From Lysobacter sp. K5869 (GTDB lineage: Bacteria; Pseudomonadota; Gammaproteobacteria; Xanthomonadales; Xanthomonadaceae), in NCBI RefSeq assembly GCF_018847975.1, contig NZ_CP072597.1, forward strand, positions 4,503,001 to 4,567,000: 64,000 nt of DNA. Reading direction: 5' to 3'. Made by a program: the position numbers and the translations under genes. The notes under the pieces were generated by a model. It was not told where the DNA came from. It worked only from the letters and a program-made list of their open reading frames with translations, and made no database searches. This document shows positions 1-64,000 of this stretch, piece after piece. How positions within the stretch are numbered: position 1 is the first letter of the stretch; each line of letters opens with the position of its first letter.

Positions 1-64
1 ACGTTAAAGTCGCCGCCCGACCCGGCCCCGATCCCCAGGCCGCCCTCCCCGAGCGCCGTACCGA

Positions 65-1924
65 ATGGACGTTCCCGCCGCAGGCTCCGCCTTCCAGACG
101 CGTCGCGCCCTGGCCTGGCTGACCGGCTTCACCCTGACCAACGCCGCCGCCGCGATCCTCATCGCCGCGCTCAACATCCCCTTCGCCCATCTGGCCGAGC
201 ATTGGAAGGCGGCGCTGTTCCTGACCCTGGCCCTGCCCGGCCACTTCGTGTTCTTCGGCGCCCTGCTCGGCCTGCTGCCGCTGCTGCTGGGCCGGCTGAC
301 CCGGCGCTACAGCGTGCTGACCGTGTCCGCGGTGATCCTGCAGGCGGCGTGGATCTGTCTGGTCGCCACCGACGCCAAGGTGTTCGCGCTGTACCGCTTC
401 CACCTCAACGCGATGGTCGCCAACATGGTGTTCGGCGGCGCGATGCAGGACCAAGTGGTGCTGTCGGGCTCGGTGTGGGCGCTGATCGCGCTCGCGGTGA
501 CGCTGGTGCTGGCGCTGGAAATCGCCGCGGCGTGGCTGTGGTGGCGCGCGCTGCGCCGCCGCCCCGGCCTGACCGGCATCGTGCGCGCGTGGTGGCTGGC
601 CGCGGCGGTGATGCTGTTCGGCCAGTTGATGGTCGCCTACTACGATGCGCGCGGCGACCGGGTGATCCTGTCGCAGCTGCCGTACATCCCGTGGGCGCAG
701 CCGATCACGCTGAAGGATTCGCTGCGCCGCTTCGGCGTGGAGAGCGACCCGAACGCGCGCATGCCCAGCGCCGGCGAAGGCCTGCTGCGCTATCCGCGCA
801 AGCCGCTGGACTGCGAGACCGCGCCCAAGCTCAACGTGGTGGTGATCGTGCTCGAATCGCTGCGCCACGACGCGCTCGACCCGCGCATCATGCCCAACAC
901 CTGGAAGCTGGCGCAGCGCTCGCAGTGGTACGACGACCACTACAGCACCGGCAACGCCACCCGCTTCGGCCTGTTCGGCCTGCTCTACGGCCTGCCCGGC
1001 GGCTATTGGCATCCGATGCTGGCCGAGCAGCGCGGCTCGGCCTTCATCGGCCAGATGAAGAAAGACGGCTACGCCATGCATCTGTACGGCAGCGCGCCGC
1101 TGTACAACCCCGAGTTCGACCGCACCGTGTTCTCGGAAGTGCGCGACCGTTTGGTCAACGGCCCGCGCGAGCGCAAGAGCGCCGAGCGCGACATGGCGAT
1201 CCTGCGCGATTTGCAGCGCGACATCGCCGCGACCGCGCCGCAGCAGCGGTTCTTCGGCTTCGTGTTCCTGGATTCGACCCACCAGCCCTACTACATGCCC
1301 AAGGGCTACCCGCCGCTGTTCACGCCGATGGCCGAATCGATCAACCCGATCGACTTCAGCCCCAGCCACGACCCGGTGCCGGACTTCAACCGCTACCGCA
1401 CCGCCGCGCACTACGCCGATTCGCTGATCGGCCCGTTCGTCGACGCGCTGGAATCCGGGCCGTTCGCGCAGGACACCGTGGTGGTGATCACCGGCGATCA
1501 CGGCGAGGAGTTCAACGACCTCAAGCAGAACTATTGGGGCCACAACGGCAACTTCTCCGAGTATCAGCTGCGCACCCCGTTCGTGCTGTATTGGCCGGGC
1601 AAGGCCGCGCAGAAGATCGGCCACGTCACCTCGCACGAAGATCTGGTGCCGACGCTGATGACCCACGCGCTGGGCTGCCGCAACGACAGCGCCGACTACA
1701 GCACCGGCCGCGACCTGTTCGGCCCGGGCCAGCCGAACCGGCCGCTACTGGTGGAAAGCTGGTCGCAACGCGGCATCCGCCACGGCGACAAGATCTACCT
1801 GTTCGACAACTACGGCGCGGCGACCGTGGTCGACGATCGCTACCGGCCGTTGCCGGACGCGAAGGTCGATCCGGCGGCGGTGAGCCAGTCGTGGGAGATG
1901 TTGACGCGGTTCCAGCAGCGCTGA
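65..1924 (+). CDS. yejM: YejM/PbgA-like inner-membrane protein with DUF3413 and sulfatase-fold domains
   Basis: 619 residues. About five hydrophobic helices fill residues 1-200, the layout of DUF3413. A periplasmic alkaline-phosphatase/sulfatase-fold domain begins near residue 256. The GNATRFGLFGLL stretch carries Thr299 at the position of the nucleophile of this fold, and GDHGEEFND (477-485) is the usual metal-site block. In E. coli the homologue senses periplasmic LPS and acts with LapB to control LpxC stability; that role here is inferred from family only. The ATG has no clear Shine-Dalgarno and only 64 nt of upstream sequence are visible, so the start is provisional. The gene converges on glmM across a hairpin at 2133-2160. 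It could instead be a phosphoethanolamine transferase, but the TM layout and length fit YejM better. Confidence 0.85.
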   Translation: MDVPAAGSAFQTRRALAWLTGFTLTNAAAAILIAALNIPFAHLAEHWKAALFLTLALPGHFVFFGALLGLLPLLLGRLTRRYSVLTVSAVILQAAWICLVATDAKVFALYRFHLNAMVANMVFGGAMQDQVVLSGSVWALIALAVTLVLALEIAAAWLWWRALRRRPGLTGIVRAWWLAAAVMLFGQLMVAYYDARGDRVILSQLPYIPWAQPITLKDSLRRFGVESDPNARMPSAGEGLLRYPRKPLDCETAPKLNVVVIVLESLRHDALDPRIMPNTWKLAQRSQWYDDHYSTGNATRFGLFGLLYGLPGGYWHPMLAEQRGSAFIGQMKKDGYAMHLYGSAPLYNPEFDRTVFSEVRDRLVNGPRERKSAERDMAILRDLQRDIAATAPQQRFFGFVFLDSTHQPYYMPKGYPPLFTPMAESINPIDFSPSHDPVPDFNRYRTAAHYADSLIGPFVDALESGPFAQDTVVVITGDHGEEFNDLKQNYWGHNGNFSEYQLRTPFVLYWPGKAAQKIGHVTSHEDLVPTLMTHALGCRNDSADYSTGRDLFGPGQPNRPLLVESWSQRGIRHGDKIYLFDNYGAATVVDDRYRPLPDAKVDPAAVSQSWEMLTRFQQR

Positions 1925-1954
1925 GGCGCACGCTTCGTAAGCCATGGCCGCTCC

Positions 1955-2111
1955 GTGTAGGAGCGGCGCGAGCCGCGACCGCGACAACGAAACGACGGCG
2001 CAAGCCCGATGCGGTGCGCGATCTCGTTCGAAGCGGTGGCTCGCTTCGTCGGACTTCGACGACGCGCCGGCGATCGATTGGCGCGGTCGCGGCTTGCGCC
2101 GCTCCTACACA
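1955..2111. repeat. SMAG/REP-like inverted pair
   Basis: A GTAGGAGCGGCGCGAGCCGCG copy type at about 1957-1984 faces its inverted partner at 2081-2109 across about 97 bp. The GTAG-led hairpin unit is the form described for Stenotrophomonas SMAG and other REP elements mobilised by RAYT transposases. No RAYT gene is in the window. It lies in the convergent gap between the yejM-like gene and glmM. Confidence 0.8.
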
Positions 2112-2132
2112 CGGCAGCCGACCGACGGAAAC

Positions 2133-2160
2133 GACGAAGGCCGCTCGCGCGGCCTTCGTC
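2133..2160. terminator. Bidirectional hairpin terminator between yejM-like gene and glmM
   Basis: A perfect 12-bp stem (GACGAAGGCCGC with its complement) has a TCGC loop. TTTCG follows on the plus side and GTTTCC on the minus side, so it can serve both convergent genes. The U-tracts are short, so efficiency is uncertain. Confidence 0.6.
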
Positions 2161-2185
2161 TTTCGCTCAGAGCGCGAGGCGAGGC

Positions 2186-3526
2186 TTACATCGCCGCCTT
2201 CACCGCCGCCGACAAAGCGTCGAGCGTGTTCTGCATCAGCGCCGCGTCGTCGGCTTCGACCGTCACCCGCACGACCGGCTCGGTGCCCGAGGGACGCAGG
2301 AACGCGCGGCCGCGGCCGGCGACCGCGGCTTCGGCCAACTTCAGCGCTTCCTTGACCGAGGCGGCTTCGGTGGGCTTGGTCTGACCCTCGAAGCGCACGT
2401 TGACGGTCTTCTGCGGCACCCGCTGCAAGCCGGCCAGCGCTTCGCGCAGCGACAGCTTGCGCCGCGCCAGCACTTCCAGCACCTGCAGCGCGCTGACGAT
2501 GCCGTCGCCGGTGCTGGTGCGGTCCAGGCACAGCAAGTGGCCGGAGGCTTCGCCGCCGAGCACGCCGCCGTGGGCCATCAATTGCTGGTGCACGTAGCGG
2601 TCGCCGACCTTGGCGCGGATGAAGCCGATGCCGCGCTGTTCCAGCGCGCGCTCCAGGCCGTAGTTGGTCATCAGCGTGCCGACCACCGGGCCGTGCAGGC
2701 GGCCGGTCTCTTGCCAGTCGGTGGCGAGGATGTAGAGCAGATCGTCGCCGTCGCAGATGCGGCCTTCGTGATCGACGAACATCACCCGGTCGCCGTCGCC
2801 GTCGAAGGCGATGCCGAGGTCCGCGCCGCTGGCGCGCACTTTCTCGACCAGGGTCTGCGGGTGGGTCGAGCCGACGCCGTCGTTGATGTTCAAACCGCTC
2901 GGGTCCACGCCGATGGCGTCGACGCGCGCGCCGAGCTCGCGCAGCACCAGCGGGCCGACCTGATAGGTGGCGCCGTTGGCGCAGTCCAGCGCGATGCGCA
3001 AGCCGCTGAGGTCGAAGCCGCGCGAGACCGAGCCCTTGCACGCTTCCAGATAACGGCCGATGGCGTCGCGGGTGCGCACCGCGCGGCCCAGGCGCTCGGA
3101 GTCGACCGTGCGGAACGGCTGCTCCAGCGCGGCCTCGATCGCCAGTTCGGTGTCGTCGTCGAGCTTTTCGCCGTCGGCGGAAAAGAACTTGATGCCGTTG
3201 TCGTAATGCGGGTTGTGCGAGGCGGAGATGACGATGCCGCCGTCGGCGCGCAGCGAGCGGGTCAGGTGCGCGACCGCGGGGGTCGGCATCGGGCCCATCA
3301 GTTGCACGTCCACGCCGGCGGCGACCAGGCCGGCCTCGAGCGCGGCCTCGAACATGTAGTTCGAGATGCGGGTGTCCTTGCCGATGATGACCATCGGGTT
3401 GCGCCAGTCGCGGCGCTGCAGCGCGTGGCCGTAGGCGTTGCCCAGGCGCAGGACGAAGTCGGCCGAAATGGCGCCCTCGCCGACGCGGCCGCGGATGCCG
3501 TCGGTGCCGAAGTATTTGCGGGTCAT
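2186..3526 (-). CDS. glmM: Phosphoglucosamine mutase
   Basis: 446 residues, normal family length. It interconverts glucosamine-6-phosphate and glucosamine-1-phosphate for UDP-GlcNAc synthesis, feeding peptidoglycan and LPS. The phosphoserine loop SASHNP places the active serine at Ser103, the metal-binding loop DGDGDR is at 242-247, and the C-terminal phosphate loop reads RPSGTEP. The start is set at the ATG encoding [13 protein letters not shown]; the frame stays open for 41 more codons upstream, but those encode low-complexity residues absent from the family. The 417-bp gap to accD holds polypurine repeat arms, so co-transcription with accD is uncertain. Confidence 0.97.
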
Positions 3527-3535
3527 AGGGATAAG

Positions 3536-3941
3536 TCGGGAACGGGGAATGAGGGGAACGGGGAATGAAAACGGGGAATGGCGAGCGCGCGGCGAACGGG
3601 CGCGATCGGCGCGTCGTCGGGGGAATGCCGCGGCACGAGTGTGCCGCAAGGCGGCCGCGGTTCGGCGGCGCGCGGCTGAACGAAGGCGCGTAGCGCTTCG
3701 CGGAGCACAGTTTGAAGCAGGGATTGGGGAATGAAGGGATCAGGGAATGGCGAGGGCGCCGGCGTGGCGGCGCATCGCAATGGGTGCGGTTTGGCCGCAG
3801 CGCGTTCGCTCAGCGAAAGCGCGAAGGCGAACGCGCGGGAAATCGAAAGAAAAGAGCGCATGAGCCCGATGCCGTATCGCACCCGCCGCCCTCGCGCTCT
3901 CTCCATTCCCTGCTCCCCTAATTCCCTGTTCCCTGCCCTAA
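3536..3941. repeat. Facing polypurine/polypyrimidine arms between accD and glmM
   Basis: This 406-bp stretch holds no convincing gene. Degenerate GGGGAAT/GGGAAC words repeat at about 3537-3580 and again at 3720-3752; complementary CCCTAATTCCCTG-type words lie at about 3899-3941. The arms face each other, so single-stranded DNA or RNA could fold across about 350 nt. Similar elements occur at 5.8, 7.4, 16.5, 25.8 and 63.9 kb. Confidence 0.7.
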
Positions 3942-3943
3942 CC

Positions 3944-4831
<888 letters not shown>

Positions 4832-5000
4832 GCGTTGGAATCTTCCTGTTTTGACCGACGGCGTGTGTCGACCGTCGACGTTCTGGCTGACGAAGGACGG
4901 CTCGGCGGCGTCGCGGATGCGCCGCGCCGGTGCCGTCCCGATGGAGCAGTCTAGCGCAGCGGGCCGGGCGTCCCGGCCGCCGCTGTTCAGGCGCGCGCGC

Positions 5001-5804
5001 TCAGGCGGCGTCGAGGGCGCCGCGCAGGGGCGCGAGGAATTCGCGCGCGGTGCGCGCCGCGGCGTCGGGCGAGCCGGCCTCGGCCAGGGCCGCAACCAGG
5101 GCGCTGCCGACCACGATGCCCTCGGCCTCGCTCGCCATCGCCGCCGCGCTGGCGGCGTCCTTGATGCCGAAACCGGCCACGACCGGCACCTTGGCGCGCT
5201 GGCGGATCCGGTGCAGGCGGTCGTTGGCGGCGTCGGCGTCGAGACGGTCGGCGCCGGTCACGCCGGCGAAGCTGACGTAGTAGAGGTAACCCTGGGCGCC
5301 GTCGCACAGCAGCGCCAGGCGCGCGTCGGTGGTGGTCGGCGAGGCCAGCAGGATCAGCGCCAACCCGGTTTCGGCGAAGGCCGCGCGCAGTTCGTCGGCT
5401 TCTTCCGGCGGCAGATCGACCAGCAACACGCCGTCGACGCCGGCCGCGACCGCGTCGCGGGCGAAGCGCTGGGCGCCGCGGATTTCGATCGGATTGAGGT
5501 AGCCCATCAGCACCACCGGCGTGGTCGCGTCGCTCTGGCGGAACTGCGCCACCGCCTGCAGCACCCAGCCCAGCCCGGCGCCGCGCGCGATCGCGCGCTC
5601 GGAGCTGCGCTGGATGGTCGGGCCGTCGGCCATCGGATCGGAGAACGGCACCCCGAGCTCGAGCACGTCGGCGCCGGCCTCGACCAGCGCGTGCATCGCC
5701 GGCACGGTCGCTTCCAGCGAGGGATCGCCGGCGGTCAGGAACGGGATCAGCGCTTTGCGGCCGGCGGCTTGCAGGTGGTGGAACTTGGCGTCGATTCGGT
5801 TCAT
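5001..5804 (-). CDS. trpA: Tryptophan synthase alpha chain
   Basis: 267 residues. It cleaves indole-3-glycerol phosphate to indole and glyceraldehyde-3-phosphate; indole is channelled to TrpB. The catalytic Glu49 (in VLEL) and Asp60 (in [10 protein letters not shown]) fall at the same numbers as in the classical enzymes, and the phosphate loop GFGIKDA is present. It starts at the ATG for [12 protein letters not shown]. TrpB lies upstream across a 132-bp gap filled by inverted AGGAGTTAGC-type repeats, which is an unusually long spacer for this normally tight pair. Confidence 0.97.
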
Positions 5805-5811
5805 GGGGCCA

Positions 5812-5935
5812 GGAGGGGCTAGGAGTTAGCGGATAGGAGTTAGGAGTTAGCGAAAGCAAGAGCGCTGTACGGAGCCACGGAGCCGCGAAAGCCGTGCTTT
5901 CGCTATCTCCTAGCTCCTAAACGCCAACTTCCGGC
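5812..5935. repeat. Facing AGGAGTTAGC-type arms between trpB and trpA
   Basis: The words GGAGTTAGC/GGATAGGAGTTA repeat at 5819-5850, and complementary words lie at 5901-5920. The innermost arms are perfect: TAGCGAAAGCA at 5848-5858 and TGCTTTCGCTA at 5895-5905, enclosing 36 nt. An intergenic hairpin inside the trpBA transcript is therefore possible. Confidence 0.75.
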
Positions 5936-5936
5936 T

Positions 5937-7178
<1,242 letters not shown>

Positions 7179-7318
7179 CGGCGGCGGCCATCAACACGTG
7201 GGGGCCGCGCCATGCGCGGCGGAACCTGGGAGTTTAGGGCATCGGCGGGTCAACCGTACTGTTTCGGCAAGGTCGGAATGGCGGTCCGGTTTCGAGGTGA
7301 CGCAGTGGGCAAAGGCGG

Positions 7319-7536
7319 GAGCGGGGAATAAGGGGAATAAAGGGAACAGGGAATGGTGGGATCGCGGGCGTGTCGGGCGGCGCAACGCCTTGCCAAGTCG
7401 CGATCGCTCAGGGCGAGTCCGATCGCCGGCGCTTCTCACTGAGGAACAAGAACAGCGGCCACTACCCGCGAACGAACGCCTTATCCGCGCACTCGCCCTT
7501 CCCTGTTCCCCTCTTTCCCCTTATTCCCCTGCTTCT
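7319..7536. repeat. Facing GGGGAATAA-type arms between trpF and trpB
   Basis: A purine arm at about 7319-7355 (words GGGGAATAA, AGGGAACA) faces a near-complementary pyrimidine arm at about 7497-7536, with about 140 bp between. The arms are the closest match among the sites of this type. The enclosed sequence shows no credible gene. Confidence 0.75.
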
Positions 7537-7540
7537 CTTC

Positions 7541-8203
7541 TCACTCCACATAACAATCCGCCCGCCGCACTTCCTCGACGAACTGCCGCATCTTGTCGCC
7601 GTCCTTCAAGCCCGGCGCGCTCTCGATGCCGCTGGAGACGTCCACGCCCCACGGCAGGGTCGCCAGGATCGCCTCGAACACGTTTTCCGGGGTGATCCCG
7701 CCGGCCAGGACGAAGGGCTTCTGCACGCCGACCGGGATGCGCTTCCAGTCGAAGGTCTTGCCGCTGCCGCCGCTGCCGCCTTCGGCGTGGCTGTCGAACA
7801 GGAAGCCGGCGGCGCCGGGGTAGCGCATCAGCAAGGTCGAGGGATGCTGGCCGGCGAGTTCGCCGCCCATCGCGATGGCTTTGAGATACGGCACGCCGAA
7901 GCCGCGGCAGTAGGCGTCGTCTTCGTTGCCGTGGAACTGCAGCAGGCTCGGGCGCACCTGGCGCACGACCTCGCGCACTTCCTCGACCGGGTTGTCGGCG
8001 AACAGCGCGACCGCGTCGACCAGCGGCGCCAGCGCCTGACGCATGGCGCGCGCCTCCTCCGGCGCGACCCGGCGCTTGCTGCCGGCGGCGAACACGAAGC
8101 CGATCGCGTCGGCGCCGAGTTCGCAGGCCAGGCGCACGTCGCCGGGCCGGGTGAAACCACAGAACTTGATGCGGGTGCGGAACAGGGTGCGGGACGGATT
8201 CAA
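7541..8203 (-). CDS. trpF: Phosphoribosylanthranilate isomerase
   Basis: 220 residues from the chosen TTG. It performs the Amadori rearrangement of phosphoribosylanthranilate in tryptophan synthesis. The catalytic Cys15 lies in RIKFCGFTR, and the partner Asp lies in the [13 protein letters not shown] stretch. The TTG at 8203 overlaps the truA stop as TTGA, has GAGG a few bases upstream and yields [16 protein letters not shown], the N-terminus expected for Xanthomonadaceae TrpF. An in-frame ATG at 8230 would add nine residues and overlap truA by 31 bp; it is less likely. Expression is probably coupled to truA translation. Confidence 0.93.
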
Positions 8204-9051
8204 AGGCAGACCTCGGCAGGCAACTGGCATTCGACGGGGTAACGCGGCCCGACGAACACCAGTCCCGCCGACGGAGCGGTCGGACCGGCGACCGTGCGGT
8301 CGCGCCCGGCCAGCAGTTCGGCGATCCAGCCCTCGGGCCGGTCGCCGCGGCCGACCGGCAGCAAGCTTCCGACAATGTTGCGCACCATATGGTGAAGAAA
8401 CGCGTTCGCCTGCACTTCCATCTCCACGATATCGCCTTCGCGCCTGACCGCGATGTGCTGCAGATCGCGGCGCGCGTGCGGCGCCTGACAGTGGACCGTG
8501 CGGAACGCCGAGAAATCGTTCTCGCCCAGCAGCGCCTGGGCCGCGCGGTGCATGGCGTCGGCGTCGAGCGGGCGCCGTTCCCAGCTCAGGTATTGGCGCT
8601 GCAGCGCCGGACGCACCGGGCGGTTGAGGATGCGGTAGCGGTAGCGGCGCGCGCGCGCCGAGAAGCGGGCGTGGAAGTCCGCCGCCACCGGCACGCACCA
8701 GCGCACGCAGACCGACGGCGGCAGGCGCGAAGTCGTGCCGAGCACCCAGCCGCGCGCTTCGCGCTCGACCGGGCTGTCGAAGTGCACGACCTGACACGAG
8801 GCGTGCACGCCGGCGTCGGTGCGGCCGGCGCAGACCACGTCCACGGGCGCGCCGGCGACGAAGCTCAGCGCTTGCTCCAGCGTGGTTTGGACGGTGGTTT
8901 CGCCGCGCAGAGCCCGCCCCGGACTCGATCCGGGGTCCGGCTCGCCGGGACGCACCAGACGCTGCCAGCCGGAGAATTCGCCGCCGTCGTATTCCACGCC
9001 CAAGGCGTAGCGCCGCAGCGGCGCGGCGGGTGCGGTGTCGGCGTCGTTCAT
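8200..9051 (-). CDS. truA: tRNA pseudouridine(38-40) synthase
   Basis: 283 residues. It isomerises uridines 38-40 in the anticodon arm of tRNAs. The nucleophile is Asp79 in the [11 protein letters not shown] motif. Residues 36-54 form a proline/glycine-rich insert relative to the compact core. TruA lies between fimV and trpF, a neighbourhood usual for this order of bacteria. Its stop codon overlaps the trpF TTG start. Confidence 0.96.
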
Positions 9052-9080
9052 GCCCTGCCCTTGCCTGCGGCGGACCGGCC

Positions 9081-11276
9081 TCAGCCGGCGCGGTCGCCGC
9101 CGGCGGCCTCCAGCTCGCGCAGCAGGCGCGCGGCCTGCTGGCGCGCGGCGTGGTCGCCGTTGATCAGCACTTCGCCGAGCAGCTGGCGGGCGCTGCCTTC
9201 GTCGCCGAGGTCGAGGTAGGCGCGGGCCAGTTCGATCCGTTCCAGGCCAACCGAAGACGCAGACGCCGCACCCGGATGCGCTTGCGGCGAGGACTTGGCG
9301 ACCGTGGCCGGCTCAATGGCCGGCGCCTGGGTCGCGGCGACCGGCGCGGCCGGCACCGGAGCGACCGGGATCGGTGTGGTTGGGGCCGGCGCAGCGCTCG
9401 CCGGCAACGCCGGCGGTTCGCGCAGCTGCTGTTCGAGCGTCTGCTCCTGACGGCCAGCGCTGGCCGAATGCCAGGTCGGCACGCGCGACTGGCTCTTGGG
9501 CTCGCTGACCGGTGCGGTCCAATGCGGCGGCGCGGGCGGCTCGGCGCGGACCGGCTCGTCGAGCGCGTGCGCGGGCGCGGCGGGTTCGGGCGTCGCGGCG
9601 GCCTCGTCGCGCACGCCGTCGGCGACATCGTCGAAATCGAAATCGGTATCGGCCACGGCCGGCACGTCGCGATCGCGGCCCAGCAGCTGCTCGACCGGAT
9701 CGACCACCGCCGCGCTCTCGGGCTTGCGCCGCAAGGTTTCGACCGGATCGGCCGCGGCGTCCGCGGGCGCGGCCGGCACGAACGGCACCGGCGCGGGCGC
9801 CGTCGCGCGGAAATTCGGCCGCTTCGGCTCGCGCCGGCTCAGCACCCAGCCGCCGGCCAGCAGCGCCAGCAAGCCGAAGCCGCCGAACACCCACGGCAGC
9901 GGCGAACCGCTGTCGGCGCGGGCCTGACTGTCGGCCAGGCGTTGTTGGGTCGCGGCCAGCTCGCTGTCCTTCATCGCGATCAGCTTCTGCTGATCGGTGC
10001 GCAGCTTCTCCAGCTCGGCGACCTTGCCCTTGAGCTCGGCCAGTTCCTGGTCGCGAGCCGCGATGGTTTCGTTGGCCTGTTGCACTTGTTCTCGCACCAT
10101 TTGGCCCTCGCCTCCGGCGCTGATGCCGGACTGAGCCCCGGCCTTCGCGCGGTCGGCGCCGGGCGGGACGATTTCCAGGCGCGCATCGCTGGCGCGGCCG
10201 GCGTCGCGCGCGGCCGGCGCCACCGGCGCCTTGGCGACGCGGTCGGCGTCCACGGTCAACGGCTGCGGCACCGCCTGATGCGGCGCCTGACGCCATTGTT
10301 GGATTTGCGCGCGCACCAGTTCGTTGGCTTCGCGCGGGTCGATCGCCGCGGTCTCGCCGCCGGCCGGACGGCGCAGCACGGCGCCGGCGCGCAAGCGGTT
10401 GATGTTGCCGCCGACGAAGGCCTCTGGATTGGCCCGCAGCAGCGCGATCATGGTCTGGTTGAGGGTTTCCCCGCCGCCCATCTGCGCGGCGATGCCGGAC
10501 AGGGTCTGGCCGTGGGCGACGGTGATCTCGCCTTCGCTCGGGATCGACGGCGCGGCGGCCGGCTGCGGCCGCGGTTCGCGGGCGATGCGGCCGGCCTTGG
10601 GACGTTCGGCCGGCGCGGGCGCGGGCGCCGGCGCGGCTTCGGGAATCGGTTGGGCCTGCGGCAGCGGTTCCGGCTGGGCGGCGACGACCGGCGGCGGCGA
10701 CGGCGCCTGCCCCAGATTGCCCGGGTCGTAACCGCGCAGCTCGTTTTCCACCGACAGCGGATCGGCCTGCTGGGCTTGCGCGCCGAACGGCAGCGGCGCC
10801 TCCAGCGGACGTTCGATGGTGTTGGGATTGGCGCCGGTGGCGGCCTGGATCGGCGGCTGCATCGGCGCCGAGGCGGTGCGCGGCGCGTCGAGCAGGGCCG
10901 AGTATTCGCGGGTCAGGCGGCCCTGGCCCCAGTCCACTTCGATCAGGAAGGTCAGCAGCGGCTGCTGCACCGGCTGGGTGCTGGTGACCCGGATCACCGG
11001 CTTGCCGTTGCGGTCCACCGCCAAGGTGAAGCGCAGGTCGGTGACGATGCCCTGCGGCGGCTCGAGGCCGATGCGCTGGAAGGTTTCCGGCGAGGCCAGA
11101 CCGGCGCGCAGCTGGGCCAGTTCTTCCGGGCCGCTGGCGATGACCGGGATTTCCGCCAGCAAGGGCTGGCCGGCACGCGATTTGACCTCGATCTGGCCCA
11201 GACCCAGCGCGCAGGCCGCTCCGCTGGCCAATGCCAGCGCCAGGCCGAGGGCGGTGCGTGCGAAACCTGATCTCAC
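9081..11276 (-). CDS. fimV: FimV/HubP-like polar organiser protein
   Basis: About 731 residues. An N-terminal signal peptide precedes a FimV N-terminal periplasmic domain (about 25-135), a long Pro/Ala linker, a LysM-like peptidoglycan-binding segment (about 250-305, [13 protein letters not shown]), a coiled coil (about 385-440), one TM helix (about 457-475) and an acidic cytoplasmic tail ending in a TPR-like motif ([18 protein letters not shown]). FimV-family proteins act in type IV pilus function and polar localisation. The GTG at 11276 is preferred over a TTG four codons upstream because it puts the basic residues directly before the hydrophobic signal core. It is shorter than the Pseudomonas protein, mainly in the acidic tail. 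Confidence 0.88.
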
Positions 11277-11466
11277 GAGCGGTCCCAATCCGAAGTCAGG
11301 CGGCGACTCTAAAGGGGTACGGGCTGAATGCGCAACGCATTCGTTAAGTTTTCATCCTAAGCCCTTGAGCGGCTGTGGGGAAGCGCGCGCGCCGCGGAGG
11401 CCGACCTGCGGGGCGGGTGTGCCGGGCGGTCGCGTTCCGGCGCGGCCGCGCGCGCGCCGGGTCCTT

Positions 11467-11498
11467 AAAAGACATCGGGCCCCGCGGGGCCCGATGTC
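11467..11498 (-). terminator. Rho-independent terminator after asd
   Basis: A perfect 12-bp stem (GACATCGGGCCC with its complement) has a CGCG loop and is followed, on the minus strand, by TTTTAA. It lies 25 bp beyond the asd stop, so fimV is transcribed from its own promoter in the gap 11277-11466. Confidence 0.85.
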
Positions 11499-11523
11499 CT
11501 GACGCTTGCCTCGGCCGGCGGCC

Positions 11524-12546
11524 TCAGCGTTCGTTCCACACCAGTTCGGCCAGCTGCACCGCGTTGGTGGCCGCGCCCTTGCGGATGTTGTCGGCCACCA
11601 CCCACAGCGACAGGCCGCGCGGGTGCGAGATGTCCTCGCGGATGCGGCCGACGAACACCGGGTCCTCGCCCGAGGCGTGGGTCACCGGGGTCGGGTAGCC
11701 GCCGCCCTTGGCCTCGTCCACCACCACCAGGCCCGGCGCCTTCTCCAACAGCGCGCGCGCGTCCGCGGCCGAGAGCTTGTCGCGGGTTTCGATGTGCACC
11801 GCCTCGGAGTGGCCGTAGAACACCGGCACCCGCACGACGGTTGCGTTCACGCCGATGCTCTCGTCGCCGAGGATCTTGCGGGTCTCCCAGACCAGCTTCA
11901 TCTCTTCGGTGGTGTAGCCGTTGTCGGTGAAGTCGCCGCCGTGCGGGATCACGTTGAAGGCGATCTGCACCGGGTAGATCTCCGGCTCGGCTTGCTGGAA
12001 GTTCAGCAGCGCCGCGGTCTGCCGGCCCAGCTCTTCCATCGCCCGCTTGCCGGTGCCGGACACCGACTGGTAGGTGGCGATGTTGATCCGCTCGAGCTTG
12101 GCTTTGCGGTGGATCGGCGCCAGCGCGACCATCAGCTGCATGGTCGAGCAGTTCGGATTGGCGACGATGCCGAGCGGGCGGTTCTTGAGCGCGTCGGGAT
12201 TGACCTCGCTGACCACCAGCGGCACGTCGTCCTGGTAGCGGAACGCCGAGGAATTATCGATCACCACCGCGCCGGCGGCGGCGAACCGGGGCGCGTACTC
12301 CTTCGACACCGAACCGCCGGCCGAGAACAGGGCGATGTCCACGCCGGTGGGATCGAACTTGGCCAGATCCTCCACGACCAGGGTCTGCCCTTCGAACTCG
12401 ATTTTCTCGCCCGCCGAACGCTCGCTCGCCAGCACGTGCAGTTTGCCGATCGGGAATTTGCGCTCGGCCAGCACCTTCAACATGGTTTCACCGACCGCGC
12501 CGGTGGCACCGACGACGGCGACATTGCAGGACGTCTTGGCGTTCAT
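11524..12546 (-). CDS. asd: Aspartate-semialdehyde dehydrogenase
   Basis: 340 residues. It reduces aspartyl phosphate to aspartate semialdehyde at the branch to lysine/diaminopimelate, threonine and methionine. The NADP-binding GATGAVGE motif is at 13-20, and the catalytic Cys133 is in VANPNCST. Length and the ERSAGEKI segment fit the shorter, non-enterobacterial Asd class. The next gene upstream, a 2-hydroxyacid dehydrogenase, is 175 bp away. Confidence 0.96.
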   Translation of the reverse strand: MNAKTSCNVAVVGATGAVGETMLKVLAERKFPIGKLHVLASERSAGEKIEFEGQTLVVEDLAKFDPTGVDIALFSAGGSVSKEYAPRFAAAGAVVIDNSSAFRYQDDVPLVVSEVNPDALKNRPLGIVANPNCSTMQLMVALAPIHRKAKLERINIATYQSVSGTGKRAMEELGRQTAALLNFQQAEPEIYPVQIAFNVIPHGGDFTDNGYTTEEMKLVWETRKILGDESIGVNATVVRVPVFYGHSEAVHIETRDKLSAADARALLEKAPGLVVVDEAKGGGYPTPVTHASGEDPVFVGRIREDISHPRGLSLWVVADNIRKGAATNAVQLAELVWNER

Positions 12547-12721
12547 CTGTTCTGAGTTACCTGACTTGTGGGGACCGCCGGACCCATTTCCGGCGGGGTG
12601 TTGCGAAATCTGCGGAGACTGCGAAACCGGCTTGGCGTGGCGAGGCCTTCAGGGCCGATGCTTTCGCGCCGGGCCGCGCGCGGCCGAAGCGGAACCATCG
12701 GGCCGGCGGCCCCGCCGCGAA

Positions 12722-13723
12722 TCATTTCGTTTTAGCCACGTCCGCGGCATTGAGCGGACTCGGCGGATCGCCCGCGCGCGGGCCGTGGCCCAGCGCGGCG
12801 ATCAGGTTGTCGACCGCCAGCGCCACCATCGCCCGGCGCGTGGCGAGGCTGCCGCTGGCGATGTGCGGGGTCAGCACCACCCGGCGCTGCGCCAACAGGC
12901 GCGGGTTGAGCCTGGGCTCGCCCTCGTACACATCCAGACCGGCGGCGCCGAGCCGGTTGTGTTCGAGCGCGTCGCACAGCGCGTCCTCGTCGACGATGCC
13001 GCCGCGGGCGATGTTGGTCAGCGTCGCGTGCGGCTGCATCTTGGCCAGCGCGGCGGCGTTAATCAGGTGATGCGATTGCGGCGAGTACGGCAACACCAGC
13101 AGCAAGTGATCGGCGCGCGCCAGCAACTCGTCGAACCCGACGTAGGCGGCCTGGCACTGCGCTTCGACCGCCTCGGGCAAGCGGCTGCGGTTGTGGTACA
13201 GCGTGCGCATGCCGAAGCCGGTGGCGCGGCGCGCGATGGCTTGGCCGATCCGGCCCATGCCGAGGATGCCGAGCGTCGCGCCGTGCACGTCGGCGCCGAG
13301 CAGGCTGTCGAAGCTCCAGCGCTGCCAATGCCCTTCGCGCAGCCAGCGCTCGGCCTCGCCGATCCGGCGCGCGGTCGCCATCATCAGCGCGAAGCCGAAA
13401 TCGGCGGTGGTTTCGGTCAGCACGTCGGGCGTGTTGCTGGCGAGGATGCCGGCGGCGCTGAGCGCGCCGACATCGAGATTGTTGTAGCCGACGCCGACGT
13501 TGGCGACCGCGCGCAAACGCGACGCGCCGGCGATCTGCGCCGCGCCGATGGGATCGTTGAGGGTCACCAGCGCGCCGTCCATGCGGCGCAGGATCGCGTT
13601 GACGGCCGCGGGCGCGTGCTGGGTGACCTCAGCGGTGGTTTCCACCTCGAAGTATTCGCCCAGCCGCGCGACGAGGTCGGCGAACAGCGGCTGCGACACC
13701 CACACGCGCGCACGCTCAGACAT
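12722..13723 (-). CDS. D-isomer-specific 2-hydroxyacid dehydrogenase (glyoxylate/hydroxypyruvate reductase type)
   Basis: 333 residues. An NAD(P)-dependent reductase of 2-keto acids. The nucleotide-binding loop LGMGRIG is at 154-160, and the catalytic triad is Arg240 (NIARGG), Glu269 (YEGEP) and His287 (LTPHIAS). GhrB-type glyoxylate/hydroxypyruvate reduction is the best guess, but substrate cannot be read from sequence. The start codon overlaps the end of aroC by 8 bp, implying translational coupling. Erythronate-4-phosphate and phosphoglycerate dehydrogenases are less likely because the extra C-terminal domains are absent. Confidence 0.88.
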
Positions 13724-14828
13724 CGCCCGCGTCCGCCTGCGCCGGCACCCGCGGCGTCACCGTGCCGACGTCGCCGCATTGCGCGCGGTGGCGCAGCGCC
13801 TGATCCATCAGCACCAGCGCGACCATCGCCTCGCAGATCGGCGTCGCCCGCACGCCCACGCACGGGTCGTGGCGGCCGGTGGTGACCACTTCGACTTCGT
13901 GGCCGTGCACGTCCAGGCTGCGGCCCGGCAGGCGCAGGCTCGAGGTCGGCTTGAACGCGGCCGAACAGCGCAGGCGCTGACCGGTGCTGATGCCGCCGAG
14001 GATGCCGCCGGCGTGATTGCTGGCGAAGCCCTGCGGCAGCAGTTCGTCGCGATGCTCGGTGCCCTTCTGCGCGACGCTGGCGAAGCCGTCGCCGATCTCC
14101 ACGCCCTTGACCGCGTTGATGCTCATCAACGCCGCGGCCAGTTCGCCGTCGAGCTTGCCGTAGATCGGCTCGCCCCAGCCCGGCGGCACGCCGTCGGCGA
14201 TCACGTCCACGCGCGCGCCGACCGAATCGCCGGACTTGCGCAGCGCGTCCATGTACTGCTCCAGCTCGTCGACCTGCGCCGCGTGCGGCCAGAAGAACGG
14301 GTTGGTTTCCACCGCGTCGAGATCGAAACCGGCCGGCACGACCTCGCCGATCTGCGCCATGTAGCCGCGCACGACAACGCCGTAACGCTGCGCCAACCAC
14401 TTTTTGGCGATCACGCCGGCGGCCACGCGCATCGTGGTCTCGCGCGCCGACGAGCGACCGCCGCCGCGCGGGTCGCGGTGGCCGTACTTCTGCCAATAGC
14501 TGTAATCGGCGTGGCCCGGGCGGAACTGCTCGGCGATGTTGCCGTAGTCCTTGCTGCGCGCGTCGGTGTTGCGGATCAGCAGCGCGATCGGGGTGCCGGT
14601 GGTGCGGCCTTGATAGACGCCGCTGAGGATTTCGATCTCGTCGGTCTCGCGCCGCTGCGAGGTGTGGCGGCTGCGGCCGGTGGCGCGGCGGTCGAGGTCG
14701 TGGCGGAACTCCTCCGGCGCCAGTTCCAGGCCCGGCGGGCAGCCGTCGACGACGCAGCCGATGGCCGGGCCGTGGCTTTCGCCGAACGTGGTGACGGTGA
14801 GGATAGTACCGAAGCTGTTGCTGGCCAC
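13716..14828 (-). CDS. aroC: Chorismate synthase
   Basis: 370 residues. It makes chorismate from EPSP using reduced FMN, the last step before the aromatic amino acid branches. The family signatures [18 protein letters not shown] near the N-terminus, the [14 protein letters not shown] block and the [10 protein letters not shown] block are intact, and the C-terminal RHDPCVG block is present. It overlaps the downstream dehydrogenase by 8 bp. The roughly 600 bp upstream to prmB hold repeats only. Confidence 0.97.
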
Positions 14829-14925
14829 TGCGGGGGGATCCTGGTGGGTGCCGGGTGGAGCGTTGGCGATGATCGCGGAGGTGGGTGTGGTCTGGATGAA
14901 GCGGTGGGTTCGTCGTGATTGCGGG

Positions 14926-14956
14926 TTCGCGGTCGCGGCTTACGCCGCTCCTACAG
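14926..14956. repeat. Single SMAG/REP-like unit
   Basis: A lone inverted-orientation copy (TTCGCGGTCGCGGC...CTCCTACAG) lies in the aroC-prmB gap. No facing partner is seen nearby, unlike the other sites in this window. Apart from this and the inverted repeat at 15080-15153 I see nothing else in 14829-15425. Confidence 0.65.
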
Positions 14957-15079
14957 GCGCGGATCGATGGTAAGTCGCGGCCGTGACGGGCGGAAATGAT
15001 CGATTCGCAGGCGCCGCCCCCGCTTGAGAGAACCGGGAGTGCCCGCACGAATCGCAGCGAGCGCCCCCGACGCGACGAA

Positions 15080-15153
15080 GCATCGGGTCCGAGGACGTTC
15101 CCGCGGGACTTGCCGCCAGGCCCGGCCCGCGGGAACGTCCTCGGACCCGATGC
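15080..15153. repeat. Perfect 28-bp inverted repeat with 18-nt loop
   Basis: The left arm 15080-15107 is exactly complementary to the right arm 15126-15153, starting GCATCGGGTCCGAGGACG and ending with the reverse complement. The loop is 18 nt and no T-run follows on either strand. It sits 273 bp beyond the prmB stop and 252 bp upstream of aroC. It is longer than usual terminators, and no second copy of it was noticed in the window. Confidence 0.9.
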
Positions 15154-15425
15154 GCCCCGCCCAACTGACGCAACACAGCGCGAACCGCCCCGGCCACCAT
15201 AGCCGACCGTCCCGGTTTCCGCTGTAACGAAGGCAGGCGCACGCCTGCGGCGACCTCGAAGAGTCCGCAGGCGTAAGCGATCAGTGAGCGCAGACGCCGC
15301 GGGGCGTTTGCGAGTTCCGGCCGGTCCGGCGCCGGCGATGCTGTGGGCAGCGTCGCTTGCGGCGCTGCGCGAGGCTTCCGCCCCGCGCTACCAGCCGCCG
15401 ACGCGCGTGATCCGAAGAGGCTCGA

Positions 15426-16385
15426 TCAGGCTCGCGCGTCGGCGAGCCGTTTGATCTCGTCGTGGTGTTCGACCAAGTCGTGGCGCTCGGCCACGAAAAT
15501 GCCCATCTGGCCGACCTTGAACTCGACCCAGGCCAGCGGCAGCTGCGGCAGCAGCTCGCTCAGCGCGCGCTCGGCTTCGCCGACTTCGCAGATCAGCAAG
15601 CCGTGCTCGCTCAGATGCTCCGGCGCGTCGCGCAGGATCTTCAACGCCAGATCGAGACCGTCGTGCCCGGCGCGCAGGCCAAGTTCCGGCTCGAACGAAT
15701 ATTCCTGCGGCAGCGCGTCGGTCTCGTCGTCGGTGACGTAGGGCGGATTGGTGACGATCAGGTCGAACACCTCGCCCTGCAGCCCCTGGAACAGGTCGGA
15801 CTTGCGCAGCTCGACGTTGTCGGCCAGCAAGCGCTGCTTGTTCTCGGCCGCCAGCGACAGCGCCTCGTCGTTGATGTCGGCGCCGATCACCTCCCACTCG
15901 GGGTGGTAATGGCCGGTGGCGATGGCGATGCAGCCCGAACCGGTGCACAGGTCCAGGGCGCGGCGCACCTCGCGGCCGCCGAGCCAGGGCTCGAAGCCGG
16001 CTTCGATCAGCTCGGCGATGGGCGAACGCGGCACCAGCGCGCGCGTGTCGCTCTTGAAGCTCAGGCCCGCGAACCAGGCCTCGCCGGTCAGGTAGGCGGC
16101 CGGGATGCGTTCGTCGATGCGGCGCTCGAACAGTTCGAGCACGGCGTCCTTTTCCTCGCGGGTGACCCGGCCCTGGCCGTAGACCGGGCTCAGGTCGTGC
16201 GGCAGATGCAGCGCGTGCAGGACCAGCTGGGTGGCCTCGTCCAGGGCGTTGTCGTAGCTGTGGCCGAAGCTCAGCCCGGCCGCGTTGAAGCGGCTGGCCC
16301 CGTAGCGGATCAGGTCGACGAGGGTCAGCTGTTCGAAGGAAACGGAAGCGGGCACGGCGGGTCCAGGCGGTCGGGGGCGGAACAA
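15426..16385 (-). CDS. prmB: Ribosomal protein L3 N5-glutamine methyltransferase
   Basis: 319 residues from the first ATG. A SAM-dependent methyltransferase: the SAM loop DLCTGSGCIAIA is at about 145-156, and the NPPY motif (213-216) holds the substrate glutamine. PrmB methylates L3; the relative PrmC acts on release factors. The long N-terminal helical domain with the YDNALDEATQLVLHALHLP segment fits PrmB. A GTG at residue 11 (position 16355) is a plausible alternative start, since the first ten residues are proline-rich and atypical. Confidence 0.93.
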   Translation of the reverse strand: MFRPRPPGPAVPASVSFEQLTLVDLIRYGASRFNAAGLSFGHSYDNALDEATQLVLHALHLPHDLSPVYGQGRVTREEKDAVLELFERRIDERIPAAYLTGEAWFAGLSFKSDTRALVPRSPIAELIEAGFEPWLGGREVRRALDLCTGSGCIAIATGHYHPEWEVIGADINDEALSLAAENKQRLLADNVELRKSDLFQGLQGEVFDLIVTNPPYVTDDETDALPQEYSFEPELGLRAGHDGLDLALKILRDAPEHLSEHGLLICEVGEAERALSELLPQLPLAWVEFKVGQMGIFVAERHDLVEHHDEIKRLADARA

Positions 16386-16432
16386 GGGGCGCAGTATAGC
16401 GGGTCGGCGCTGGGGGGATCAGGGCTCGGGGA

Positions 16433-16585
16433 GCGGGAAATAGGGGAATAAAGGGAAAGAAGGGAATGGCGGGTTTCACCTGAAGCAGGCCTTGCAGCCT
16501 TTGGCGCGCACGCTGGACTCTGCTTCCGCCCCGCCCCGCGCTCCAACCATTCCCCTCTTTCCCTTTATTCCCCTCTTTCCCCGCA
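16433..16585. repeat. Facing GGGGAATAAAGGGAAA-type arms between prmB and the SCO gene
   Basis: The purine arm at about 16433-16470 faces a complementary pyrimidine arm at about 16546-16585. It lies between divergent genes, so the arms bracket the likely promoter zone of both. This is the same architecture as at 7.3-7.5 kb, with a closely related word. Confidence 0.75.
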
Positions 16586-16633
16586 CCCTGCGCCCCACCG
16601 GTATCATCCCCAAGCACTCACGCTGGAACCGCC

Positions 16634-17278
16634 ATGTTCAACCGCACTACCGCCATCGTCCTGGTGGCCGCGCTGGCCGCCGCGCTGGGCCTGTGGGCCG
16701 CGCAGAAATACTTCGGCAGCGCCAAGCGCTCGCACCTGCCGCAGACCGAAGCGGTGCGCCTGTTCGACCCGCCGCGCACCCTGCCCGCCTTTTCGCTGCG
16801 CCAGTCCGACGGCACCCAGCTGATCCCGGGCGAGCTCAAGGGCCACTGGACCCTGGTCTTCCTCGGCTTCACCCACTGCCCGGACGTGTGCCCGACCACG
16901 CTGGCGCAGATGTCGGTGGCGCAGAAGGCCTGGGAAGCGATCCCCGAATCGACCCGCCCGCGGGTGCTGTTCGTCTCGGTCGACCCCGAACGCGACAGCC
17001 CCGACAAGATCGGCGAGTACGCCCACGGTTTCCATAAGGACACCCTGGCCGCGACCGCCGACGTGCCGGCGCTGGAGAACTTCGCCAAATCGCTGAGCAT
17101 GGTGTTCGCCAAGGTGCCCGCCCCGCCGGGCGCGCCGGCCGACCAGTACTCGATGGACCACAGCGCCAGCATGGCCGTGCTCGATCCGCAGGGCCGCATG
17201 GCCGGTCTGGTGCGCCCGCCGTTCGAGCCGAACGTGATCGCCCGCGACATGGCCGCGCTGACGGAGGCCACGCCTTGA
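16634..17278 (+). CDS. SCO1/SenC/PrrC family copper chaperone
   Basis: 214 residues. One N-terminal TM or signal anchor (about 7-25) precedes a thioredoxin-fold domain. The copper ligands Cys82 and Cys86 (HCPDVCP) and His176 (MDHSAS) are all present, so the protein should bind copper for the CuA centre of cytochrome oxidase. Its stop codon overlaps the TTG start of the following decarboxylase gene (CCTTGA), so the two are translated as a pair. Confidence 0.93.
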
Positions 17279-18123
17279 GCCTCGTCACCACGCTGACCTA
17301 CGTCCTGCCGCATCGCTTCCTGTCCACGCTGGCGCGGGTGCTGGCCTACTCCGACGACCCGCGGGTCAGCCGCTTCCTGATCGACACCGTGACCGAGAAA
17401 TTCGGGGTCGATCTCAATGAAGCCGCCAACCCCGATCCGCGTTCCTACCCGACCTTCAACGCGTTCTTCACCCGCGCGCTCAAGCCCGGCGCGCGCCGCG
17501 CCGAAGGCGACGCGCGCACCCTGCTGATGCCGGCCGACGGTCGCATCAGCCAGTGCGGGCCGATCCGCGCCGGCGAGATCTTCCAGGCCAAGGGCCGCTC
17601 GTTCACCGCGCTGGAACTGCTCGGCGGCGACGAAGCCGCGGCCGCGCCGTTCCGCGACGGCGACTTCGCCACCGTGTACCTGTCGCCACGCGACTACCAC
17701 CGCGTGCACATGCCCTGGACCGGCACCCTGCGCGAAACCGTGCACGTGCCCGGCCGCCTTTTCAGCGTCGGCCCCGACGCGGTGCGCAACGTGCCGCGCC
17801 TGTTCGCGCGCAACGAACGGCTGGTCTGCCACTTCGACACCGAGTTCGGGCCGATGGCGCTGGTGATGGTCGGCGCGCTGCTGGTCTCGGGCGTGGAAAC
17901 GGTGTGGAGCGGCGTGGAGATTCCCGCCTACGGCGACCGCGTCACTACTAAGGATTACCGCGGCAAGAACATCACCCTCAAGCGCTTCGAGGAAATGGCG
18001 CGGTTCAATTACGGCTCGACCGTGATCGTGCTGCTGCCGCCGGGCGTGGCGACGCTGGACCCCGCCCTGCAAGCCGAAACCGCCGTGCGCCTGGGCCAGC
18101 CGCTGGCCCGCCGCAACCGCTGA
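17275..18123 (+). CDS. psd: Phosphatidylserine decarboxylase
   Basis: 282 residues. It converts phosphatidylserine to phosphatidylethanolamine at the inner membrane. The GST self-cleavage site (Gly247-Ser248-Thr249) would generate the pyruvoyl group on the alpha chain; Asp88 and His145 fit the conserved autoproteolysis residues. The TTG at 17275 is chosen because it overlaps the SCO stop and gives the usual N-terminus of the family ([18 protein letters not shown]). Processing could therefore yield a beta chain of about 247 residues and an alpha chain of about 35. Confidence 0.96.
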
Positions 18124-18129
18124 AAGCCC

Positions 18130-18220
18130 CTGTGTAGGAACGGCGCGAGCCGCGACCGCGAAACCACGCTTGCGTCGTAGGTGCGGTTTCGCGGTCGCGG
18201 CTCACGCCGCTCCTACACAG
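18130..18220. repeat. SMAG/REP-like inverted pair
   Basis: The outer arms CTGTGTAGGA and TCCTACACAG are perfect; the full pair of GTAGGA...CGCGACCGCG units faces each other across about 20 bp. It begins 7 bp after the psd stop and could act as its transcript end. Confidence 0.85.
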
Positions 18221-18251
18221 CCGCCATCCAACCCCACGGAGGGGAACCCGC

Positions 18252-19250
18252 ATGACCCGCACCGGACGCCGCCTCGCCCTCGCAGCGCTCGCCCTCGCCC
18301 TCACCGCCTGCGGCGCCAAGAGCGAAACCGAACAACTCGCCGACCTGCGCGACGGCCTGACCTACACCCAATACCGCCGCGTCTCCGAAAACGGCCTGCC
18401 CGCCGCGCTGGAGGCCTACCGCCTCGGCGCCCAGCTCAGCGACAAGGCCGGCATGGCGCCGCCCGACTTGCCCAAGCTCGGCCCCGCCGACCTGTGCATC
18501 GCCCACCTGCTGCTGGCCTACGGCGCGCTCGGCGCCGACAAGACCACGATCGCGGTGGCCGAAACCGACATCGTCGAAGCGCAGGACTGCGCCGCCTTCG
18601 ACGACCTCGCCGCCGCTTCGCTGCGCTCGGTCGCGTTCCAGCGCCTGGAGTGGCCGCAACTGGCGCAGTCGGAAAGCGAGAAAGTCTGGAGCGCGCAAAA
18701 CAAGACCGATATCGAATTCGGCAAGGGCCCGGCCGGACAGATGCTCGCCCTGCACTTGGGCCTGGGCTATCTGGCGGTCAGCGAAAAGCGCTGGGACCGC
18801 GCCCAGATCCACGCCGACGCGCTCGGCCAGATGCTGCGCGCGCCGTGGCTGGGCAAGATCGCCGAAGCCGGCGTGGCGGTGCAGGAAGGCCGCACCGGCG
18901 ACGCGCTGATCGCGCTCAAGCGGCTCAGCCAAGACCCCAGCGTCCCGGGCGGTCTGCGCAAGGAACTGGCCGGCTTCATCGCCCAGGCCGAGGCCAAGGG
19001 CGGCGACGTGGATTCCTTCGCCTTCATGCCGCGGCTGATCACCACCCTGGCCTGGGACGCGGTCCAGGCGCACGGCCCCGAGGCGATGCAGGCGGCCACC
19101 CGTTTCGCCGACGAACAAGCGCTCAAGCCGGTCGGCGAATCGCTGCAGAAAGGCGTCGGCCAAGCCGGCGAGGCCGCCAGCGGCTGGTGGCGCAAGGCGC
19201 GCGAGGCGTGGTCGTCGTCGTCGGACAAGAAGGCCGCGCCGGCGGGCTGA
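18252..19250 (+). CDS. Predicted lipoprotein of unknown function
   Basis: 332 residues. The signal peptide ends in the lipobox LTAC, with Cys20 as the lipidated residue; +2 is Gly, so outer-membrane sorting is expected. The mature part is alanine-rich and probably all-helical, with repeated short helix pairs (for example around 60-110 and 155-215) that resemble TPR/SEL1 solenoids without clear motif matches. The C-terminus is lysine-rich (SSSDKKAAPAG). It is preceded by GGAGGGG at a good distance. I do not recognise the family. Confidence 0.8.
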   Translation: MTRTGRRLALAALALALTACGAKSETEQLADLRDGLTYTQYRRVSENGLPAALEAYRLGAQLSDKAGMAPPDLPKLGPADLCIAHLLLAYGALGADKTTIAVAETDIVEAQDCAAFDDLAAASLRSVAFQRLEWPQLAQSESEKVWSAQNKTDIEFGKGPAGQMLALHLGLGYLAVSEKRWDRAQIHADALGQMLRAPWLGKIAEAGVAVQEGRTGDALIALKRLSQDPSVPGGLRKELAGFIAQAEAKGGDVDSFAFMPRLITTLAWDAVQAHGPEAMQAATRFADEQALKPVGESLQKGVGQAGEAASGWWRKAREAWSSSSDKKAAPAG

Positions 19251-19312
19251 GCGCCTCAACCGGCGCACGGTTGCGCGCCGGCGACACCTTCATTCGTCGC
19301 CGGCGCGTTCGC

Positions 19313-19972
19313 TCAAGCGCGCGCCAGCACCGCCGAACGTCCGATCCACCACTGCGCGGCCCAATAGCTGACCAAGACCACGGCCTGCGCCGCCGCGAAC
19401 GGCGCGGCGAAACGGTCGATGGCCAAGGTCGCGTCGGAGAACACGAAACACGCGCCGCCGATCGCCGCCGCGACGGCGGCCGCGTCCGCGCGCCGCCGCC
19501 ACACCGCCGCGGCTTGCGCGGCCATCGCCGCGAGCACCGCGACGTAGACGATCACCGGAATGCGCAGTTCGTTGGGCAGATGCGGCCACAACACGCTCAA
19601 CACCGCACCGGCGAGCGCGGCGTAAGCGAGGAACGGCCACCCCACCGCGAACGGTTTGGCGCGCTTGCACAGGCCGATCAGATAGGCCACATGCGCGCAC
19701 AGGAACGAGCCCAGGCCGAACACGAACCAATCGCCGGGCAGCATCAGGAACGCGTCGCCGGCGGTGGACAGCAACAGGCCCACGAAGATCGCGCGCCGGT
19801 AGCGCGGATCGGCGCCGGCGCCTTCGCGCAGGACCATCGCCGCGATCAGCAGGGTGGTCGCCGGCTTGAACAGATAGTGGAGCCAGATCGCCGCGCCGGG
19901 AGCATAAGCGCCGGCGATGGCGAGCGCGGCCGACGCGCATACAGCAAACAGCCAGAGCTTGTCGCGATTCAT
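19313..19972 (-). CDS. YhhN/TMEM86 family integral membrane protein (lysoplasmalogenase-like)
   Basis: 219 residues, seven to eight hydrophobic helices across the whole length. The family includes vertebrate lysoplasmalogenases; bacterial members are largely uncharacterised and activity here is only inferred. The FKPATTLL segment near residue 38 and LLSTAGDAFLMLP near 75 are family-typical. The ATG overlaps the stop of the upstream M50 gene (ATGA), so the two are translationally coupled. Confidence 0.88.
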   Translation of the reverse strand: MNRDKLWLFAVCASAALAIAGAYAPGAAIWLHYLFKPATTLLIAAMVLREGAGADPRYRRAIFVGLLLSTAGDAFLMLPGDWFVFGLGSFLCAHVAYLIGLCKRAKPFAVGWPFLAYAALAGAVLSVLWPHLPNELRIPVIVYVAVLAAMAAQAAAVWRRRADAAAVAAAIGGACFVFSDATLAIDRFAAPFAAAQAVVLVSYWAAQWWIGRSAVLARA

Positions 19973-21198
19973 GACGTCTCCTGATGCGCCGGCGAGTCGC
20001 CTCGGGCCGCGAACGCCGCGCGCACCGCGTCGCGCGCTTGCGCTTCCGCGGCGCGGCGCGTCGGCCACGGGTCGTTGTCGGCATAACGCTGCGAGATTCG
20101 CAGCAGCGATTCCATGTTCGCGCCGTCGCCGCGCAAAGCCGCGGCCAAGGCGCGCAAGCGCGGCGCGAACTGCGGTACGTACCAAAAGCCGCTCGACGAC
20201 GAAGCCAATGCGTCGATGCCCGCCGCGGCGCGCGCGGCGTCGGGTTCGCGCAGCGCCCATTGGAACGCGATATCGGCCTGGGCGATCGCCAGCAGATCGG
20301 CCAGCGCCGCCGCGTCTTCGCGTTCGCACAAACGCTCGAACGCGGCTTGCGCCTGCTCGCCGTCGTCGCGTTCCAGCGCGGCATACACGTCCAGCCACTC
20401 GCACAACAGCGGCGTCGGCTCGGGCTCGGCGGCCAATCGCTCGCGCAGCCCGGGCGGCAGATCGGCGAACGCCGTGCCGTGGACCAGATGCGAATTCATT
20501 TCCAGCAACGTCATGCCGGGCAAGTCCTGAAGGCGGTTGCGTAACAGCCGCGCCACGCTGAGCCCGTCGTTGGCGATGCCGCCGACGGTCAGGCACGGGA
20601 TCAGATTGAGCGCGCCGACCAGTTGCAGCAACGCCAGCAGCAGCCAGACCACCTGCATCGACGAACGGCCAACGGCCCAGGCCGCGCACGCGAACGCCGC
20701 GGCCGCGACCAGATTCGCCGCCGCGCCGCCGAGGTAGACCCAGATCCAGTCCTCGCGCCGGTTGCGCCCGGGCGGCGGATACGCCGAGACGAAACCGCCG
20801 ACTTCCTTCCAGCCGCCGCCGAAGTGCGTCCATCGGGCGCGCAGCCCGCGTCGCCGCGGCTGCAATTCGCACCACAGCACCACCGCGCTTTGCACCGCCA
20901 TGCCGCGCCAGCGCGCGGCCAGCCAATGCCCGCCTTCGTGCACGGCCACTGCCAGCACGAACCCGGGAATCACCACCAGCGACAACGTCAGTGCGAAATT
21001 GAAGCGCGGATGCGAGCTGATCGCCAGGAACGCAATGGCGCCGACGACGAAGATCGCCGCGCCGGCCCACACCGCGACGAACCGGCACGCGCGCAGCCAG
21101 CCCGGCGACAGGTCGCGCCACCGCGGCGGCGCGGGCGCGGCGGCCCGCGCCGGTTCGCCGGAGCGGTCGGAATCGGCGGCGGCGCTCAAGCCCTCCAT
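19969..21198 (-). CDS. M50-family membrane metalloprotease with helical C-terminal domain
   Basis: 409 residues. The zinc site HEGGH (His87, Glu88, His91) lies in a TM helix, and a second block NLIP...NDG (198-212) supplies the distal zinc aspartate, as in site-2 proteases. About four TM helices occupy 38-205. Residues 215-409 form a cytosolic, alanine-rich helical region resembling TPR repeats, perhaps for substrate binding. No PDZ domain is visible, so it is not RseP. It is coupled by a 4-bp overlap to the YhhN-like gene. Substrate unknown. Confidence 0.85.
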   Translation of the reverse strand: MEGLSAAADSDRSGEPARAAAPAPPRWRDLSPGWLRACRFVAVWAGAAIFVVGAIAFLAISSHPRFNFALTLSLVVIPGFVLAVAVHEGGHWLAARWRGMAVQSAVVLWCELQPRRRGLRARWTHFGGGWKEVGGFVSAYPPPGRNRREDWIWVYLGGAAANLVAAAAFACAAWAVGRSSMQVVWLLLALLQLVGALNLIPCLTVGGIANDGLSVARLLRNRLQDLPGMTLLEMNSHLVHGTAFADLPPGLRERLAAEPEPTPLLCEWLDVYAALERDDGEQAQAAFERLCEREDAAALADLLAIAQADIAFQWALREPDAARAAAGIDALASSSSGFWYVPQFAPRLRALAAALRGDGANMESLLRISQRYADNDPWPTRRAAEAQARDAVRAAFAARGDSPAHQETS

Positions 21199-21217
21199 GC
21201 GCTCGGCCCGCGCGCCC

Positions 21218-22846
21218 TCAGTCGCCGCAACCGCTCAGCTTGATCCGCTGCCCCGGCTTGACCGCATAGCGCGGCGCCTTCAGCCCGTTGGCCTTGGCCA
21301 GCGCGCGGGTGTCGCAAGAGAACTTGCGCGCCACGTCGGTCAGGGTGTCGCCGCGCTGGATCTTGTAGTCCTTCGGCGCGGCCTTCTTCTTCGGTTCGGG
21401 CTTCGGCGCCGGCGCGGGACGGCCGGTGGCGACGGTGACCGGCACCGCCGCGGCGGTGGTGCCCGCATAAGCGACCGTGCCGTCCTCGCCCGCGCTCTGC
21501 ACCGGCAGCACGGTCAGCGGGCCGGTGCGCACGATCGCGTTGTTCGCGTCGCTCGCCACCAGCGTGCGCGCCAGATCGGCGCGCTTGCCCTGCACGCACC
21601 ACCGGTTGTACAGGCTGACCATGCGCGTGGTCGCGGTCAGCGTGGTGCCGACGGAGAGGTAGGCGTCGGCCTGATAGCGCGGGTTGAGGTTGCGCAGCGC
21701 GCGCATGTAGCCGTCGCGGCTGCCGCTGCCGCCCATGCAGATGGTCAGCTCGTAGATCGAGCTCGGCCGGCTCAGGCGCAGCTGCGCGAGCTTGCTGTCG
21801 ACCTTGGGGAAGTTCAGGCCGTACTCGCGCGGGTGCAGGAACAGCCACGCCGCGGCGACCACCATCGGCACGTAGTCGCGGGTTTCGGCCGGGAACTGGT
21901 TGTAGACCGACTCGTCCCAGAAATTGCGCCCGCCCGAGGCGTTGTTGATCCGCAGCGCGCGGCCTTCGCCGCCGTTGTAGGCGGCCAGCGACAGCTCGAT
22001 GGAGTTGTTGAGCTGGCCCAGGCGTTCGTTCAAGTACTCGGCCGCGGCCTGCGCGGACTGCTTGGGATCGTAGCGGGTGTCGAAGCCCGAACCGTCGTCG
22101 CCCAGGCCGAAACGCTTGCCGGTGGCGAACATGAACTGCAGCGGGCCGGCGGCGCCGACGCGCGAGGTCGAATGCACGCGGCCGTTGGATTCCTTGGCCA
22201 TGATCCCGAACAGCAGCGCCTCGGGCAGGCCGGCGCGCTGGAATTCCGGCCACATCAGCCCGCGCATGTACTGATAGTTGTCGTAGCTCTGCATCAGCGG
22301 GCCGCGCAGATCGGTCAGCCAGCGGCGGATGCCGGCCTGCACGGCCGGGTTGTACTGCACCATCTTGACGAAACGCTGGCCGTCGTCGCTGAGCAGCGCG
22401 GCGGCGCGCGCGGCTTCGGGCACGTCGGCGGCGAGGCTGTCGCTGTCGAGCTGGCCGGCGTCGTCGGCCTCCTCGTCGGTGTTGGCGACCGAATCGGCGT
22501 TGGCCTTGAGCAGGCGCTTGTAGCCGGCCAGCATCGTGGTCGGCGCGCAGCCCTTCTGCTTGAGGCAGGCGGCGATCACGTCCTCCATGTCCTCCAGCGC
22601 GGCGTCGCTGTCTTGGCGGCCGGTCGGGTCGGCGTTGCGGATCTTGACCAGGGCCGATTGGTAGCGGGCTTCGGCCGACTGCATGCGCTGGGTCAGCGCG
22701 TCGACCGCGGCCTGATCGCGCTTGGACAGCGCCGCGGCCTGCGGCGAGAGACTGCACAGCGCGAGCGCGGCGGCGAGCGGCGCGACCGCCCTGCGGAAGC
22801 CGGCCGAGGCGCGCGCGGCGCGGGCGGGACGTGAATGAGCGGGCAT
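21218..22846 (-). CDS. MltD-like lytic transglycosylase with C-terminal LysM
   Basis: 542 residues. A signal peptide (about 1-39) precedes a helical region and a goose-lysozyme/SLT-type catalytic domain with Glu219 in AKESNG, then SLAAYNGGEGR and a C-terminal LysM domain (about 493-538, KIQRGDTLTDVARKF). It would cleave glycan strands at MurNAc-GlcNAc bonds in the periplasm. E. coli MltD usually has two LysM repeats; one is seen here, and the protein lacks an obvious lipobox, so it may be soluble. The first 180 residues after the signal are not family-typical. Confidence 0.88.
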   Translation of the reverse strand: MPAHSRPARAARASAGFRRAVAPLAAALALCSLSPQAAALSKRDQAAVDALTQRMQSAEARYQSALVKIRNADPTGRQDSDAALEDMEDVIAACLKQKGCAPTTMLAGYKRLLKANADSVANTDEEADDAGQLDSDSLAADVPEAARAAALLSDDGQRFVKMVQYNPAVQAGIRRWLTDLRGPLMQSYDNYQYMRGLMWPEFQRAGLPEALLFGIMAKESNGRVHSTSRVGAAGPLQFMFATGKRFGLGDDGSGFDTRYDPKQSAQAAAEYLNERLGQLNNSIELSLAAYNGGEGRALRINNASGGRNFWDESVYNQFPAETRDYVPMVVAAAWLFLHPREYGLNFPKVDSKLAQLRLSRPSSIYELTICMGGSGSRDGYMRALRNLNPRYQADAYLSVGTTLTATTRMVSLYNRWCVQGKRADLARTLVASDANNAIVRTGPLTVLPVQSAGEDGTVAYAGTTAAAVPVTVATGRPAPAPKPEPKKKAAPKDYKIQRGDTLTDVARKFSCDTRALAKANGLKAPRYAVKPGQRIKLSGCGD

Positions 22847-23082
22847 GAGGCGTGCAGCGGGTCCGTTTTGCGGGGGGCCAGGGTAACGGCGCGGGTCCGG
22901 GCCCGGCAAGGACCGTGACCGCAGACTGGTTTTCCGAGGCGGGCCGAAGCGCGGCGGGGCTTGCGTTTCGGGCGAGGCGACGAGACGGGCTTGGACTGGC
23001 CGGGCCCGACTAAGTTCACCCAACCAAGCCCCCAATCTCGCCGAATAGAACCCACCACCCACCGCGCAGTATCGGCGTCCCT

Positions 23083-23871
23083 CTGTAGGAGCTGCGCAAG
23101 CTGCGACCGCGAAAACGCAACGACGGTGCCCCCACCTATCGACACGGCACAACAAGCACCGCTGTTGCCGTTGCCGTTGTTGTTGTTGCCCTTCGCCTTG
23201 ACGGATCTCCGACCCAAGCCCACGCCCCGCAGCCCCGAAGGGCGTGCGCATGGATGCGCACGCGCGCCATGGGTCAGGATGACCCTTATGGCGCGGCCCC
23301 GCGCCCCTTTGAGCCATAGTGGCTTTTGATTCGAAAACAAGGAAAGCGCCTTTCTTTGGTTACTTTCTTTGGCAAGACAAAGAAAGTGACCCGGCCGCTT
23401 GCGGACGGAACGCACTTGATTGGAGCTTGTCCTCACTCGTGATTGCGTTGAGAGCGAACCCACAGCAAAGTCAAAATGGGTTCCGGCTTTCGCCGGAATG
23501 ACGGAGTGCGAGCTGCGTTTCTCGCACGTGGCGGAACACCCCACCCACCGTCATTCCGGCGAAAGCCGGAATCCATTTTGATGTTGCTTCCGTTTTCTCT
23601 GGCAAGAGGCGTACGACGACGAGCGAAGATCAAGCGCCAAGAGCTTTCGTCCGCAAGCGGCCGAGTTACTTTCTTTGTCTTGCCAAAGAAAGTAACCAAA
23701 GAAAGGCGCTTTCCCTGTTTTCGAATCAAGAGCCACTAGGTCCAGCACCGTGCGCGGGGCTGCGCCGTAAGGGGCATCCATGCCCCTACGGCGCACGCGC
23801 GCATCCATGCGCGCGCCCTCCGGGGCTTTGGGGCGTGGGCCTCGGGTGGGGTTACGTCCAAGCGAAAGGCG
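23083..23871. repeat. Composite nested palindrome, copy A
   Basis: Order along the plus strand: a SMAG/REP unit (23083-23113); a GTTGCC/GTTGTT simple repeat (23164-23190); a left outer arm (about 23194-23406); a 33-bp repeat (23472-23504); a 43-bp core (23505-23547); the inverted 33-bp repeat (23548-23580); and a right outer arm (about 23648-23871), an imperfect inverse of the left. Each outer arm contains a GATTCGAAAACA segment and a hairpin (ACTTTCTTTG with CAAAGAAAGT). Copy B is at 28893-29660. There is no transposase. Short frames inside only reflect the repeat. The rest of 22847-24182 contains no gene. Confidence 0.9.
23472..23580. repeat. Core of copy A: 33-bp inverted repeats around 43 bp
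   Basis: The left arm reads CAAAATGGGTTCC..., the right arm is the inverse of CAAAATGGATTCC..., so one base distinguishes them. The enclosed 43 bp (23505-23547) are the exact reverse complement of the 43 bp at 29297-29339 in copy B, while the arm-distinguishing base stays on the same side in both copies. Confidence 0.97.
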
Positions 23872-23887
23872 AAGACAACGACAACAG

Positions 23888-23920
23888 CAAAATAGATTCC
23901 GGCGTTCGCCGGAATGACGG
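23888..23920 (+). repeat. Degenerate single copy of the 33-bp repeat
   Basis: It matches the 33-bp family apart from CAAAATAGATTCC and GGCGTTCGCC changes, and is followed by a short slip duplication of GAATGACGG. It stands directly after composite copy A. Confidence 0.8.
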
Positions 23921-23955
23921 AATGACGGGGCAACGGGGTTTCGACGTAGTTGCGT

Positions 23956-24072
23956 TGTCGCGGTCGCCGCTCGCGCCGCTCCTGCCCGTGGTCAAGAACG
24001 GCGCGCATGCCGGCAGTCGGAAACGTAACCGGCCGGAGCCCCCGCAGGAGCGGCGCGAGCCGCCGCCGCGGC
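23956..24072. repeat. SMAG/REP-like pair, outward orientation
   Basis: An inverted-orientation unit (TGTCGCGGTCGCCGC...) at 23956-23985 and a forward unit (GCAGGAGCGGCGCGAGCCGC) at 24042-24072 lie tail to tail, the opposite arrangement to the pairs at 1.9, 18.1 and 26.5 kb. It ends about 110 bp before the ATPase gene. Confidence 0.7.
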
Positions 24073-24182
24073 AACCGGACAACCGCAATCCCCACCGCTT
24101 CACGAACCCCACACGCCTCCCGCTAGAATCGGCCCTTCGCAAGTTCCCCCGAAGCACCTCCACCAGAACCACGGAAACGGAC

Positions 24183-25718
24183 ATGGCCCCGACCCCCGGC
24201 GACACCCAGAACGACATCCTGATCGGCAAGGCCGTGACCACGCCCGACAGCGGGCAGGTGTTCCTGCACACCAAGCTCGGCAACCGCCACGGCCTCGTCG
24301 CCGGCGCCACCGGCACCGGCAAGACCGTCACCCTGATGACCCTGGCCGAAGGCTTCTCGCGCCAAGGCGTGCCGGTGTTCCTGGCCGACGTGAAAGGCGA
24401 CGTCGCCGGCCTCGCGGTCGCCGGCGCCGCCAACGACAAGCTGCAAGCGCGCCTGGGCGAGATCGGCGTCACCGACTGGACCCCGCAGGCCAACCCGGTG
24501 GTGTTCTGGGACCTGTTCGGCAAGCTCGGCCACCCGGTGCGCACCACGGTCAGCGAAATGGGCCCGACCCTGCTCGCGCGCATCCTCGAACTCAACGACA
24601 CCCAGTCCGGCGTGCTCGACATCGTGTTCAAGCTCGCCGACGACCGCGGCCTGCTGCTGCTCGACCTGGAAGACCTGCGCGCCCTGCTCGGCCTGGTCGC
24701 CGACGAGCGCAAGGACATCTCCACCAGCTACGGCCTGGTCAGCGCGCAGTCGATCGGCGCGATCCAGCGCTCGCTGCTGCGCCTGGAACAGGACGGCGGC
24801 GATCATTTCTTCGGCGAGCCGGCGCTGGAACTCGCCGACCTGATGCGCACCACCCCGAACGGCCACGGCGTGGTCAACGTGCTCGCCGCCGATTCGCTGA
24901 TCCTCAAGCCGCGCCTGTACTCCAGCTTCTTGTTGTGGCTGCTGTCGGAACTGTTCGAGCAACTGCCCGAAGTCGGCGACCTCGACCGGCCCAAGCTGGT
25001 GTTCGTGTTCGACGAAGCGCACCTGCTGTTCGACGACGCGCCGGCCGCGCTGCAGCAGCGGGTCGAGCAAGTGGTGCGGATCATCCGCTCCAAGGGCGTG
25101 GGCGTGTACTTCTGCTCGCAGTTCCCCGACGACATCCCCGACAACATCCTCGGCCAGCTCGGCAACCGCGTGCAGCACGCGCTGCGCGCGTTCACCCCGC
25201 GCGATCAAAAAGCGGTGCGCACCGCGGCCGAAACCTTCGTGCCGAACCCGGCCTTGAACGTCGCCGAGGCGATTTCCAAGCTCGGTACCGGCGAAGCGCT
25301 GGTGTCGACCTTGCAGGACAAGGGCGTGCCGATGCCGGTCGAACGCACCCTGGTGGCACCGCCGCGCTGCCGCATGGGCGCGATCACCGAGGCCGAACGC
25401 GCCCAGGTCCGCGCCGGCAGCCCGATCGGCGGCAAGTACGACACCGCGGTCAACCGCGAATCGGCCGCCGAAATGTTGGCCAAGCGCGCCGAAACCGCGG
25501 CCGAGCAGGCGCAGGCGCCGGCGGCCAAGACCCGCGAGCAGGACGATCAGGAAGAAGGCGGCTTCGGTCAGGCGGTCAAGGACGCGGTGTTCGGCACCAA
25601 GCGCCGCCAAGGCATGGTCGAGACCATGGCCAAGCAGACCGCGCGCACGGTCGGCACTCAGGTCGGGCGGCAGATTCTGCGCGGCTTGCTGGGCGGCATC
25701 TTCGGCGGCAAGCGCTGA
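24183..25718 (+). CDS. HerA/YjgR-like P-loop ATPase (DUF853)
   Basis: 511 residues. Walker A GATGTGKT is at 41-48 and Walker B with VFDEAHLLF near 272-281; [10 protein letters not shown] and the arginine-containing segments after it fit the HerA-FtsK ATPase clan. The C-terminal part has a charged stretch and the glycine-rich end typical of YjgR (LGGIFGGKR). YjgR function is unresolved; DNA or protein translocation is inferred from the fold. Start ATG 24183 follows ACGGAAACGGAC; the frame runs on upstream into repeat DNA, which is not coding. No nuclease, SIR2 or other defence partner is adjacent. Confidence 0.9.
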
Positions 25719-25726
25719 GGGGCGAG

Positions 25727-25892
25727 CAACCACCAGGAACGAGTGAAGAGGAACGAGTGAAGAGTAGGCGCTTGGGCGCTTCCGCTTCGACGCGAATCCC
25801 CGCTTGAAACCGAAAATCGGGCGCGCAGCGCCGCGAACTGAGCAAGGGCGCGCTTTCGCTCGCGCCCCTCTCCTCTACGCTCACTGCTCGCC
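25727..25892. repeat. GAGGAACGAGTGAA-type arms after the ATPase gene
   Basis: GGAACGAGTGAAGA repeats twice at 25735-25766. A weaker complementary arm (CTCCTCTACGCTCACTGCTCG) is at about 25868-25888. The same word reappears at 63.84-63.92 kb. The gap otherwise holds only the leader of the following lipoprotein gene. Confidence 0.55.
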
Positions 25893-25941
25893 GCGCAACC
25901 CGCCTGCACCATCGAACACAGCCACCGCACAGGAGTCGCCC

Positions 25942-26448
25942 GTGAATCGCAAACTGCTCGCCCTCGCCTGCCTCGCCGCGCTCGCGCTGAGCGCTTGCAA
26001 CAAGCCCGCCGAACCGGCGCCGGCTCCGGCCGATGCGCCCAAGGCCGCCGAACCGGCCGCGCCGGCGCCCGCCGAGCCCGCGCCGGCCCCCGCCGCCGAA
26101 GCCGCGCCCGCCGCGTTCGACGCCGCCGCCTTCGCCGGCACCTTCAGCGGCACCCTGCCCTGCGCCGACTGCAGCGGCATCGACACCAAGCTCGAACTCA
26201 AGGCCGACGGCAGCTACGGCCTGGACGAGAGCTACCAGGGCAAGAAGGACGGCACGTTCAAGGGCGACGGCACTTGGACCGCGGAAGAGAACGGCAAGCG
26301 CGTGCGCCTGGACCCGAACAGCAAGAGCGACGACGACCGCCTGTTCGAGATCGTGTCCAAGGACGAGATCCGCCAGCTCGACCAGGAAGGCAAGGCGATC
26401 GACTCGCAGCTCAACTACAGCCTCAAGCGCGCCGCCGCGGCCCACTAA
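25942..26448 (+). CDS. NlpE-like lipoprotein
   Basis: 168 residues. Lipobox LSAC gives lipidated Cys19; +2 is Asn. A 40-residue Pro/Ala linker (about 22-58) leads to an NlpE N-terminal-type beta-barrel domain with the CADC motif (Cys74, Cys77) in [15 protein letters not shown]. In E. coli NlpE senses lipoprotein-trafficking and surface signals for CpxA; here only the N-terminal domain is present, so signalling is uncertain. The GTG at 25942 is chosen because AGGAG lies 6 nt upstream and the signal peptide starts there; an upstream ATG at 25804 would add a non-signal extension. Confidence 0.88.
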
Positions 26449-26466
26449 CCCGCGCCGGTTCGTATC

Positions 26467-26571
26467 CCCCTGTAGGAGCGGCGCGAGCCGCGACCGCGAC
26501 AACGCAACGACGACGCCAGCTTCGATGCGATTGTGTTGCCGCGGTCGCGGCTCGCACCGCTCCTACAGGGG
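26467..26571. repeat. SMAG/REP-like inverted pair
   Basis: The outer 15-bp arms CCCCTGTAGGAGCGG (26467-26481) and its complement (26557-26571) are perfect, and the GCGAGCCGCGACCGCG parts also pair. It lies between the NlpE-like gene and greB, where it may separate their transcripts. Confidence 0.85.
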
Positions 26572-26680
26572 CGACCGTTTACTCGCGGCGATCCGTTACG
26601 CCGCGAACGCGGCCGCCGGGCTTGAACCCCGCCGCGCGCTCTGCGATAACGTCGGCCCTGCCGCCGCGAGGATCGTCGCC

Positions 26681-27193
26681 ATGGGCCGTTGGCGCCCGCC
26701 CGCCGAACACAGCACCGCGCTGATCACGCGCGAGGGCCACGCGCGCCTGAAGCACGAGCTCGACGAGCTGTGGCGGGTGCGCCGCCCGGAGGTGGTCAAG
26801 GCCTTGGCCGCGGCCGCCGCCGAAGGCGACCGCTCGGAAAACGCCGAGTACACCTACCGCAAGAAGCAGTTGGGCGAGATCGACCGGCGCGTGCGCTACC
26901 TCAGCAAGCGCTTGCCGCTGCTGCGGGTGATCGAATCCACGCCCAGCGATCCGCACTCGGTGTTCTTCGGCGCCTGGGTCGAAGTCGAGGACGTGGCCAG
27001 CGGCGAACTCGCGCGCTACCGCATCGTCGGGCCGGACGAGACCGACGCCAAGCTCGGCCACATCAGCATCGATTCGCCGCTGGCGCGGGCCATGCTCAAG
27101 CGCCGCGTCGACGACGAGTTCGAGGCGGTGCTGCCGGCGGGGCCGGCGCGGTTCGCCATCGTCGAAGTGTCTTACGCGCCGCCGAAGGCGTGA
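26681..27193 (+). CDS. greB: Transcription elongation factor GreB
   Basis: 170 residues. It rescues backtracked RNA polymerase by stimulating transcript cleavage through the secondary channel. The N-terminal coiled coil ([18 protein letters not shown]...[14 protein letters not shown]) carries the conserved acidic tip, and the C-terminal FKBP-like domain follows (about 95-165). The [20 protein letters not shown] stretch favours GreB over GreA. GAGG lies 8 nt before the ATG. The protein starts with a short non-conserved [10 protein letters not shown] extension. Confidence 0.93.
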
Positions 27194-27224
27194 GCCGGCG
27201 CGCCTCGCCGGTTCGGGCCGGCCG

Positions 27225-27431
27225 CTAAATCGCCACGATCCTGCGGCCCGCGCGCACGTCGCAACGGGCCGTGCGCGCAGGGGTCGCGGCCCAAGCCGGC
27301 GCCGGCACGCGGCAACCGATCACATCGGGACACCACGCGCAACGCGGCGGCAGATCGCGCGGAACGCGCTGGGCCGCCGCGACCGGCGGCGCGCAAACGC
27401 GCGCCGCCGGATCCGTTTCGATGCGGCTCAC
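27225..27431 (-). CDS. Possible 68-residue cysteine-containing small protein
   Basis: A GTG-started frame 7 nt beyond the stop of the upstream membrane-protein gene, with GAGG placed 5 nt before the GTG. It contains Cys31-x2-Cys34 and Cys40 (RCAWCPDVIGC), plus Cys13 and Cys58, in an otherwise Pro/Ala/Arg-rich sequence. The ribosome site and tight spacing argue for translation; the composition could also arise by chance in such GC-rich DNA. Function unknown; a small metal-binding protein is one possibility. Confidence 0.4.
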   Translation of the reverse strand: MSRIETDPAARVCAPPVAAAQRVPRDLPPRCAWCPDVIGCRVPAPAWAATPARTARCDVRAGRRIVAI

Positions 27432-27438
27432 CGCCGCC

Positions 27439-27843
27439 TCAACCGCGCTGCTGCCGGCGCAGGCCGAAGAACTGCAGTTCGGCGAACACCGCCACCACCG
27501 CCGCCTGCGCCAGCAGATAGGCCACGCCGAGCGCGTTCGGCGCGATCGCGCCTTCCAGCCACACCAGCACCGAGGCGGCGACCCAGGCGATGTTGACGCC
27601 GATCATCGTGCGCGCCAGCGGCGCGGTGATCGCGGGGCGGCTCAGCGCCCAGCCGAGGAACGCGATCCAGCCCATCAGCACCAGCCCTGAGCCGCGCAGC
27701 AGGCCGGCGTCGATGGCGGTCAAGCGCTCCAGCGGTCCGGCCGCGAGCAGTTGCAGCGCGCCGGCGGCGCCGGACACCGCGAGGTCGGCCTGGACCACGC
27801 GGCGCAGGAAGTGGGTGGGGTTGCGGTCGGCGGCGATGGCCAT
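27439..27843 (-). CDS. Small four-helix membrane protein
   Basis: 134 residues with four predicted TM helices (about 18-35, 50-68, 78-97, 103-122). A conserved-looking N-terminal RNPTHFLRRVVQADLAVSGAAGALQLL stretch precedes helix 1. No enzymatic motif is visible. It diverges from an MmyB-type regulator over a 121-bp gap containing a perfect palindrome, so it is the likely target of that regulator. ATG with AGGAGAA about 5 nt upstream. Confidence 0.82.
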   Translation of the reverse strand: MAIAADRNPTHFLRRVVQADLAVSGAAGALQLLAAGPLERLTAIDAGLLRGSGLVLMGWIAFLGWALSRPAITAPLARTMIGVNIAWVAASVLVWLEGAIAPNALGVAYLLAQAAVVAVFAELQFFGLRRQQRG

Positions 27844-27913
27844 GTGCGTTCTCCTGTCGTGTCTGCGTTCGTTTTGGATGGCGCCATCACAACGCGGCGC
27901 GCGCGGCGGGTCG

Positions 27914-27930
27914 ATTACCTCGCAGGTAAT
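27914..27930. promoter_or_regulatory. Operator-like palindrome ATTACCT-CGC-AGGTAAT
   Basis: Perfect 7-bp arms with a 3-nt centre lie in the divergent gap, 71 bp from the membrane-protein start and 35 bp from the regulator start. It is AT-rich against a very GC-rich background. It is the natural candidate site for the XRE/MmyB repressor encoded next to it. Confidence 0.7.
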
Positions 27931-27964
27931 GCCCGCGCCGGCGCGGCTGGGCTAAGGTGGCCGC

Positions 27965-28780
27965 ATGAACGATTCCGCTCCCGTGGGCGAACTGTTGCGC
28001 CAATGGCGCCAGCGCCGCCGTCTGACCCAGTTCGATCTGGCCGAGATGGCCGAGATCTCCACCCGCCACGTCAGCTTCATCGAAACCGGCCGCTCGCTGC
28101 CGAGCCGGGCCATGCTGCTGCGCCTCGCCGACCGTCTCGACGTGCCGCTGCGCGAACGCAACGCGCTGATGACCGCGGCCGGACTGGCGCCGATCTACGC
28201 CGAACGCCCGCTCGACCATCCCGCGATGCGCGAAGCCTATGCCGCGGTCGAACTGGTGCTGTACGCGCACGAACCGCATCCCGCGCTGGCCGTGGACCGG
28301 CACTGGAACCTGATCCAACACAACCGCGCGCTCGCGCCGATGCTGGCGGGCGTGGCCGACCACCTGCTCGCGCGCCCGTCCAACGTGCTGCGCGCGGCGC
28401 TGCACCCCGAGGGCATGGCGCCGAACATCCTCAACCTGGGCGAATGGCGCGCGCACATCCTGCACCGCCTGCGCCATCAGATCGAAACCAGCCGCGATCC
28501 GGTGCTGGAAGCGCTCTACGCCGAACTGGAGGCCTATCCCGCCCCTGACGACTTCGACCCGAACGAACTCACCGGCGCCGCGCACGTCGCGGTGCCGTGC
28601 CGGATGCGCACCGCGTTCGGCGACTTGTCCTTCATCAGCACCACGACCGTGTTCGGCACGCCGATGGATGTGACCTTGGCGGAATTGGCGATCGAATCGT
28701 TTTTTCCGGCGGACGCGGCGACGGCGCGGGCGATGCGCGAGTTCGGGGCGAGTTTGGCGCCGTCGGCTGGGGCTGGGTAA
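27965..28780 (+). CDS. XRE-family regulator with MmyB-like ligand-binding domain
   Basis: 271 residues. An N-terminal helix-turn-helix (about 8-62, QFDLAEMAEISTRHVSFIETGR) is followed by the MmyB-type PAS-like domain that binds fatty acids in related proteins (LVLYAHEPHPALAVDRHWNLIQHN; near the end FGDLSFISTTTVFGTPMDVTLAELAIESFFPAD). Such regulators usually repress a divergent gene; here that is the four-helix membrane protein. Ligand unknown. Confidence 0.9.
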   Translation: MNDSAPVGELLRQWRQRRRLTQFDLAEMAEISTRHVSFIETGRSLPSRAMLLRLADRLDVPLRERNALMTAAGLAPIYAERPLDHPAMREAYAAVELVLYAHEPHPALAVDRHWNLIQHNRALAPMLAGVADHLLARPSNVLRAALHPEGMAPNILNLGEWRAHILHRLRHQIETSRDPVLEALYAELEAYPAPDDFDPNELTGAAHVAVPCRMRTAFGDLSFISTTTVFGTPMDVTLAELAIESFFPADAATARAMREFGASLAPSAGAG

Positions 28781-28837
28781 GGGGCGGGTTATTGGCTGGT
28801 CGCGAAGACGCGTTGAAGCTTGCGTCGTAACCGCGTT

Positions 28838-28922
28838 TCGCAGTCGCAGCTCGCGCAGCTCCTACAAGGTCTCCGGCCGGTTTCGTTTCCGACTGTAGGA
28901 GCTGCGCGAGCTGCGACCGCGA
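28838..28922. repeat. SMAG/REP-like pair, outward orientation
   Basis: An inverted-orientation unit (TCGCAGTCGCAGCTC...CTCCTACAAG) at 28838-28868 and a forward unit (CTGTAGGAGCTGCGCGAGC) at 28893-28922 lie tail to tail. Both use the GAGCTGCG variant, as does the unit at 23083. The forward unit is the left end of composite copy B. Confidence 0.75.
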
Positions 28923-29660
28923 CGCTGCGATAACGACGAACGCCGCCAACCTGCACGACACAACAAACGCCGCTGTTCGCTGTTCGCTTTGACGTATCTC
29001 CGAGCAAAGCCCACGCCCCGCAGCCCCGGAGGGCGTGCGCATGGATGCGCACGCGCGCCATGGGTCAGGATGACCCTTATGGCGCGGCCCCGCGTCGCTG
29101 TGAGCCCTAGTGGCTCTTGATTCGAAAACAAGGAAAGCGCCTTTCTTTGGTTACTTTCTTTGGCAAGACAAAGAAAGTGACCCGGCCGCTTGCGGACGGA
29201 ACGCTTTGGATTGGAGCTTGTCGTCACTCGTTGCTGCGTTGAAGGCAAAACTAACGGCAAAGTCAAAATGGGTTCCGGCTTTCGCCGGAATGACGGTGGG
29301 TGGGGTGTTCCGCCACGTGCGAGAAACGCAGCTCGCACTCCGTCATTCCGGCGAAAGCCGGAATCCATTTTGATGTTGCTTACGCTTTCTCTGGCAAGAG
29401 ACGCACGACGACAAGCGAAGATCAAACGCTTAAAGCTTTCGTCCGCAAGCGGCCGAGTTACTTTCTTTGTCTTGCCAAAGAAAGTAACCAAAGAAAGGCG
29501 CTTTCCCTGTTTTCGAATCAAGAGCCACTAGGTCCAGCACCGGGCGCGGGGCTGCGCCGTAAGGGGCATCCATGCCCCTACGGCGCACGCGCGCATCCAT
29601 GCGCGCGCCCTCCGGGGCTTTGGGGCGTGGGCCTCCGGCGCAGATACGTCCAAGCGAATA
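28893..29660. repeat. Composite nested palindrome, copy B
   Basis: Same order and polarity as copy A: REP unit, left outer arm (about 28985-29198), 33-bp repeat (29264-29296), 43-bp core, inverted 33-bp repeat (29340-29372), right outer arm (about 29440-29660). A GGCAAC simple repeat follows (29661-29688), the complement of the GTTGCC repeat found at the left side of copy A. The outer arms match copy A closely; only the core is inverted. The remainder of 28781-29799 contains no gene. Confidence 0.9.
29264..29372. repeat. Core of copy B, inverted relative to copy A
   Basis: 33-bp arms with GGGTTCC on the left and the complement of GGATTCC on the right, as in copy A. The 43 bp between them (29297-29339) are the exact reverse complement of 23505-23547. 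Confidence 0.97.
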
Positions 29661-29754
29661 GCAACGGCAACGGCAACGGCAACGGCATAGCCGAAGCGAC
29701 AACCACGACAACCCCACCCCACCGACCGTCCGTCGGCCACTCGGCAAATATTTT

Positions 29755-29807
29755 ACCAACTGGTTGACAGTCCCCACCCGCAAGCGGATATTCAACCCCA
29801 TGGTTGA
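29755..29807 (+). promoter_or_regulatory. Promoter and two operator-like sites of the arsR-type gene
   Basis: TTGACA at 29764-29769 and GATATT at 29787-29792 form a promoter with a 17-bp spacer; the expected RNA start falls at or next to the ATG at 29800, so the message may be leaderless. Site 1 is ACCA-AC-TGGT (29755-29764), abutting the -35 box. Site 2 is TCAACC-CCAT-GGTTGA (29792-29807), covering the start point. TGGTTGAC recurs at exactly 40-bp spacing (29761, 29801). Autorepression is inferred. Confidence 0.6.
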
Positions 29808-30216
29808 CTATTCCTCCCAACGGCTAGACGCCGTCTTCCAAGCCCTCGCCGACCCCACCCGCCGCGCGATGCTGCGCCAACTCGCCGGCGGCGAACGCAA
29901 CGTCGGCGAGCTCGCCAGCCCGCACGACATGACCCTGGCCGCCGCCTCCAAACACATCAAGGCGCTCGAACGCGCCGGTCTGGTGCGGCGCGAGGTGCGC
30001 GGGCGCATCCACGTCTGCCGGCTCGACGCCGAACCGCTGCACGGCGGCTTCGAGTGGCTGCGCCATTACGAACGCTTCTGGAACCACCGCCTCGACGACC
30101 TCGAAGCGCTGCTGCGCGCCGAGGACGACGCCAAGCGCGAGGCCGAACCACCCGCCAAGCCGGCGAAAAAGAAACCCGCCTCCCCCCGCCCCCCGCGGCG
30201 CAAGCCGCGCAGTTGA
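29800..30216 (+). CDS. ArsR-family transcriptional regulator
   Basis: 138 residues. A winged helix-turn-helix (about 5-90) reads DPTRRAMLRQLAGGERNVGELASPHDMTLAAASKHIKAL; no metal-ligating cysteine pair is seen in the recognition helix, consistent with the non-metal subgroup that partners SRPBCC proteins. The C-terminal tail is Lys/Pro/Arg-rich. The start at 29800 (MVDYSSQRLD) is preferred over an ATG 12 codons upstream because a promoter and operator overlap that region. It is followed after 26 bp by the SRPBCC gene, a standard two-gene unit. Confidence 0.9.
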   Translation: MVDYSSQRLDAVFQALADPTRRAMLRQLAGGERNVGELASPHDMTLAAASKHIKALERAGLVRREVRGRIHVCRLDAEPLHGGFEWLRHYERFWNHRLDDLEALLRAEDDAKREAEPPAKPAKKKPASPRPPRRKPRS

Positions 30217-30242
30217 ACCCACTCCCCTCCCTGGAGACCGCC

Positions 30243-30794
30243 ATGAATCTGCCCGTCAACGACGCCTTCGGCGTCCTCACCGCTCCCGACTCCGTGCGCA
30301 TCGAGCGCCTGTTGCCCGGCCCGATCGAACGCGTCTGGGCCTATCTCACCGAATCCGACAAGCGCGGGCGCTGGCTGGCCGCAGGCGAGATGGATCTGCG
30401 CGTCGGCGGCGCGGTCGAACTCAATTTCGACAACAACCGCCTCACCCGCAACGACATTCCGCCGCCGGCCAAGTACGCCAGCGACTGCGTCAACACCATG
30501 CGCGGCCGCATCACCGCGATCGAACCGCCGCATCGGCTGAGCTACACCTGGAACGAAGACTCCGGCAGCAAGTCGGTGGTGAGCTTCGAGCTGAGCGAAC
30601 AAGGCGAGCAGGTGCGGCTGATCGTCGAGCATCGCCACCTGTCCAACCGCAACGGGCTGGTCAGCGTCTCCGGCGGCTGGCACGCGCATCTGGGCTTGCT
30701 GATCGACGTGCTGTCGCAGCGCGAATCCGAAGGCTTCTGGCGCACCCACGGCCGCCTGGAAGCCGAGTACGAGCGGCTCATCCCGCAAGCCTGA
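30243..30794 (+). CDS. SRPBCC/AHSA1-like domain protein
   Basis: 183 residues. A single START/Bet v1-fold domain: SVRIERLLPGPIERVWAYLTESDKRGRWLAAGEMDLRVGG at the N-terminus, and the C-terminal helix GGWHAHLGLLIDVLSQRE. These proteins bind hydrophobic ligands in a cavity; the ligand is unknown. CTGGAGACC stands before the ATG. Co-transcribed with the arsR-type gene. Confidence 0.9.
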   Translation: MNLPVNDAFGVLTAPDSVRIERLLPGPIERVWAYLTESDKRGRWLAAGEMDLRVGGAVELNFDNNRLTRNDIPPPAKYASDCVNTMRGRITAIEPPHRLSYTWNEDSGSKSVVSFELSEQGEQVRLIVEHRHLSNRNGLVSVSGGWHAHLGLLIDVLSQRESEGFWRTHGRLEAEYERLIPQA

Positions 30795-30845
30795 GCGGCG
30801 CAGGCTAAGCTGTGCGTCCCATCGCACAGCGTTCCGAGGTCGTCC

Positions 30846-31358
30846 GTGGCAGCAGCGTCGCGTTCCATCGTTTCCACCGCTCTGCGCGCGCCGGCGCTGG
30901 CCTTGCTGCTCGCCGGCGCCGCGCTGACGCTGGCCGGCTGCCAACGCCCGGCCGAACAGGAAAAGGCGGCGGCCGCGCCGAAGGTCATGCACGGCCGCAT
31001 CGCCCAGTTCCAGACCATCGACGAGCGGGTCGGCACCGGCGCGGTCGCGCAGTCGGGCCAGGAAGTGATCGTGCAGTACACCGGCTGGTTCTACGACGAA
31101 ACCGCGGCCAACAAGCGCGGCAGCAAGTTCGACAGCTCCTACGACCGCAACGGCCGGCCTTTCAGCTTCCTGCTCGGCGCCGGCCGGGTGATCCGCGGCT
31201 GGGACGATGGCGTGGCCGGCATGCGCGTGGGCGGCAAGCGGGTGCTGATGATTCCTTCCGACCTGGCCTACGGCCGCGACGGCGCCGGCGGCGGCGCGAT
31301 TCCGCCGGACGCGTCGCTGGTGTTCGAAGTGGAGCTGATCGGGGTCGAGGCGCGCTGA
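30846..31358 (+). CDS. FKBP-type peptidyl-prolyl isomerase, predicted lipoprotein
   Basis: 170 residues. Lipobox LAGC with lipidated Cys32; +2 is Gln. One FKBP domain (about 65-168) with VIVQYTGWFYDE, FDSSYDRN, FSFLLGAGRVIRGWDDGVAGMRVGGKR and AYGRDGAGGGAIPPDASLVFEVEL, so the active-site aromatic and Asp residues are retained. It should assist folding in the periplasm or at the outer membrane. GTG start with GAGGT upstream. It converges on the LLM oxidoreductase gene across a hairpin at 31497-31520. Confidence 0.92.
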   Translation: MAAASRSIVSTALRAPALALLLAGAALTLAGCQRPAEQEKAAAAPKVMHGRIAQFQTIDERVGTGAVAQSGQEVIVQYTGWFYDETAANKRGSKFDSSYDRNGRPFSFLLGAGRVIRGWDDGVAGMRVGGKRVLMIPSDLAYGRDGAGGGAIPPDASLVFEVELIGVEAR

Positions 31359-31496
31359 ACGGCGCGGCGGATGCCGCGAGCCTGATCTCGCAAGCCCGAT
31401 TCGCAAGCCGCCGCGAGCAGCCACTGGCGTATGCCAGCTCAGCCCGCCGATTCGGCGCGGGCGACGCCGCGCCCGCGTCCGCCCGATGCTTCAACA

Positions 31497-31520
31497 CGCC
31501 CGGCGCGGTCGCGCCGGGCG
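31497..31520. terminator. Hairpin between convergent FKBP and LLM genes
   Basis: A 10-bp stem (CGCCCGGCGC with its complement) has a GGTC loop, followed on the plus strand by TTCGCGTTC. It lies 7 bp from the stop of the minus-strand gene and can serve both genes. The T-tract is interrupted. Confidence 0.6.
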
Positions 31521-31527
31521 TTCGCGT

Positions 31528-32520
31528 TCAAGCGCCCAGCGACTGCAACGCCCGCGCCGCCAGCTCGAACGAGCGCAGCCGCGCGGCGTGGTCGAAGATG
31601 TTCGCGGTCACCATCAATTCGTCCGGCCGATGCCGGGCCACGAACGCAGCGATGCCGTCGGCGACTTCGCCCGGATCGCCGACCACCGCGCAAGCCAGCG
31701 CCTGGGCGACACCGGCTTTTTCCAGCGGCGTCCAGAACGCTTCGATGTCGTCGATCGGCGGCGGGATCAGCCCCGGCCGGCCGCGGCGCAGATTGACGAA
31801 GGCCTGCTGCTGGGTGGTGAACAAGCGCTTGGCTTCGGCGCCGCTCGGCGCGGCCACCACGTTCAAGGCCAGCATCGCGTGCGGCGCCCGCAGGCGCGCG
31901 GAGGGCTGGAAATCGCGGCGATAGAGCGTCAGCGCCTCGTCCATCGCATCGGGCGCGAAGTGCGAGGCGAACGCGAACGGCAAGCCCAGCTGCGCCGACA
32001 GCCGCGCGCTGAACAAGCTCGAACCCAACAGCCACACCGGCACGTCCAATCCGGCGCCGGGCACCGCGCGCACCGCTTGCTGCGGCTGCGCCGGCTCGAA
32101 GTAATGCAGCAGTTCGGCCACGTCCTGCGGGAAGCTGTCGGCGCCGTCGTAGTAGCGGCGCAGCGCGCGCGCGGTGGCGTGGTCGGTGCCGGGCGCGCGG
32201 CCCAGGCCCAGGTCGATGCGGCCGGGATACAGCGAAGCCAGGGTGCCGAACTGCTCGGCCACCTGCAGCGGCGCGTGGTTGGGCAGCATGATGCCGCCGG
32301 CGCCGACGCGGAGGGTCGAGGTGCCGCCGGCGAGATGGCCGATCAGCACCGCGGTCGCGGCGCTGGCGATGCCGGGCATGTTGTGGTGTTCGGCCAGCCA
32401 GTAACGGGTGTAGCCGAGCGCTTCGGCGTGGCGGGCGAGATCCAGGCTGTTGGCGAAGGCCTGGCGGGTGTCGCTGCCCTGGGTGACGGGGGCGAGGTCG
32501 AGGACGGAGTACGGCAGCAT
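31528..32520 (-). CDS. LLM-class flavin-dependent oxidoreductase (luciferase-like)
   Basis: 330 residues, one bacterial-luciferase-type TIM barrel. Family blocks: [15 protein letters not shown] at the N-terminus, [51 protein letters not shown] and [27 protein letters not shown]. These put it in the YhbW/MsnO8-like subgroup, which uses reduced FMN. The substrate is unknown. The promoter should lie in 32521-32640, before the repeat at 32.65 kb. Confidence 0.92.
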
Positions 32521-32639
32521 GCGCGGGATCGACGTGGCGGAAAGGATGCTGTCGATCTGGGGCCGGCGGCGGGCGAATCCAGCGCGGGATTGGGGAGGAA
32601 TCGGCGCTTATGTGTTGCCGGATGCGCTTGGTTGGCGCG

Positions 32640-32750
32640 CCCTCATCCGGCCCTCATCCGCCCCTTCTCCCGCAAGCGGGAGAAGGAACGGCTTGCGGCC
32701 GCGGCGCTCGAGCCCCTCTCCCGCTTGCGGGAAAGGGGTTGGGTGAGGGG
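32640..32750. repeat. Inverted pair of CCCTCATCCGCCCCTTCTCCCG-type units
   Basis: The left unit (32651-32686) has its own CTTCTCCCGC-AA-GCGGGAGAAG hairpin; the right unit (32713-32749) carries CTCTCCCGC-TT-GCGGGAAAGG and ends in the inverse CCAACCC-type tail GGGGTTGGGTGAGGG. The two face each other. This is another common intergenic family in Xanthomonadaceae. The rest of 32521-32834 has no gene. Confidence 0.75.
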
Positions 32751-32834
32751 CCGCGCTTGCGCGCCACCGGCTCGCGCGGCCGCGAACGCCCCGCGCTCGG
32801 GCCGGCGAGCGTCGACGCGGATACCGCGCCGCCC

Positions 32835-33311
32835 TCAGAACAACTCGAACTTCAGCCCTTCGCGCTCGTTGTCCCACACCGTGCAGAACACCCACCACCG
32901 CCCCTGCTCGTGGCAGACCTGGATGCTGTTGGCGCCGCGCTTGATCAACACCGGCGAGTCCGGCGCCGGCCGCGCGTCGTACTTGCTCCACACGTGCGCG
33001 ATCTGGCCGAAGCGCTCGATCCGCTGATCCGTCTCCACTTCGAAGAAATCGTGCTGGGCGAACAGCGGCTCGACGTCGGCGATGTACTGGTCGGTGTCGA
33101 ACACCATCGAGCGGGTCGACCCGTCGGCCTCGACCACGGTGCGCAGGCTCAGCGAGCGCGGGTGCATCAGATAACGGAACCGCGCCCAGTCGCGCGGCGC
33201 GCCGGCCGGGCCGGAAATGCATTCGTACACCGCCCGCACCAGGCGGCCGATGTCCTGGGTGTCGGCGACCCAGTGGGCGGGAACGGCGGGCGGGGACTGC
33301 GAATCGGGCAT
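32835..33311 (-). CDS. Conserved protein of unknown function, NTF2/SnoaL-like in appearance
   Basis: 158 residues, no signal peptide or TM segment. Features such as the N-terminal helix IGRLVRAVYECISGPAGAPRDWARFRYLMHPRSL and later strands (FFEVETDQRIERFGQIAHVWSKYDAR, SIQVCHEQGRWWVFCTVWDNE) fit a cone-like SnoaL/NTF2 fold. Catalytic residues cannot be assigned. The start is the ATG with AGGAG 9 nt upstream; a longer frame exists upstream without support. Confidence 0.75.
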   Translation of the reverse strand: MPDSQSPPAVPAHWVADTQDIGRLVRAVYECISGPAGAPRDWARFRYLMHPRSLSLRTVVEADGSTRSMVFDTDQYIADVEPLFAQHDFFEVETDQRIERFGQIAHVWSKYDARPAPDSPVLIKRGANSIQVCHEQGRWWVFCTVWDNEREGLKFELF

Positions 33312-33412
33312 GGCGGCGAACTCCTGTCGGGAACGGGGTGGGCGAAGCCTGATCGAACCAACGAAGCCGGCCGGGCGAACGCCGGCCGGACCGGAACCGC
33401 GCAGCGCGAACG

Positions 33413-33565
33413 CTAGAACGGCATCGGCCAACCCGCCAACGGCGCGATCAGCCAGTACAAGCCGCCCAGGACCAAGGCCCACATCGCCGCGCGCAACACG
33501 AAACCGACCAGCTTGAACGCCAGCCACAAGGCCGCGACGACCACCAACAAGGCAACGATGTCCAT
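33413..33565 (-). CDS. 50-residue two-helix membrane protein
   Basis: MDIVALLVVVAALWLAFKLV begins the sequence; two hydrophobic helices (about 3-25 and 27-45) make up almost all of it, with Lys18 and Arg25 between. GGAG lies 7 nt before the ATG. No homologue is recognised. It lies 101 bp upstream of the SnoaL-like gene in the same direction and diverges from the alpha-2-macroglobulin gene. Confidence 0.65.
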   Translation of the reverse strand: MDIVALLVVVAALWLAFKLVGFVLRAAMWALVLGGLYWLIAPLAGWPMPF

Positions 33566-33890
33566 GCACGCTCCGCTACGAAACGCCGCCGAGCTTACCT
33601 GCCGTGGACCGCGCCCGCCCCTGCCATCTTTCCTGCGCCGACGCGGCGCGACGCCGCGCGCTCGCCGCCGTCGATAAAAAAATCTCGACAAGCCGACGAA
33701 CGGCAGGAACAATTTCCTAACATTTGGGTCTACTGCGTCCGACACCGCCCCGCAGCGTCACCGCTGCCCCGGCGACGCCGCGACGCACAGGCAACACCGC
33801 ACCACCGCGCACACCAAATCGGGGACCGGCCGGGCCAAGGAACGCGCCCGGCCCGGCACTGGCCACCGCACCACGGATCGGAACATCGCA
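33566..33890. other. Divergent intergenic region with AT-rich patch
   Basis: This 325-bp gap between the small membrane protein gene and the alpha-2-macroglobulin gene contains an AT-rich patch at about 33674-33727 (GATAAAAAAATC, AACAATTTCCTAACATTT). It is the likely promoter zone, but I cannot place a convincing -35/-10 pair. No repeat or gene is seen. Confidence 0.4.
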
Positions 33891-36800
33891 ATGCAAACCA
33901 CGCCCTCGCCGTCGCAACCGGCTCCCACCGCGGAGGCCGGCGCGACCGGCCGCGCCAACGCCTGGACCCGCGCCACCCAGGCCGTCTTCGGCCAGATGGC
34001 GTGGACGCCGCCGCCCTGGTTCGGCGCGCTGCTCGCGCGCATCCGCCAACGCCCCGGCCTTTATCTCGGCAGCCTGCTCGGCGTGTTGCTCGCCGCGTGG
34101 CTCGCGCACTGGCTGATCACCCGGCCCAAACCGGTGATCCCCGGCGCGCTCAGCGTCGAGCTGCACGCGCCCGAGCTCACCGATTACGACCGCAAGCCGC
34201 CGAGCGTGCACCGGCTGAGCCTGACCTTCTCCGACTCGGCCGCGCCGCTCAAGCAGGTCGGCGCCGCGCCGGTCGGCGTCACCTTGACGCCCGAACTCAA
34301 GGGCGCGTGGACCTGGGAAGACGACAAAACGCTGGTGTTCGTGCCCGCCACCGACTGGCCGGTGAAGACCAAGTACAAGGTCGAGATCGATCCCGACACC
34401 AGCGTCGCGCCCAAGGTCGTGCTGCAGGAACACGAATTCGAGTTCGAGACCGCGCCGTTCAAGGCCGAGCTGTCCAACAGCGAGTTCTACCAAGACCCGC
34501 AAGACCCCGCGCTCAAGAAGGGCGTGTTCGAACTGAAGTTCTCGCACCCGGTCGACGAGGCGCAGCTGCAGCGCCGGATCGCGCTGTCGCTGGTCGACGG
34601 CGGCGGCACCGCCCAGGCCGCGCCCAAGTACACCCTCACCTACGACGACAACCGGCTCAAGGCCTGGGTCCATTCCGAACCGCTGAAGCTGCCGGAGAAC
34701 GGCGGCACCCTGAGCCTGGAGGTCGCCGCCGGCGTGGTCAGCGCGCTCGGCGGCGAAGGCAGCGCGGAGAAACTGTCTTCGCAGGTCAAGTTGCCTTCGC
34801 TTTATAGCGTCAGCGTGGACGAGGTCACCGCCACCCTGGTCGAGAACGAGCGCTTCGAGCCCGAACAGGCGCTGGTGCTGAGCTTCAACAACGCGATGCG
34901 CGACACCGACGTGGCCGGCGCCGCGCGCGCCTGGCTGCTGCCGACCAAGGACCCGCGCCGCCCGGCCAAGGAGCAAAGCGGCAACGCGTCGTGGTCCGCC
35001 GGCAGCGTCGACGAAGCCGTGCTCAAGGCCGCCACCGCGCTGCCGCTGAGCCCGATCCCGGCCGAGCGCGAATACACCCCGGTGCACAGCTTCAAGTTCC
35101 AGGCGCCGCCGGGCCGCTACGTCTATGTGCGGGTCAACAAGGGCCTGAAGGCGTTCGGCGGCTTCCTGCTCGGCCGCGACCACACCGCGGTGCTGACCGT
35201 CCCCGAATACCCGAAGCTGCTGCGCTTCGTCGGCGAAGGCGCGCTGCTGTCGCTGCGCGGCGAGCGCCGGGTCAGCGTGGTCTCGCGCAACGTGCCGCTG
35301 GCGCGGCTGGAGATCGCGCGGGTGCTGCCCGAGCAGATCCAGCATCTGGTGTTCAACAACGAAGGCAGCTACGCCAAGCCGCAGATGTACAACCTCGCCG
35401 CCGACAGCCTGGTCGAGCGCGAGGAGCGCCGCCTGACCCTGCCGGCCGAGGACCCGTCCAAGGCCCATTACGAAGGCGTGGACCTGGGCGCCTACCTCAA
35501 GCCCAACCGCCGCGGCGTGTTCCTGCTGAGCCTGCGCACGATGAGCGAGGACGACGCCAAGCGTCCTAGCGAGGAAACCATCGCCGACGACGCCGGCAAC
35601 GAAGAGGACAGCCGCCTGGTCGTGCTCACCGACCTCGGCATCGCGGTCAAGCAAGGCCTGGACGGCCGCCGCGACGTGTTCGTGCAGTCGCTGTCCAACG
35701 GCGCGCCGGTCGCCGGCGCGCGGGTGCGCGCGGTGGCGCGCAACGGCGAGACCCTGGTGGAAGCCGACACCGACGCCAGCGGCCGCGCCCAGTTGCCCTC
35801 GCTCAAGGGCTTCAAGCGCGAGAAGCAACCGACCATGCTGACCGTCAGCCAGGGCGAGGACTACTCGTTCCTGCCGATCGACGACTACCGGCGCAAGCTC
35901 GACTACTCGCGCTTCGACATCGGCGGCGAGCCCAACGACATCGAATCCGGCGCGCTCAACGCCTTCTTGTTCTCCGACCGCGGCCTGTACCGGCCGGGCG
36001 ACACCATCAACATCGGCATGATCGTGCGCGCCGCCGACTGGAAGCGCCCGCTCGCCGGCCTGCCGCTGGAATGGGAGTTCACCGACCCGCGCGGCAACGT
36101 CGCCCAGCGGCAGAAGCTCAAGCTCAGCGAACAAGGCTTCGAAAGCGCCAGCTTCGCGCCGAGCGAGAGCGCGCCCAGCGGTACCTGGCAGATCCAGCTG
36201 TTCCTGCTCGGCCGCGACAACGAACGCACCAGCATCGGCTCGACTTCGGTGCAGGTGCGCGAGTTCGCGCCCGATACGATGAAGGTCGCGGTCAAGCTGT
36301 CGGCCGATAACCCCAAGGGCTGGATCAAGCCGGATCAGCTCGCCGCCGTGGTCAGCGCCGAGAACCTGTTCGGCACCCCGGCGCAGCAGCGCAAGGTCGA
36401 GGGCACGATGGTGCTGCGGCCGTATTTCCCCAGCTTCGCCCAATACCCGGGTTATCAGTTCTTCGATCCGCAGCGGGCCAAGGAAGGCTACGACGAGTCG
36501 CTCAGCGATCAGACCACCGACGCCCAGGGCCAGGCCACCTTCAAGCTCGACCTGACCAAGTACGAACGCGCGACCTATCAGCTCAGCTTCCTGGCGCGCG
36601 CGTTCGAACCCGGCAGCGGCCGCAACGTCGCCGCGCAGACCAGCGCGCTGGTGTCGAACAACGACTTCCTGGTCGGCATCAAGGCGGTGGACGCGCTCGA
36701 TTACGTCCAGCGCGGCGCCAAGCGTTCGCTGCAACTGGTCAGCATCGGCCAGGACGGCGCGCCCAAGCAGGTCGCGGGCCTGCGCGCGGTGGTGGTGGAG

Positions 36801-39800
36801 AAGCGCTACGTCTCGGTGCTCACCAAGCAGGATTCGGGCCTGTACCGCTACGTCTCGCACGAACGCCGCTACGACCTGCGCGAGCAGCCGCTGGCCCTGG
36901 CCGGCGGCCGCCAGAGCGTCGGCCTGCAGACCGATCAGCCCGGCGACTTCGTGATCGAAGTGCGCGCGGCCGACGGCAAGGTGCTCAACCAGATCGGCTA
37001 CCGCGTCGCCGGCGCGGCCAACCTGTCGCGCTCGCTGGAGCGCAACGCCGAACTCGGCCTGACCTTGTCCAAGCCCAGCTACAAGCCGGGCGAGACCATC
37101 GAAGTCAGCATCCGCGCGCCCTACCCCGGCGCCGGCCTGATCACCATCGAACGCGACAAGGTCTACGCCCACGCGTGGTTCCGCGCCGACAGCACCGCCA
37201 GCGTGCAGAAGATCGTGCTGCCGGCGGATTTCGAGGGCAGCGGCTACGTCAACGTGCAGTTCCTGCGCGATCCGAACTCTGACGAGATCTACATGAGCCC
37301 GTTGTCGTTCGGCGTGGCGCCGTTCGCGGTCGACCGCGGCGCGCGTACCCAGCCGCTGAGCGTGAGCCTGCCGAAGGTGACCAAGCCGGGGCAGACGCTG
37401 AACGCCTCGATCACCACCGAGGGCAAGGCGCGCGTGGTGCTGTTCGCGGTCGACGAAGGCATCCTGCAGGTCGCGCGCTATCGCGTCGGCGAGCCGCTGG
37501 ATCACTTCTTCCGCAAGAAGATGCTGCAGGTGGACACCGCGCAGATCCTCGATCTGCTGCTGCCGGAGTTCAGCCGTCTCGCCGCCGCGGCCGCGCCCGG
37601 CGGCGACGGCGAAGGCGGCATGGCCAAGCACCTCAATCCGTTCAAGCGCAAGTCGGAGAAGCCGGCGGTGTGGTGGTCGGGCATCGTCGATGTCGACGGC
37701 CATCGCGACTTCCCGTTCGTGCTGCCCGATCACTTCAACGGCAAGGTGCGCGTGGTCGCGGTGGCGGTGACGCCGCAGCGCGTGGGCATCGTCCAGGACG
37801 AAGCGATCGTCCGCGGCGACTTCGTGCTCACCCCCACCCTGCCCACCCACGTGGCGCCGGGCGACGAGTTCGACCTGCCGGTCGGCGTGGCCAACACCAT
37901 CGAAGGCGCCAAGCAGGCGGCGAAGGTGACGGTGAACCTGCAACTGCCGGCGGGCCTGAGCCTGGTCGGCGCCGCGCCGGCGCCGGTGTCGATCGCCCCG
38001 CGCAGCGAAACCACGGTGCGCTTCCGCGTGCGCGCCGGCAACGCGCTGGGCGCGCTGCCGGTCGGCATCCAGGCGGTGTCGGGCACCTACAACGCCAAGC
38101 GCCGGATCGAACTGTCGCTGCGTCCGGCCATCGTCGCCCGTCAGGACCTGATCGCCGGCCGCGCCGACAAACGCACGGCGATCCAGCCGCTGCGTTCGAT
38201 GTTCGACCAGTACGCCACCCGCCGCGTGTCGGCCTCGGTGTCGCCGCTGGTGGCGGTGGACGGGCTCAGCGCGTATCTGGCCGATTACCCGTACCAGTGC
38301 AGCGAGCAAGTGCTCAGCGGCGCGTTCCCGGCGCTGGTGCTGGGCGCGCATCCGGAACTGGGCAAGGTGGTCGCCGCCGGCAAGGGCGATCCGCGCCAGA
38401 ACGTGATCGACCTGCTGCGCGCGCGCCAGAACAGCGAAGGCGGCATCGGCCTGTGGACCGCCACGCCCGAGGCCGACGACTTCGTCACCGGCTACGCCGC
38501 GCTGTACCTGATCGAAGCGCGCGAGCGCGGCCTGGCCGTGCCCGACGATCTGCTCAAGTCGCTCAACGGCTATCTGGAGCAGCGCGCGTCCGACCGCTCC
38601 GGCAACGATCTGCCGGCGCTGCGCAACCGCGCGCTCGCCGTGTATCTGCTGGTCCGCCAGGGCCGCACCGCGAGCAATCTGCTCAGCGCGGTGCACGAGC
38701 AGATCAAGCGCGATCAGCCCAAGACCTGGGAGAACGACGTCGCCGGCCTGCTGATCGCTTCGAGCTATCAGCTGCTGCAGCAGGACAAGCCGGCGCGCGC
38801 GCTGGCCACGGTGGCGTTGCGCCGGGCCAACGGCGCCGCGAACACGGTCGCCTCGCCGTACGCGTTCTACTACGACGGCGGCATCGATCAGGCCTGGATC
38901 GTGTACCTGCTCAACCGCCACTTCGGCGCGGTCAGCCGCGAACAGCTCAAGCGCACCGCGCTCGACCGCCTGCTCGATCCGCTGCGCCACAACAGCTACA
39001 ACACCCTGTCCTCGGCATTGACCGTGCTGGCGCTGGACTCGTACGCCTCGGCCCAGCCGCAGCAGCCGCTGCCGGTGCTGGAAGCGGCCGGCAAGGACGG
39101 CAAGGCGCGCCGGGTCGGCGCGGCCGCGGGCGTGATCAGCCGCGGCGATTTCGCCGGCGGCGATCTGCGCCTGTGGGTGGCGCCGGGCGGCGACGCGCCG
39201 GCGTGGTATCTGGTCAACCAGAGCGGCTTCGACCGCGCGCTGCCGAAGGCGGTGCAGGACAAGGGCCTGGAAGTCGTGCGCGACTACCTCGACGACGCCG
39301 GCAAGCCGGTGACGTCGATCAAGCAGGGCCAGGAAGTGACGGTGCGGCTGCGGCTGCGCGCGCTCGGCGCGTCGATGCGCGACAACATCGCGGTGGTCGA
39401 TCTGCTGCCCGGCGGGTTCGAGACGGTGATGCAGTACGCCGCGCCGCCCGCCAGCGACAGCAGCGAATCGGAGAACGAGTGCGGCGACGAATGCGGCGAA
39501 GGCGACGGCGAGAGCGACGGCGAAGGCCAGCCCTCGCGCGACGGTCCCGATCCGAACGCCGCGCCGGCGCAGACCCTGGCGCTGCCGGGTTCGAGCTTCC
39601 AGCCGCAGCACGTGGAGCAGCGCGAAGACCGGGTGATCCTGTACGGCAGCGTCGGCGGCGAGCTCAGCGAGTTCCGCTACAAGGTGCGCGCCAACAACAG
39701 CGGCAGCTTCGTGGTGCCGCCGGCCTATGCCGAGTCGATGTACGAGCGCTCGGTGTATGCGCAGGGCGGCCCGGCCGGGACGCTGCAGGTGACCGCGCCG

Positions 39801-39809
39801 ACGCCCTGA
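33891..39809 (+). CDS. Alpha-2-macroglobulin family protein (YfhM/ECAM-like) with intact thioester motif
   Basis: 1972 residues. A cytoplasmic N-terminus of about 50 residues and one TM helix (about 57-76) precede MG domains, a bait-like region and the helical thioester domain. The CxEQ thioester motif is CSEQ, with Cys1470, so covalent trapping of proteases should be possible. The alpha-2-macroglobulin domain 'G.V..D' block is at about 1160-1270 (VVLFAVDEGILQVARYR). An acidic Asp/Glu/Gly run (about 1860-1880, ECGDECGEGDGESDGEG) is unusual. The C-terminal MG10-like domain ends near the stop. PbpC follows after 10 bp, the same pairing as in E. coli, where the two are thought to guard and repair the periplasm after attack. 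The N-terminus lacks a lipobox, unlike E. coli ECAM. Confidence 0.93.
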   Translation: MQTTPSPSQPAPTAEAGATGRANAWTRATQAVFGQMAWTPPPWFGALLARIRQRPGLYLGSLLGVLLAAWLAHWLITRPKPVIPGALSVELHAPELTDYDRKPPSVHRLSLTFSDSAAPLKQVGAAPVGVTLTPELKGAWTWEDDKTLVFVPATDWPVKTKYKVEIDPDTSVAPKVVLQEHEFEFETAPFKAELSNSEFYQDPQDPALKKGVFELKFSHPVDEAQLQRRIALSLVDGGGTAQAAPKYTLTYDDNRLKAWVHSEPLKLPENGGTLSLEVAAGVVSALGGEGSAEKLSSQVKLPSLYSVSVDEVTATLVENERFEPEQALVLSFNNAMRDTDVAGAARAWLLPTKDPRRPAKEQSGNASWSAGSVDEAVLKAATALPLSPIPAEREYTPVHSFKFQAPPGRYVYVRVNKGLKAFGGFLLGRDHTAVLTVPEYPKLLRFVGEGALLSLRGERRVSVVSRNVPLARLEIARVLPEQIQHLVFNNEGSYAKPQMYNLAADSLVEREERRLTLPAEDPSKAHYEGVDLGAYLKPNRRGVFLLSLRTMSEDDAKRPSEETIADDAGNEEDSRLVVLTDLGIAVKQGLDGRRDVFVQSLSNGAPVAGARVRAVARNGETLVEADTDASGRAQLPSLKGFKREKQPTMLTVSQGEDYSFLPIDDYRRKLDYSRFDIGGEPNDIESGALNAFLFSDRGLYRPGDTINIGMIVRAADWKRPLAGLPLEWEFTDPRGNVAQRQKLKLSEQGFESASFAPSESAPSGTWQIQLFLLGRDNERTSIGSTSVQVREFAPDTMKVAVKLSADNPKGWIKPDQLAAVVSAENLFGTPAQQRKVEGTMVLRPYFPSFAQYPGYQFFDPQRAKEGYDESLSDQTTDAQGQATFKLDLTKYERATYQLSFLARAFEPGSGRNVAAQTSALVSNNDFLVGIKAVDALDYVQRGAKRSLQLVSIGQDGAPKQVAGLRAVVVEKRYVSVLTKQDSGLYRYVSHERRYDLREQPLALAGGRQSVGLQTDQPGDFVIEVRAADGKVLNQIGYRVAGAANLSRSLERNAELGLTLSKPSYKPGETIEVSIRAPYPGAGLITIERDKVYAHAWFRADSTASVQKIVLPADFEGSGYVNVQFLRDPNSDEIYMSPLSFGVAPFAVDRGARTQPLSVSLPKVTKPGQTLNASITTEGKARVVLFAVDEGILQVARYRVGEPLDHFFRKKMLQVDTAQILDLLLPEFSRLAAAAAPGGDGEGGMAKHLNPFKRKSEKPAVWWSGIVDVDGHRDFPFVLPDHFNGKVRVVAVAVTPQRVGIVQDEAIVRGDFVLTPTLPTHVAPGDEFDLPVGVANTIEGAKQAAKVTVNLQLPAGLSLVGAAPAPVSIAPRSETTVRFRVRAGNALGALPVGIQAVSGTYNAKRRIELSLRPAIVARQDLIAGRADKRTAIQPLRSMFDQYATRRVSASVSPLVAVDGLSAYLADYPYQCSEQVLSGAFPALVLGAHPELGKVVAAGKGDPRQNVIDLLRARQNSEGGIGLWTATPEADDFVTGYAALYLIEARERGLAVPDDLLKSLNGYLEQRASDRSGNDLPALRNRALAVYLLVRQGRTASNLLSAVHEQIKRDQPKTWENDVAGLLIASSYQLLQQDKPARALATVALRRANGAANTVASPYAFYYDGGIDQAWIVYLLNRHFGAVSREQLKRTALDRLLDPLRHNSYNTLSSALTVLALDSYASAQPQQPLPVLEAAGKDGKARRVGAAAGVISRGDFAGGDLRLWVAPGGDAPAWYLVNQSGFDRALPKAVQDKGLEVVRDYLDDAGKPVTSIKQGQEVTVRLRLRALGASMRDNIAVVDLLPGGFETVMQYAAPPASDSSESENECGDECGEGDGESDGEGQPSRDGPDPNAAPAQTLALPGSSFQPQHVEQREDRVILYGSVGGELSEFRYKVRANNSGSFVVPPAYAESMYERSVYAQGGPAGTLQVTAPTP

Positions 39810-39819
39810 GCCCGCCGAC

Positions 39820-42198
39820 ATGACGCTGTTGTCGTCCCTGCGCCGCGGGTTGCGGCGCTGGCGGTGGGCGCTGATCGCGCTCGCCGCCCTCGCCGCGGCG
39901 CTGGCCGCGGTGCGTTATTACCCCCGCCCGGGCCTCGCCGAGGCGGTGCCGTTGTCGACCGTGGTGCGCGATCGCGAGGGCCGGCTGTTGCGGCTGGCCC
40001 TCGCCAGCGATCAGCGTTACCGCCTGTGGGTGCCGCTGGAAAAGATCTCGCCGCGTCTGGTCGAGTCGGTGATGCTGCAAGAGGACGCCTGGTTCTACTG
40101 GCATCCCGGCTTCAACCCGATCAGTCTGGTGCGCGGCGCGTGGTCGACCTACGGCAGCGGCGAAGCGCGCGTGGGCGGTTCGACCCTGACCATGCAGCTG
40201 GCGCGGCTGCGCTGGCGCCTGCAAACCCGCGACATCCGCGGCAAGCTGGTGCAGATCGCGCGCGCGGCGCAGCTGGAGCTGTGCTATTCCAAGCGCGAGA
40301 TCCTGGAGGCTTATCTCAACCTCGCGCCCTACGGCGGCAACATCGAAGGCGTCGGCGCGGCCAGCCTGATCTATTACCGCAAGCCCGCGAGCGATCTGAC
40401 CTTGCCCGAATCGCTGGCGCTGGCGGTGCTGCCGCAGGCGCCGTCGCGGCGCGGCCGGCTGGCCGCGCGCGAGGACGACGCGTACTACATCGGCAGCGGC
40501 CTGGAAGCGGCCCGCGCGCGCCTGTACGCGCGCTGGCGCGAGCGCCACCCGGACGACGACGCGCAGGACGCACTGCTGCGCCTGCCGCTGCGCCTGCACA
40601 GCGCGCGCGAGCTGCCGTACCGCGCGCCGCATCTGGTCGACCGAGTGCTGTCGGAGCGCGCGTGGCATCCGCAATCCGGCCCCGAACTCACCACCACCCT
40701 CGACCTGCGCCTGCAGCGCCTGCTCGAAGAACGCGTGCGCAACTACCTGCAACGCGGCCGCGAGCGCGGCCTGCGCAACGCCAGCGCGATGCTGATCGAC
40801 ACCCGCGACATGGGCGTGCGCGCGCTGGTCGGCTCGGCCGATTACTTCGACGCGTCGATCCAGGGCCAGGTCAACGGCGCGGCCGCCAAGCGCTCGCCCG
40901 GCTCCACGCTCAAGCCCTTCATCTACGCCTTGGCGCTCGACCAGGGCGTGCTGCACCCGCAGACCGTGCTGCGCGACGTGCCCAGCGCGTTCGGCCCGTA
41001 CACGCCGGAGAACTTCGACGGCCGCTTCATGGGCCCGGTCACCGCCACCGACGCGCTGGTGCGCAGCCGCAACATTCCCGCGGTCTACGTCGCCTCGCAG
41101 CTCAAGCAGCCGAGCTTCTACGATTTCCTGCGCCAGGCCGGGGTGAGCCGCATGGCCAGCCGCGACCACTACGGCCTCGCCCTGGTGCTCGGCGGCGGCG
41201 AGGTAACGATGGAAGAACTCGCGCGCATGTACGCGATGCTCGGCAACGACGGCCGTCTGCGCGCGCTGCGCTGGCGCGACAGCGATCCGCTCGAGGACGG
41301 CGCGCGCCTGATCAGCGCCGAAGCCGCGTTCGTCACCCGCGACATGCTGCGGCAGAACCCGCGCCCGGACGCGGGTTCGCAATCCTCCTCGCGGCCGCTG
41401 CCGGTGGCGTGGAAGACCGGCACCTCCTGGGCGTTCCGCGACGCCTGGAGCGCCGGCCTCGTCGGCCCGTATGTGCTGGTGGTGTGGCTGGGCAACTTCG
41501 ACGGCTCCAGCAATCCCGCGCTGATCGGCGTGGAAGCCGCCGCGCCGCTGTTCTTCGACATCGTCGACGGCTTGCAGGCCGCGCGCGCGGACCTGTCCGA
41601 ACCGGTGCGGCAATGGCCGCTCAACCTCAAGCGCGTGGAAGTCTGCCGCGCCAGCGGCGACCTGCCCAACGCGTGGTGCCCGCAGCGCGGCACGACCTGG
41701 TTCATCCCCGGCAAATCGCCGATCCGGATCAGCACCGTGCACCGCGCGGTGATCGTCGACCAAGCGACCGGCAAGCCGGTATGCGGCCGCTTCGATCCGG
41801 CGACGATGCGCCAGGAGGTCTACGAATTCTGGCCGTCGGATCTGGCGCAAGTGTTCGTCCAGGCCGGCATCCCGCGCCGGCGCCCGCCGGCCGGGCACGA
41901 TTGCGGCGGCGCGCAGGACTGGCTCGGCAGCGCGCCGAGCATCACCTCGCCCTACCGCGCGACCCGCTACACGATGCGCCTGTCGCACCCGGAGCAACTG
42001 TCGCTGAGCCTCGCCGCGACCGTGGACGCCGACGTGTCGCGGCTGTACTGGTTCGTCGGCAACACCTTCATCGGCAGCGCCGAAGCGGGCAAGGCGCTGG
42101 CCTGGGCGCCGGACCGCACCGGCCAGTTCCGCTTGTCGGTGGTCGACGATCACGGGCGCAGCGACGAGCGCGAGATCGAGGTGGCGGTGGTGCAGTAG
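39820..42198 (+). CDS. pbpC: Penicillin-binding protein 1C
   Basis: 792 residues. A TM anchor (about 13-33), then a glycosyltransferase-51 domain with catalytic Glu88 in LQEDAWFYWHPGFNP and GGSTLTMQLAR, then a transpeptidase domain with Ser362 (GSTLK), SRN at 416-418 and KTGT at 532-535, and the PbpC C-terminal domain (about 695-790). All catalytic motifs are intact, so both polymerase and transpeptidase activity are possible; E. coli PbpC transpeptidase is poorly active. It starts 10 bp after the alpha-2-macroglobulin stop, so both are one transcript. Confidence 0.96.
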   Translation: MTLLSSLRRGLRRWRWALIALAALAAALAAVRYYPRPGLAEAVPLSTVVRDREGRLLRLALASDQRYRLWVPLEKISPRLVESVMLQEDAWFYWHPGFNPISLVRGAWSTYGSGEARVGGSTLTMQLARLRWRLQTRDIRGKLVQIARAAQLELCYSKREILEAYLNLAPYGGNIEGVGAASLIYYRKPASDLTLPESLALAVLPQAPSRRGRLAAREDDAYYIGSGLEAARARLYARWRERHPDDDAQDALLRLPLRLHSARELPYRAPHLVDRVLSERAWHPQSGPELTTTLDLRLQRLLEERVRNYLQRGRERGLRNASAMLIDTRDMGVRALVGSADYFDASIQGQVNGAAAKRSPGSTLKPFIYALALDQGVLHPQTVLRDVPSAFGPYTPENFDGRFMGPVTATDALVRSRNIPAVYVASQLKQPSFYDFLRQAGVSRMASRDHYGLALVLGGGEVTMEELARMYAMLGNDGRLRALRWRDSDPLEDGARLISAEAAFVTRDMLRQNPRPDAGSQSSSRPLPVAWKTGTSWAFRDAWSAGLVGPYVLVVWLGNFDGSSNPALIGVEAAAPLFFDIVDGLQAARADLSEPVRQWPLNLKRVEVCRASGDLPNAWCPQRGTTWFIPGKSPIRISTVHRAVIVDQATGKPVCGRFDPATMRQEVYEFWPSDLAQVFVQAGIPRRRPPAGHDCGGAQDWLGSAPSITSPYRATRYTMRLSHPEQLSLSLAATVDADVSRLYWFVGNTFIGSAEAGKALAWAPDRTGQFRLSVVDDHGRSDEREIEVAVVQ

Positions 42199-42368
42199 CG
42201 GCGCGCGATCATCGGTCGCGCGCGCGACGGCAGCGGCGCCGCGCGCGGCCCGAGTCATGTCCCTGGCTCGGGCTTGAATCGACAACGCGTCGGCCGAGTC
42301 GCGGCCGGCGTTCACCTCATCCGACGCGCGACGGCTTAGGGTGGCGGCATCCCCCGCGAGAGCCCGCC

Positions 42369-43028
42369 ATGTCCCGCACGCTCACCGCCTGCCTCGCCGC
42401 CGCCGCGCTCGCTGCGAGCGCCGCCGCGTCGGCCGCCGCGCCGCAGCCGCCGCAGGCCACGCCGGCCGCCGACTACACCGCCGGTTTCGACCACGCCCGC
42501 GGCTGCTGGATCCGCCGCGAAGAACCCGACGGCCACGCCACCGCGCTGCTGCGCCTGCTGCCGTCGCCCGAGCACCCCGATTGGCTCAACGGCCAGCTCA
42601 CGCGCCTGCCGAGCGACGACCCGGACCGCCGCCTGCACGTGTGGCTCTCGCGCGACGGCCGCCGCGCCGTGCTCGCCAGTCAGCCGCTCGCCGATCCGAT
42701 GAAGGCGCCGGCGGCCGCCGAACCCGCGCCGCAAATCCGCCCGCTGGCCAAGCGCTATCCGCCCGGACGCACGCCGGGTTCGTCGCAATCGCTGGTGCTG
42801 TTCCCGCAACCGCGAGTCGAGTTCGCGCGCCTGCCCGCCGCGACGCCGGCGACGGGCGATTGGCCCGCGGACGCGCTCAACGCCGACTATGTCGCCGGCG
42901 CGCCGGCCACCGGCACGCGCAAGCTGCGCGTGCAGGCTTCGGAAGACCGCTTGACCCTCACCCTGCCCGGCATCGGCCCAGGACGCGACGCGGTGTTGTT
43001 CGACGGCCGCCGCGACGGTTGCGATTGA
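42369..43028 (+). CDS. Predicted secreted protein with two terminal cysteines, paralogue 1
   Basis: 219 residues. A signal peptide (cleavage near residue 24, ASAAA) leads to a domain starting RGCWIR (Cys46) and ending DGCD (Cys218), the last residues of the protein. Middle blocks: TALLRLLPSPEHPDWLNGQL, RRLHVWLSRDGRRAVLA, and a proline-rich linker. It is clearly related to the protein at 44538-45224, which keeps the same blocks and both cysteines. A disulfide between N- and C-terminal cysteines is inferred. Function unknown. It converges with the sugar-dehydrogenase-like gene, whose stop is 3 bp away. Confidence 0.8.
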   Translation: MSRTLTACLAAAALAASAAASAAAPQPPQATPAADYTAGFDHARGCWIRREEPDGHATALLRLLPSPEHPDWLNGQLTRLPSDDPDRRLHVWLSRDGRRAVLASQPLADPMKAPAAAEPAPQIRPLAKRYPPGRTPGSSQSLVLFPQPRVEFARLPAATPATGDWPADALNADYVAGAPATGTRKLRVQASEDRLTLTLPGIGPGRDAVLFDGRRDGCD

Positions 43029-43031
43029 GCC

Positions 43032-44357
43032 TCAGCCGCCGGCGGCCGCGACCCGCCACACCGCGTTGCCGACATCGTCGCTGACCAGCAGCGCGCCGCG
43101 CGCATCGATGCGCACGTCCACCGGCCGGCCTTGCGCCTGCTCGCGCGCGTCGAGGAAACCGGTCAGCACATCGCGCGGCGCGCCGGCCGGCTTGCCGCCG
43201 GCGAAGGGCACGAAGATCACTTTGTAGCCGCTCTTGGGCTTGCGGTTCCACGAGCCGTGCTGGCCGACGAACAAGCCTTGCGCATACGCCGCCGGCAGCT
43301 TCGCGCCTTGGGCGAAGGCGATGCCGAGCGAGGCCGTATGCGGCCCCAGCGCGTAGTCCGGCGCTTTCGCCTTGGCCACCAGATCCGGGCGCTGCGGCTG
43401 CACGCGCTCGTCGACGTGCTGGCCGTAGTAGCTGTAAGGCCAGCCGTAGAACGCGCCGTCCTCGACCGAGGTGATGTAGTCGGGCACCAAGTCGCTGCCG
43501 ATCTCGTCGCGCTCGTTGACCGCGGTCCATAAGCGGCCGGTCTGCGGCTCCCAGGCCAAGCCGTCCGGATTGCGCAAGCCGGTGGCGAACAGGCGCTTGT
43601 CGCCGGTCGCCGGGTCCAGCGCCCAGATCGCCGCGCGGCCTTCTTCCGCGGCGAGGCCGTTCTCGCCGACGTTGCTGTTGGAGCCGACGGTGACGTACAG
43701 CGTACGGCCGGCGGCGTCGGCGATGAGATTCTTGGTCCAGTGATGATTGATGCCCGCGGGCAAGTCGGTCACCTTCTCGCCCGCCCCGACGATCGCGGTC
43801 TCGCCTTCGCGATAAGGGAAACGCCACACCGCATCGGCGTTGGCGACGTACAAGCGGTCGCCGATCAAGGCCATGCCGAACGGCGAATGCAGGCCTTGCA
43901 GGAACACGCGGCGGGTTTCGGCGACGCCGTCGCCGTCGGCATCGCGCAACAGGCTGATGCGGTCGGCGCTGGGCACCGCGGCGCCGGCTTTCTTCATGAA
44001 GCGCGCGGCGAACCAGGCCTTGATCCCTGACGGCTTGTGCTCGCTGCGCGGCGCGTTGCTCTCGGCGACCAAGACATCGCCGTTGGGCAGCACGTACAGC
44101 CAGCGCGGATGATCCAACCCTTGGGCGAAAGCGTTCACGGTCAAACCCGGCGCGGGCGTCGGTTTGGCGCCGGCGGCCCAACCGACCGCGGGCGCGACGT
44201 CGACGGTCGGAATCCAGGTCTTGTTCGGTGCCGGCAAGCGCGGCGCGGGGCCGGTGCCGTCGGCGACTTGCAGCGCGGCGCGTTCGCCGCAGCCGGCGCA
44301 GGCCAAGGCCAGCGCCGCCGCGATCCAGATACCGCTTCGGTGCGGCGCAGCCGTCAT
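43032..44357 (-). CDS. PQQ-dependent sugar dehydrogenase-like (sorbosone dehydrogenase family) lipoprotein
   Basis: 441 residues. A signal peptide ending CAGC suggests lipidation at Cys23, though the -3 residue is atypical. The rest is a six-bladed beta-propeller of the soluble glucose/L-sorbosone dehydrogenase type: [90 protein letters not shown] and [21 protein letters not shown] and calcium binding are inferred from the family; no pqq biosynthesis gene is in the window. It is flanked on both sides by the paralogous two-cysteine proteins. Confidence 0.9.
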
Positions 44358-44537
44358 GTTCCTGCCTCGTCGATGCGGGCCGACGAGCATGCGGGCGCGG
44401 CGATTAAACTGGCGAGAAGGCCGTCGCGGATCGGCGTTGCCGCGCGCGTAACGACGAGGTCGCAATTCCGGCGCAACCCCGCGGCAAGATTCCGCGCGTT
44501 CGCATCCTGCGCCTTTCCCTTATCCGCCGAGGTTTTC

Positions 44538-45224
44538 ATGCCGCGCCCGTTCGCCTTAGCTTCGATCGCCGTGCCGTGCCTGTTCGCCGCCGCGTTCGCT
44601 TGCGCCGCCAGCGGCGTCACCGCGGCGATGCCGGCCGCGCGCGCCACCGTCGATGCCGACGCGGTCGATCTCGCCCGCGGCTGCTGGATCCGCCACGTTG
44701 CCGGGCAAGCCGACGGCCGCGGCACCGCGCTGCTGCGCCTGCTGCCCGATCCCGAGCGTCCAGGCTGGCTGCGCGGCGAGATCGCACGGGTCGGCGACGA
44801 TCCCGACCAGCGCCTGCAACTGTGGCTCGCGCGCGACGGCCGCCGCGCGCTGCTCGCCCGAGCCTCGGTGCGCGATCCCGATGCGGCCGCCGTCCCGGCC
44901 GTGGCCGCGCCGGACCCGATCCCCATGCAAACGCCGCCCGGAGCGATCCACCCGACGCCCCTGCTCGATCAGGCCGGCTGGACCCGGCTGATGCTCGGCG
45001 GCAGCGACCGGGTCGCGTTCGTGCGCAGCGCGCGCAAGATCACCGCAGTCGGCGGCGCCGTCGGCCGTTCGGCCGAGATCGACTACCGCGCCGAAGCCGG
45101 ACCGCCGATCCGTCTGCGCGTGACCGCCGGCGAAGAACGGCTGAGCGTGACCGTGAGCGGCGTCGCCCCCGCCAGCGGCGCGCCGGTCCCGGTGTTCGCA
45201 GGCCAGCGCGACGGCTGCGACTGA
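44538..45224 (+). CDS. Predicted secreted protein with two terminal cysteines, paralogue 2
   Basis: 228 residues. Signal peptide about 1-30. Shared blocks with paralogue 1: LARGCWIR (Cys49), GTALLRLLPDPERPGWLRGEIARV, RLQLWLARDGRRALLA, and the terminal FAGQRDGCD (Cys227). CGAGG stands 7 nt before the ATG. It diverges from the sugar-dehydrogenase-like gene and is followed by a LysR gene after 37 bp in the same direction. Confidence 0.8.
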   Translation: MPRPFALASIAVPCLFAAAFACAASGVTAAMPAARATVDADAVDLARGCWIRHVAGQADGRGTALLRLLPDPERPGWLRGEIARVGDDPDQRLQLWLARDGRRALLARASVRDPDAAAVPAVAAPDPIPMQTPPGAIHPTPLLDQAGWTRLMLGGSDRVAFVRSARKITAVGGAVGRSAEIDYRAEAGPPIRLRVTAGEERLSVTVSGVAPASGAPVPVFAGQRDGCD

Positions 45225-45261
45225 GCGCGGCGGCGGCGCGCGCGCCTAGAATGGCCCCGTC

Positions 45262-46173
45262 ATGAAACTCACCCTCGACGAACTGCTCGCCTTCGTCAGC
45301 GTGGTCGACAGCGGCTCGATCACCGCCGCGGCCGAGGCGCTCGACCAGACCGTTTCCGGCGTCAGCCGGGCGCTGAGCCGGCTGGAGGAGAAGCTCGACA
45401 CCACCCTGCTGCGCCGGACCACGCGCCGGCTCGAACTCACCGAGGAAGGCGAAGCGATGCTGGCGCGGGCGCGGGCGATCCTGGCCAGCGTCGAGGACGC
45501 CGAGGAATCGCTGGCGCTGCGCCGCCAGCAACCGGCCGGACGGCTGCGGGTCAACGCCGCCTCGCCCTTCATGCTGCACGCGATCGTGCCCTTGGTCGGC
45601 GATTTCCGCCGCGCCTATCCGCAGATCGAACTCGAGCTCAACACCAACGACCAGATCATCGATCTGCTCGAACAGCGCACCGACGTGGCGATCCGCATCG
45701 GCCAACTCACCGATTCGACCCTGCACGCGCGTCCGCTGCCGGGCAGCCGCCTGCGCGTGCTCGCCAGCCCCGCGTATCTGGCCGCGCGCGGCACCCCGCG
45801 CGAGGTCGCCGAGCTCGCCGGTCATACCCTGCTCGGCTTCGCCCCGACCCAGACCCTCAACCGCTGGCCGCTGCGCGACGCGCACGGCCACGAACTCGAC
45901 ATCGCCGCCGACCTGCACGCCTCCAGCGGCGAAACCCTGCGCCAGCTGGCGCTGGCGGGCGAAGGCATCGTCTGCCTGTCCGACTTCATGACCCGCCAGG
46001 ACCGCCATCGCGGCGACTTGGTGCAGCTGTTCGCCGACCGCACCCTGGACGTGCGCCAGCCGATCAACGCGGTCTACTACCGCAACACCCAGCTGGCCTC
46101 GCGCATCGCCTGCTTTCTGGATTTCCTCGCCGCCCGGCTGGCGCCGCAAGGCGGCGAAGCGGCTTGGGAATGA
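45262..46173 (+). CDS. LysR-family transcriptional regulator
   Basis: 303 residues. An N-terminal winged helix (about 1-60, LDELLAFVSVVDSGSITAAAEALDQTVSGVSRALSRLEEKL) is followed by the periplasmic-binding-like effector domain (about 90-295). The sequence LLRRTTRRLELTEEGEAMLARARAIL is typical of the DsdC/AaeR-like (YhjC, YafC) subgroup. Its target could be the upstream secreted-protein gene or another locus; no divergent gene is adjacent, which is unusual for a LysR regulator. Confidence 0.93.
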   Translation: MKLTLDELLAFVSVVDSGSITAAAEALDQTVSGVSRALSRLEEKLDTTLLRRTTRRLELTEEGEAMLARARAILASVEDAEESLALRRQQPAGRLRVNAASPFMLHAIVPLVGDFRRAYPQIELELNTNDQIIDLLEQRTDVAIRIGQLTDSTLHARPLPGSRLRVLASPAYLAARGTPREVAELAGHTLLGFAPTQTLNRWPLRDAHGHELDIAADLHASSGETLRQLALAGEGIVCLSDFMTRQDRHRGDLVQLFADRTLDVRQPINAVYYRNTQLASRIACFLDFLAARLAPQGGEAAWE

Positions 46174-46216
46174 AGGCGTTCGGCGAGGCGAGCGCAGGGC
46201 GCGGGTGCGACGACGC

Positions 46217-46370
46217 GGGCTCGATGGAACGAGCTCGCCAGAACAAGCTCGATAGAACGAGTTCGATAGAACGAACTCGATAGAGCGGGCCCGCCAGAAC
46301 GGACTCGCCGGAACCCGCCCGCCAAGGCGCGCTCGATACAACGAACTCGATGCCGTGCGCTCGCTGGAGC
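46217..46370. repeat. 14-bp degenerate minisatellite, 11 units
   Basis: Eleven units of exactly 14 bp run without a phase break. Consensus GRRCTCGATAGAAC; examples: AAGCTCGATAGAAC (46245), GAGTTCGATAGAAC (46259), GCGCTCGATACAAC (46329). Units 2, 6, 7 and 8 carry CGCC in place of CGAT. It lies between the LysR gene and the convergent beta-lactamase-fold gene. The rest of 46174-46625 has no gene. Confidence 0.92.
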
Positions 46371-46625
46371 CGCCGCGACGGCGCGGCCCCGCCCCAACCG
46401 CTTCGATATCGCCGCGCAGCGACGCAGCGCGGCCCCGGGAAGGTGGCCCCGCACCGCGTAGCGCCGCGGTACGGGGCCGGAAGTGGCTCGACGGTCACGG
46501 TACCGCGTCGCCACGAGCAAAACGCCGTCACCTGGAGAAAATGCCGGCGCGGACTGGAGACCAGTCCTAGCTAGTAACGCCGCCGGTATGCGCCCCCCCT
46601 ACCCCATCGCCACCCGATCGCCGGA

Positions 46626-48287
46626 TCAATGCGCCTTGTCGGCGCCGGCCTCGCTCTTGGCGACCGGCGTCAGGCGCAGATCCTGGAAGTCGAAACTGAA
46701 ATCGGTCAACGGCGAAATCGCCTCCATGCGCAGCTCGCGCACCTTGCCGTCCGGGGTCAGGGCGAAGTTGAGGAAGGCGTCGGCGTTGAGCCAGCGCTGG
46801 TCCCAGCGCACGATGAAGGTGTCGTGCTGCCAGTGGCTGAGTTCGCCGGTGAGGTCCTTGGTGCGGCCGAAGCGCACGCGCAGCTTGGCGCCGGTCTGTT
46901 CGATCGCGACATCGCCGTACCACGGGTCGCGATAAGTGCCGGCGTAGCCCGCCAGCGGCAGCGAGGGCTTGGACTTGGCGTCGCGCGCGGCCACGTGCTT
47001 GGCCCAGTCGTCGTCGGCCTTGCCGCGGTTCTTGGCCAGGGCCGCGGCGTAGGCCGCGTTCCAGTCGGTCTTGGGCGCGTCCAGGTAGGCGTCGAGCGCG
47101 CGCATCGTCAGCGCCTGGAACGCGCCGCCGAGTTCGGCGTTGGTCAGCACGATCACGCCGAGCTTGCGCTCGGGCAACAAGGTCACGCGCGAGACCATGC
47201 CGGGCCAGCCGCCGGTGTGCCAGACCAGCTTCTGGCCGCGGTAATCGGTGAGCTGCCAACCCTCGCCGTAGCCGGCGAAATTCGGCTTGGCCGGCGCCAG
47301 TTCCGGTACCGCGGGTTCGGCGATCGGCATCGGCGTCAGCACCGACCACATCTCGCGCTGGCGCTTGGCGCTGAACAAGCGCAGCTCCTTGTCGCCTTCG
47401 CGCGCGTACACGCCGCCGTCGAGCTGCGCGCGCATCCACTTGGTCATGTCGTGCACGGACGAATACAGCCCGCCCGCGCCGGCCACGTTCGACCAGGTCA
47501 TGCGCGGCGCGACTTGCAGGTCCTTGAAATCGGCCTTGGCGTGGCCGCTGGCGACCTTGTCGCCGGCGCGCAGCGCATCGGCGTTGTAGCGGGTTTCGTC
47601 CATGCCCAGCGGCTGGAAGATGCGCTGGGCGAGGAAGTCGCGGTAGCTCTGGCCGCTGGCTTGCTCGACCACCAACTGGGCCACGCCGTAGAGGATGTTG
47701 TCGTAGGCGTACTGGCCGCGGAAGCCGCCGCTGAGCGGCACGTGGGCGAGCCGGCGCGCGACCTCTTCGTTGCTGTAGTCGGTGCCGGGCCAGTACAGCA
47801 AATCGCCCGCGCCCAGGCCGAGGCCGCTGCGGTGGGCGAGCAGATCGCGCACGCGCATCTCCTGGGTGACGTAAGCGTCGGCCATGCGGAACCACGGCAA
47901 GTGGTCGACGACGCGGTCGTCCAGATTGAGCTTGCCCTCGTCGGCGAGCATCGACAGCGAGGCGGCGGTGAAGGCCTTGGTATTGGAGGCGATGGCGAAC
48001 AAGGTGTGGGCGTCGACCGGCTCGGGTTTGCCGATCTCGCGCAGGCCGTAGCCGCGTTCGAGCACGATGCGGCCGTCCTTGACGATGGCCACGGCGATGC
48101 CGGGCACCTCGAACTGCTTGCGCACCGCCTCGACGTAGGCGTCGAAGTCCTGCAACTGCTCCGGCAGCGGCGGCTGCGCGCCAGCGGCGGCGTCCGCAGC
48201 GGCGGGCGCTTGCGCGGCGGCGCCGGCGGCGGCGCTCATGCAGATCAGCAGTCCGGCGCCTTGCGCCTTCCAGTCGGTGGCTCGCAT
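46626..48287 (-). CDS. Serine hydrolase of the beta-lactamase/penicillin-binding-protein fold with DUF3471-like C-terminus
   Basis: 553 residues. A signal peptide (about 1-28) precedes a class-C beta-lactamase-like domain with Ser101-x-x-Lys104 (SNTK), Tyr195-Asp-Asn197 (YDN) and HTGG as the third motif. After about residue 400 comes a lipocalin-like DUF3471 domain (YAGTYRDPWYGDVAIEQTG). Such proteins are usually D-amino peptidases or esterases, not resistance enzymes. The start is the ATG giving MRATDWKAQG; the frame extends further upstream without a signal. Confidence 0.9.
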   Translation of the reverse strand: MRATDWKAQGAGLLICMSAAAGAAAQAPAAADAAAGAQPPLPEQLQDFDAYVEAVRKQFEVPGIAVAIVKDGRIVLERGYGLREIGKPEPVDAHTLFAIASNTKAFTAASLSMLADEGKLNLDDRVVDHLPWFRMADAYVTQEMRVRDLLAHRSGLGLGAGDLLYWPGTDYSNEEVARRLAHVPLSGGFRGQYAYDNILYGVAQLVVEQASGQSYRDFLAQRIFQPLGMDETRYNADALRAGDKVASGHAKADFKDLQVAPRMTWSNVAGAGGLYSSVHDMTKWMRAQLDGGVYAREGDKELRLFSAKRQREMWSVLTPMPIAEPAVPELAPAKPNFAGYGEGWQLTDYRGQKLVWHTGGWPGMVSRVTLLPERKLGVIVLTNAELGGAFQALTMRALDAYLDAPKTDWNAAYAAALAKNRGKADDDWAKHVAARDAKSKPSLPLAGYAGTYRDPWYGDVAIEQTGAKLRVRFGRTKDLTGELSHWQHDTFIVRWDQRWLNADAFLNFALTPDGKVRELRMEAISPLTDFSFDFQDLRLTPVAKSEAGADKAH

Positions 48288-48487
48288 CTGAGTTCCTGGC
48301 GATTCTGGGAGCCCAGGACTGTGGCGCAAGCGGCGACCCGGCGCCAGAGGCCGGAAGTCCCGCGCAGCGCGGCGCGCGGACGCCGACCGATCGCGCAAGC
48401 CGCGGCGCACCCGGCCTCGACGGGCCAGCGGGCATAATGCGCGCCCGGCCGTCTTCCGCCCGCTTCGCGCCCACGCCCCACTCCGCC

Positions 48488-49738
48488 ATGTCCTTGCCCG
48501 AAACCCTTCCCGCCCTCGCCATCGTCGGCGGCGGCCCCGCCGGCCTGATGGCCGCGCAAACCGCGCGCGCGCTCGGCGTGGAAGTGGATCTGTTCGAGGC
48601 CAAGGGTTCGGTCGGGCGCAAGTTCCTGATCGCCGGCAAGGGCGGGCTCAACCTCACCCACGGCGAACCGCGCCCGGGTTTCGACGCGCGCTACGGCGAG
48701 CGCGCCGCGCCGATCGCGCGCTGGCTCGACCGCTTCGACGCCGACGCGCTGCGCGAGTGGGCGCGCGGTTTCGGCGTGGACACCTATGTCGGCACCTCCG
48801 GCCGCGTGTTCCCGACGGACCGCAAGGCCGCGCCGCTGCTGCGCGGCTGGGTGCGGCGGCTGCGCGAGGACGGCGTGCGTTTCCACGTCCAGCACCGCTG
48901 CGTCGGCCTCGACGCCGACGGCACGCTGCGCTTCGCCACGCCCGAAGGCGAAGTCCGCACGCGCGCGCGCGCCTGCGTGTTCGCGCTCGGCGGCGGCAGT
49001 TGGCCGGAGCTCGGCTCCGACGGCGCCTGGGTCGAGTGGCTGCGCGAACGCGCGCTCGACATCGCGCCGCTGCGCCCGTCCAACTGCGGCTTCGACATCG
49101 GCTGGAGCGAACACTTCGCCCAGCGCCACGCCGGCGCGCCGCTCAAGCCGGTGGTCGCGCACTGGCGCGAAGACGGCGCCGAGCGCTCGCTGCAAGGCGA
49201 ATGCGTGGCGACCGCGACCGGCATCGAAGGCAGCTTGATCTACGCGCTGTCGGCGCGGCTGCGCGAGGCCATCGACGCCGACGGCGAAGCGTTGCTGGAA
49301 CTGGATCTGGCGCCGGGCCGCGAGTTCGAGCGCCTGCAGCGCGACTTCGCCCGCCCGCGCGGCGGCCGCAGCGTCGGCGAGCATCTGCGCCGGCAGACCG
49401 GGCTCGATGCGGTCAAGGCCGCGCTGGTGTTCGAGGTGTTGGGCAAGGACGGGTTGAACGACGCGGCCACGGTCGCGCGCACGATCAAGCGCTTGCCGCT
49501 GCGGTTGCGCAGCGCGCGCTCGATCGCCGAGGCGATCAGCAGCGCGGGCGGCGTGCGCCTGGAAGCGCTGGACCAAACCCTGCGCGCCGCCGCGCTGACG
49601 CCGCCGGTGTTTTTCGCCGGCGAAATGCTGGATTGGGAGGCGCCGACCGGCGGCTATCTGCTGACCGCGTGCTTCGCCAGCGGGTTGATCGCCGGTGAGG
49701 CGGCGGCGCGGGCGGTGTTGGAAAGCGCGGGCGATTGA
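48488..49738 (+). CDS. BaiN/RdsA-like NAD(P)/FAD-dependent oxidoreductase
   Basis: 416 residues. The Rossmann FAD loop GGGPAG is at 14-19, followed by GRKFLIAGKGGLNLTH, LGGGSWPELGSDG and the C-terminal FAGEMLDWEAPTGGYLLTACFASG, which are the signature blocks of the TIGR03862/HI0933-type flavoproteins. Substrate unknown. Start ATG encodes MSLPETLP; a 17-residue upstream extension is unlikely. Divergent from the serine hydrolase gene. Confidence 0.9.
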   Translation: MSLPETLPALAIVGGGPAGLMAAQTARALGVEVDLFEAKGSVGRKFLIAGKGGLNLTHGEPRPGFDARYGERAAPIARWLDRFDADALREWARGFGVDTYVGTSGRVFPTDRKAAPLLRGWVRRLREDGVRFHVQHRCVGLDADGTLRFATPEGEVRTRARACVFALGGGSWPELGSDGAWVEWLRERALDIAPLRPSNCGFDIGWSEHFAQRHAGAPLKPVVAHWREDGAERSLQGECVATATGIEGSLIYALSARLREAIDADGEALLELDLAPGREFERLQRDFARPRGGRSVGEHLRRQTGLDAVKAALVFEVLGKDGLNDAATVARTIKRLPLRLRSARSIAEAISSAGGVRLEALDQTLRAAALTPPVFFAGEMLDWEAPTGGYLLTACFASGLIAGEAAARAVLESAGD

Positions 49739-49786
49739 GCGGCCGCCCGCCGCATCGTCGGCATTCCGGCCTCGGGCGCCCTTACA

Positions 49787-50048
49787 TCGTCATTCCGGCG
49801 AAAGCCGGAACCCATTTTGCCGTGGCCCCTTCAGCCTCTCGACCCAGCGAAGAAGAGAAGCAAAAGACGAATCAACCGACTCGCGCCATCCTCCAACACC
49901 GTCATTCCGGCGAAAGCCGGAATCCATTTTGATCTTGCTTTCGCCTCTTTCTGCGCGCATCGACAGCGGCAAAGGCAACAGCAAAATGGATTCCGGCTTT
50001 CGCCGGAATGACGGTATCGAGGAGGCCTGGCTTTCGCCGGAATGACGG
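49787..50048. repeat. Cluster of 33-bp GGAATGACGG-type repeats
   Basis: Copies at 49787-49819 (minus), 49899-49931 (minus) and 49982-50014 (plus), and a truncated plus copy at 50027-50048 inside a short tandem duplication (TCGAGGAGGCCTGG / TCGAGGAGGTCTGG). The 79 bp between the first two copies are the reverse complement, with changes, of the spacer in the 52.6-52.8 kb cluster. It occupies most of the gap 49739-50147; no gene is seen. Confidence 0.92.
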
Positions 50049-50147
50049 TGTCGAGGAGGTCTGGCTATCGCCCGATGGCGACCGCGCCCTCACCGCACGC
50101 GAGCCAGGCGCATTCGCCGCCGCACCCAAAGACGCAGCGGCCGCGCC

Positions 50148-50780
50148 TTACGACGTCGCCTTCTCCGGCAACGCCTTGCCCATATAGAACATCGACGCGC
50201 ACAAGCCCACGCCCTGCGCGCTCGCCGCCGGCAGGTCGCTGCCCTGCAGCGCGATCAGCTTGATCACATCGCCGGTCGATTCGCTGACCTTGGCCAGCGC
50301 GATGAAGCCGGTCGGGTTGGTGCCGCAGAACGAATTCGCCGGGGTTTCCTTGGGCGGGGTCTGCTCGATCACCCGGCGCAGTTCGATCGCCTGGCTGGCT
50401 TCGACCTGCATGGTCGCGCCATAGGTCTGGCCGGCGCTGTACTGGTCGCCGCCGCGCACGATCGCCACGCGCTCGGTCTTGTACAGCGAGCCGTTCTCGC
50501 CCTTCATCTCCAGATCGTCGATGGTGAGCTTGCCGGTGGTGGCCTGGGCGACCGGGTTGCCCGGCTCGAAGGTGCCCAGCGCGACCGGGGTCAGCATCGG
50601 CGGCGAGGCGCGCGAGACCGGCTCGGCGTCCGGATCGGGCACGGCCTTGGGCGGCGCCGGCGGCGCAGCGGTGGTTTCTTGCGGAGCGGCGGTGTTGACC
50701 GGCGCGCGTTGGCCGCATGCGGTCAGCGCCAGGACGGCGCTCGCGAGCAGGCACACGGCGGGGAACAGGCGTCGGTTCAT
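50148..50780 (-). CDS. Predicted lipoprotein of unknown function
   Basis: 210 residues. Lipobox LTAC with lipidated Cys22; +2 is Gly. A Pro/Ala linker (about 28-60) leads to a beta-rich domain (about 65-205) with blocks LTIDDLEMKGENGSLYKTERVAIVRGG, NSFCGTNPTGFIALAKV and VGLCASMFYMG, the two cysteines perhaps forming a disulfide. Family not recognised. Confidence 0.8.
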   Translation of the reverse strand: MNRRLFPAVCLLASAVLALTACGQRAPVNTAAPQETTAAPPAPPKAVPDPDAEPVSRASPPMLTPVALGTFEPGNPVAQATTGKLTIDDLEMKGENGSLYKTERVAIVRGGDQYSAGQTYGATMQVEASQAIELRRVIEQTPPKETPANSFCGTNPTGFIALAKVSESTGDVIKLIALQGSDLPAASAQGVGLCASMFYMGKALPEKATS

Positions 50781-50946
50781 CGGTCATCCTCGTAACGAAT
50801 CAGTGCCGGCGGCCACGGCCGCGGCGGCGTCCCTACGCGAGGGCGCGGCGCGGGCCGCTCCATCGCGAACGCGCAGCCTAACCGCAGGCCGCATTTGGAC
50901 GGGTTAACGATTTGTAATGAATGGCAAAAAAGGACAAGCGCCGCGC

Positions 50947-51687
50947 TCAGGCGGCGGCGTCGCGCAGCGGCCGCAGTTGCGGGTCCAGGGCCACGCGTTC
51001 GTCGAACACGAAACAGCCGCCGTCGTAGTGGCGCCCGCCGATTTGCTCGAAGTACGCGAGGATGCCGCCGTCGAGCTGGAGCAGGTTGTCCATGCCGTCC
51101 GCGCGCAGCCAAAGCGCGGCTTTTTCGCAGCGGATGCCGCCGGTGCAGAAGCTCACCACGGTCGCGTCGCGCAGGTCTTCGCGGTGCGGCGCCAAGGCCT
51201 CGGGCAGTTCGGTGAAGTTGTCGATCGGCAGGGTCAGCGCGTTGTCGAAACTGCCATAGCCGAACTCTTCGCGGTTGCGCGTATCCAGCAGCACCACGCG
51301 CTTGCCGGCGTCGTCGTGGCCTTGGTCGAGCCAGCGCGCCAATGTGTCGGGCGTCACACTGGGTGCGCGGCCTTGCAGCGGCGAGCTGCCGTCGCGGCGG
51401 AACGCGATGATCTCGCGCTTGAGCTTGACCTTGAGCCGGGCGAAGGGCTGAACGCGGCTGTGGCTGTATTTGACGGTCAGCCCGTCGAAGCGCGGGTCGG
51501 CGCGCAACTCGTCGAGCAAGGCTTCGATGGCCTCGGCGGCGCCGGCCAGGAACAGATTGACGCCTTCCGGCGCGACCAGCGCGGTGCCGCGCAGTTGCAG
51601 GGTTTCGGCGCGCTCGCGCAGGCGCGCGGCCAACTGCGGGGGATCGTCGATGACGGCGAAATGATAAGCGGCGATGTTGACGACCAT
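50947..51687 (-). CDS. trhO: tRNA uridine(34) hydroxylase (rhodanese fold)
   Basis: 246 residues. An N-terminal ferredoxin-like domain (about 1-95) and a rhodanese domain with catalytic Cys181 in SFCTGGIRCEKA. TrhO (YceA) uses oxygen to hydroxylate U34 in tRNAs on the way to cmo5U/mo5U. The protein lacks the C-terminal zinc-binding extension of longer members. The ATG at 51687 (MVVNIAAYHF) is the family start; the frame continues upstream without support. Divergent from the hpf-like gene. Confidence 0.92.
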   Translation of the reverse strand: MVVNIAAYHFAVIDDPPQLAARLRERAETLQLRGTALVAPEGVNLFLAGAAEAIEALLDELRADPRFDGLTVKYSHSRVQPFARLKVKLKREIIAFRRDGSSPLQGRAPSVTPDTLARWLDQGHDDAGKRVVLLDTRNREEFGYGSFDNALTLPIDNFTELPEALAPHREDLRDATVVSFCTGGIRCEKAALWLRADGMDNLLQLDGGILAYFEQIGGRHYDGGCFVFDERVALDPQLRPLRDAAA

Positions 51688-51897
51688 GCCGCCATTGTAC
51701 CGCCCCGCCGCGGGAGCGATCCCACACCCTGACATGCCCCGGCTGGGCCGAAGCTGAACGCAGCGAGAACCTTCTCCGGGACCGCCGGTCGGAGCTTTTG
51801 CGTGGCCGACAAGCCGACCGAACAGCGGCGGACCGCGCAGACGCCGGGCAAGGGCCCGCGCGTCGACCCGACATCTGCGCCACAAGGAGGCGTTTGC

Positions 51898-52209
51898 ATG
51901 AAGATCCAGCTCAACACCGACCACCATGTCCGCGGCGACGAATCGCTGGGCCAGCACGTGGAAGGCGTGATCGACCAGAACCTGGGACGTTTCAGCAGCC
52001 ACATCACCCGCGTCGAAGTGCACCTGCGCGACCTCAACGGCGAGAAGGCCGGCGGCCACGACAAGCACTGCACGATCGAGGCGCGCGTGGAAGGCCGCCC
52101 GCCGGTGGCGGCGACCGAGGACGCGGCGACGATGCGCGCGGCCATCAGCGGCGCGGCGCGCAAGCTGCAGCGGGTGCTGGACAGTTCGCTGGGACGATGG
52201 TCGGCTTGA
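51898..52209 (+). CDS. HPF/RaiA-family ribosome-associated protein, short form
   Basis: 103 residues, a single beta-alpha-beta-beta-beta-alpha domain as in HPF/YfiA. It would bind the 30S decoding region and preserve idle ribosomes. AAGGAGG sits 7-8 nt before the ATG, an unusually strong site for this genome, suggesting high expression. It starts MKIQLNTDHH. The C-terminus (LDSSLGRW) lacks the dimerising domain of long HPF. Confidence 0.88.
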   Translation: MKIQLNTDHHVRGDESLGQHVEGVIDQNLGRFSSHITRVEVHLRDLNGEKAGGHDKHCTIEARVEGRPPVAATEDAATMRAAISGAARKLQRVLDSSLGRWSA

Positions 52210-52371
52210 GCCTGTTTCGCGCGCCGGCCTAGCGCCGTCGCGCCCTCCCCCACCGCGACGGCGCGTCCCGCCGTCTTCCTTTCCCCCGCAACGGCGATCC
52301 GGAGGCGCCCGTTCTTATCGCTACGGTTGCACAGACAGCGCGATGCGCACGCGTCGCGCGTTCGACGGCAG

Positions 52372-52389
52372 CGGCGGCCTAGGCCGCCG
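52372..52389. repeat. Perfect 18-bp palindrome
   Basis: CGGCGGCCTAGGCCGCCG, with no spacer, lies 16 bp before the terminator hairpin of the hpf-like gene. It may be a second terminator stem or a protein site; no function can be read. Confidence 0.7.
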
Positions 52390-52404
52390 TCCCTCTCCAC
52401 CGCC

Positions 52405-52434
52405 ACGGCGGCCGCGCGCAGCGGCCGCCGTTTT
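52405..52434 (+). terminator. Rho-independent terminator downstream of the hpf-like gene
   Basis: An 11-bp perfect stem (ACGGCGGCCGC with its complement) has a GCGCA loop and ends in TTTTCG. It is about 195 bp beyond the stop codon, so the message has a long 3' tail including the 18-bp palindrome. Confidence 0.8.
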
Positions 52435-52502
52435 CGCATCCGCAACCGTTTCGGCGCGCCCGCGTCGCCGCCATTTTCGCAACCGTTCCGGCGCCCTCGA
52501 CA

Positions 52503-52996
52503 CCGTCATTCCGGCGAAAGCCGGAATCCATTTTGCGGTCGCCTCTGTCGTCGCCGAGGCGAAGAGAAGCAGAAGCAAGATCAAAATGGATTCCGGCTTT
52601 CGCCGGAATGACGGGGATGGGAGAGCGGCGCGAGTCGACTGATTGTTCTTTCGCTTCTCTTCCTCGCCGGGTCGAGAGGCTGAAGAGGCAACGGCAATAT
52701 GGGTTCCGGCTTTCGCCGGAATGACGGGGGTGGGAGAGCGGCGCGAGTCGACTGATTGTTCTTTCGCTTCTCTTCCTCGCCGGGTCGAGAGGCTGAAGAG
52801 GCAACGGCAAAATGGGTTCCGGCTTGCGCCGGAATGACGATGCAAGGGGGCTTGTGCCGGAAGGTGATGATGCGGCGGGCGGCCGCTCAATCGCCCGCCT
52901 TCTTCAGCGCGCACAGTCGCCGCCGTTCTCGTCCGCGCAATCGTTTCGGCGGCGCGCCCCACGCCGTCATTCCGGCGAAAGCCGGAATCCATTTTG
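52503..52996. repeat. Cluster of 33-bp repeats with tandem 113-bp duplication
   Basis: Copies at 52503-52535 (minus), 52582-52614, 52695-52727 and 52808-52840 (all plus) and 52964-52996 (minus). A 113-bp unit (80-bp spacer plus 33-bp repeat) is duplicated in tandem at 52618-52730 and 52731-52843. All full copies contain the GGCGAAAGCC hairpin or a one-base variant. Apart from this cluster and the terminator, 52210-53151 has no gene. Confidence 0.92.
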
Positions 52997-53151
52997 ATCT
53001 TGCTCCGACGCCCCGTTCGGCTCCGCCTACAACCGCTCCCATTCGCGACCGTCGCCGTCCGCGCTTGCGCGAAGTCTCGCCTCGATGCCTTCCGCCTCAA
53101 ACCGTCCGCAGCGCCATCGCGACCGAAACCCTGACAACTCAGCGCCGCGAC

Positions 53152-53823
53152 TCACCGCTTCGTCGTCACCGCCCGCCGCAGATTGTTGCGCGCCGCCGCG
53201 TCGTAGCGCTGATGGAAGAAATCGCTGAGGAAGATCCGTTCGCGCTTGAGCAGCGCCTTGAGGAAACGTCGCCGGTTGAGCCGGAACAGCGGCCCGGGCA
53301 CGTGGCCGCGGTACTCCGAGGCGATGCCGCGGTCGTAGGCGTCGAACACCGCCGGTTCGGCGCCGAGGATGGCCATGTCGCCGTCGAGGAACAAACGCAC
53401 CTGCTCGCCGACGTCGTCGCGGGCGATGGCGCCATGGCGCGCGGTCAGCTCGATGAGTTCGGCGACGAAGTCCGCGTCGATGCCCGCCTCGGGCAGCCAG
53501 CGCGCGATGTGCTCGCGCGCGAGCAGCGCCGAACGCGCTTCGTTGTCGCGGCGACCGGCTTCGTAGACAGCGTCGTGGTACAGCACGGCCAGCGCCGTTT
53601 CGCGCGGCCGTTCCCAGCCCGGCCCGGCGGCCACGTCCGCGTAATGGCGCAGCACCTCGGCGACGTGGCCGATGTTGTGGTACGCGCGCGGCGGCGCGGC
53701 GTAGGCGGCTTGCAGCGCGGCGAGTTGTTCCGCCGGCAGTCGCAGCGGCAGCAGCGCGAGCGAGGCGTCGCCGAGGCGGTCCTTGGCGGCGCTGGCGAAG
53801 GCGGGCGTGGCGGGGTCGGACAT
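53152..53823 (-). CDS. HD-domain-like predicted metal-dependent phosphohydrolase
   Basis: 223 residues, all-helical. Metal-site blocks of the YfbR/PA4606-type family are present: YHNIGHVAEVL, LAVLYHDAVY, ELTARHG and FLDGDMAILGAEPAVFDAY. The substrate is unknown; nucleotide-like substrates are usual for HD proteins. The start ATG encodes MSDPATPAF; an alternative ATG 13 codons upstream (53862) gives an atypical Pro/Ser-rich leader. Confidence 0.85.
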   Translation of the reverse strand: MSDPATPAFASAAKDRLGDASLALLPLRLPAEQLAALQAAYAAPPRAYHNIGHVAEVLRHYADVAAGPGWERPRETALAVLYHDAVYEAGRRDNEARSALLAREHIARWLPEAGIDADFVAELIELTARHGAIARDDVGEQVRLFLDGDMAILGAEPAVFDAYDRGIASEYRGHVPGPLFRLNRRRFLKALLKRERIFLSDFFHQRYDAAARNNLRRAVTTKR

Positions 53824-53877
53824 CGCGGCGGAATCGCTGGGGGATGGCGCCCATCTTGGCATCAAACGACTCCCCAT

Positions 53878-53905
53878 AAAAAAGCGGGCGCCCGAAGGCG
53901 CCCGC
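53878..53905 (-). terminator. Rho-independent terminator of the giant adhesin gene
   Basis: Perfect 9-bp stem GCGGGCGCC with its complement, UUCG tetraloop on the minus strand, then TTTTTT. It lies 23 bp after the adhesin stop. It also forms the upstream border of the HD gene, whose promoter must lie between it and 53823 or be absent. Confidence 0.92.
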
Positions 53906-53927
53906 CGTTGCTCGTTTCCCGCGTCGA

Positions 53928-56900
53928 TCAGTACTTCTTCTCGACGTTGATCATGAAGCTGTTGTCGTCGTCGTTGCCGCTGCCGAACAGGCCGCGGTAC
54001 TCCAGACGCAGCGCCCAATCGCGCTCGGTCTGCAGCACCGCGCCCAGGCCGAACACGAAGCGGCTGCGGTCCAGGCCCTGCAAGCGGGCGCGGTAGAACG
54101 GACCGCCGACCATGTCGGCATAGCTCATGATCGCGTAGCTCGCATCCTGGAAGTCGTGCTGGTACTCCAGGCGCAGCTGCGGCGAGAACGTGCCCCAACG
54201 CACCGGGTACCGGTAATCCAGACGCAGGCCCAGGCTGGTGGTGGTGGTGTCGATGTCCAGGTCGCGGTACTTGAGCACGTACTGCGCGTCGCCCGTCTCG
54301 GTGTAGCCGTCGAGGGTGGCGCGGGCCACGTCCAGACGCGCGTACGGGGTGATGCGCAGCTGCTCGCGCTGGTACTCCAGGCCGGTGGAAATCGAGGCGA
54401 ACCACTGCTTGCCGTCGCGGCTGCCGTTGACCATGCCGCCGGTGTCGGTGACGTAGCGGCGCGAATCGAACGACAGCCACTGGTAGCCGAGCAAGCCGTC
54501 CAGGTAGAAGGTTTCGCCCGGATGGTAGCTGGCGTACAGCACCGCGCTGTAGCTCTCGCCCTTGCTGCGGCTGCCGCGGTCGCCCACGTCGGTGTCGTCG
54601 CGGCCGTAGCCGATGCCGCCGCCGAAGGCGAAGTCGCGGCGCAGGCGATAGTCCGCGCCCACGCTGACGCCGCTGGTCTTGAAGTCCAGCCCGCCGGAGC
54701 CGCCGCCGCGTCCGTCGCGGTTGCCGCTTTCGATGGTGCCGCCGGTCCACACGCCGAACTGCGGGCCGGTGCCCGGCACGCCCGGCTTGCCGTCGGCCGC
54801 GGCTTGCTCGTCGCCCAGATCCGCCGTGCGGCAATCGCTGCCCGGGGTGCGGCGCGCGCCTTCGCGGCAACGCGGGTCGACCGAGAAGCTCAGCCCGTTG
54901 TCGAAGCGCGAACCGCCGGTGCCGCCGTCGTGCAGGCCTTCCATGCGCTTTTGGAAATTGCCGATCTGCGCGTTGGCGAAGCGGCGCGCGGCCTCGGCCT
55001 GGGCGTTGAGGATGCCCAGCACTTCGGCGTCCTTGGACGGATCGCTGCGCGGCGCCACGTCGATCTCCACCGTCGCCGGCGCCGAGGTGGCGTAAGCGTT
55101 GCTGAGGGTGAAGGTCGCCACGGTCAGGCCCGAGTAGCCGATCACCGGGGTGTAGCTGAGCTTGTAAGTGCCGTTGGAGGCGGTGACCGTCGCCGTGCCC
55201 GAGCTGGCCGGGGTCAGCGAGACCAAGGCCGCGCCGGTGAACGGACCGCCGCGCGCGTCTTGGGTCAGATCGACCGTGACCGTGGCGCCGGCGACGGTGC
55301 GCACGCGCTTGGGCGTGGCCACCGGCACCGGGTTGACGGTGATGGTCGAGGTGATCGGCGCGGACGGGCCGAACGGGTTGTTGAGGGTGTAGGTCAGCGC
55401 GATCGCGCCGGCGGTGTCGGCCGCGGGCGTGTAGAGGATCTGCGTGGTGCCCTGCACCACCGCGGTGCCCGAGCTCGGCGGCGTCAGCAAGGTCACGCCG
55501 GTGAACGGCGCGCCGGTGGCGCCGTTGGCGGCGTCGAGGGTGACCGCTTGGGTCGACAGCGTGGTGACGTTCTGCGGCTGGCCCACCGGCACCGGCAAGG
55601 CGTTCACCGTCACCGTCACGGTGGCCGGCGCGGAGGTGCCGCCGGGGCCGGTCGCGGTGTAGGTGAAGGTGTCGGTGCCGAAGTAGTTGCTGGCCGGGGT
55701 GTAGACGATGGTGGTGCCGCTCGGCGCCGCGGTGCCGTGCGCGGGCGCCGAGGCGACCGCGACCGAGCTGATCACGCCGGTGTCGTTGGCGATCACGTTG
55801 ATGGTCACGGCCTGGTTCGCCAGGGTCGAAGCGCTGTCGTTCACCGCCACCGGGACCGCGTCGGCGATCTGCACCGTGTAGCTCTGCGTGCTGTTGTAGC
55901 CGGCGTCGTCGGTGGAGCGGATCGCGAAGGTGTAGCTGCCCGCGGTCGTCGGCGTGCCGCTGATCGCGCCCGCCGAGCTCAGCGCGATGCCCGTCGGCAA
56001 GCTGCCGGCGGCCAGCGCGTAGGTGTACGGCGCGATGCCGCCGCTGCTGCTCAGGCTCTGGCTGTAAGCGGTGCCGACCACGCCGCCCGGCAACGTCGCC
56101 GGAGCGATGACCACGGTCGCCGGAGCGATGCTGAAGGTGTAGACCTTGCTCGCGGTCTGGCCGTGCGCGTCGGTCGCCTGGACGGTCAGGCTGAAATTGC
56201 CGTCGCTGCGCGGAATGCCGCTGATCGCGCCGGCCGAACTCATGCTCATGCCGACCGGCAACGCGCCCGCGCTCAGCGAGAACGCGTACGGCGCGACGCC
56301 GCCGCTGGCGGTGAAGGTCTGGTTGTAGGCGACCGCGGCGGTGCCGTTGGGCAGCGAGGCGGGATCGATGGCGATGCTCGGCACCGCGACCACGATGGTG
56401 TAGCTCTGGTCGATGCGGAACGGCGCACCGACGCCGGTGCTCGAATCGGTGGCACGCACGGTGATGTTGTAGCTGCCCGGGACCGTCGGCGTACCGCTGA
56501 GCACGCCGGCCGAACTCAGGCTCACCCCAACCGGCAGCGAACCGGCCGCCAAGGTGAAGCTGTAGCTCGGCGTGCCGCCGGCGACGGCGAAGTTGATGGT
56601 GCTGGCGACGCCGTAGTTCATCGGCAGGTTGCCGGCGGCCGGGGTCATCGTCAGGGTCGGCGCGCCGACGGTCAGGTTGAAGATCTGGCCGACGGTGAAC
56701 GGCCCGTTGCCGGTGCTGGAATCGCGCGCGCTGGCGTTGAGGGTGAACGTGCCCGAGGCGGTCGGCGTGCCCGCCACGGTGACGCTGTCGGCGGTGGTGC
56801 CGGTAACGCTCAGGCCGGCCGGCAGGCCGGTGACGTTGAAGTTGCTGTACGGCGAAGTGCCGCCGGACCAGGTGAAGGTCTGGGTGTAGGCGGTGCCGAT

Positions 56901-59900
56901 CTGCGCGGTCATCGGAGCCGACGCGGTCACCACGATCGTCGGATTGCTGACGGTGATGGTGACCGTCGCGGGCGCCGAGGTGCCGGCGACGTTGGTCGCG
57001 TTGTAGGTGAAGCTGTCCGGGCCGGAATAGCCGGCGGCCGGCTGGTAGGTGATCGAGGTGCCGCTGGCGATCGCGCTGCCGTGGGCCGGCGCGGTCGCGA
57101 CCGCGACCGAGGCCGGAATGCCGCCGGTGATGTTGAGCGTCACCGGATTGGCGGCGCTGCCGTAGGCCACGGTCGCGCTGACCGGATTGGCGACCGGCGC
57201 GATGTCGTCGACGATCAGCGTGTAGCTCTGCGGCGCCGAGCTGTACGGGCCGGTGCCGCCGCTGGAGTCGGTGGCGACCACGCTGAAGGTGTACGTGCCC
57301 GGCGCGGTCGGCGTGCCGCTCAGTGCGCCGCCCGTGCTCAGGACGATGCTCGCCGGCAGGCTGCCGCTGACGATGGCGTACTGGTACGGCGAGGTGCCGC
57401 CCGTGGCCGGATTGAGCGAAGCGCTGTAGGCCGAGGCCACGGTCGCGTGCGCCAGCGTGGTCGGCGGCAGGGTGATGGTCGAGGCGCCGATGGTCACGGT
57501 GTAGGACTGCGAGCCGGTGTACGGGCCCGAGCCGGTGCTCGAATCGGTCGCGGTGACGGTGAAGGTGAACGTACCGCCCGCGGTCGGGGTGCCGCTGAGG
57601 ACGCCGCCGGTGCTCAAGCTCAGGCCAGGCGGCAACTGCGCCGGCGTCGTCGAGAACTGGTAGCCGGCGGTGCCGCCGCTGGCGGTGATGGTCTGGCTAT
57701 AGGCCTGAGCGACGTTGCCGCCCGGCAGCGTCGTCGGCGACACCGCGATCGTCGGCGCGGCCACGCTGAAGATGTAGGCCTGATTGCCGGTCTGACCGTG
57801 CGCGTCGGTGGCGATGATCATGAAGTTGAAGCTGCCGCCGGCCGTCGGCGTGCCGCTGAGCGTGCCGTCGGCGGCCAGGGTCAGGCCGGGCGGCGTGTTG
57901 CCGGGCGGAATCGCGAAGGTGTACGGCCCGATGCCGCCGCTGGCGCTGGCCGTGGCGGTGTACGCAGCGCCGACCTGCGCCGAGGGCAAGGTCGGCGGCG
58001 ACACCGTGATGCTCGGCGCGGCGACCTGCAGCACGTAGTTCTGAGTGCGCGCGAACGGCGCGCCGGTGCCGGTCGAACTGTCGGTCGCGCGCACCGAGAA
58101 GGTGTAGAGGCCGGTCACCGTCGGCGTGCCCGACAGCACACCGGTGGTGGCGTCCAGGCTCAGGCCGGCCGGCAGCGAGGCCGGGCTGGGCATGATGGCG
58201 TAGGTGTAGGCCGGCGAACCGCCGCCGGCGACGAAGGTCTGGCTGAAGGCGGCGCCGTAGGTCGCGGTCAGAGTGCCCGCGGCCGGCGTCAGGGTCAGCG
58301 TCGGCGCCGACACGGTCAGGTTGAAGCTCTGCGAGATGGTGAACGGCCCGTTGCCGGTGCTGCTGTCGGTCGCCGCCGCGGTGAGCGTCCGCGCGCCGGC
58401 TTGGGTCGGCGTGCCGGACACGGTCACGCTGTTGGCCGTGGTGCCGGTGATGCTGAGGCCGGCCGGCAGATTGGTGACCTGATAACCGCTGAAGGGCTGG
58501 GTGCCGCCGTTCCAGGTGAAGGTCTGGGTGTAGGCCACACCGATCTGCGCGGTGAACGGACCCGACGCGGTCACGGTGATGGTCGGGTTGCCGACCGTGA
58601 CCGACACCGTCGCCGGCGCCGAGGTGCCGGCGGAGTTGGTCGCGGTGTAGGTGAAGCTGTCGACGCCGGCGTAACCCGGGGCCGGCTGATAGGTGACCGA
58701 CAGGCCCGAGGCGATCGCGGTGCCGTGCGCGGGCCCGGTGCCGATGCCGACCGAGGTGGGCACGCCGCCGGTGATGTTGAGCGACACCGGATTAGCGCCG
58801 CTGTTGTAGGCCACCGACGCCGAGACCGGATTGGCCACCGGCGGGATGTTGACGATCTGCAGCACATAGCCGCGCGGCGCCGAGTTGTACGGGCCGCTGC
58901 CGGTGCTGGAATCGGTCGCGGTGACGGCGAAGTTGAACGTGCCCGACGCGGTCGGCGTGCCGCTCAGCGCGCCGGTAGACGCGGTGAGGACGATGCCCGG
59001 CGGCAAGGCGCCGGCGGTGACCGCGTAGGTGTACGGCGCGGTGCCGCCGTTGGCCGCGTTGAGCGTGGCGCTGTACGCCACGCTCTGGGTGCCGTTGGCC
59101 AGCGTGGTCGCCGGCAGGTTCACCGTCGGCGGCGCGATGGTCAGGTTGTAGGTCTTCGAGCCGGAGTACGGCGCGGCCGGGCCGGTGGTGCCCGAATCGG
59201 CCGCGGTGACCGTGAAGGTCAAGGTGCCGCCCGCGGTCGGCGTGCCGGACAGCACGCCCGCGGTGCTCAGGGTCAGGCCCGGCGGCGGGGTGCCGGAGAA
59301 GCTATAGGTGCCGTTGCCGCCGCTGGCGCTCAGGGTCTGGCTGTAAGCGGCGCCGACCGCGGCGTTGGGCAGCGAACCCGGGGCGATCACGATGACCGGC
59401 GGCGCCACGACCAGGCTGTAAGCGCGAGGACCGCTGAAGCCGTTGGCGTCGGTGGCGCGCACGGTGAAGTTGAAGGTGCCGACCGCGGTCGGGGTACCGC
59501 TCAGGACGCCGGCGCTCAAGCTCACGCCCGCGGGCAAGGTGCCGCCCGCGTCGATGCTGAAGGTATAGGGCGACGTGCCGCCGGTGGCGGTGAAGGTCTG
59601 GCTGTAGGCGACCGCCGCGGTGGCGCCGGGCAGCGTCGCCGGATTGACCACGATGGTTGGCGGGTCGATCACCGTCAGCGAAATGTCCTTGACGCTGAAG
59701 TTGTCCGAGCCGTCGGTCGAGGTGCTGCTGTCCTTGGAGCGGACCCGGAAGGTATAGACGCCGTTGGTCGTCGGCGTGCCGCTGACGGTGCCGTTCGCGG
59801 CCAGGCTCAAGCCCGGCGGCAATACGCCGAAGCCCGATTCCACCGTATAGGTATAGGGTGCGACGCCGCCGGTGCTGGAGAGCGAGCGCGAATAGGCGAC

Positions 59901-60671
59901 GGTCCGGCCCGCGGTCGGCAACACCGCCGGGCTGATCACCGGCGGGGTGTTCGGCACGGTGAAGGTGTAGCTCTTGGTCGTGGTCAGCGGGGTCGGCGTG
60001 GTGGAATCGGTCACGCCGATGTTGACGGTGAAGCTGCCGCGGCGGGTCGGGGTGCCGGTGAAGGCGCCGCCGCTGAAGCTCATGCCGGTCGGCAGAGTGC
60101 CGCTGACATGGCTGAAGACATACGGCGCGACGCCCCCGGTGGCGCTGAGCGCCTGGCTGAAGGGCACGCCGAGCGCCGGCGCGATCGACGCCGGCGAGAC
60201 CACGATCGGGCTGGTCGAGGGCGTCACGGTGACGTTGACCAGGACCGTGCCGCCGGTGCCGTCGGCGAACACGAAGGAATCGGTCGCCGAGGCGTCGCCG
60301 TTGTTGGTATAGGTCACGGTCTGGGCGAATACGTCGATCGCCACGCTGCCGTGCTGGGGCGCCACGTAGCCCGGCGCGCCGACGCCGCCGATGCCGCCGT
60401 CGTCGGGGCCGTCGCAGGCGCTGGCGTTGATGATCTGCGAGCCGCCGCTGATCACGGTGATGTTGAAGGTCGGGCAATAGATCGAGGCCGCCGAAGCCGC
60501 CGCGGGCCATACCAGCGCCGCCAGGCACAACAGCAGCGCGGCCGCGAACCGGCGCGCCGCCGTCCCGGCCAAGACACGGGCGGACCGTAGTCCCGAGGGC
60601 GTTGCCGCCGGCCGGACCGGACCCGGGCCGGCGTGGTCTACGCCGGCGTGATGCGCTGACTGCTGTTGCAT
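53928..60671 (-). CDS. Giant Ig-repeat autotransporter adhesin
   Basis: 2247 residues. A long signal region (TM-like core about 43-60, cleavage near ASA) precedes about 14 putative-Ig (He_PIG-type) modules between residues 156 and 1605, each with Y(S/T)QT..A.GG..PY.F and G.LSGTPT..G.F.F.V.ATDS patterns. They are broken twice by a Big/cadherin-like module (VANPVSA, near 612 and 1159). Three more such modules (about 1606-1875), a helical linker (about 1877-1910) and a C-terminal autotransporter beta-barrel (about 1970-2247, ending VEKKY) follow. The last residues fit a beta-barrel signal. It should be exported across both membranes and displayed at the surface, probably for adhesion. Start ATG 60671 has GGGGA 8 nt upstream; the frame continues 36 codons further without support. 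Confidence 0.92.
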   Translation of the reverse strand: MQQQSAHHAGVDHAGPGPVRPAATPSGLRSARVLAGTAARRFAAALLLCLAALVWPAAASAASIYCPTFNITVISGGSQIINASACDGPDDGGIGGVGAPGYVAPQHGSVAIDVFAQTVTYTNNGDASATDSFVFADGTGGTVLVNVTVTPSTSPIVVSPASIAPALGVPFSQALSATGGVAPYVFSHVSGTLPTGMSFSGGAFTGTPTRRGSFTVNIGVTDSTTPTPLTTTKSYTFTVPNTPPVISPAVLPTAGRTVAYSRSLSSTGGVAPYTYTVESGFGVLPPGLSLAANGTVSGTPTTNGVYTFRVRSKDSSTSTDGSDNFSVKDISLTVIDPPTIVVNPATLPGATAAVAYSQTFTATGGTSPYTFSIDAGGTLPAGVSLSAGVLSGTPTAVGTFNFTVRATDANGFSGPRAYSLVVAPPVIVIAPGSLPNAAVGAAYSQTLSASGGNGTYSFSGTPPPGLTLSTAGVLSGTPTAGGTLTFTVTAADSGTTGPAAPYSGSKTYNLTIAPPTVNLPATTLANGTQSVAYSATLNAANGGTAPYTYAVTAGALPPGIVLTASTGALSGTPTASGTFNFAVTATDSSTGSGPYNSAPRGYVLQIVNIPPVANPVSASVAYNSGANPVSLNITGGVPTSVGIGTGPAHGTAIASGLSVTYQPAPGYAGVDSFTYTATNSAGTSAPATVSVTVGNPTITVTASGPFTAQIGVAYTQTFTWNGGTQPFSGYQVTNLPAGLSITGTTANSVTVSGTPTQAGARTLTAAATDSSTGNGPFTISQSFNLTVSAPTLTLTPAAGTLTATYGAAFSQTFVAGGGSPAYTYAIMPSPASLPAGLSLDATTGVLSGTPTVTGLYTFSVRATDSSTGTGAPFARTQNYVLQVAAPSITVSPPTLPSAQVGAAYTATASASGGIGPYTFAIPPGNTPPGLTLAADGTLSGTPTAGGSFNFMIIATDAHGQTGNQAYIFSVAAPTIAVSPTTLPGGNVAQAYSQTITASGGTAGYQFSTTPAQLPPGLSLSTGGVLSGTPTAGGTFTFTVTATDSSTGSGPYTGSQSYTVTIGASTITLPPTTLAHATVASAYSASLNPATGGTSPYQYAIVSGSLPASIVLSTGGALSGTPTAPGTYTFSVVATDSSGGTGPYSSAPQSYTLIVDDIAPVANPVSATVAYGSAANPVTLNITGGIPASVAVATAPAHGSAIASGTSITYQPAAGYSGPDSFTYNATNVAGTSAPATVTITVSNPTIVVTASAPMTAQIGTAYTQTFTWSGGTSPYSNFNVTGLPAGLSVTGTTADSVTVAGTPTASGTFTLNASARDSSTGNGPFTVGQIFNLTVGAPTLTMTPAAGNLPMNYGVASTINFAVAGGTPSYSFTLAAGSLPVGVSLSSAGVLSGTPTVPGSYNITVRATDSSTGVGAPFRIDQSYTIVVAVPSIAIDPASLPNGTAAVAYNQTFTASGGVAPYAFSLSAGALPVGMSMSSAGAISGIPRSDGNFSLTVQATDAHGQTASKVYTFSIAPATVVIAPATLPGGVVGTAYSQSLSSSGGIAPYTYALAAGSLPTGIALSSAGAISGTPTTAGSYTFAIRSTDDAGYNSTQSYTVQIADAVPVAVNDSASTLANQAVTINVIANDTGVISSVAVASAPAHGTAAPSGTTIVYTPASNYFGTDTFTYTATGPGGTSAPATVTVTVNALPVPVGQPQNVTTLSTQAVTLDAANGATGAPFTGVTLLTPPSSGTAVVQGTTQILYTPAADTAGAIALTYTLNNPFGPSAPITSTITVNPVPVATPKRVRTVAGATVTVDLTQDARGGPFTGAALVSLTPASSGTATVTASNGTYKLSYTPVIGYSGLTVATFTLSNAYATSAPATVEIDVAPRSDPSKDAEVLGILNAQAEAARRFANAQIGNFQKRMEGLHDGGTGGSRFDNGLSFSVDPRCREGARRTPGSDCRTADLGDEQAAADGKPGVPGTGPQFGVWTGGTIESGNRDGRGGGSGGLDFKTSGVSVGADYRLRRDFAFGGGIGYGRDDTDVGDRGSRSKGESYSAVLYASYHPGETFYLDGLLGYQWLSFDSRRYVTDTGGMVNGSRDGKQWFASISTGLEYQREQLRITPYARLDVARATLDGYTETGDAQYVLKYRDLDIDTTTTSLGLRLDYRYPVRWGTFSPQLRLEYQHDFQDASYAIMSYADMVGGPFYRARLQGLDRSRFVFGLGAVLQTERDWALRLEYRGLFGSGNDDDNSFMINVEKKY

Positions 60672-60786
60672 GGTGTCATCCCCTGATGGCCGGGCGGCCC
60701 CCGTCCTGGACGCCGCCGGCAGCGGCCGGACATCGGTCCGGTCCAGCCTTGTGCTGTGCGCGCCAACCCCCGTCGGCACGCTCGTT

Positions 60787-60857
60787 CATGACCTGATACG
60801 CAAATTGGATGCAGAACCGGCCGCATTCCGTGCGCATTTGCGTTTAGAGAGGTCATG
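60787..60857. promoter_or_regulatory. Two-part dyad between the divergent adhesin and tail-collar genes
   Basis: Outer arms CATGACCT (60787-60794) and AGGTCATG (60850-60857), inner arms ACGCAAAT (60798-60805) and ATTTGCGT (60836-60843), share one centre near 60822. Inner sequence GGATGC...GCATTCC and CCGGCCG is also roughly symmetric. The arms are AT-richer than the background. A regulator site controlling both genes is likely; a DNA or RNA hairpin is the alternative. Confidence 0.7.
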
Positions 60858-60888
60858 GCGCCACAAGCGCCATGCTCCGAGCCGATCG

Positions 60889-60924
60889 GACCGCCCCTCC
60901 CCGCCGTGCGCGAAGGGGGCGGTC
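60889..60924 (+). promoter_or_regulatory. Leader stem-loop before the tail-collar operon
   Basis: GACCGCCCC (60889-60897) pairs with GGGGCGGTC (60916-60924) around an 18-nt loop, 64 nt before the start codon of the first collar gene. No T-run follows, so if functional it would be an mRNA leader structure rather than a terminator. Confidence 0.5.
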
Positions 60925-60987
60925 GGTGGCTCCGGGCCAGTCGTCCGGCGCGCGCACGGCGCCCGGAACCATCCTCTGGGGGAAGAG

Positions 60988-61500
60988 ATGACCGAAGTAT
61001 TCCTGGGACAAATCATGCCCGTGGCGTTCAATTACCCGCCGCGCGGCTTCGCCTTCTGCAACGGGCAATTGATGGCGATCGCGCAGAACCAAGCGCTGTT
61101 CTCGTTGCTGGGCACCACCTACGGCGGCAACGGCACCACCAATTTCGCCCTGCCCGACCTGCGCAGCCGCACGCCGGTCGGCTTCGGCAACGGCACGTCC
61201 GGCTACACCTTGGGGGAGCAAGGTGGAGTGGAGAACGTGACCTTGCTGACGACCCAACTGCCGAACCACACCCACGCCGTGTCCGGCACCACCGCCGCCG
61301 CCACCACCCGCGCCCAGCGCGACGGCCTTTACGCCAAGGACACCACCGCGATCTACGCCAACACCGGCGGCCCGCAAGTAACGATGGGCCCGAGCACCGT
61401 CACGCCGAGCGGCGGCACCCAGCCGCACACCAACATCCAGCCGTATCTGACGATCAATTTCTGCATCGCTCTCAGCGGCATCTATCCCTCGCGCAACTGA
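60988..61500 (+). CDS. Tail-collar-domain protein 1 (microcystin-dependent/MdpB-like)
   Basis: 170 residues, no signal peptide. The N-terminal 55 residues are a phage tail collar domain (VFLGQIMPVAFNYPPRGFAFCNGQLMAIAQNQALFSLLGTTYGGNGTTNFALPDLRSRTPVG), followed by a Thr/Ala-rich variable middle and a C-terminal IQPYLTINFCIALSGIYP block. Cys24 and Cys159 are shared by all three tandem paralogues. Such proteins occur outside phages and are of unknown function. A strong GGGGGAAGAG precedes the ATG. Confidence 0.88.
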   Translation: MTEVFLGQIMPVAFNYPPRGFAFCNGQLMAIAQNQALFSLLGTTYGGNGTTNFALPDLRSRTPVGFGNGTSGYTLGEQGGVENVTLLTTQLPNHTHAVSGTTAAATTRAQRDGLYAKDTTAIYANTGGPQVTMGPSTVTPSGGTQPHTNIQPYLTINFCIALSGIYPSRN

Positions 61501-61570
61501 CCTGCGGCGCTCGCATCGCGCCGGCTCCGCGCCGGCCGCGTTCCTATCGATACATTTCGGAGTTCATTGC

Positions 61571-62101
61571 ATGAGCACGCCCTATCTCGGAGAGATCCGC
61601 ATGTTCGGCTTCGGCCGCGCGCCCATCGGCTGGCAAGCCTGCGACGGTACGGTCCTGTCGATCGCGGAAAACGACGCGCTGTTCAATCTGATCGGCACCA
61701 CCTACGGCGGCGACGGCATCAGCACCTTCGCCGTGCCCGACCTGCAAAGCCGCGTGCCGATCCATCAAGGCACCGGCCTGGGCCTGTCGCCCTATGTGCT
61801 CGGCCAGCGCGCCGGCGTCGAGTCGGTCACCCTGATCGGCAACCAGATGCCGCAGCACACCCACACCCTGCTGACCACCACCAGCGCCGCCACCGTCAAC
61901 CAGCCGGCCAGCAACACCCTGCTCGGCTCGCTGAGCGGCGACACCATGTACATCAGCGACATCACCAACCTGCAGCCGATCCCGCTCAACACCGCCAGCA
62001 TCGGCACCGCCGGCGGCACCCAGCCGCACAACAACCTCATGCCCACCCTGGCGATCCAGTTCTGCATCGCCACCTCGGGCGTGTATCCCTCGCAGGGCTG
62101 A
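61571..62101 (+). CDS. Tail-collar-domain protein 2
   Basis: 176 residues. Same plan as protein 1: collar block PYLGEIRMFGFGRAPIGWQACDGTVLSIAENDALFNLIGTTYGGDGISTFAVPDLQSRVPI, a serine/threonine-rich middle, and LMPTLAIQFCIATSGVYPSQG at the end. Cys24 and Cys165 are conserved. It starts 70 bp after protein 1 with CGGAG upstream. Sequence differs enough to suggest old duplication rather than recent copying. Confidence 0.88.
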   Translation: MSTPYLGEIRMFGFGRAPIGWQACDGTVLSIAENDALFNLIGTTYGGDGISTFAVPDLQSRVPIHQGTGLGLSPYVLGQRAGVESVTLIGNQMPQHTHTLLTTTSAATVNQPASNTLLGSLSGDTMYISDITNLQPIPLNTASIGTAGGTQPHNNLMPTLAIQFCIATSGVYPSQG

Positions 62102-62167
62102 CGCGAGCGCGGTTCTTGCGGCCGCCGCCGTACGGCGCGGCCCGACATCGATCAAGAGGAAGTACCC

Positions 62168-62695
62168 ATGACCGAACCATACATCGGCGAAATCCAGATC
62201 TTCGGCTTCAACTTCGCGCCGCGCGGGTGGGCCCCGTGCACCGGCGCGCTGATGCCGATCCAACAAAACACCGCGCTGTTCGCGCTGCTGGGCACCACCT
62301 ACGGCGGCGACGGCAAGACCACCTACCAGTTGCCCAACCTGGTCAACCGCGCGGCCTGCCGCCAGGGCCAGGGGCCGGGCCTGAGCAATTACACGCTGGG
62401 CGAGACGGTCGGCAGCGACAGCGTCACCCTGACCTCGAACGAAATGCCGACGCACAACCACTTCATCCAGACCTACAACCAGAACGACGTCGGCAAGCGC
62501 TCGGGCACGCCCAGCACCAACAACTGCCTCGGCTCGCCGACCAGCTTCGCCTTCGCCGGCGTGCCCGCCAACGCGCCGTTCGCGCCGACGATGCTGCAAC
62601 CCACCGGCGGCGGCGGCCCGCACGAGAACCGCCAGCCCTACCTCGCGACGAATTTCTGCATCGCGCTGCAGGGCGTGTTCCCGGCGTTCCCGTGA
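62168..62695 (+). CDS. Tail-collar-domain protein 3
   Basis: 175 residues. Collar block PYIGEIQIFGFNFAPRGWAPCTGALMPIQQNTALFALLGTTYGGDGKTTYQLPNLVNRAAC and a C-terminal NRQPYLATNFCIALQGVFP block; Cys24 and Cys164 are conserved, with additional Cys near 62 and 119. AGAGGAAG lies upstream of the ATG. The stop is 2 bp before the GNAT start, so the two are coupled. Confidence 0.88.
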   Translation: MTEPYIGEIQIFGFNFAPRGWAPCTGALMPIQQNTALFALLGTTYGGDGKTTYQLPNLVNRAACRQGQGPGLSNYTLGETVGSDSVTLTSNEMPTHNHFIQTYNQNDVGKRSGTPSTNNCLGSPTSFAFAGVPANAPFAPTMLQPTGGGGPHENRQPYLATNFCIALQGVFPAFP

Positions 62696-62697
62696 CC

Positions 62698-63261
62698 ATG
62701 CAAGCCGCGCTCTCCACCGCGCCGCCGCTGGCGTTCCCGCCGCCTCGCGCCGGCCGCCTGGACCTTCCCGCGCCCCTGGAGGGGCGCGGGATCGGCCTGC
62801 GTTGCGCCGTCGACGCCGACATCGCCTGGCTGCGCGCGCTGTACCGGCAACTGCGCGCGCACGAATTCGCGCCGATGGGCTGGCCGCCGCAAGCGCTGGC
62901 GGCGTTCCTCGATCAACAGTTCGCGATGCAGCACCTGCACTACACCCGCCACTACGAACGCGCCGAGTTCCTGGTGGTGGAACGCGACGGCGCGCCGGTG
63001 GGCCGGCTGTACCTGCAGCGCAGCGCGCCGGAGCATTTGCTGGTCGACATCAGCCTGGACGCGCGCGTGCGCGGCGAAGGCATCGGCGGCGCGCTGATCC
63101 GCTGGGCGCAGGACGAAGCCCACGCGCGCGGACGCGGCATGCGCCTGCACGTGGAGCACGGCAACCACGGCGCGCGCCGGCTGTACGAACGGCTGGGCTT
63201 CGCCGTGGCGGACACGCTGCCGACCCATGCGCTGATGCGCTGGGACGCGGACTTGCGTTGA
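62698..63261 (+). CDS. GNAT-family N-acetyltransferase
   Basis: 187 residues. A GNAT domain covers about 35-185: LRCAVDADIAWLRALYRQLR at the start, LVVERDGAPVGRLYLQR, and the acetyl-CoA loop VRGEGIGGALIRWAQDEA, followed by ARRLYERLGFAVAD. The first 30 residues are Pro/Ala-rich. Because it starts 2 bp after the third collar gene, it belongs to that operon, and a collar protein may be its substrate; this is inference. A GTG two codons upstream overlaps the collar stop and is an alternative start. A weak hairpin (63262-63280) follows the stop. Confidence 0.88.
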   Translation: MQAALSTAPPLAFPPPRAGRLDLPAPLEGRGIGLRCAVDADIAWLRALYRQLRAHEFAPMGWPPQALAAFLDQQFAMQHLHYTRHYERAEFLVVERDGAPVGRLYLQRSAPEHLLVDISLDARVRGEGIGGALIRWAQDEAHARGRGMRLHVEHGNHGARRLYERLGFAVADTLPTHALMRWDADLR

Positions 63262-63405
63262 GCGCCGCCGCGGGCGGCGCCAAGGAAGGAACGGGGAAGA
63301 CCATCGCGCCGGCCCGAGCCGGCGGAGCGGCGCTGCGCGGATGCCGGCAGCGATCCGGCGCGCACGCGGCCGGCGCGGACTACGCCGCGCGGCCGCCGCG
63401 TTCGC

Positions 63406-63699
63406 TCAGTTGAACACGGCCTGGTAGAGAAAGCCCTCGCGCTCGCGCGCGACCGGCACCAGGAAGATGCCGACCTCGCCGATCGAGGCGTGGCGCATCA
63501 CATACGTCTGCTGCGGGAACAGGAACGCCGAGCCGTTGCGGAACAACAGCGAGAACGGCACCCGCGCCGACATCGGCTGCGGCTGGGTGCTCAGCGCGCG
63601 CGCTTCGACCAACACGAACGGCACCTCGCCGTCGTTGATCTGCGCGGCGTAGGTCTCGTTCACGTGCGGAGCGAAGTGGTCGAGCGTCAACAAATCCAT
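63406..63699 (-). CDS. Small conserved protein beside the tail-collar operon (DUF6916-like)
   Basis: 97 residues, probably all-beta, no signal peptide. Blocks: LDHFAPHVNETYAAQIND, FVLVEARALSTQPQP, RVPFSLLFRNGSAFLFPQQTYVMRHASIG and GIFLVPVAREREGFLYQAVFN. It resembles small proteins annotated as DUF6916 near tail-collar genes; I cannot confirm that without a search. The MDLLTLDHF start gives the compact form. It converges with the collar-GNAT operon, so it is a separate transcript. Confidence 0.7.
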   Translation of the reverse strand: MDLLTLDHFAPHVNETYAAQINDGEVPFVLVEARALSTQPQPMSARVPFSLLFRNGSAFLFPQQTYVMRHASIGEVGIFLVPVAREREGFLYQAVFN

Positions 63700-63837
63700 C
63701 GATGCGGGCCTCCCCAAAAGCCGAGGCCGCATCCTCTCCGCGACGGCGCGCGGATGCAAGCCCCGGGTGCGCGGCGCAGGGCGTTCGCCGACCGGCGGCG
63801 GTGAGCGCGTTCGGGCGGAAGGCCGCGCGGGCAAAGA

Positions 63838-63925
63838 TAAGTAAAGAGGAACGAGTGAAGAGGAACGAGAAACCAGTAGAAGCCGCTCTACTCGTTCTTC
63901 GTTTCTCTTCACTGGTTCCTGCCTC
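63838..63925. repeat. Facing GAGGAACGAGTGAA-type arms at the window end
   Basis: The purine arm at about 63841-63875 (words AGAGGAACGAG, GTGAAG) faces a pyrimidine arm at about 63886-63920 (CTACTCGTTC, CGTTTCTCTTCACTGG) with only about 12 bp between. It shares its word with 25.73 kb. The remainder of 63700-64000 has no gene. Confidence 0.75.
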
Positions 63926-64000
63926 ACTCGGCTCGCACCGGCCGCGGCGGCGCAGATCGATGCGTCTGCGCCCGCCGCGGCCGGCCGATACCAGGGAACT

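Follow-up and report, generated by a model that had tools for sequence, protein, structure and literature searches.

Background

The closest described counterparts of the locus analysed here are the small hairpin-loop inversions of chloroplast genomes and the template-switch inversions of yeast. In chloroplasts, spacers of 5-50 bp that are bordered by inverted arms of 11-24 bp undergo 'flip-flop' inversion, a process in which, according to the available text of the report concerned (PMC12928735), the loop inverts without its flanks and does so recurrently. In yeast, template switching at short inverted repeats has been described, in the accessible part of that work, to invert the intervening spacer reversibly between perfect arms, with changes of 2-5 bp (PMC8604942).

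Additional points of comparison are provided by bacterial REP sequences. The CGTC-1 REP family, as defined by Di Nocera et al. in the available portion of their text, is characterized by a CGTC tag, an 8-bp stem that starts with AT pairs, a 4-nt loop and a CCA-like tail, and pairs with their tags inside (the 'TT' type) are there called rare for CGTC REPs (PMC3733652). In Neisseria, dRS3 is a REP of the CGTC class into which the MDA phage, carrying an IS110/492-type transposase, inserts, and REPs of that class border the short intergenic spacers of NIMEs; PCR across all NIMEs after a second insertion of MDA phage gave no inversion, as far as the available parts of these reports describe (PMC3733652, PMC3046118). 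No report of the inversion of a REP, BIME or REPIN spacer, or of a like small bacterial inversion, was found in the open-access literature as represented by titles and the openings of abstracts, which does not prove its absence from print, and the accessible parts of PMC3116915 and PMC3733652 contain no mention of REP spacer inversion.

The element described below, found in a 64,000-nucleotide stretch of the chromosome of Lysobacter sp. K5869 (hereafter, the window), resembles the hairpin-loop inversions of chloroplasts and yeast, of which it would be a REP-borne counterpart in bacteria. Like the former, it combines short inverted arms with a spacer of tens of bases, and that spacer is found in both orientations between intact arms (11 F and 13 R, as defined below); unlike them, it resides on a bacterial chromosome, belongs to a dispersed multi-copy element, and has as its arms REPs that tip a 700-bp palindrome. 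Compared with the yeast cases, the inverted segment is much longer (37-73 bp), the inversion is at saturation, and the arms are not homogenized. The likeness to NIMEs, in which dRS3-class REPs alternate with RS repeat units, was judged on REPs and spacers and lies in the bordering of a short intergenic spacer by CGTC-class REPs; the palindromic chassis is fixed here, unlike the intergenic mosaics of NIMEs. REPINs and BIMEs with a RAYT share with the element a hairpin-forming inverted REP pair, and related species carry GTAG pairs at the apex, whereas the apex in K5869 displays inward CGTC tags and no linked RAYT in place of the outward GTAG tags and cognate RAYT of a REPIN. Finally, Piv/IS110 segments similarly invert between inverted repeats; in contrast to those systems, no IS110 gene turned up in the genome, just 43 bp separate the arms, and neither a gene nor a promoter-like site was seen in the core of the two window copies.

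A nested palindrome with an inverted core

A quasi-palindromic, non-coding element of approximately 700 bp lies at positions 23176..23882 of the window (copy 1, forward strand), and a second copy, 90% identical, at 28983..29672 (copy 2, forward strand; genome positions 4531983-4532672). Copy 1 has as neighbours an SLT/LysM gene and a HerA-type helicase gene, and copy 2 the genes of an MmyB-like and an ArsR-like regulator. Both copies are nested, with a left arm on the forward strand facing a right arm on the reverse strand at each of three levels. The outer arms (23176..23273 and 23785..23882 in copy 1; 28979..29064 and 29577..29662 in copy 2) are 78% and 83% complementary, respectively, and the middle arms (23317..23410, which keeps its side, and 23645..23738; 29106..29201 and 29437..29532) are 95-96% complementary. 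The apex arms, at 23472..23504 and 23548..23580 in copy 1 and at 29264..29296 and 29340..29372 in copy 2, are CGTC-class REPs with their tags toward the core, and an additional CGTC REP adjoins copy 1 on its outside (23897..23920, forward strand). As single-stranded DNA, copy 1 is predicted to fold at -307.7 kcal/mol, against a mean of -137.4 kcal/mol for 20 shuffles (z -27).

Between the apex arms lies a 43-bp core, at 23505..23547 on the forward strand in copy 1 (orientation F) and at 29297..29339 on the reverse strand in copy 2 (orientation R). The two cores are exact reverse complements (43/43), a match expected by chance in the window at approximately 3e-17, and the sequences on their two sides are collinear, at 93% and 95% identity. 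The observation of an earlier note on this DNA, that a 43-bp segment is inverted between otherwise collinear copies and bordered in both by 33-bp inverted repeats, was thereby confirmed, each pair of repeats containing one mismatch.

Orientation across the genome

The host genome is a single contig of 5,968,034 bp, in which a search that scored the best 40 of 165 candidates found the element 24 times in near-full form and several times as a half copy. The count was cross-checked with the middle segment as a second query (31 of 31 candidates scored), which recovered 23 of the 24 known copies (L023 was missed) and 4 half copies, and no additional full copy. Elsewhere, seven plasmid records displayed partial matches only, at 7-9% coverage, and a 24-base core pattern searched in genome contigs of other species gave 0 matches, the element's own record possibly having been left out of that search.

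Each copy was oriented by its own middle and outer arms, with F denoting the core as it stands in copy 1. Eleven of the 24 cores are in orientation F (L001-L005, L008-L011, L013 and L017) and 13 in orientation R (L006, L007, L012, L014-L016 and L018-L024), so that the scoring of all genomic copies that the earlier note had proposed did uncover both forms. In all 23 scorable copies the middle and outer segments have the same orientation (the outer arms of L017 are ambiguous), and no inversion of the next nested, middle segment was seen among those 23. The cores measure 37, 42, 43, 48 or 73 bp, and the classes of 42, 43 and 48 bp each occur in both orientations; all three 73-bp cores are F, and the lone 37-bp core is R. 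There are 21 different core sequences among the 24, many with private substitutions.

No promoter-like site was found within the core in a sigma-70-type scan of the two window copies (2 of the 24), and no gene was found in it; one promoter-like site lies at 23448-23477, to the left of the copy 1 core. With cores free of promoter-like sites in both window copies, there is no sign of a phase switch, and a phase-variation switch was rejected since the invertible segment of those two copies, by that scan, holds no promoter or coding sequence.

Recurrence and the placement of the exchange

The distribution of orientations suggests that inversion of the core has been recurrent rather than a single event, because orientation is unlinked to the phylogeny of the arms, to that of the cores, and to 12 of 14 informative core columns. 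When orientation is mapped on the arm tree, 7 changes are required (bootstrap range 6-10; branches with good support force at least 3), and shuffled orientations average 8.3 changes, 129 of 500 shuffles being as low as the observed value. The core tree requires 8 changes (range 7-9, with a minimum of 2 forced), against a mean of 8.0 for shuffled orientations. Resolution of both trees is weak, good support being confined to 3 of the 21 inner branches in the arm tree and reached by none of the 18 in the core tree; independently of any tree, the 12 columns display all four combinations of allele and orientation. One 43-bp core sequence occurs without any change as F in L001 and as R in both L015 and L022, 2 of 4 pairs of identical, same-length cores are discordant in orientation, and so are 3 of 9 pairs of copies whose arms lie within 4% of each other, with approximately half of all pairs discordant in the later bins of arm distance (12/23, 20/35, 27/54, 29/56 and 52/99). 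The claim of at least one inversion event was therefore correct in that the core did invert between its arms, but it understated a history with 11 against 13 copies and 7-8 changes on the trees.

Cores also move between copies of the element, because distances between cores show no correlation with those between arms (Mantel r -0.09, p 0.77) and a composite core of 73 bp recurs on three different arm backgrounds (L009, L010 and L013). Parallel exchange alone is insufficient to account for the data, since orientation would then stay tied to core alleles, which it does not.

A single base that differs between the left and right apex arms had been taken to place the crossover. It does keep its side in both window copies (G on the left, A on the right), but over the 24 copies it is not diagnostic: left and right carry G/A in 12, A/A in 9, G/G in 3, and the fully swapped A/G in 0. 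The tags that lie 10-15 bases farther out, beyond the REP, did not change sides in 23 of the 24 copies, as the earlier note had said of the flanks and outer arms; the exchange points accordingly fall inside the apex arms. The proposed location within a shared inner arm is thus supported, with the correction that the identical block from marker base to core measures 24 bp and not 22; these inner 24 nt are identical in 21 of 24 copies.

The middle arms retain fixed differences between left and right. Trimmed to 66 bp, left and right middle arms are 96% alike, with an identity of 0.996 among left arms, 0.986 among right arms, and 0.963 between left and right both within and between copies. Within-copy homogenization was detected at neither the middle (p 0.98) nor the outer arms (p 0.45), the apex arms being too uniform for that comparison. 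As far as these sequences record, the arms of the longer pair, which stand a few hundred bases outward, never exchanged, and the shorter pair, 43 bp apart, did so to saturation. That the longer middle arms show no exchange disfavours ordinary, length-dependent (RecA-type) homologous recombination. Furthermore, the stiffness of DNA counts against a two-site recombinase that acts on duplex DNA with arms 43 bp apart, and such an enzyme is disfavoured here for that reason.

Proposed mechanism

The reading that we favour, at a probability of about one half, is that the apex arms exchange locally, in a process of either the hairpin or the template-switch type, and thereby flip the spacer repeatedly. 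The two arms would pair in single-stranded DNA, forming a hairpin or cruciform; alternatively, a polymerase would switch template from one arm to the other and back, copying the spacer in reverse. By either route the spacer would be copied or rejoined in the reverse direction, in line with the descriptions for yeast (PMC8604942) and chloroplasts (PMC12928735). Both the local nature of the exchange and the pairing of arms in single-stranded DNA are steps that we infer from the pattern. The apex hairpin is predicted at approximately -58 kcal/mol in both orientations of the core.

Several considerations weigh against this reading. Generic template switching should affect any close inverted repeat alike, and should homogenize the arms; the first expectation is at odds with a related species (below), and the second with the middle and outer arms. 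Exchange of cores between copies, which also takes place, could likewise carry orientation along.

The REP class of the apex and the question of an enzyme

In related genomes the same chassis holds a pair of GTAG REPs with a linker of approximately 41 bp, present in 14 of 32 loci scanned among the relatives (at most 13 candidates scored per genome). Linker and flank agree in orientation in 5 of 5 loci of one genome (G009; the flank of L087 is weak) and in 4 of 5 of another (G004, L091 being the inverted one), whereas all 4 loci of a third have them in opposite orientations (G015; the flanks of L104 and L107 are weak). The largest sample came from Lysobacter sp. yr284, in which the tags point outward and the loci were picked by the left-flank motif alone, blind to the linker. 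One of the 26 complete linkers is inverted (L174, at the same place as L091), and the other 25 all run in the same direction. Left out of the 26 were 11 linkers cut by the edge of the locus (their visible bases resemble the common orientation), 1 duplicate, 1 Dyella match and 1 Planosporangium match, together with L179 of L. enzymogenes, inverted by a weak score; the divergence comparison was also made without L188. By that comparison, yr284 copies have diverged by 11.0% in the left arm and 16% in the spacer, against 7.4% and 13% in K5869, and the predicted energies of the apex hairpins (-55.8 and -51.9 kcal/mol for yr284, -57.9 and -58.0 kcal/mol for K5869) are similar. The difference in the number of inverted copies, 13 of 24 against 1 of 26, corresponds to a Fisher p of 8e-5, in which the copies are not independent and the species background is confounded. 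At the NlpE-gre locus a GTAG pair occupies the same place in 4 genomes, with a near-symmetric linker from which orientation cannot be read; linkers of GTAG pairs are generally quasi-symmetric, among the matches listed, which makes such pairs unfit for a wider test of orientation.

The contrast between CGTC and GTAG apices argues against a mechanism that is purely generic and keeps a CGTC-specific enzyme in play. It is possible, and tentatively the second choice, that a sequence-specific enzyme (a RAYT, another HUH nuclease or an unrecognized recombinase) recognizes CGTC REPs and acts on the DNA that a close pair encloses, either inverting it or cutting it out and putting it back: the CGTC apex is near 50:50 where the GTAG apex of like geometry is not, the REPs coincide with the spacer and the exchange block, and the genome offers candidates by profile match (4 Y1_Tnp genes, 1 serine recombinase and 4 tyrosine recombinases), although the two species differ in more than their REP class. 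The apex arms themselves fit the CGTC-1 description, in the order CGTC-ATTCCGGC-GAAA-GCCGGAAT-CCA, and their inward tags make them a TT pair by the definition given in the available text of PMC3733652. Exact CGTC hairpins number 222 in the K5869 genome, against 0 for a reversed-pattern control.

None of the four Y1_Tnp loci (approximately 3.2 kb each) contains a CGTC REP, and GTAG REPs flank one of these genes instead, which counts against a RAYT as the agent. A RAYT adjoining CGTC REPs was accordingly rejected for these four loci, within which the CGTC REPs, like the CGTC-1 family, lack a dedicated transposase. The suggestion of an IS110/Piv enzyme was sensible, because the arms share their class with dRS3, the target of MDA phage insertion; it did not survive, PF01548 having 0 matches in the whole K5869 genome (11 of 11 candidates scored) and a match in 1 of 20 genomes of the genus. 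The proposed search for recombinase genes, then, returned no IS110/Piv gene but did return the four tyrosine recombinase matches. A broader form of the idea, somewhat more doubtful, holds that close, inward pairs of CGTC REPs would be the substrates of an undescribed trans-acting activity that turns the DNA between them, with the palindrome serving as a mere frame of reference.

Exchange between copies, old inversions and assembly

A less likely account invokes ectopic gene conversion, in which another copy would pair in antiparallel fashion via the REP arms and donate its core reversed, so that nothing inverts in place. The uncorrelated histories of cores and arms and the spread of the 73-bp core variant over three arm backgrounds agree with it, as does the ability of the whole element to match itself in reverse, at 76-82% identity. 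Antiparallel tracts, however, should often take in the middle segment, which is unflipped in 23 of 23 copies, and homology between copies is far greater in the parallel alignment. Solitary CGTC pairs, present in 9 of 14 loci examined, would also be poor donors: 8 of the 9 spacers matched the core no better than shuffles, and the remaining one (L070) contains only a partial patch that scores 24, where the lowest-scoring of the 24 real cores reaches 41. They were rejected as a source of cores.

It is improbable that a few old inversions were followed by amplification and shuffling of two fixed forms, with no ongoing process; the weak trees, on which forced changes number only 3 (arms) and 2 (cores), and the uniform orientation of the 73-bp cores (n=3) would allow it, but orientation should then have remained linked to core alleles, contrary to the 12 of 14 columns with all four combinations. 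An assembly artefact at some copies is very improbable, as the orientations, known from assembled sequence, come from a single-contig genome with 24 loci, 21 of 24 cores that differ, and a consistently placed middle segment.

Implications for REP biology

A REP pair that stands alone has unique flanks, and for that reason an inverted spacer goes unnoticed when a single genome is examined. Twenty-four pairs of the same kind in a fixed chassis act as a natural reporter, in which the space between REPs turns over at saturation and sequence 60 bp away does not. One practical caution follows for comparisons of strains, in that short intergenic differences at REP pairs may be inversions and not substitutions. 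The presence of CGTC or GTAG REPs at the same apex supplies an internal contrast between physical and enzymatic explanations, and for CGTC REPs, for which no mobilizing enzyme is known, the question is now open to direct assay. If a trans-acting activity does turn the DNA between such pairs, then the missing CGTC transposase would be an unknown enzyme rather than none.

Structure of the element copies

The 73-bp core found between the apex arms of three copies of the quasi-palindromic element (L009, L010 and L013) is a composite, in which a 42-type core is followed by a partial REP junction and the tail of a 43-type core; the three copies carry this core in three different arm backgrounds. At the outer arms, copies L013, L017 and L019-L022 form a single clade with good support, and within that clade the right side also carries the outer-left unit, a pattern that looks like the result of a single overwriting of one outer arm by the other. 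Half elements are found in the same genome (G000:C1) at 984583, 1383680, 104726, 5794116, 5840247 and 4186309, and several of them stop close to the palindrome centre.

CGTC-class REPs also form arrays at window 49787-50048 and 52503-52987, where the spacers recur and some of the REPs are direct repeats, and are found in direct tandem at G000:C1:1800487-1801061 and at locus L077 of the related genome G009, with periods of approximately 138 bp and 80 bp.

Large proteins encoded in the window

A 2283-residue protein (53928-60779, minus strand) combines an autotransporter domain with many Ig-like domains, and is adjoined by tandem related genes (60670-61500, plus strand), one of which displays a phage tail collar domain. 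A bacterial alpha-2-macroglobulin-type protein of 1972 residues is encoded at 33891-39809 (plus strand).

GTAG REPs and the RAYT-like gene

A GTAG REP pair lies between NlpE and Gre genes (window 26472-26566) and is conserved at this position in four species of the genus. Elsewhere in the genome, at locus L061 (G000:C1, near 1627533-1627772), inverted GTAG REP pairs (locus positions 1224-1306 and 1923-2009) are found on either side of a RAYT-like Y1_Tnp gene, and this gene is likely the mobiliser of the TGTAGGAGC repeats.
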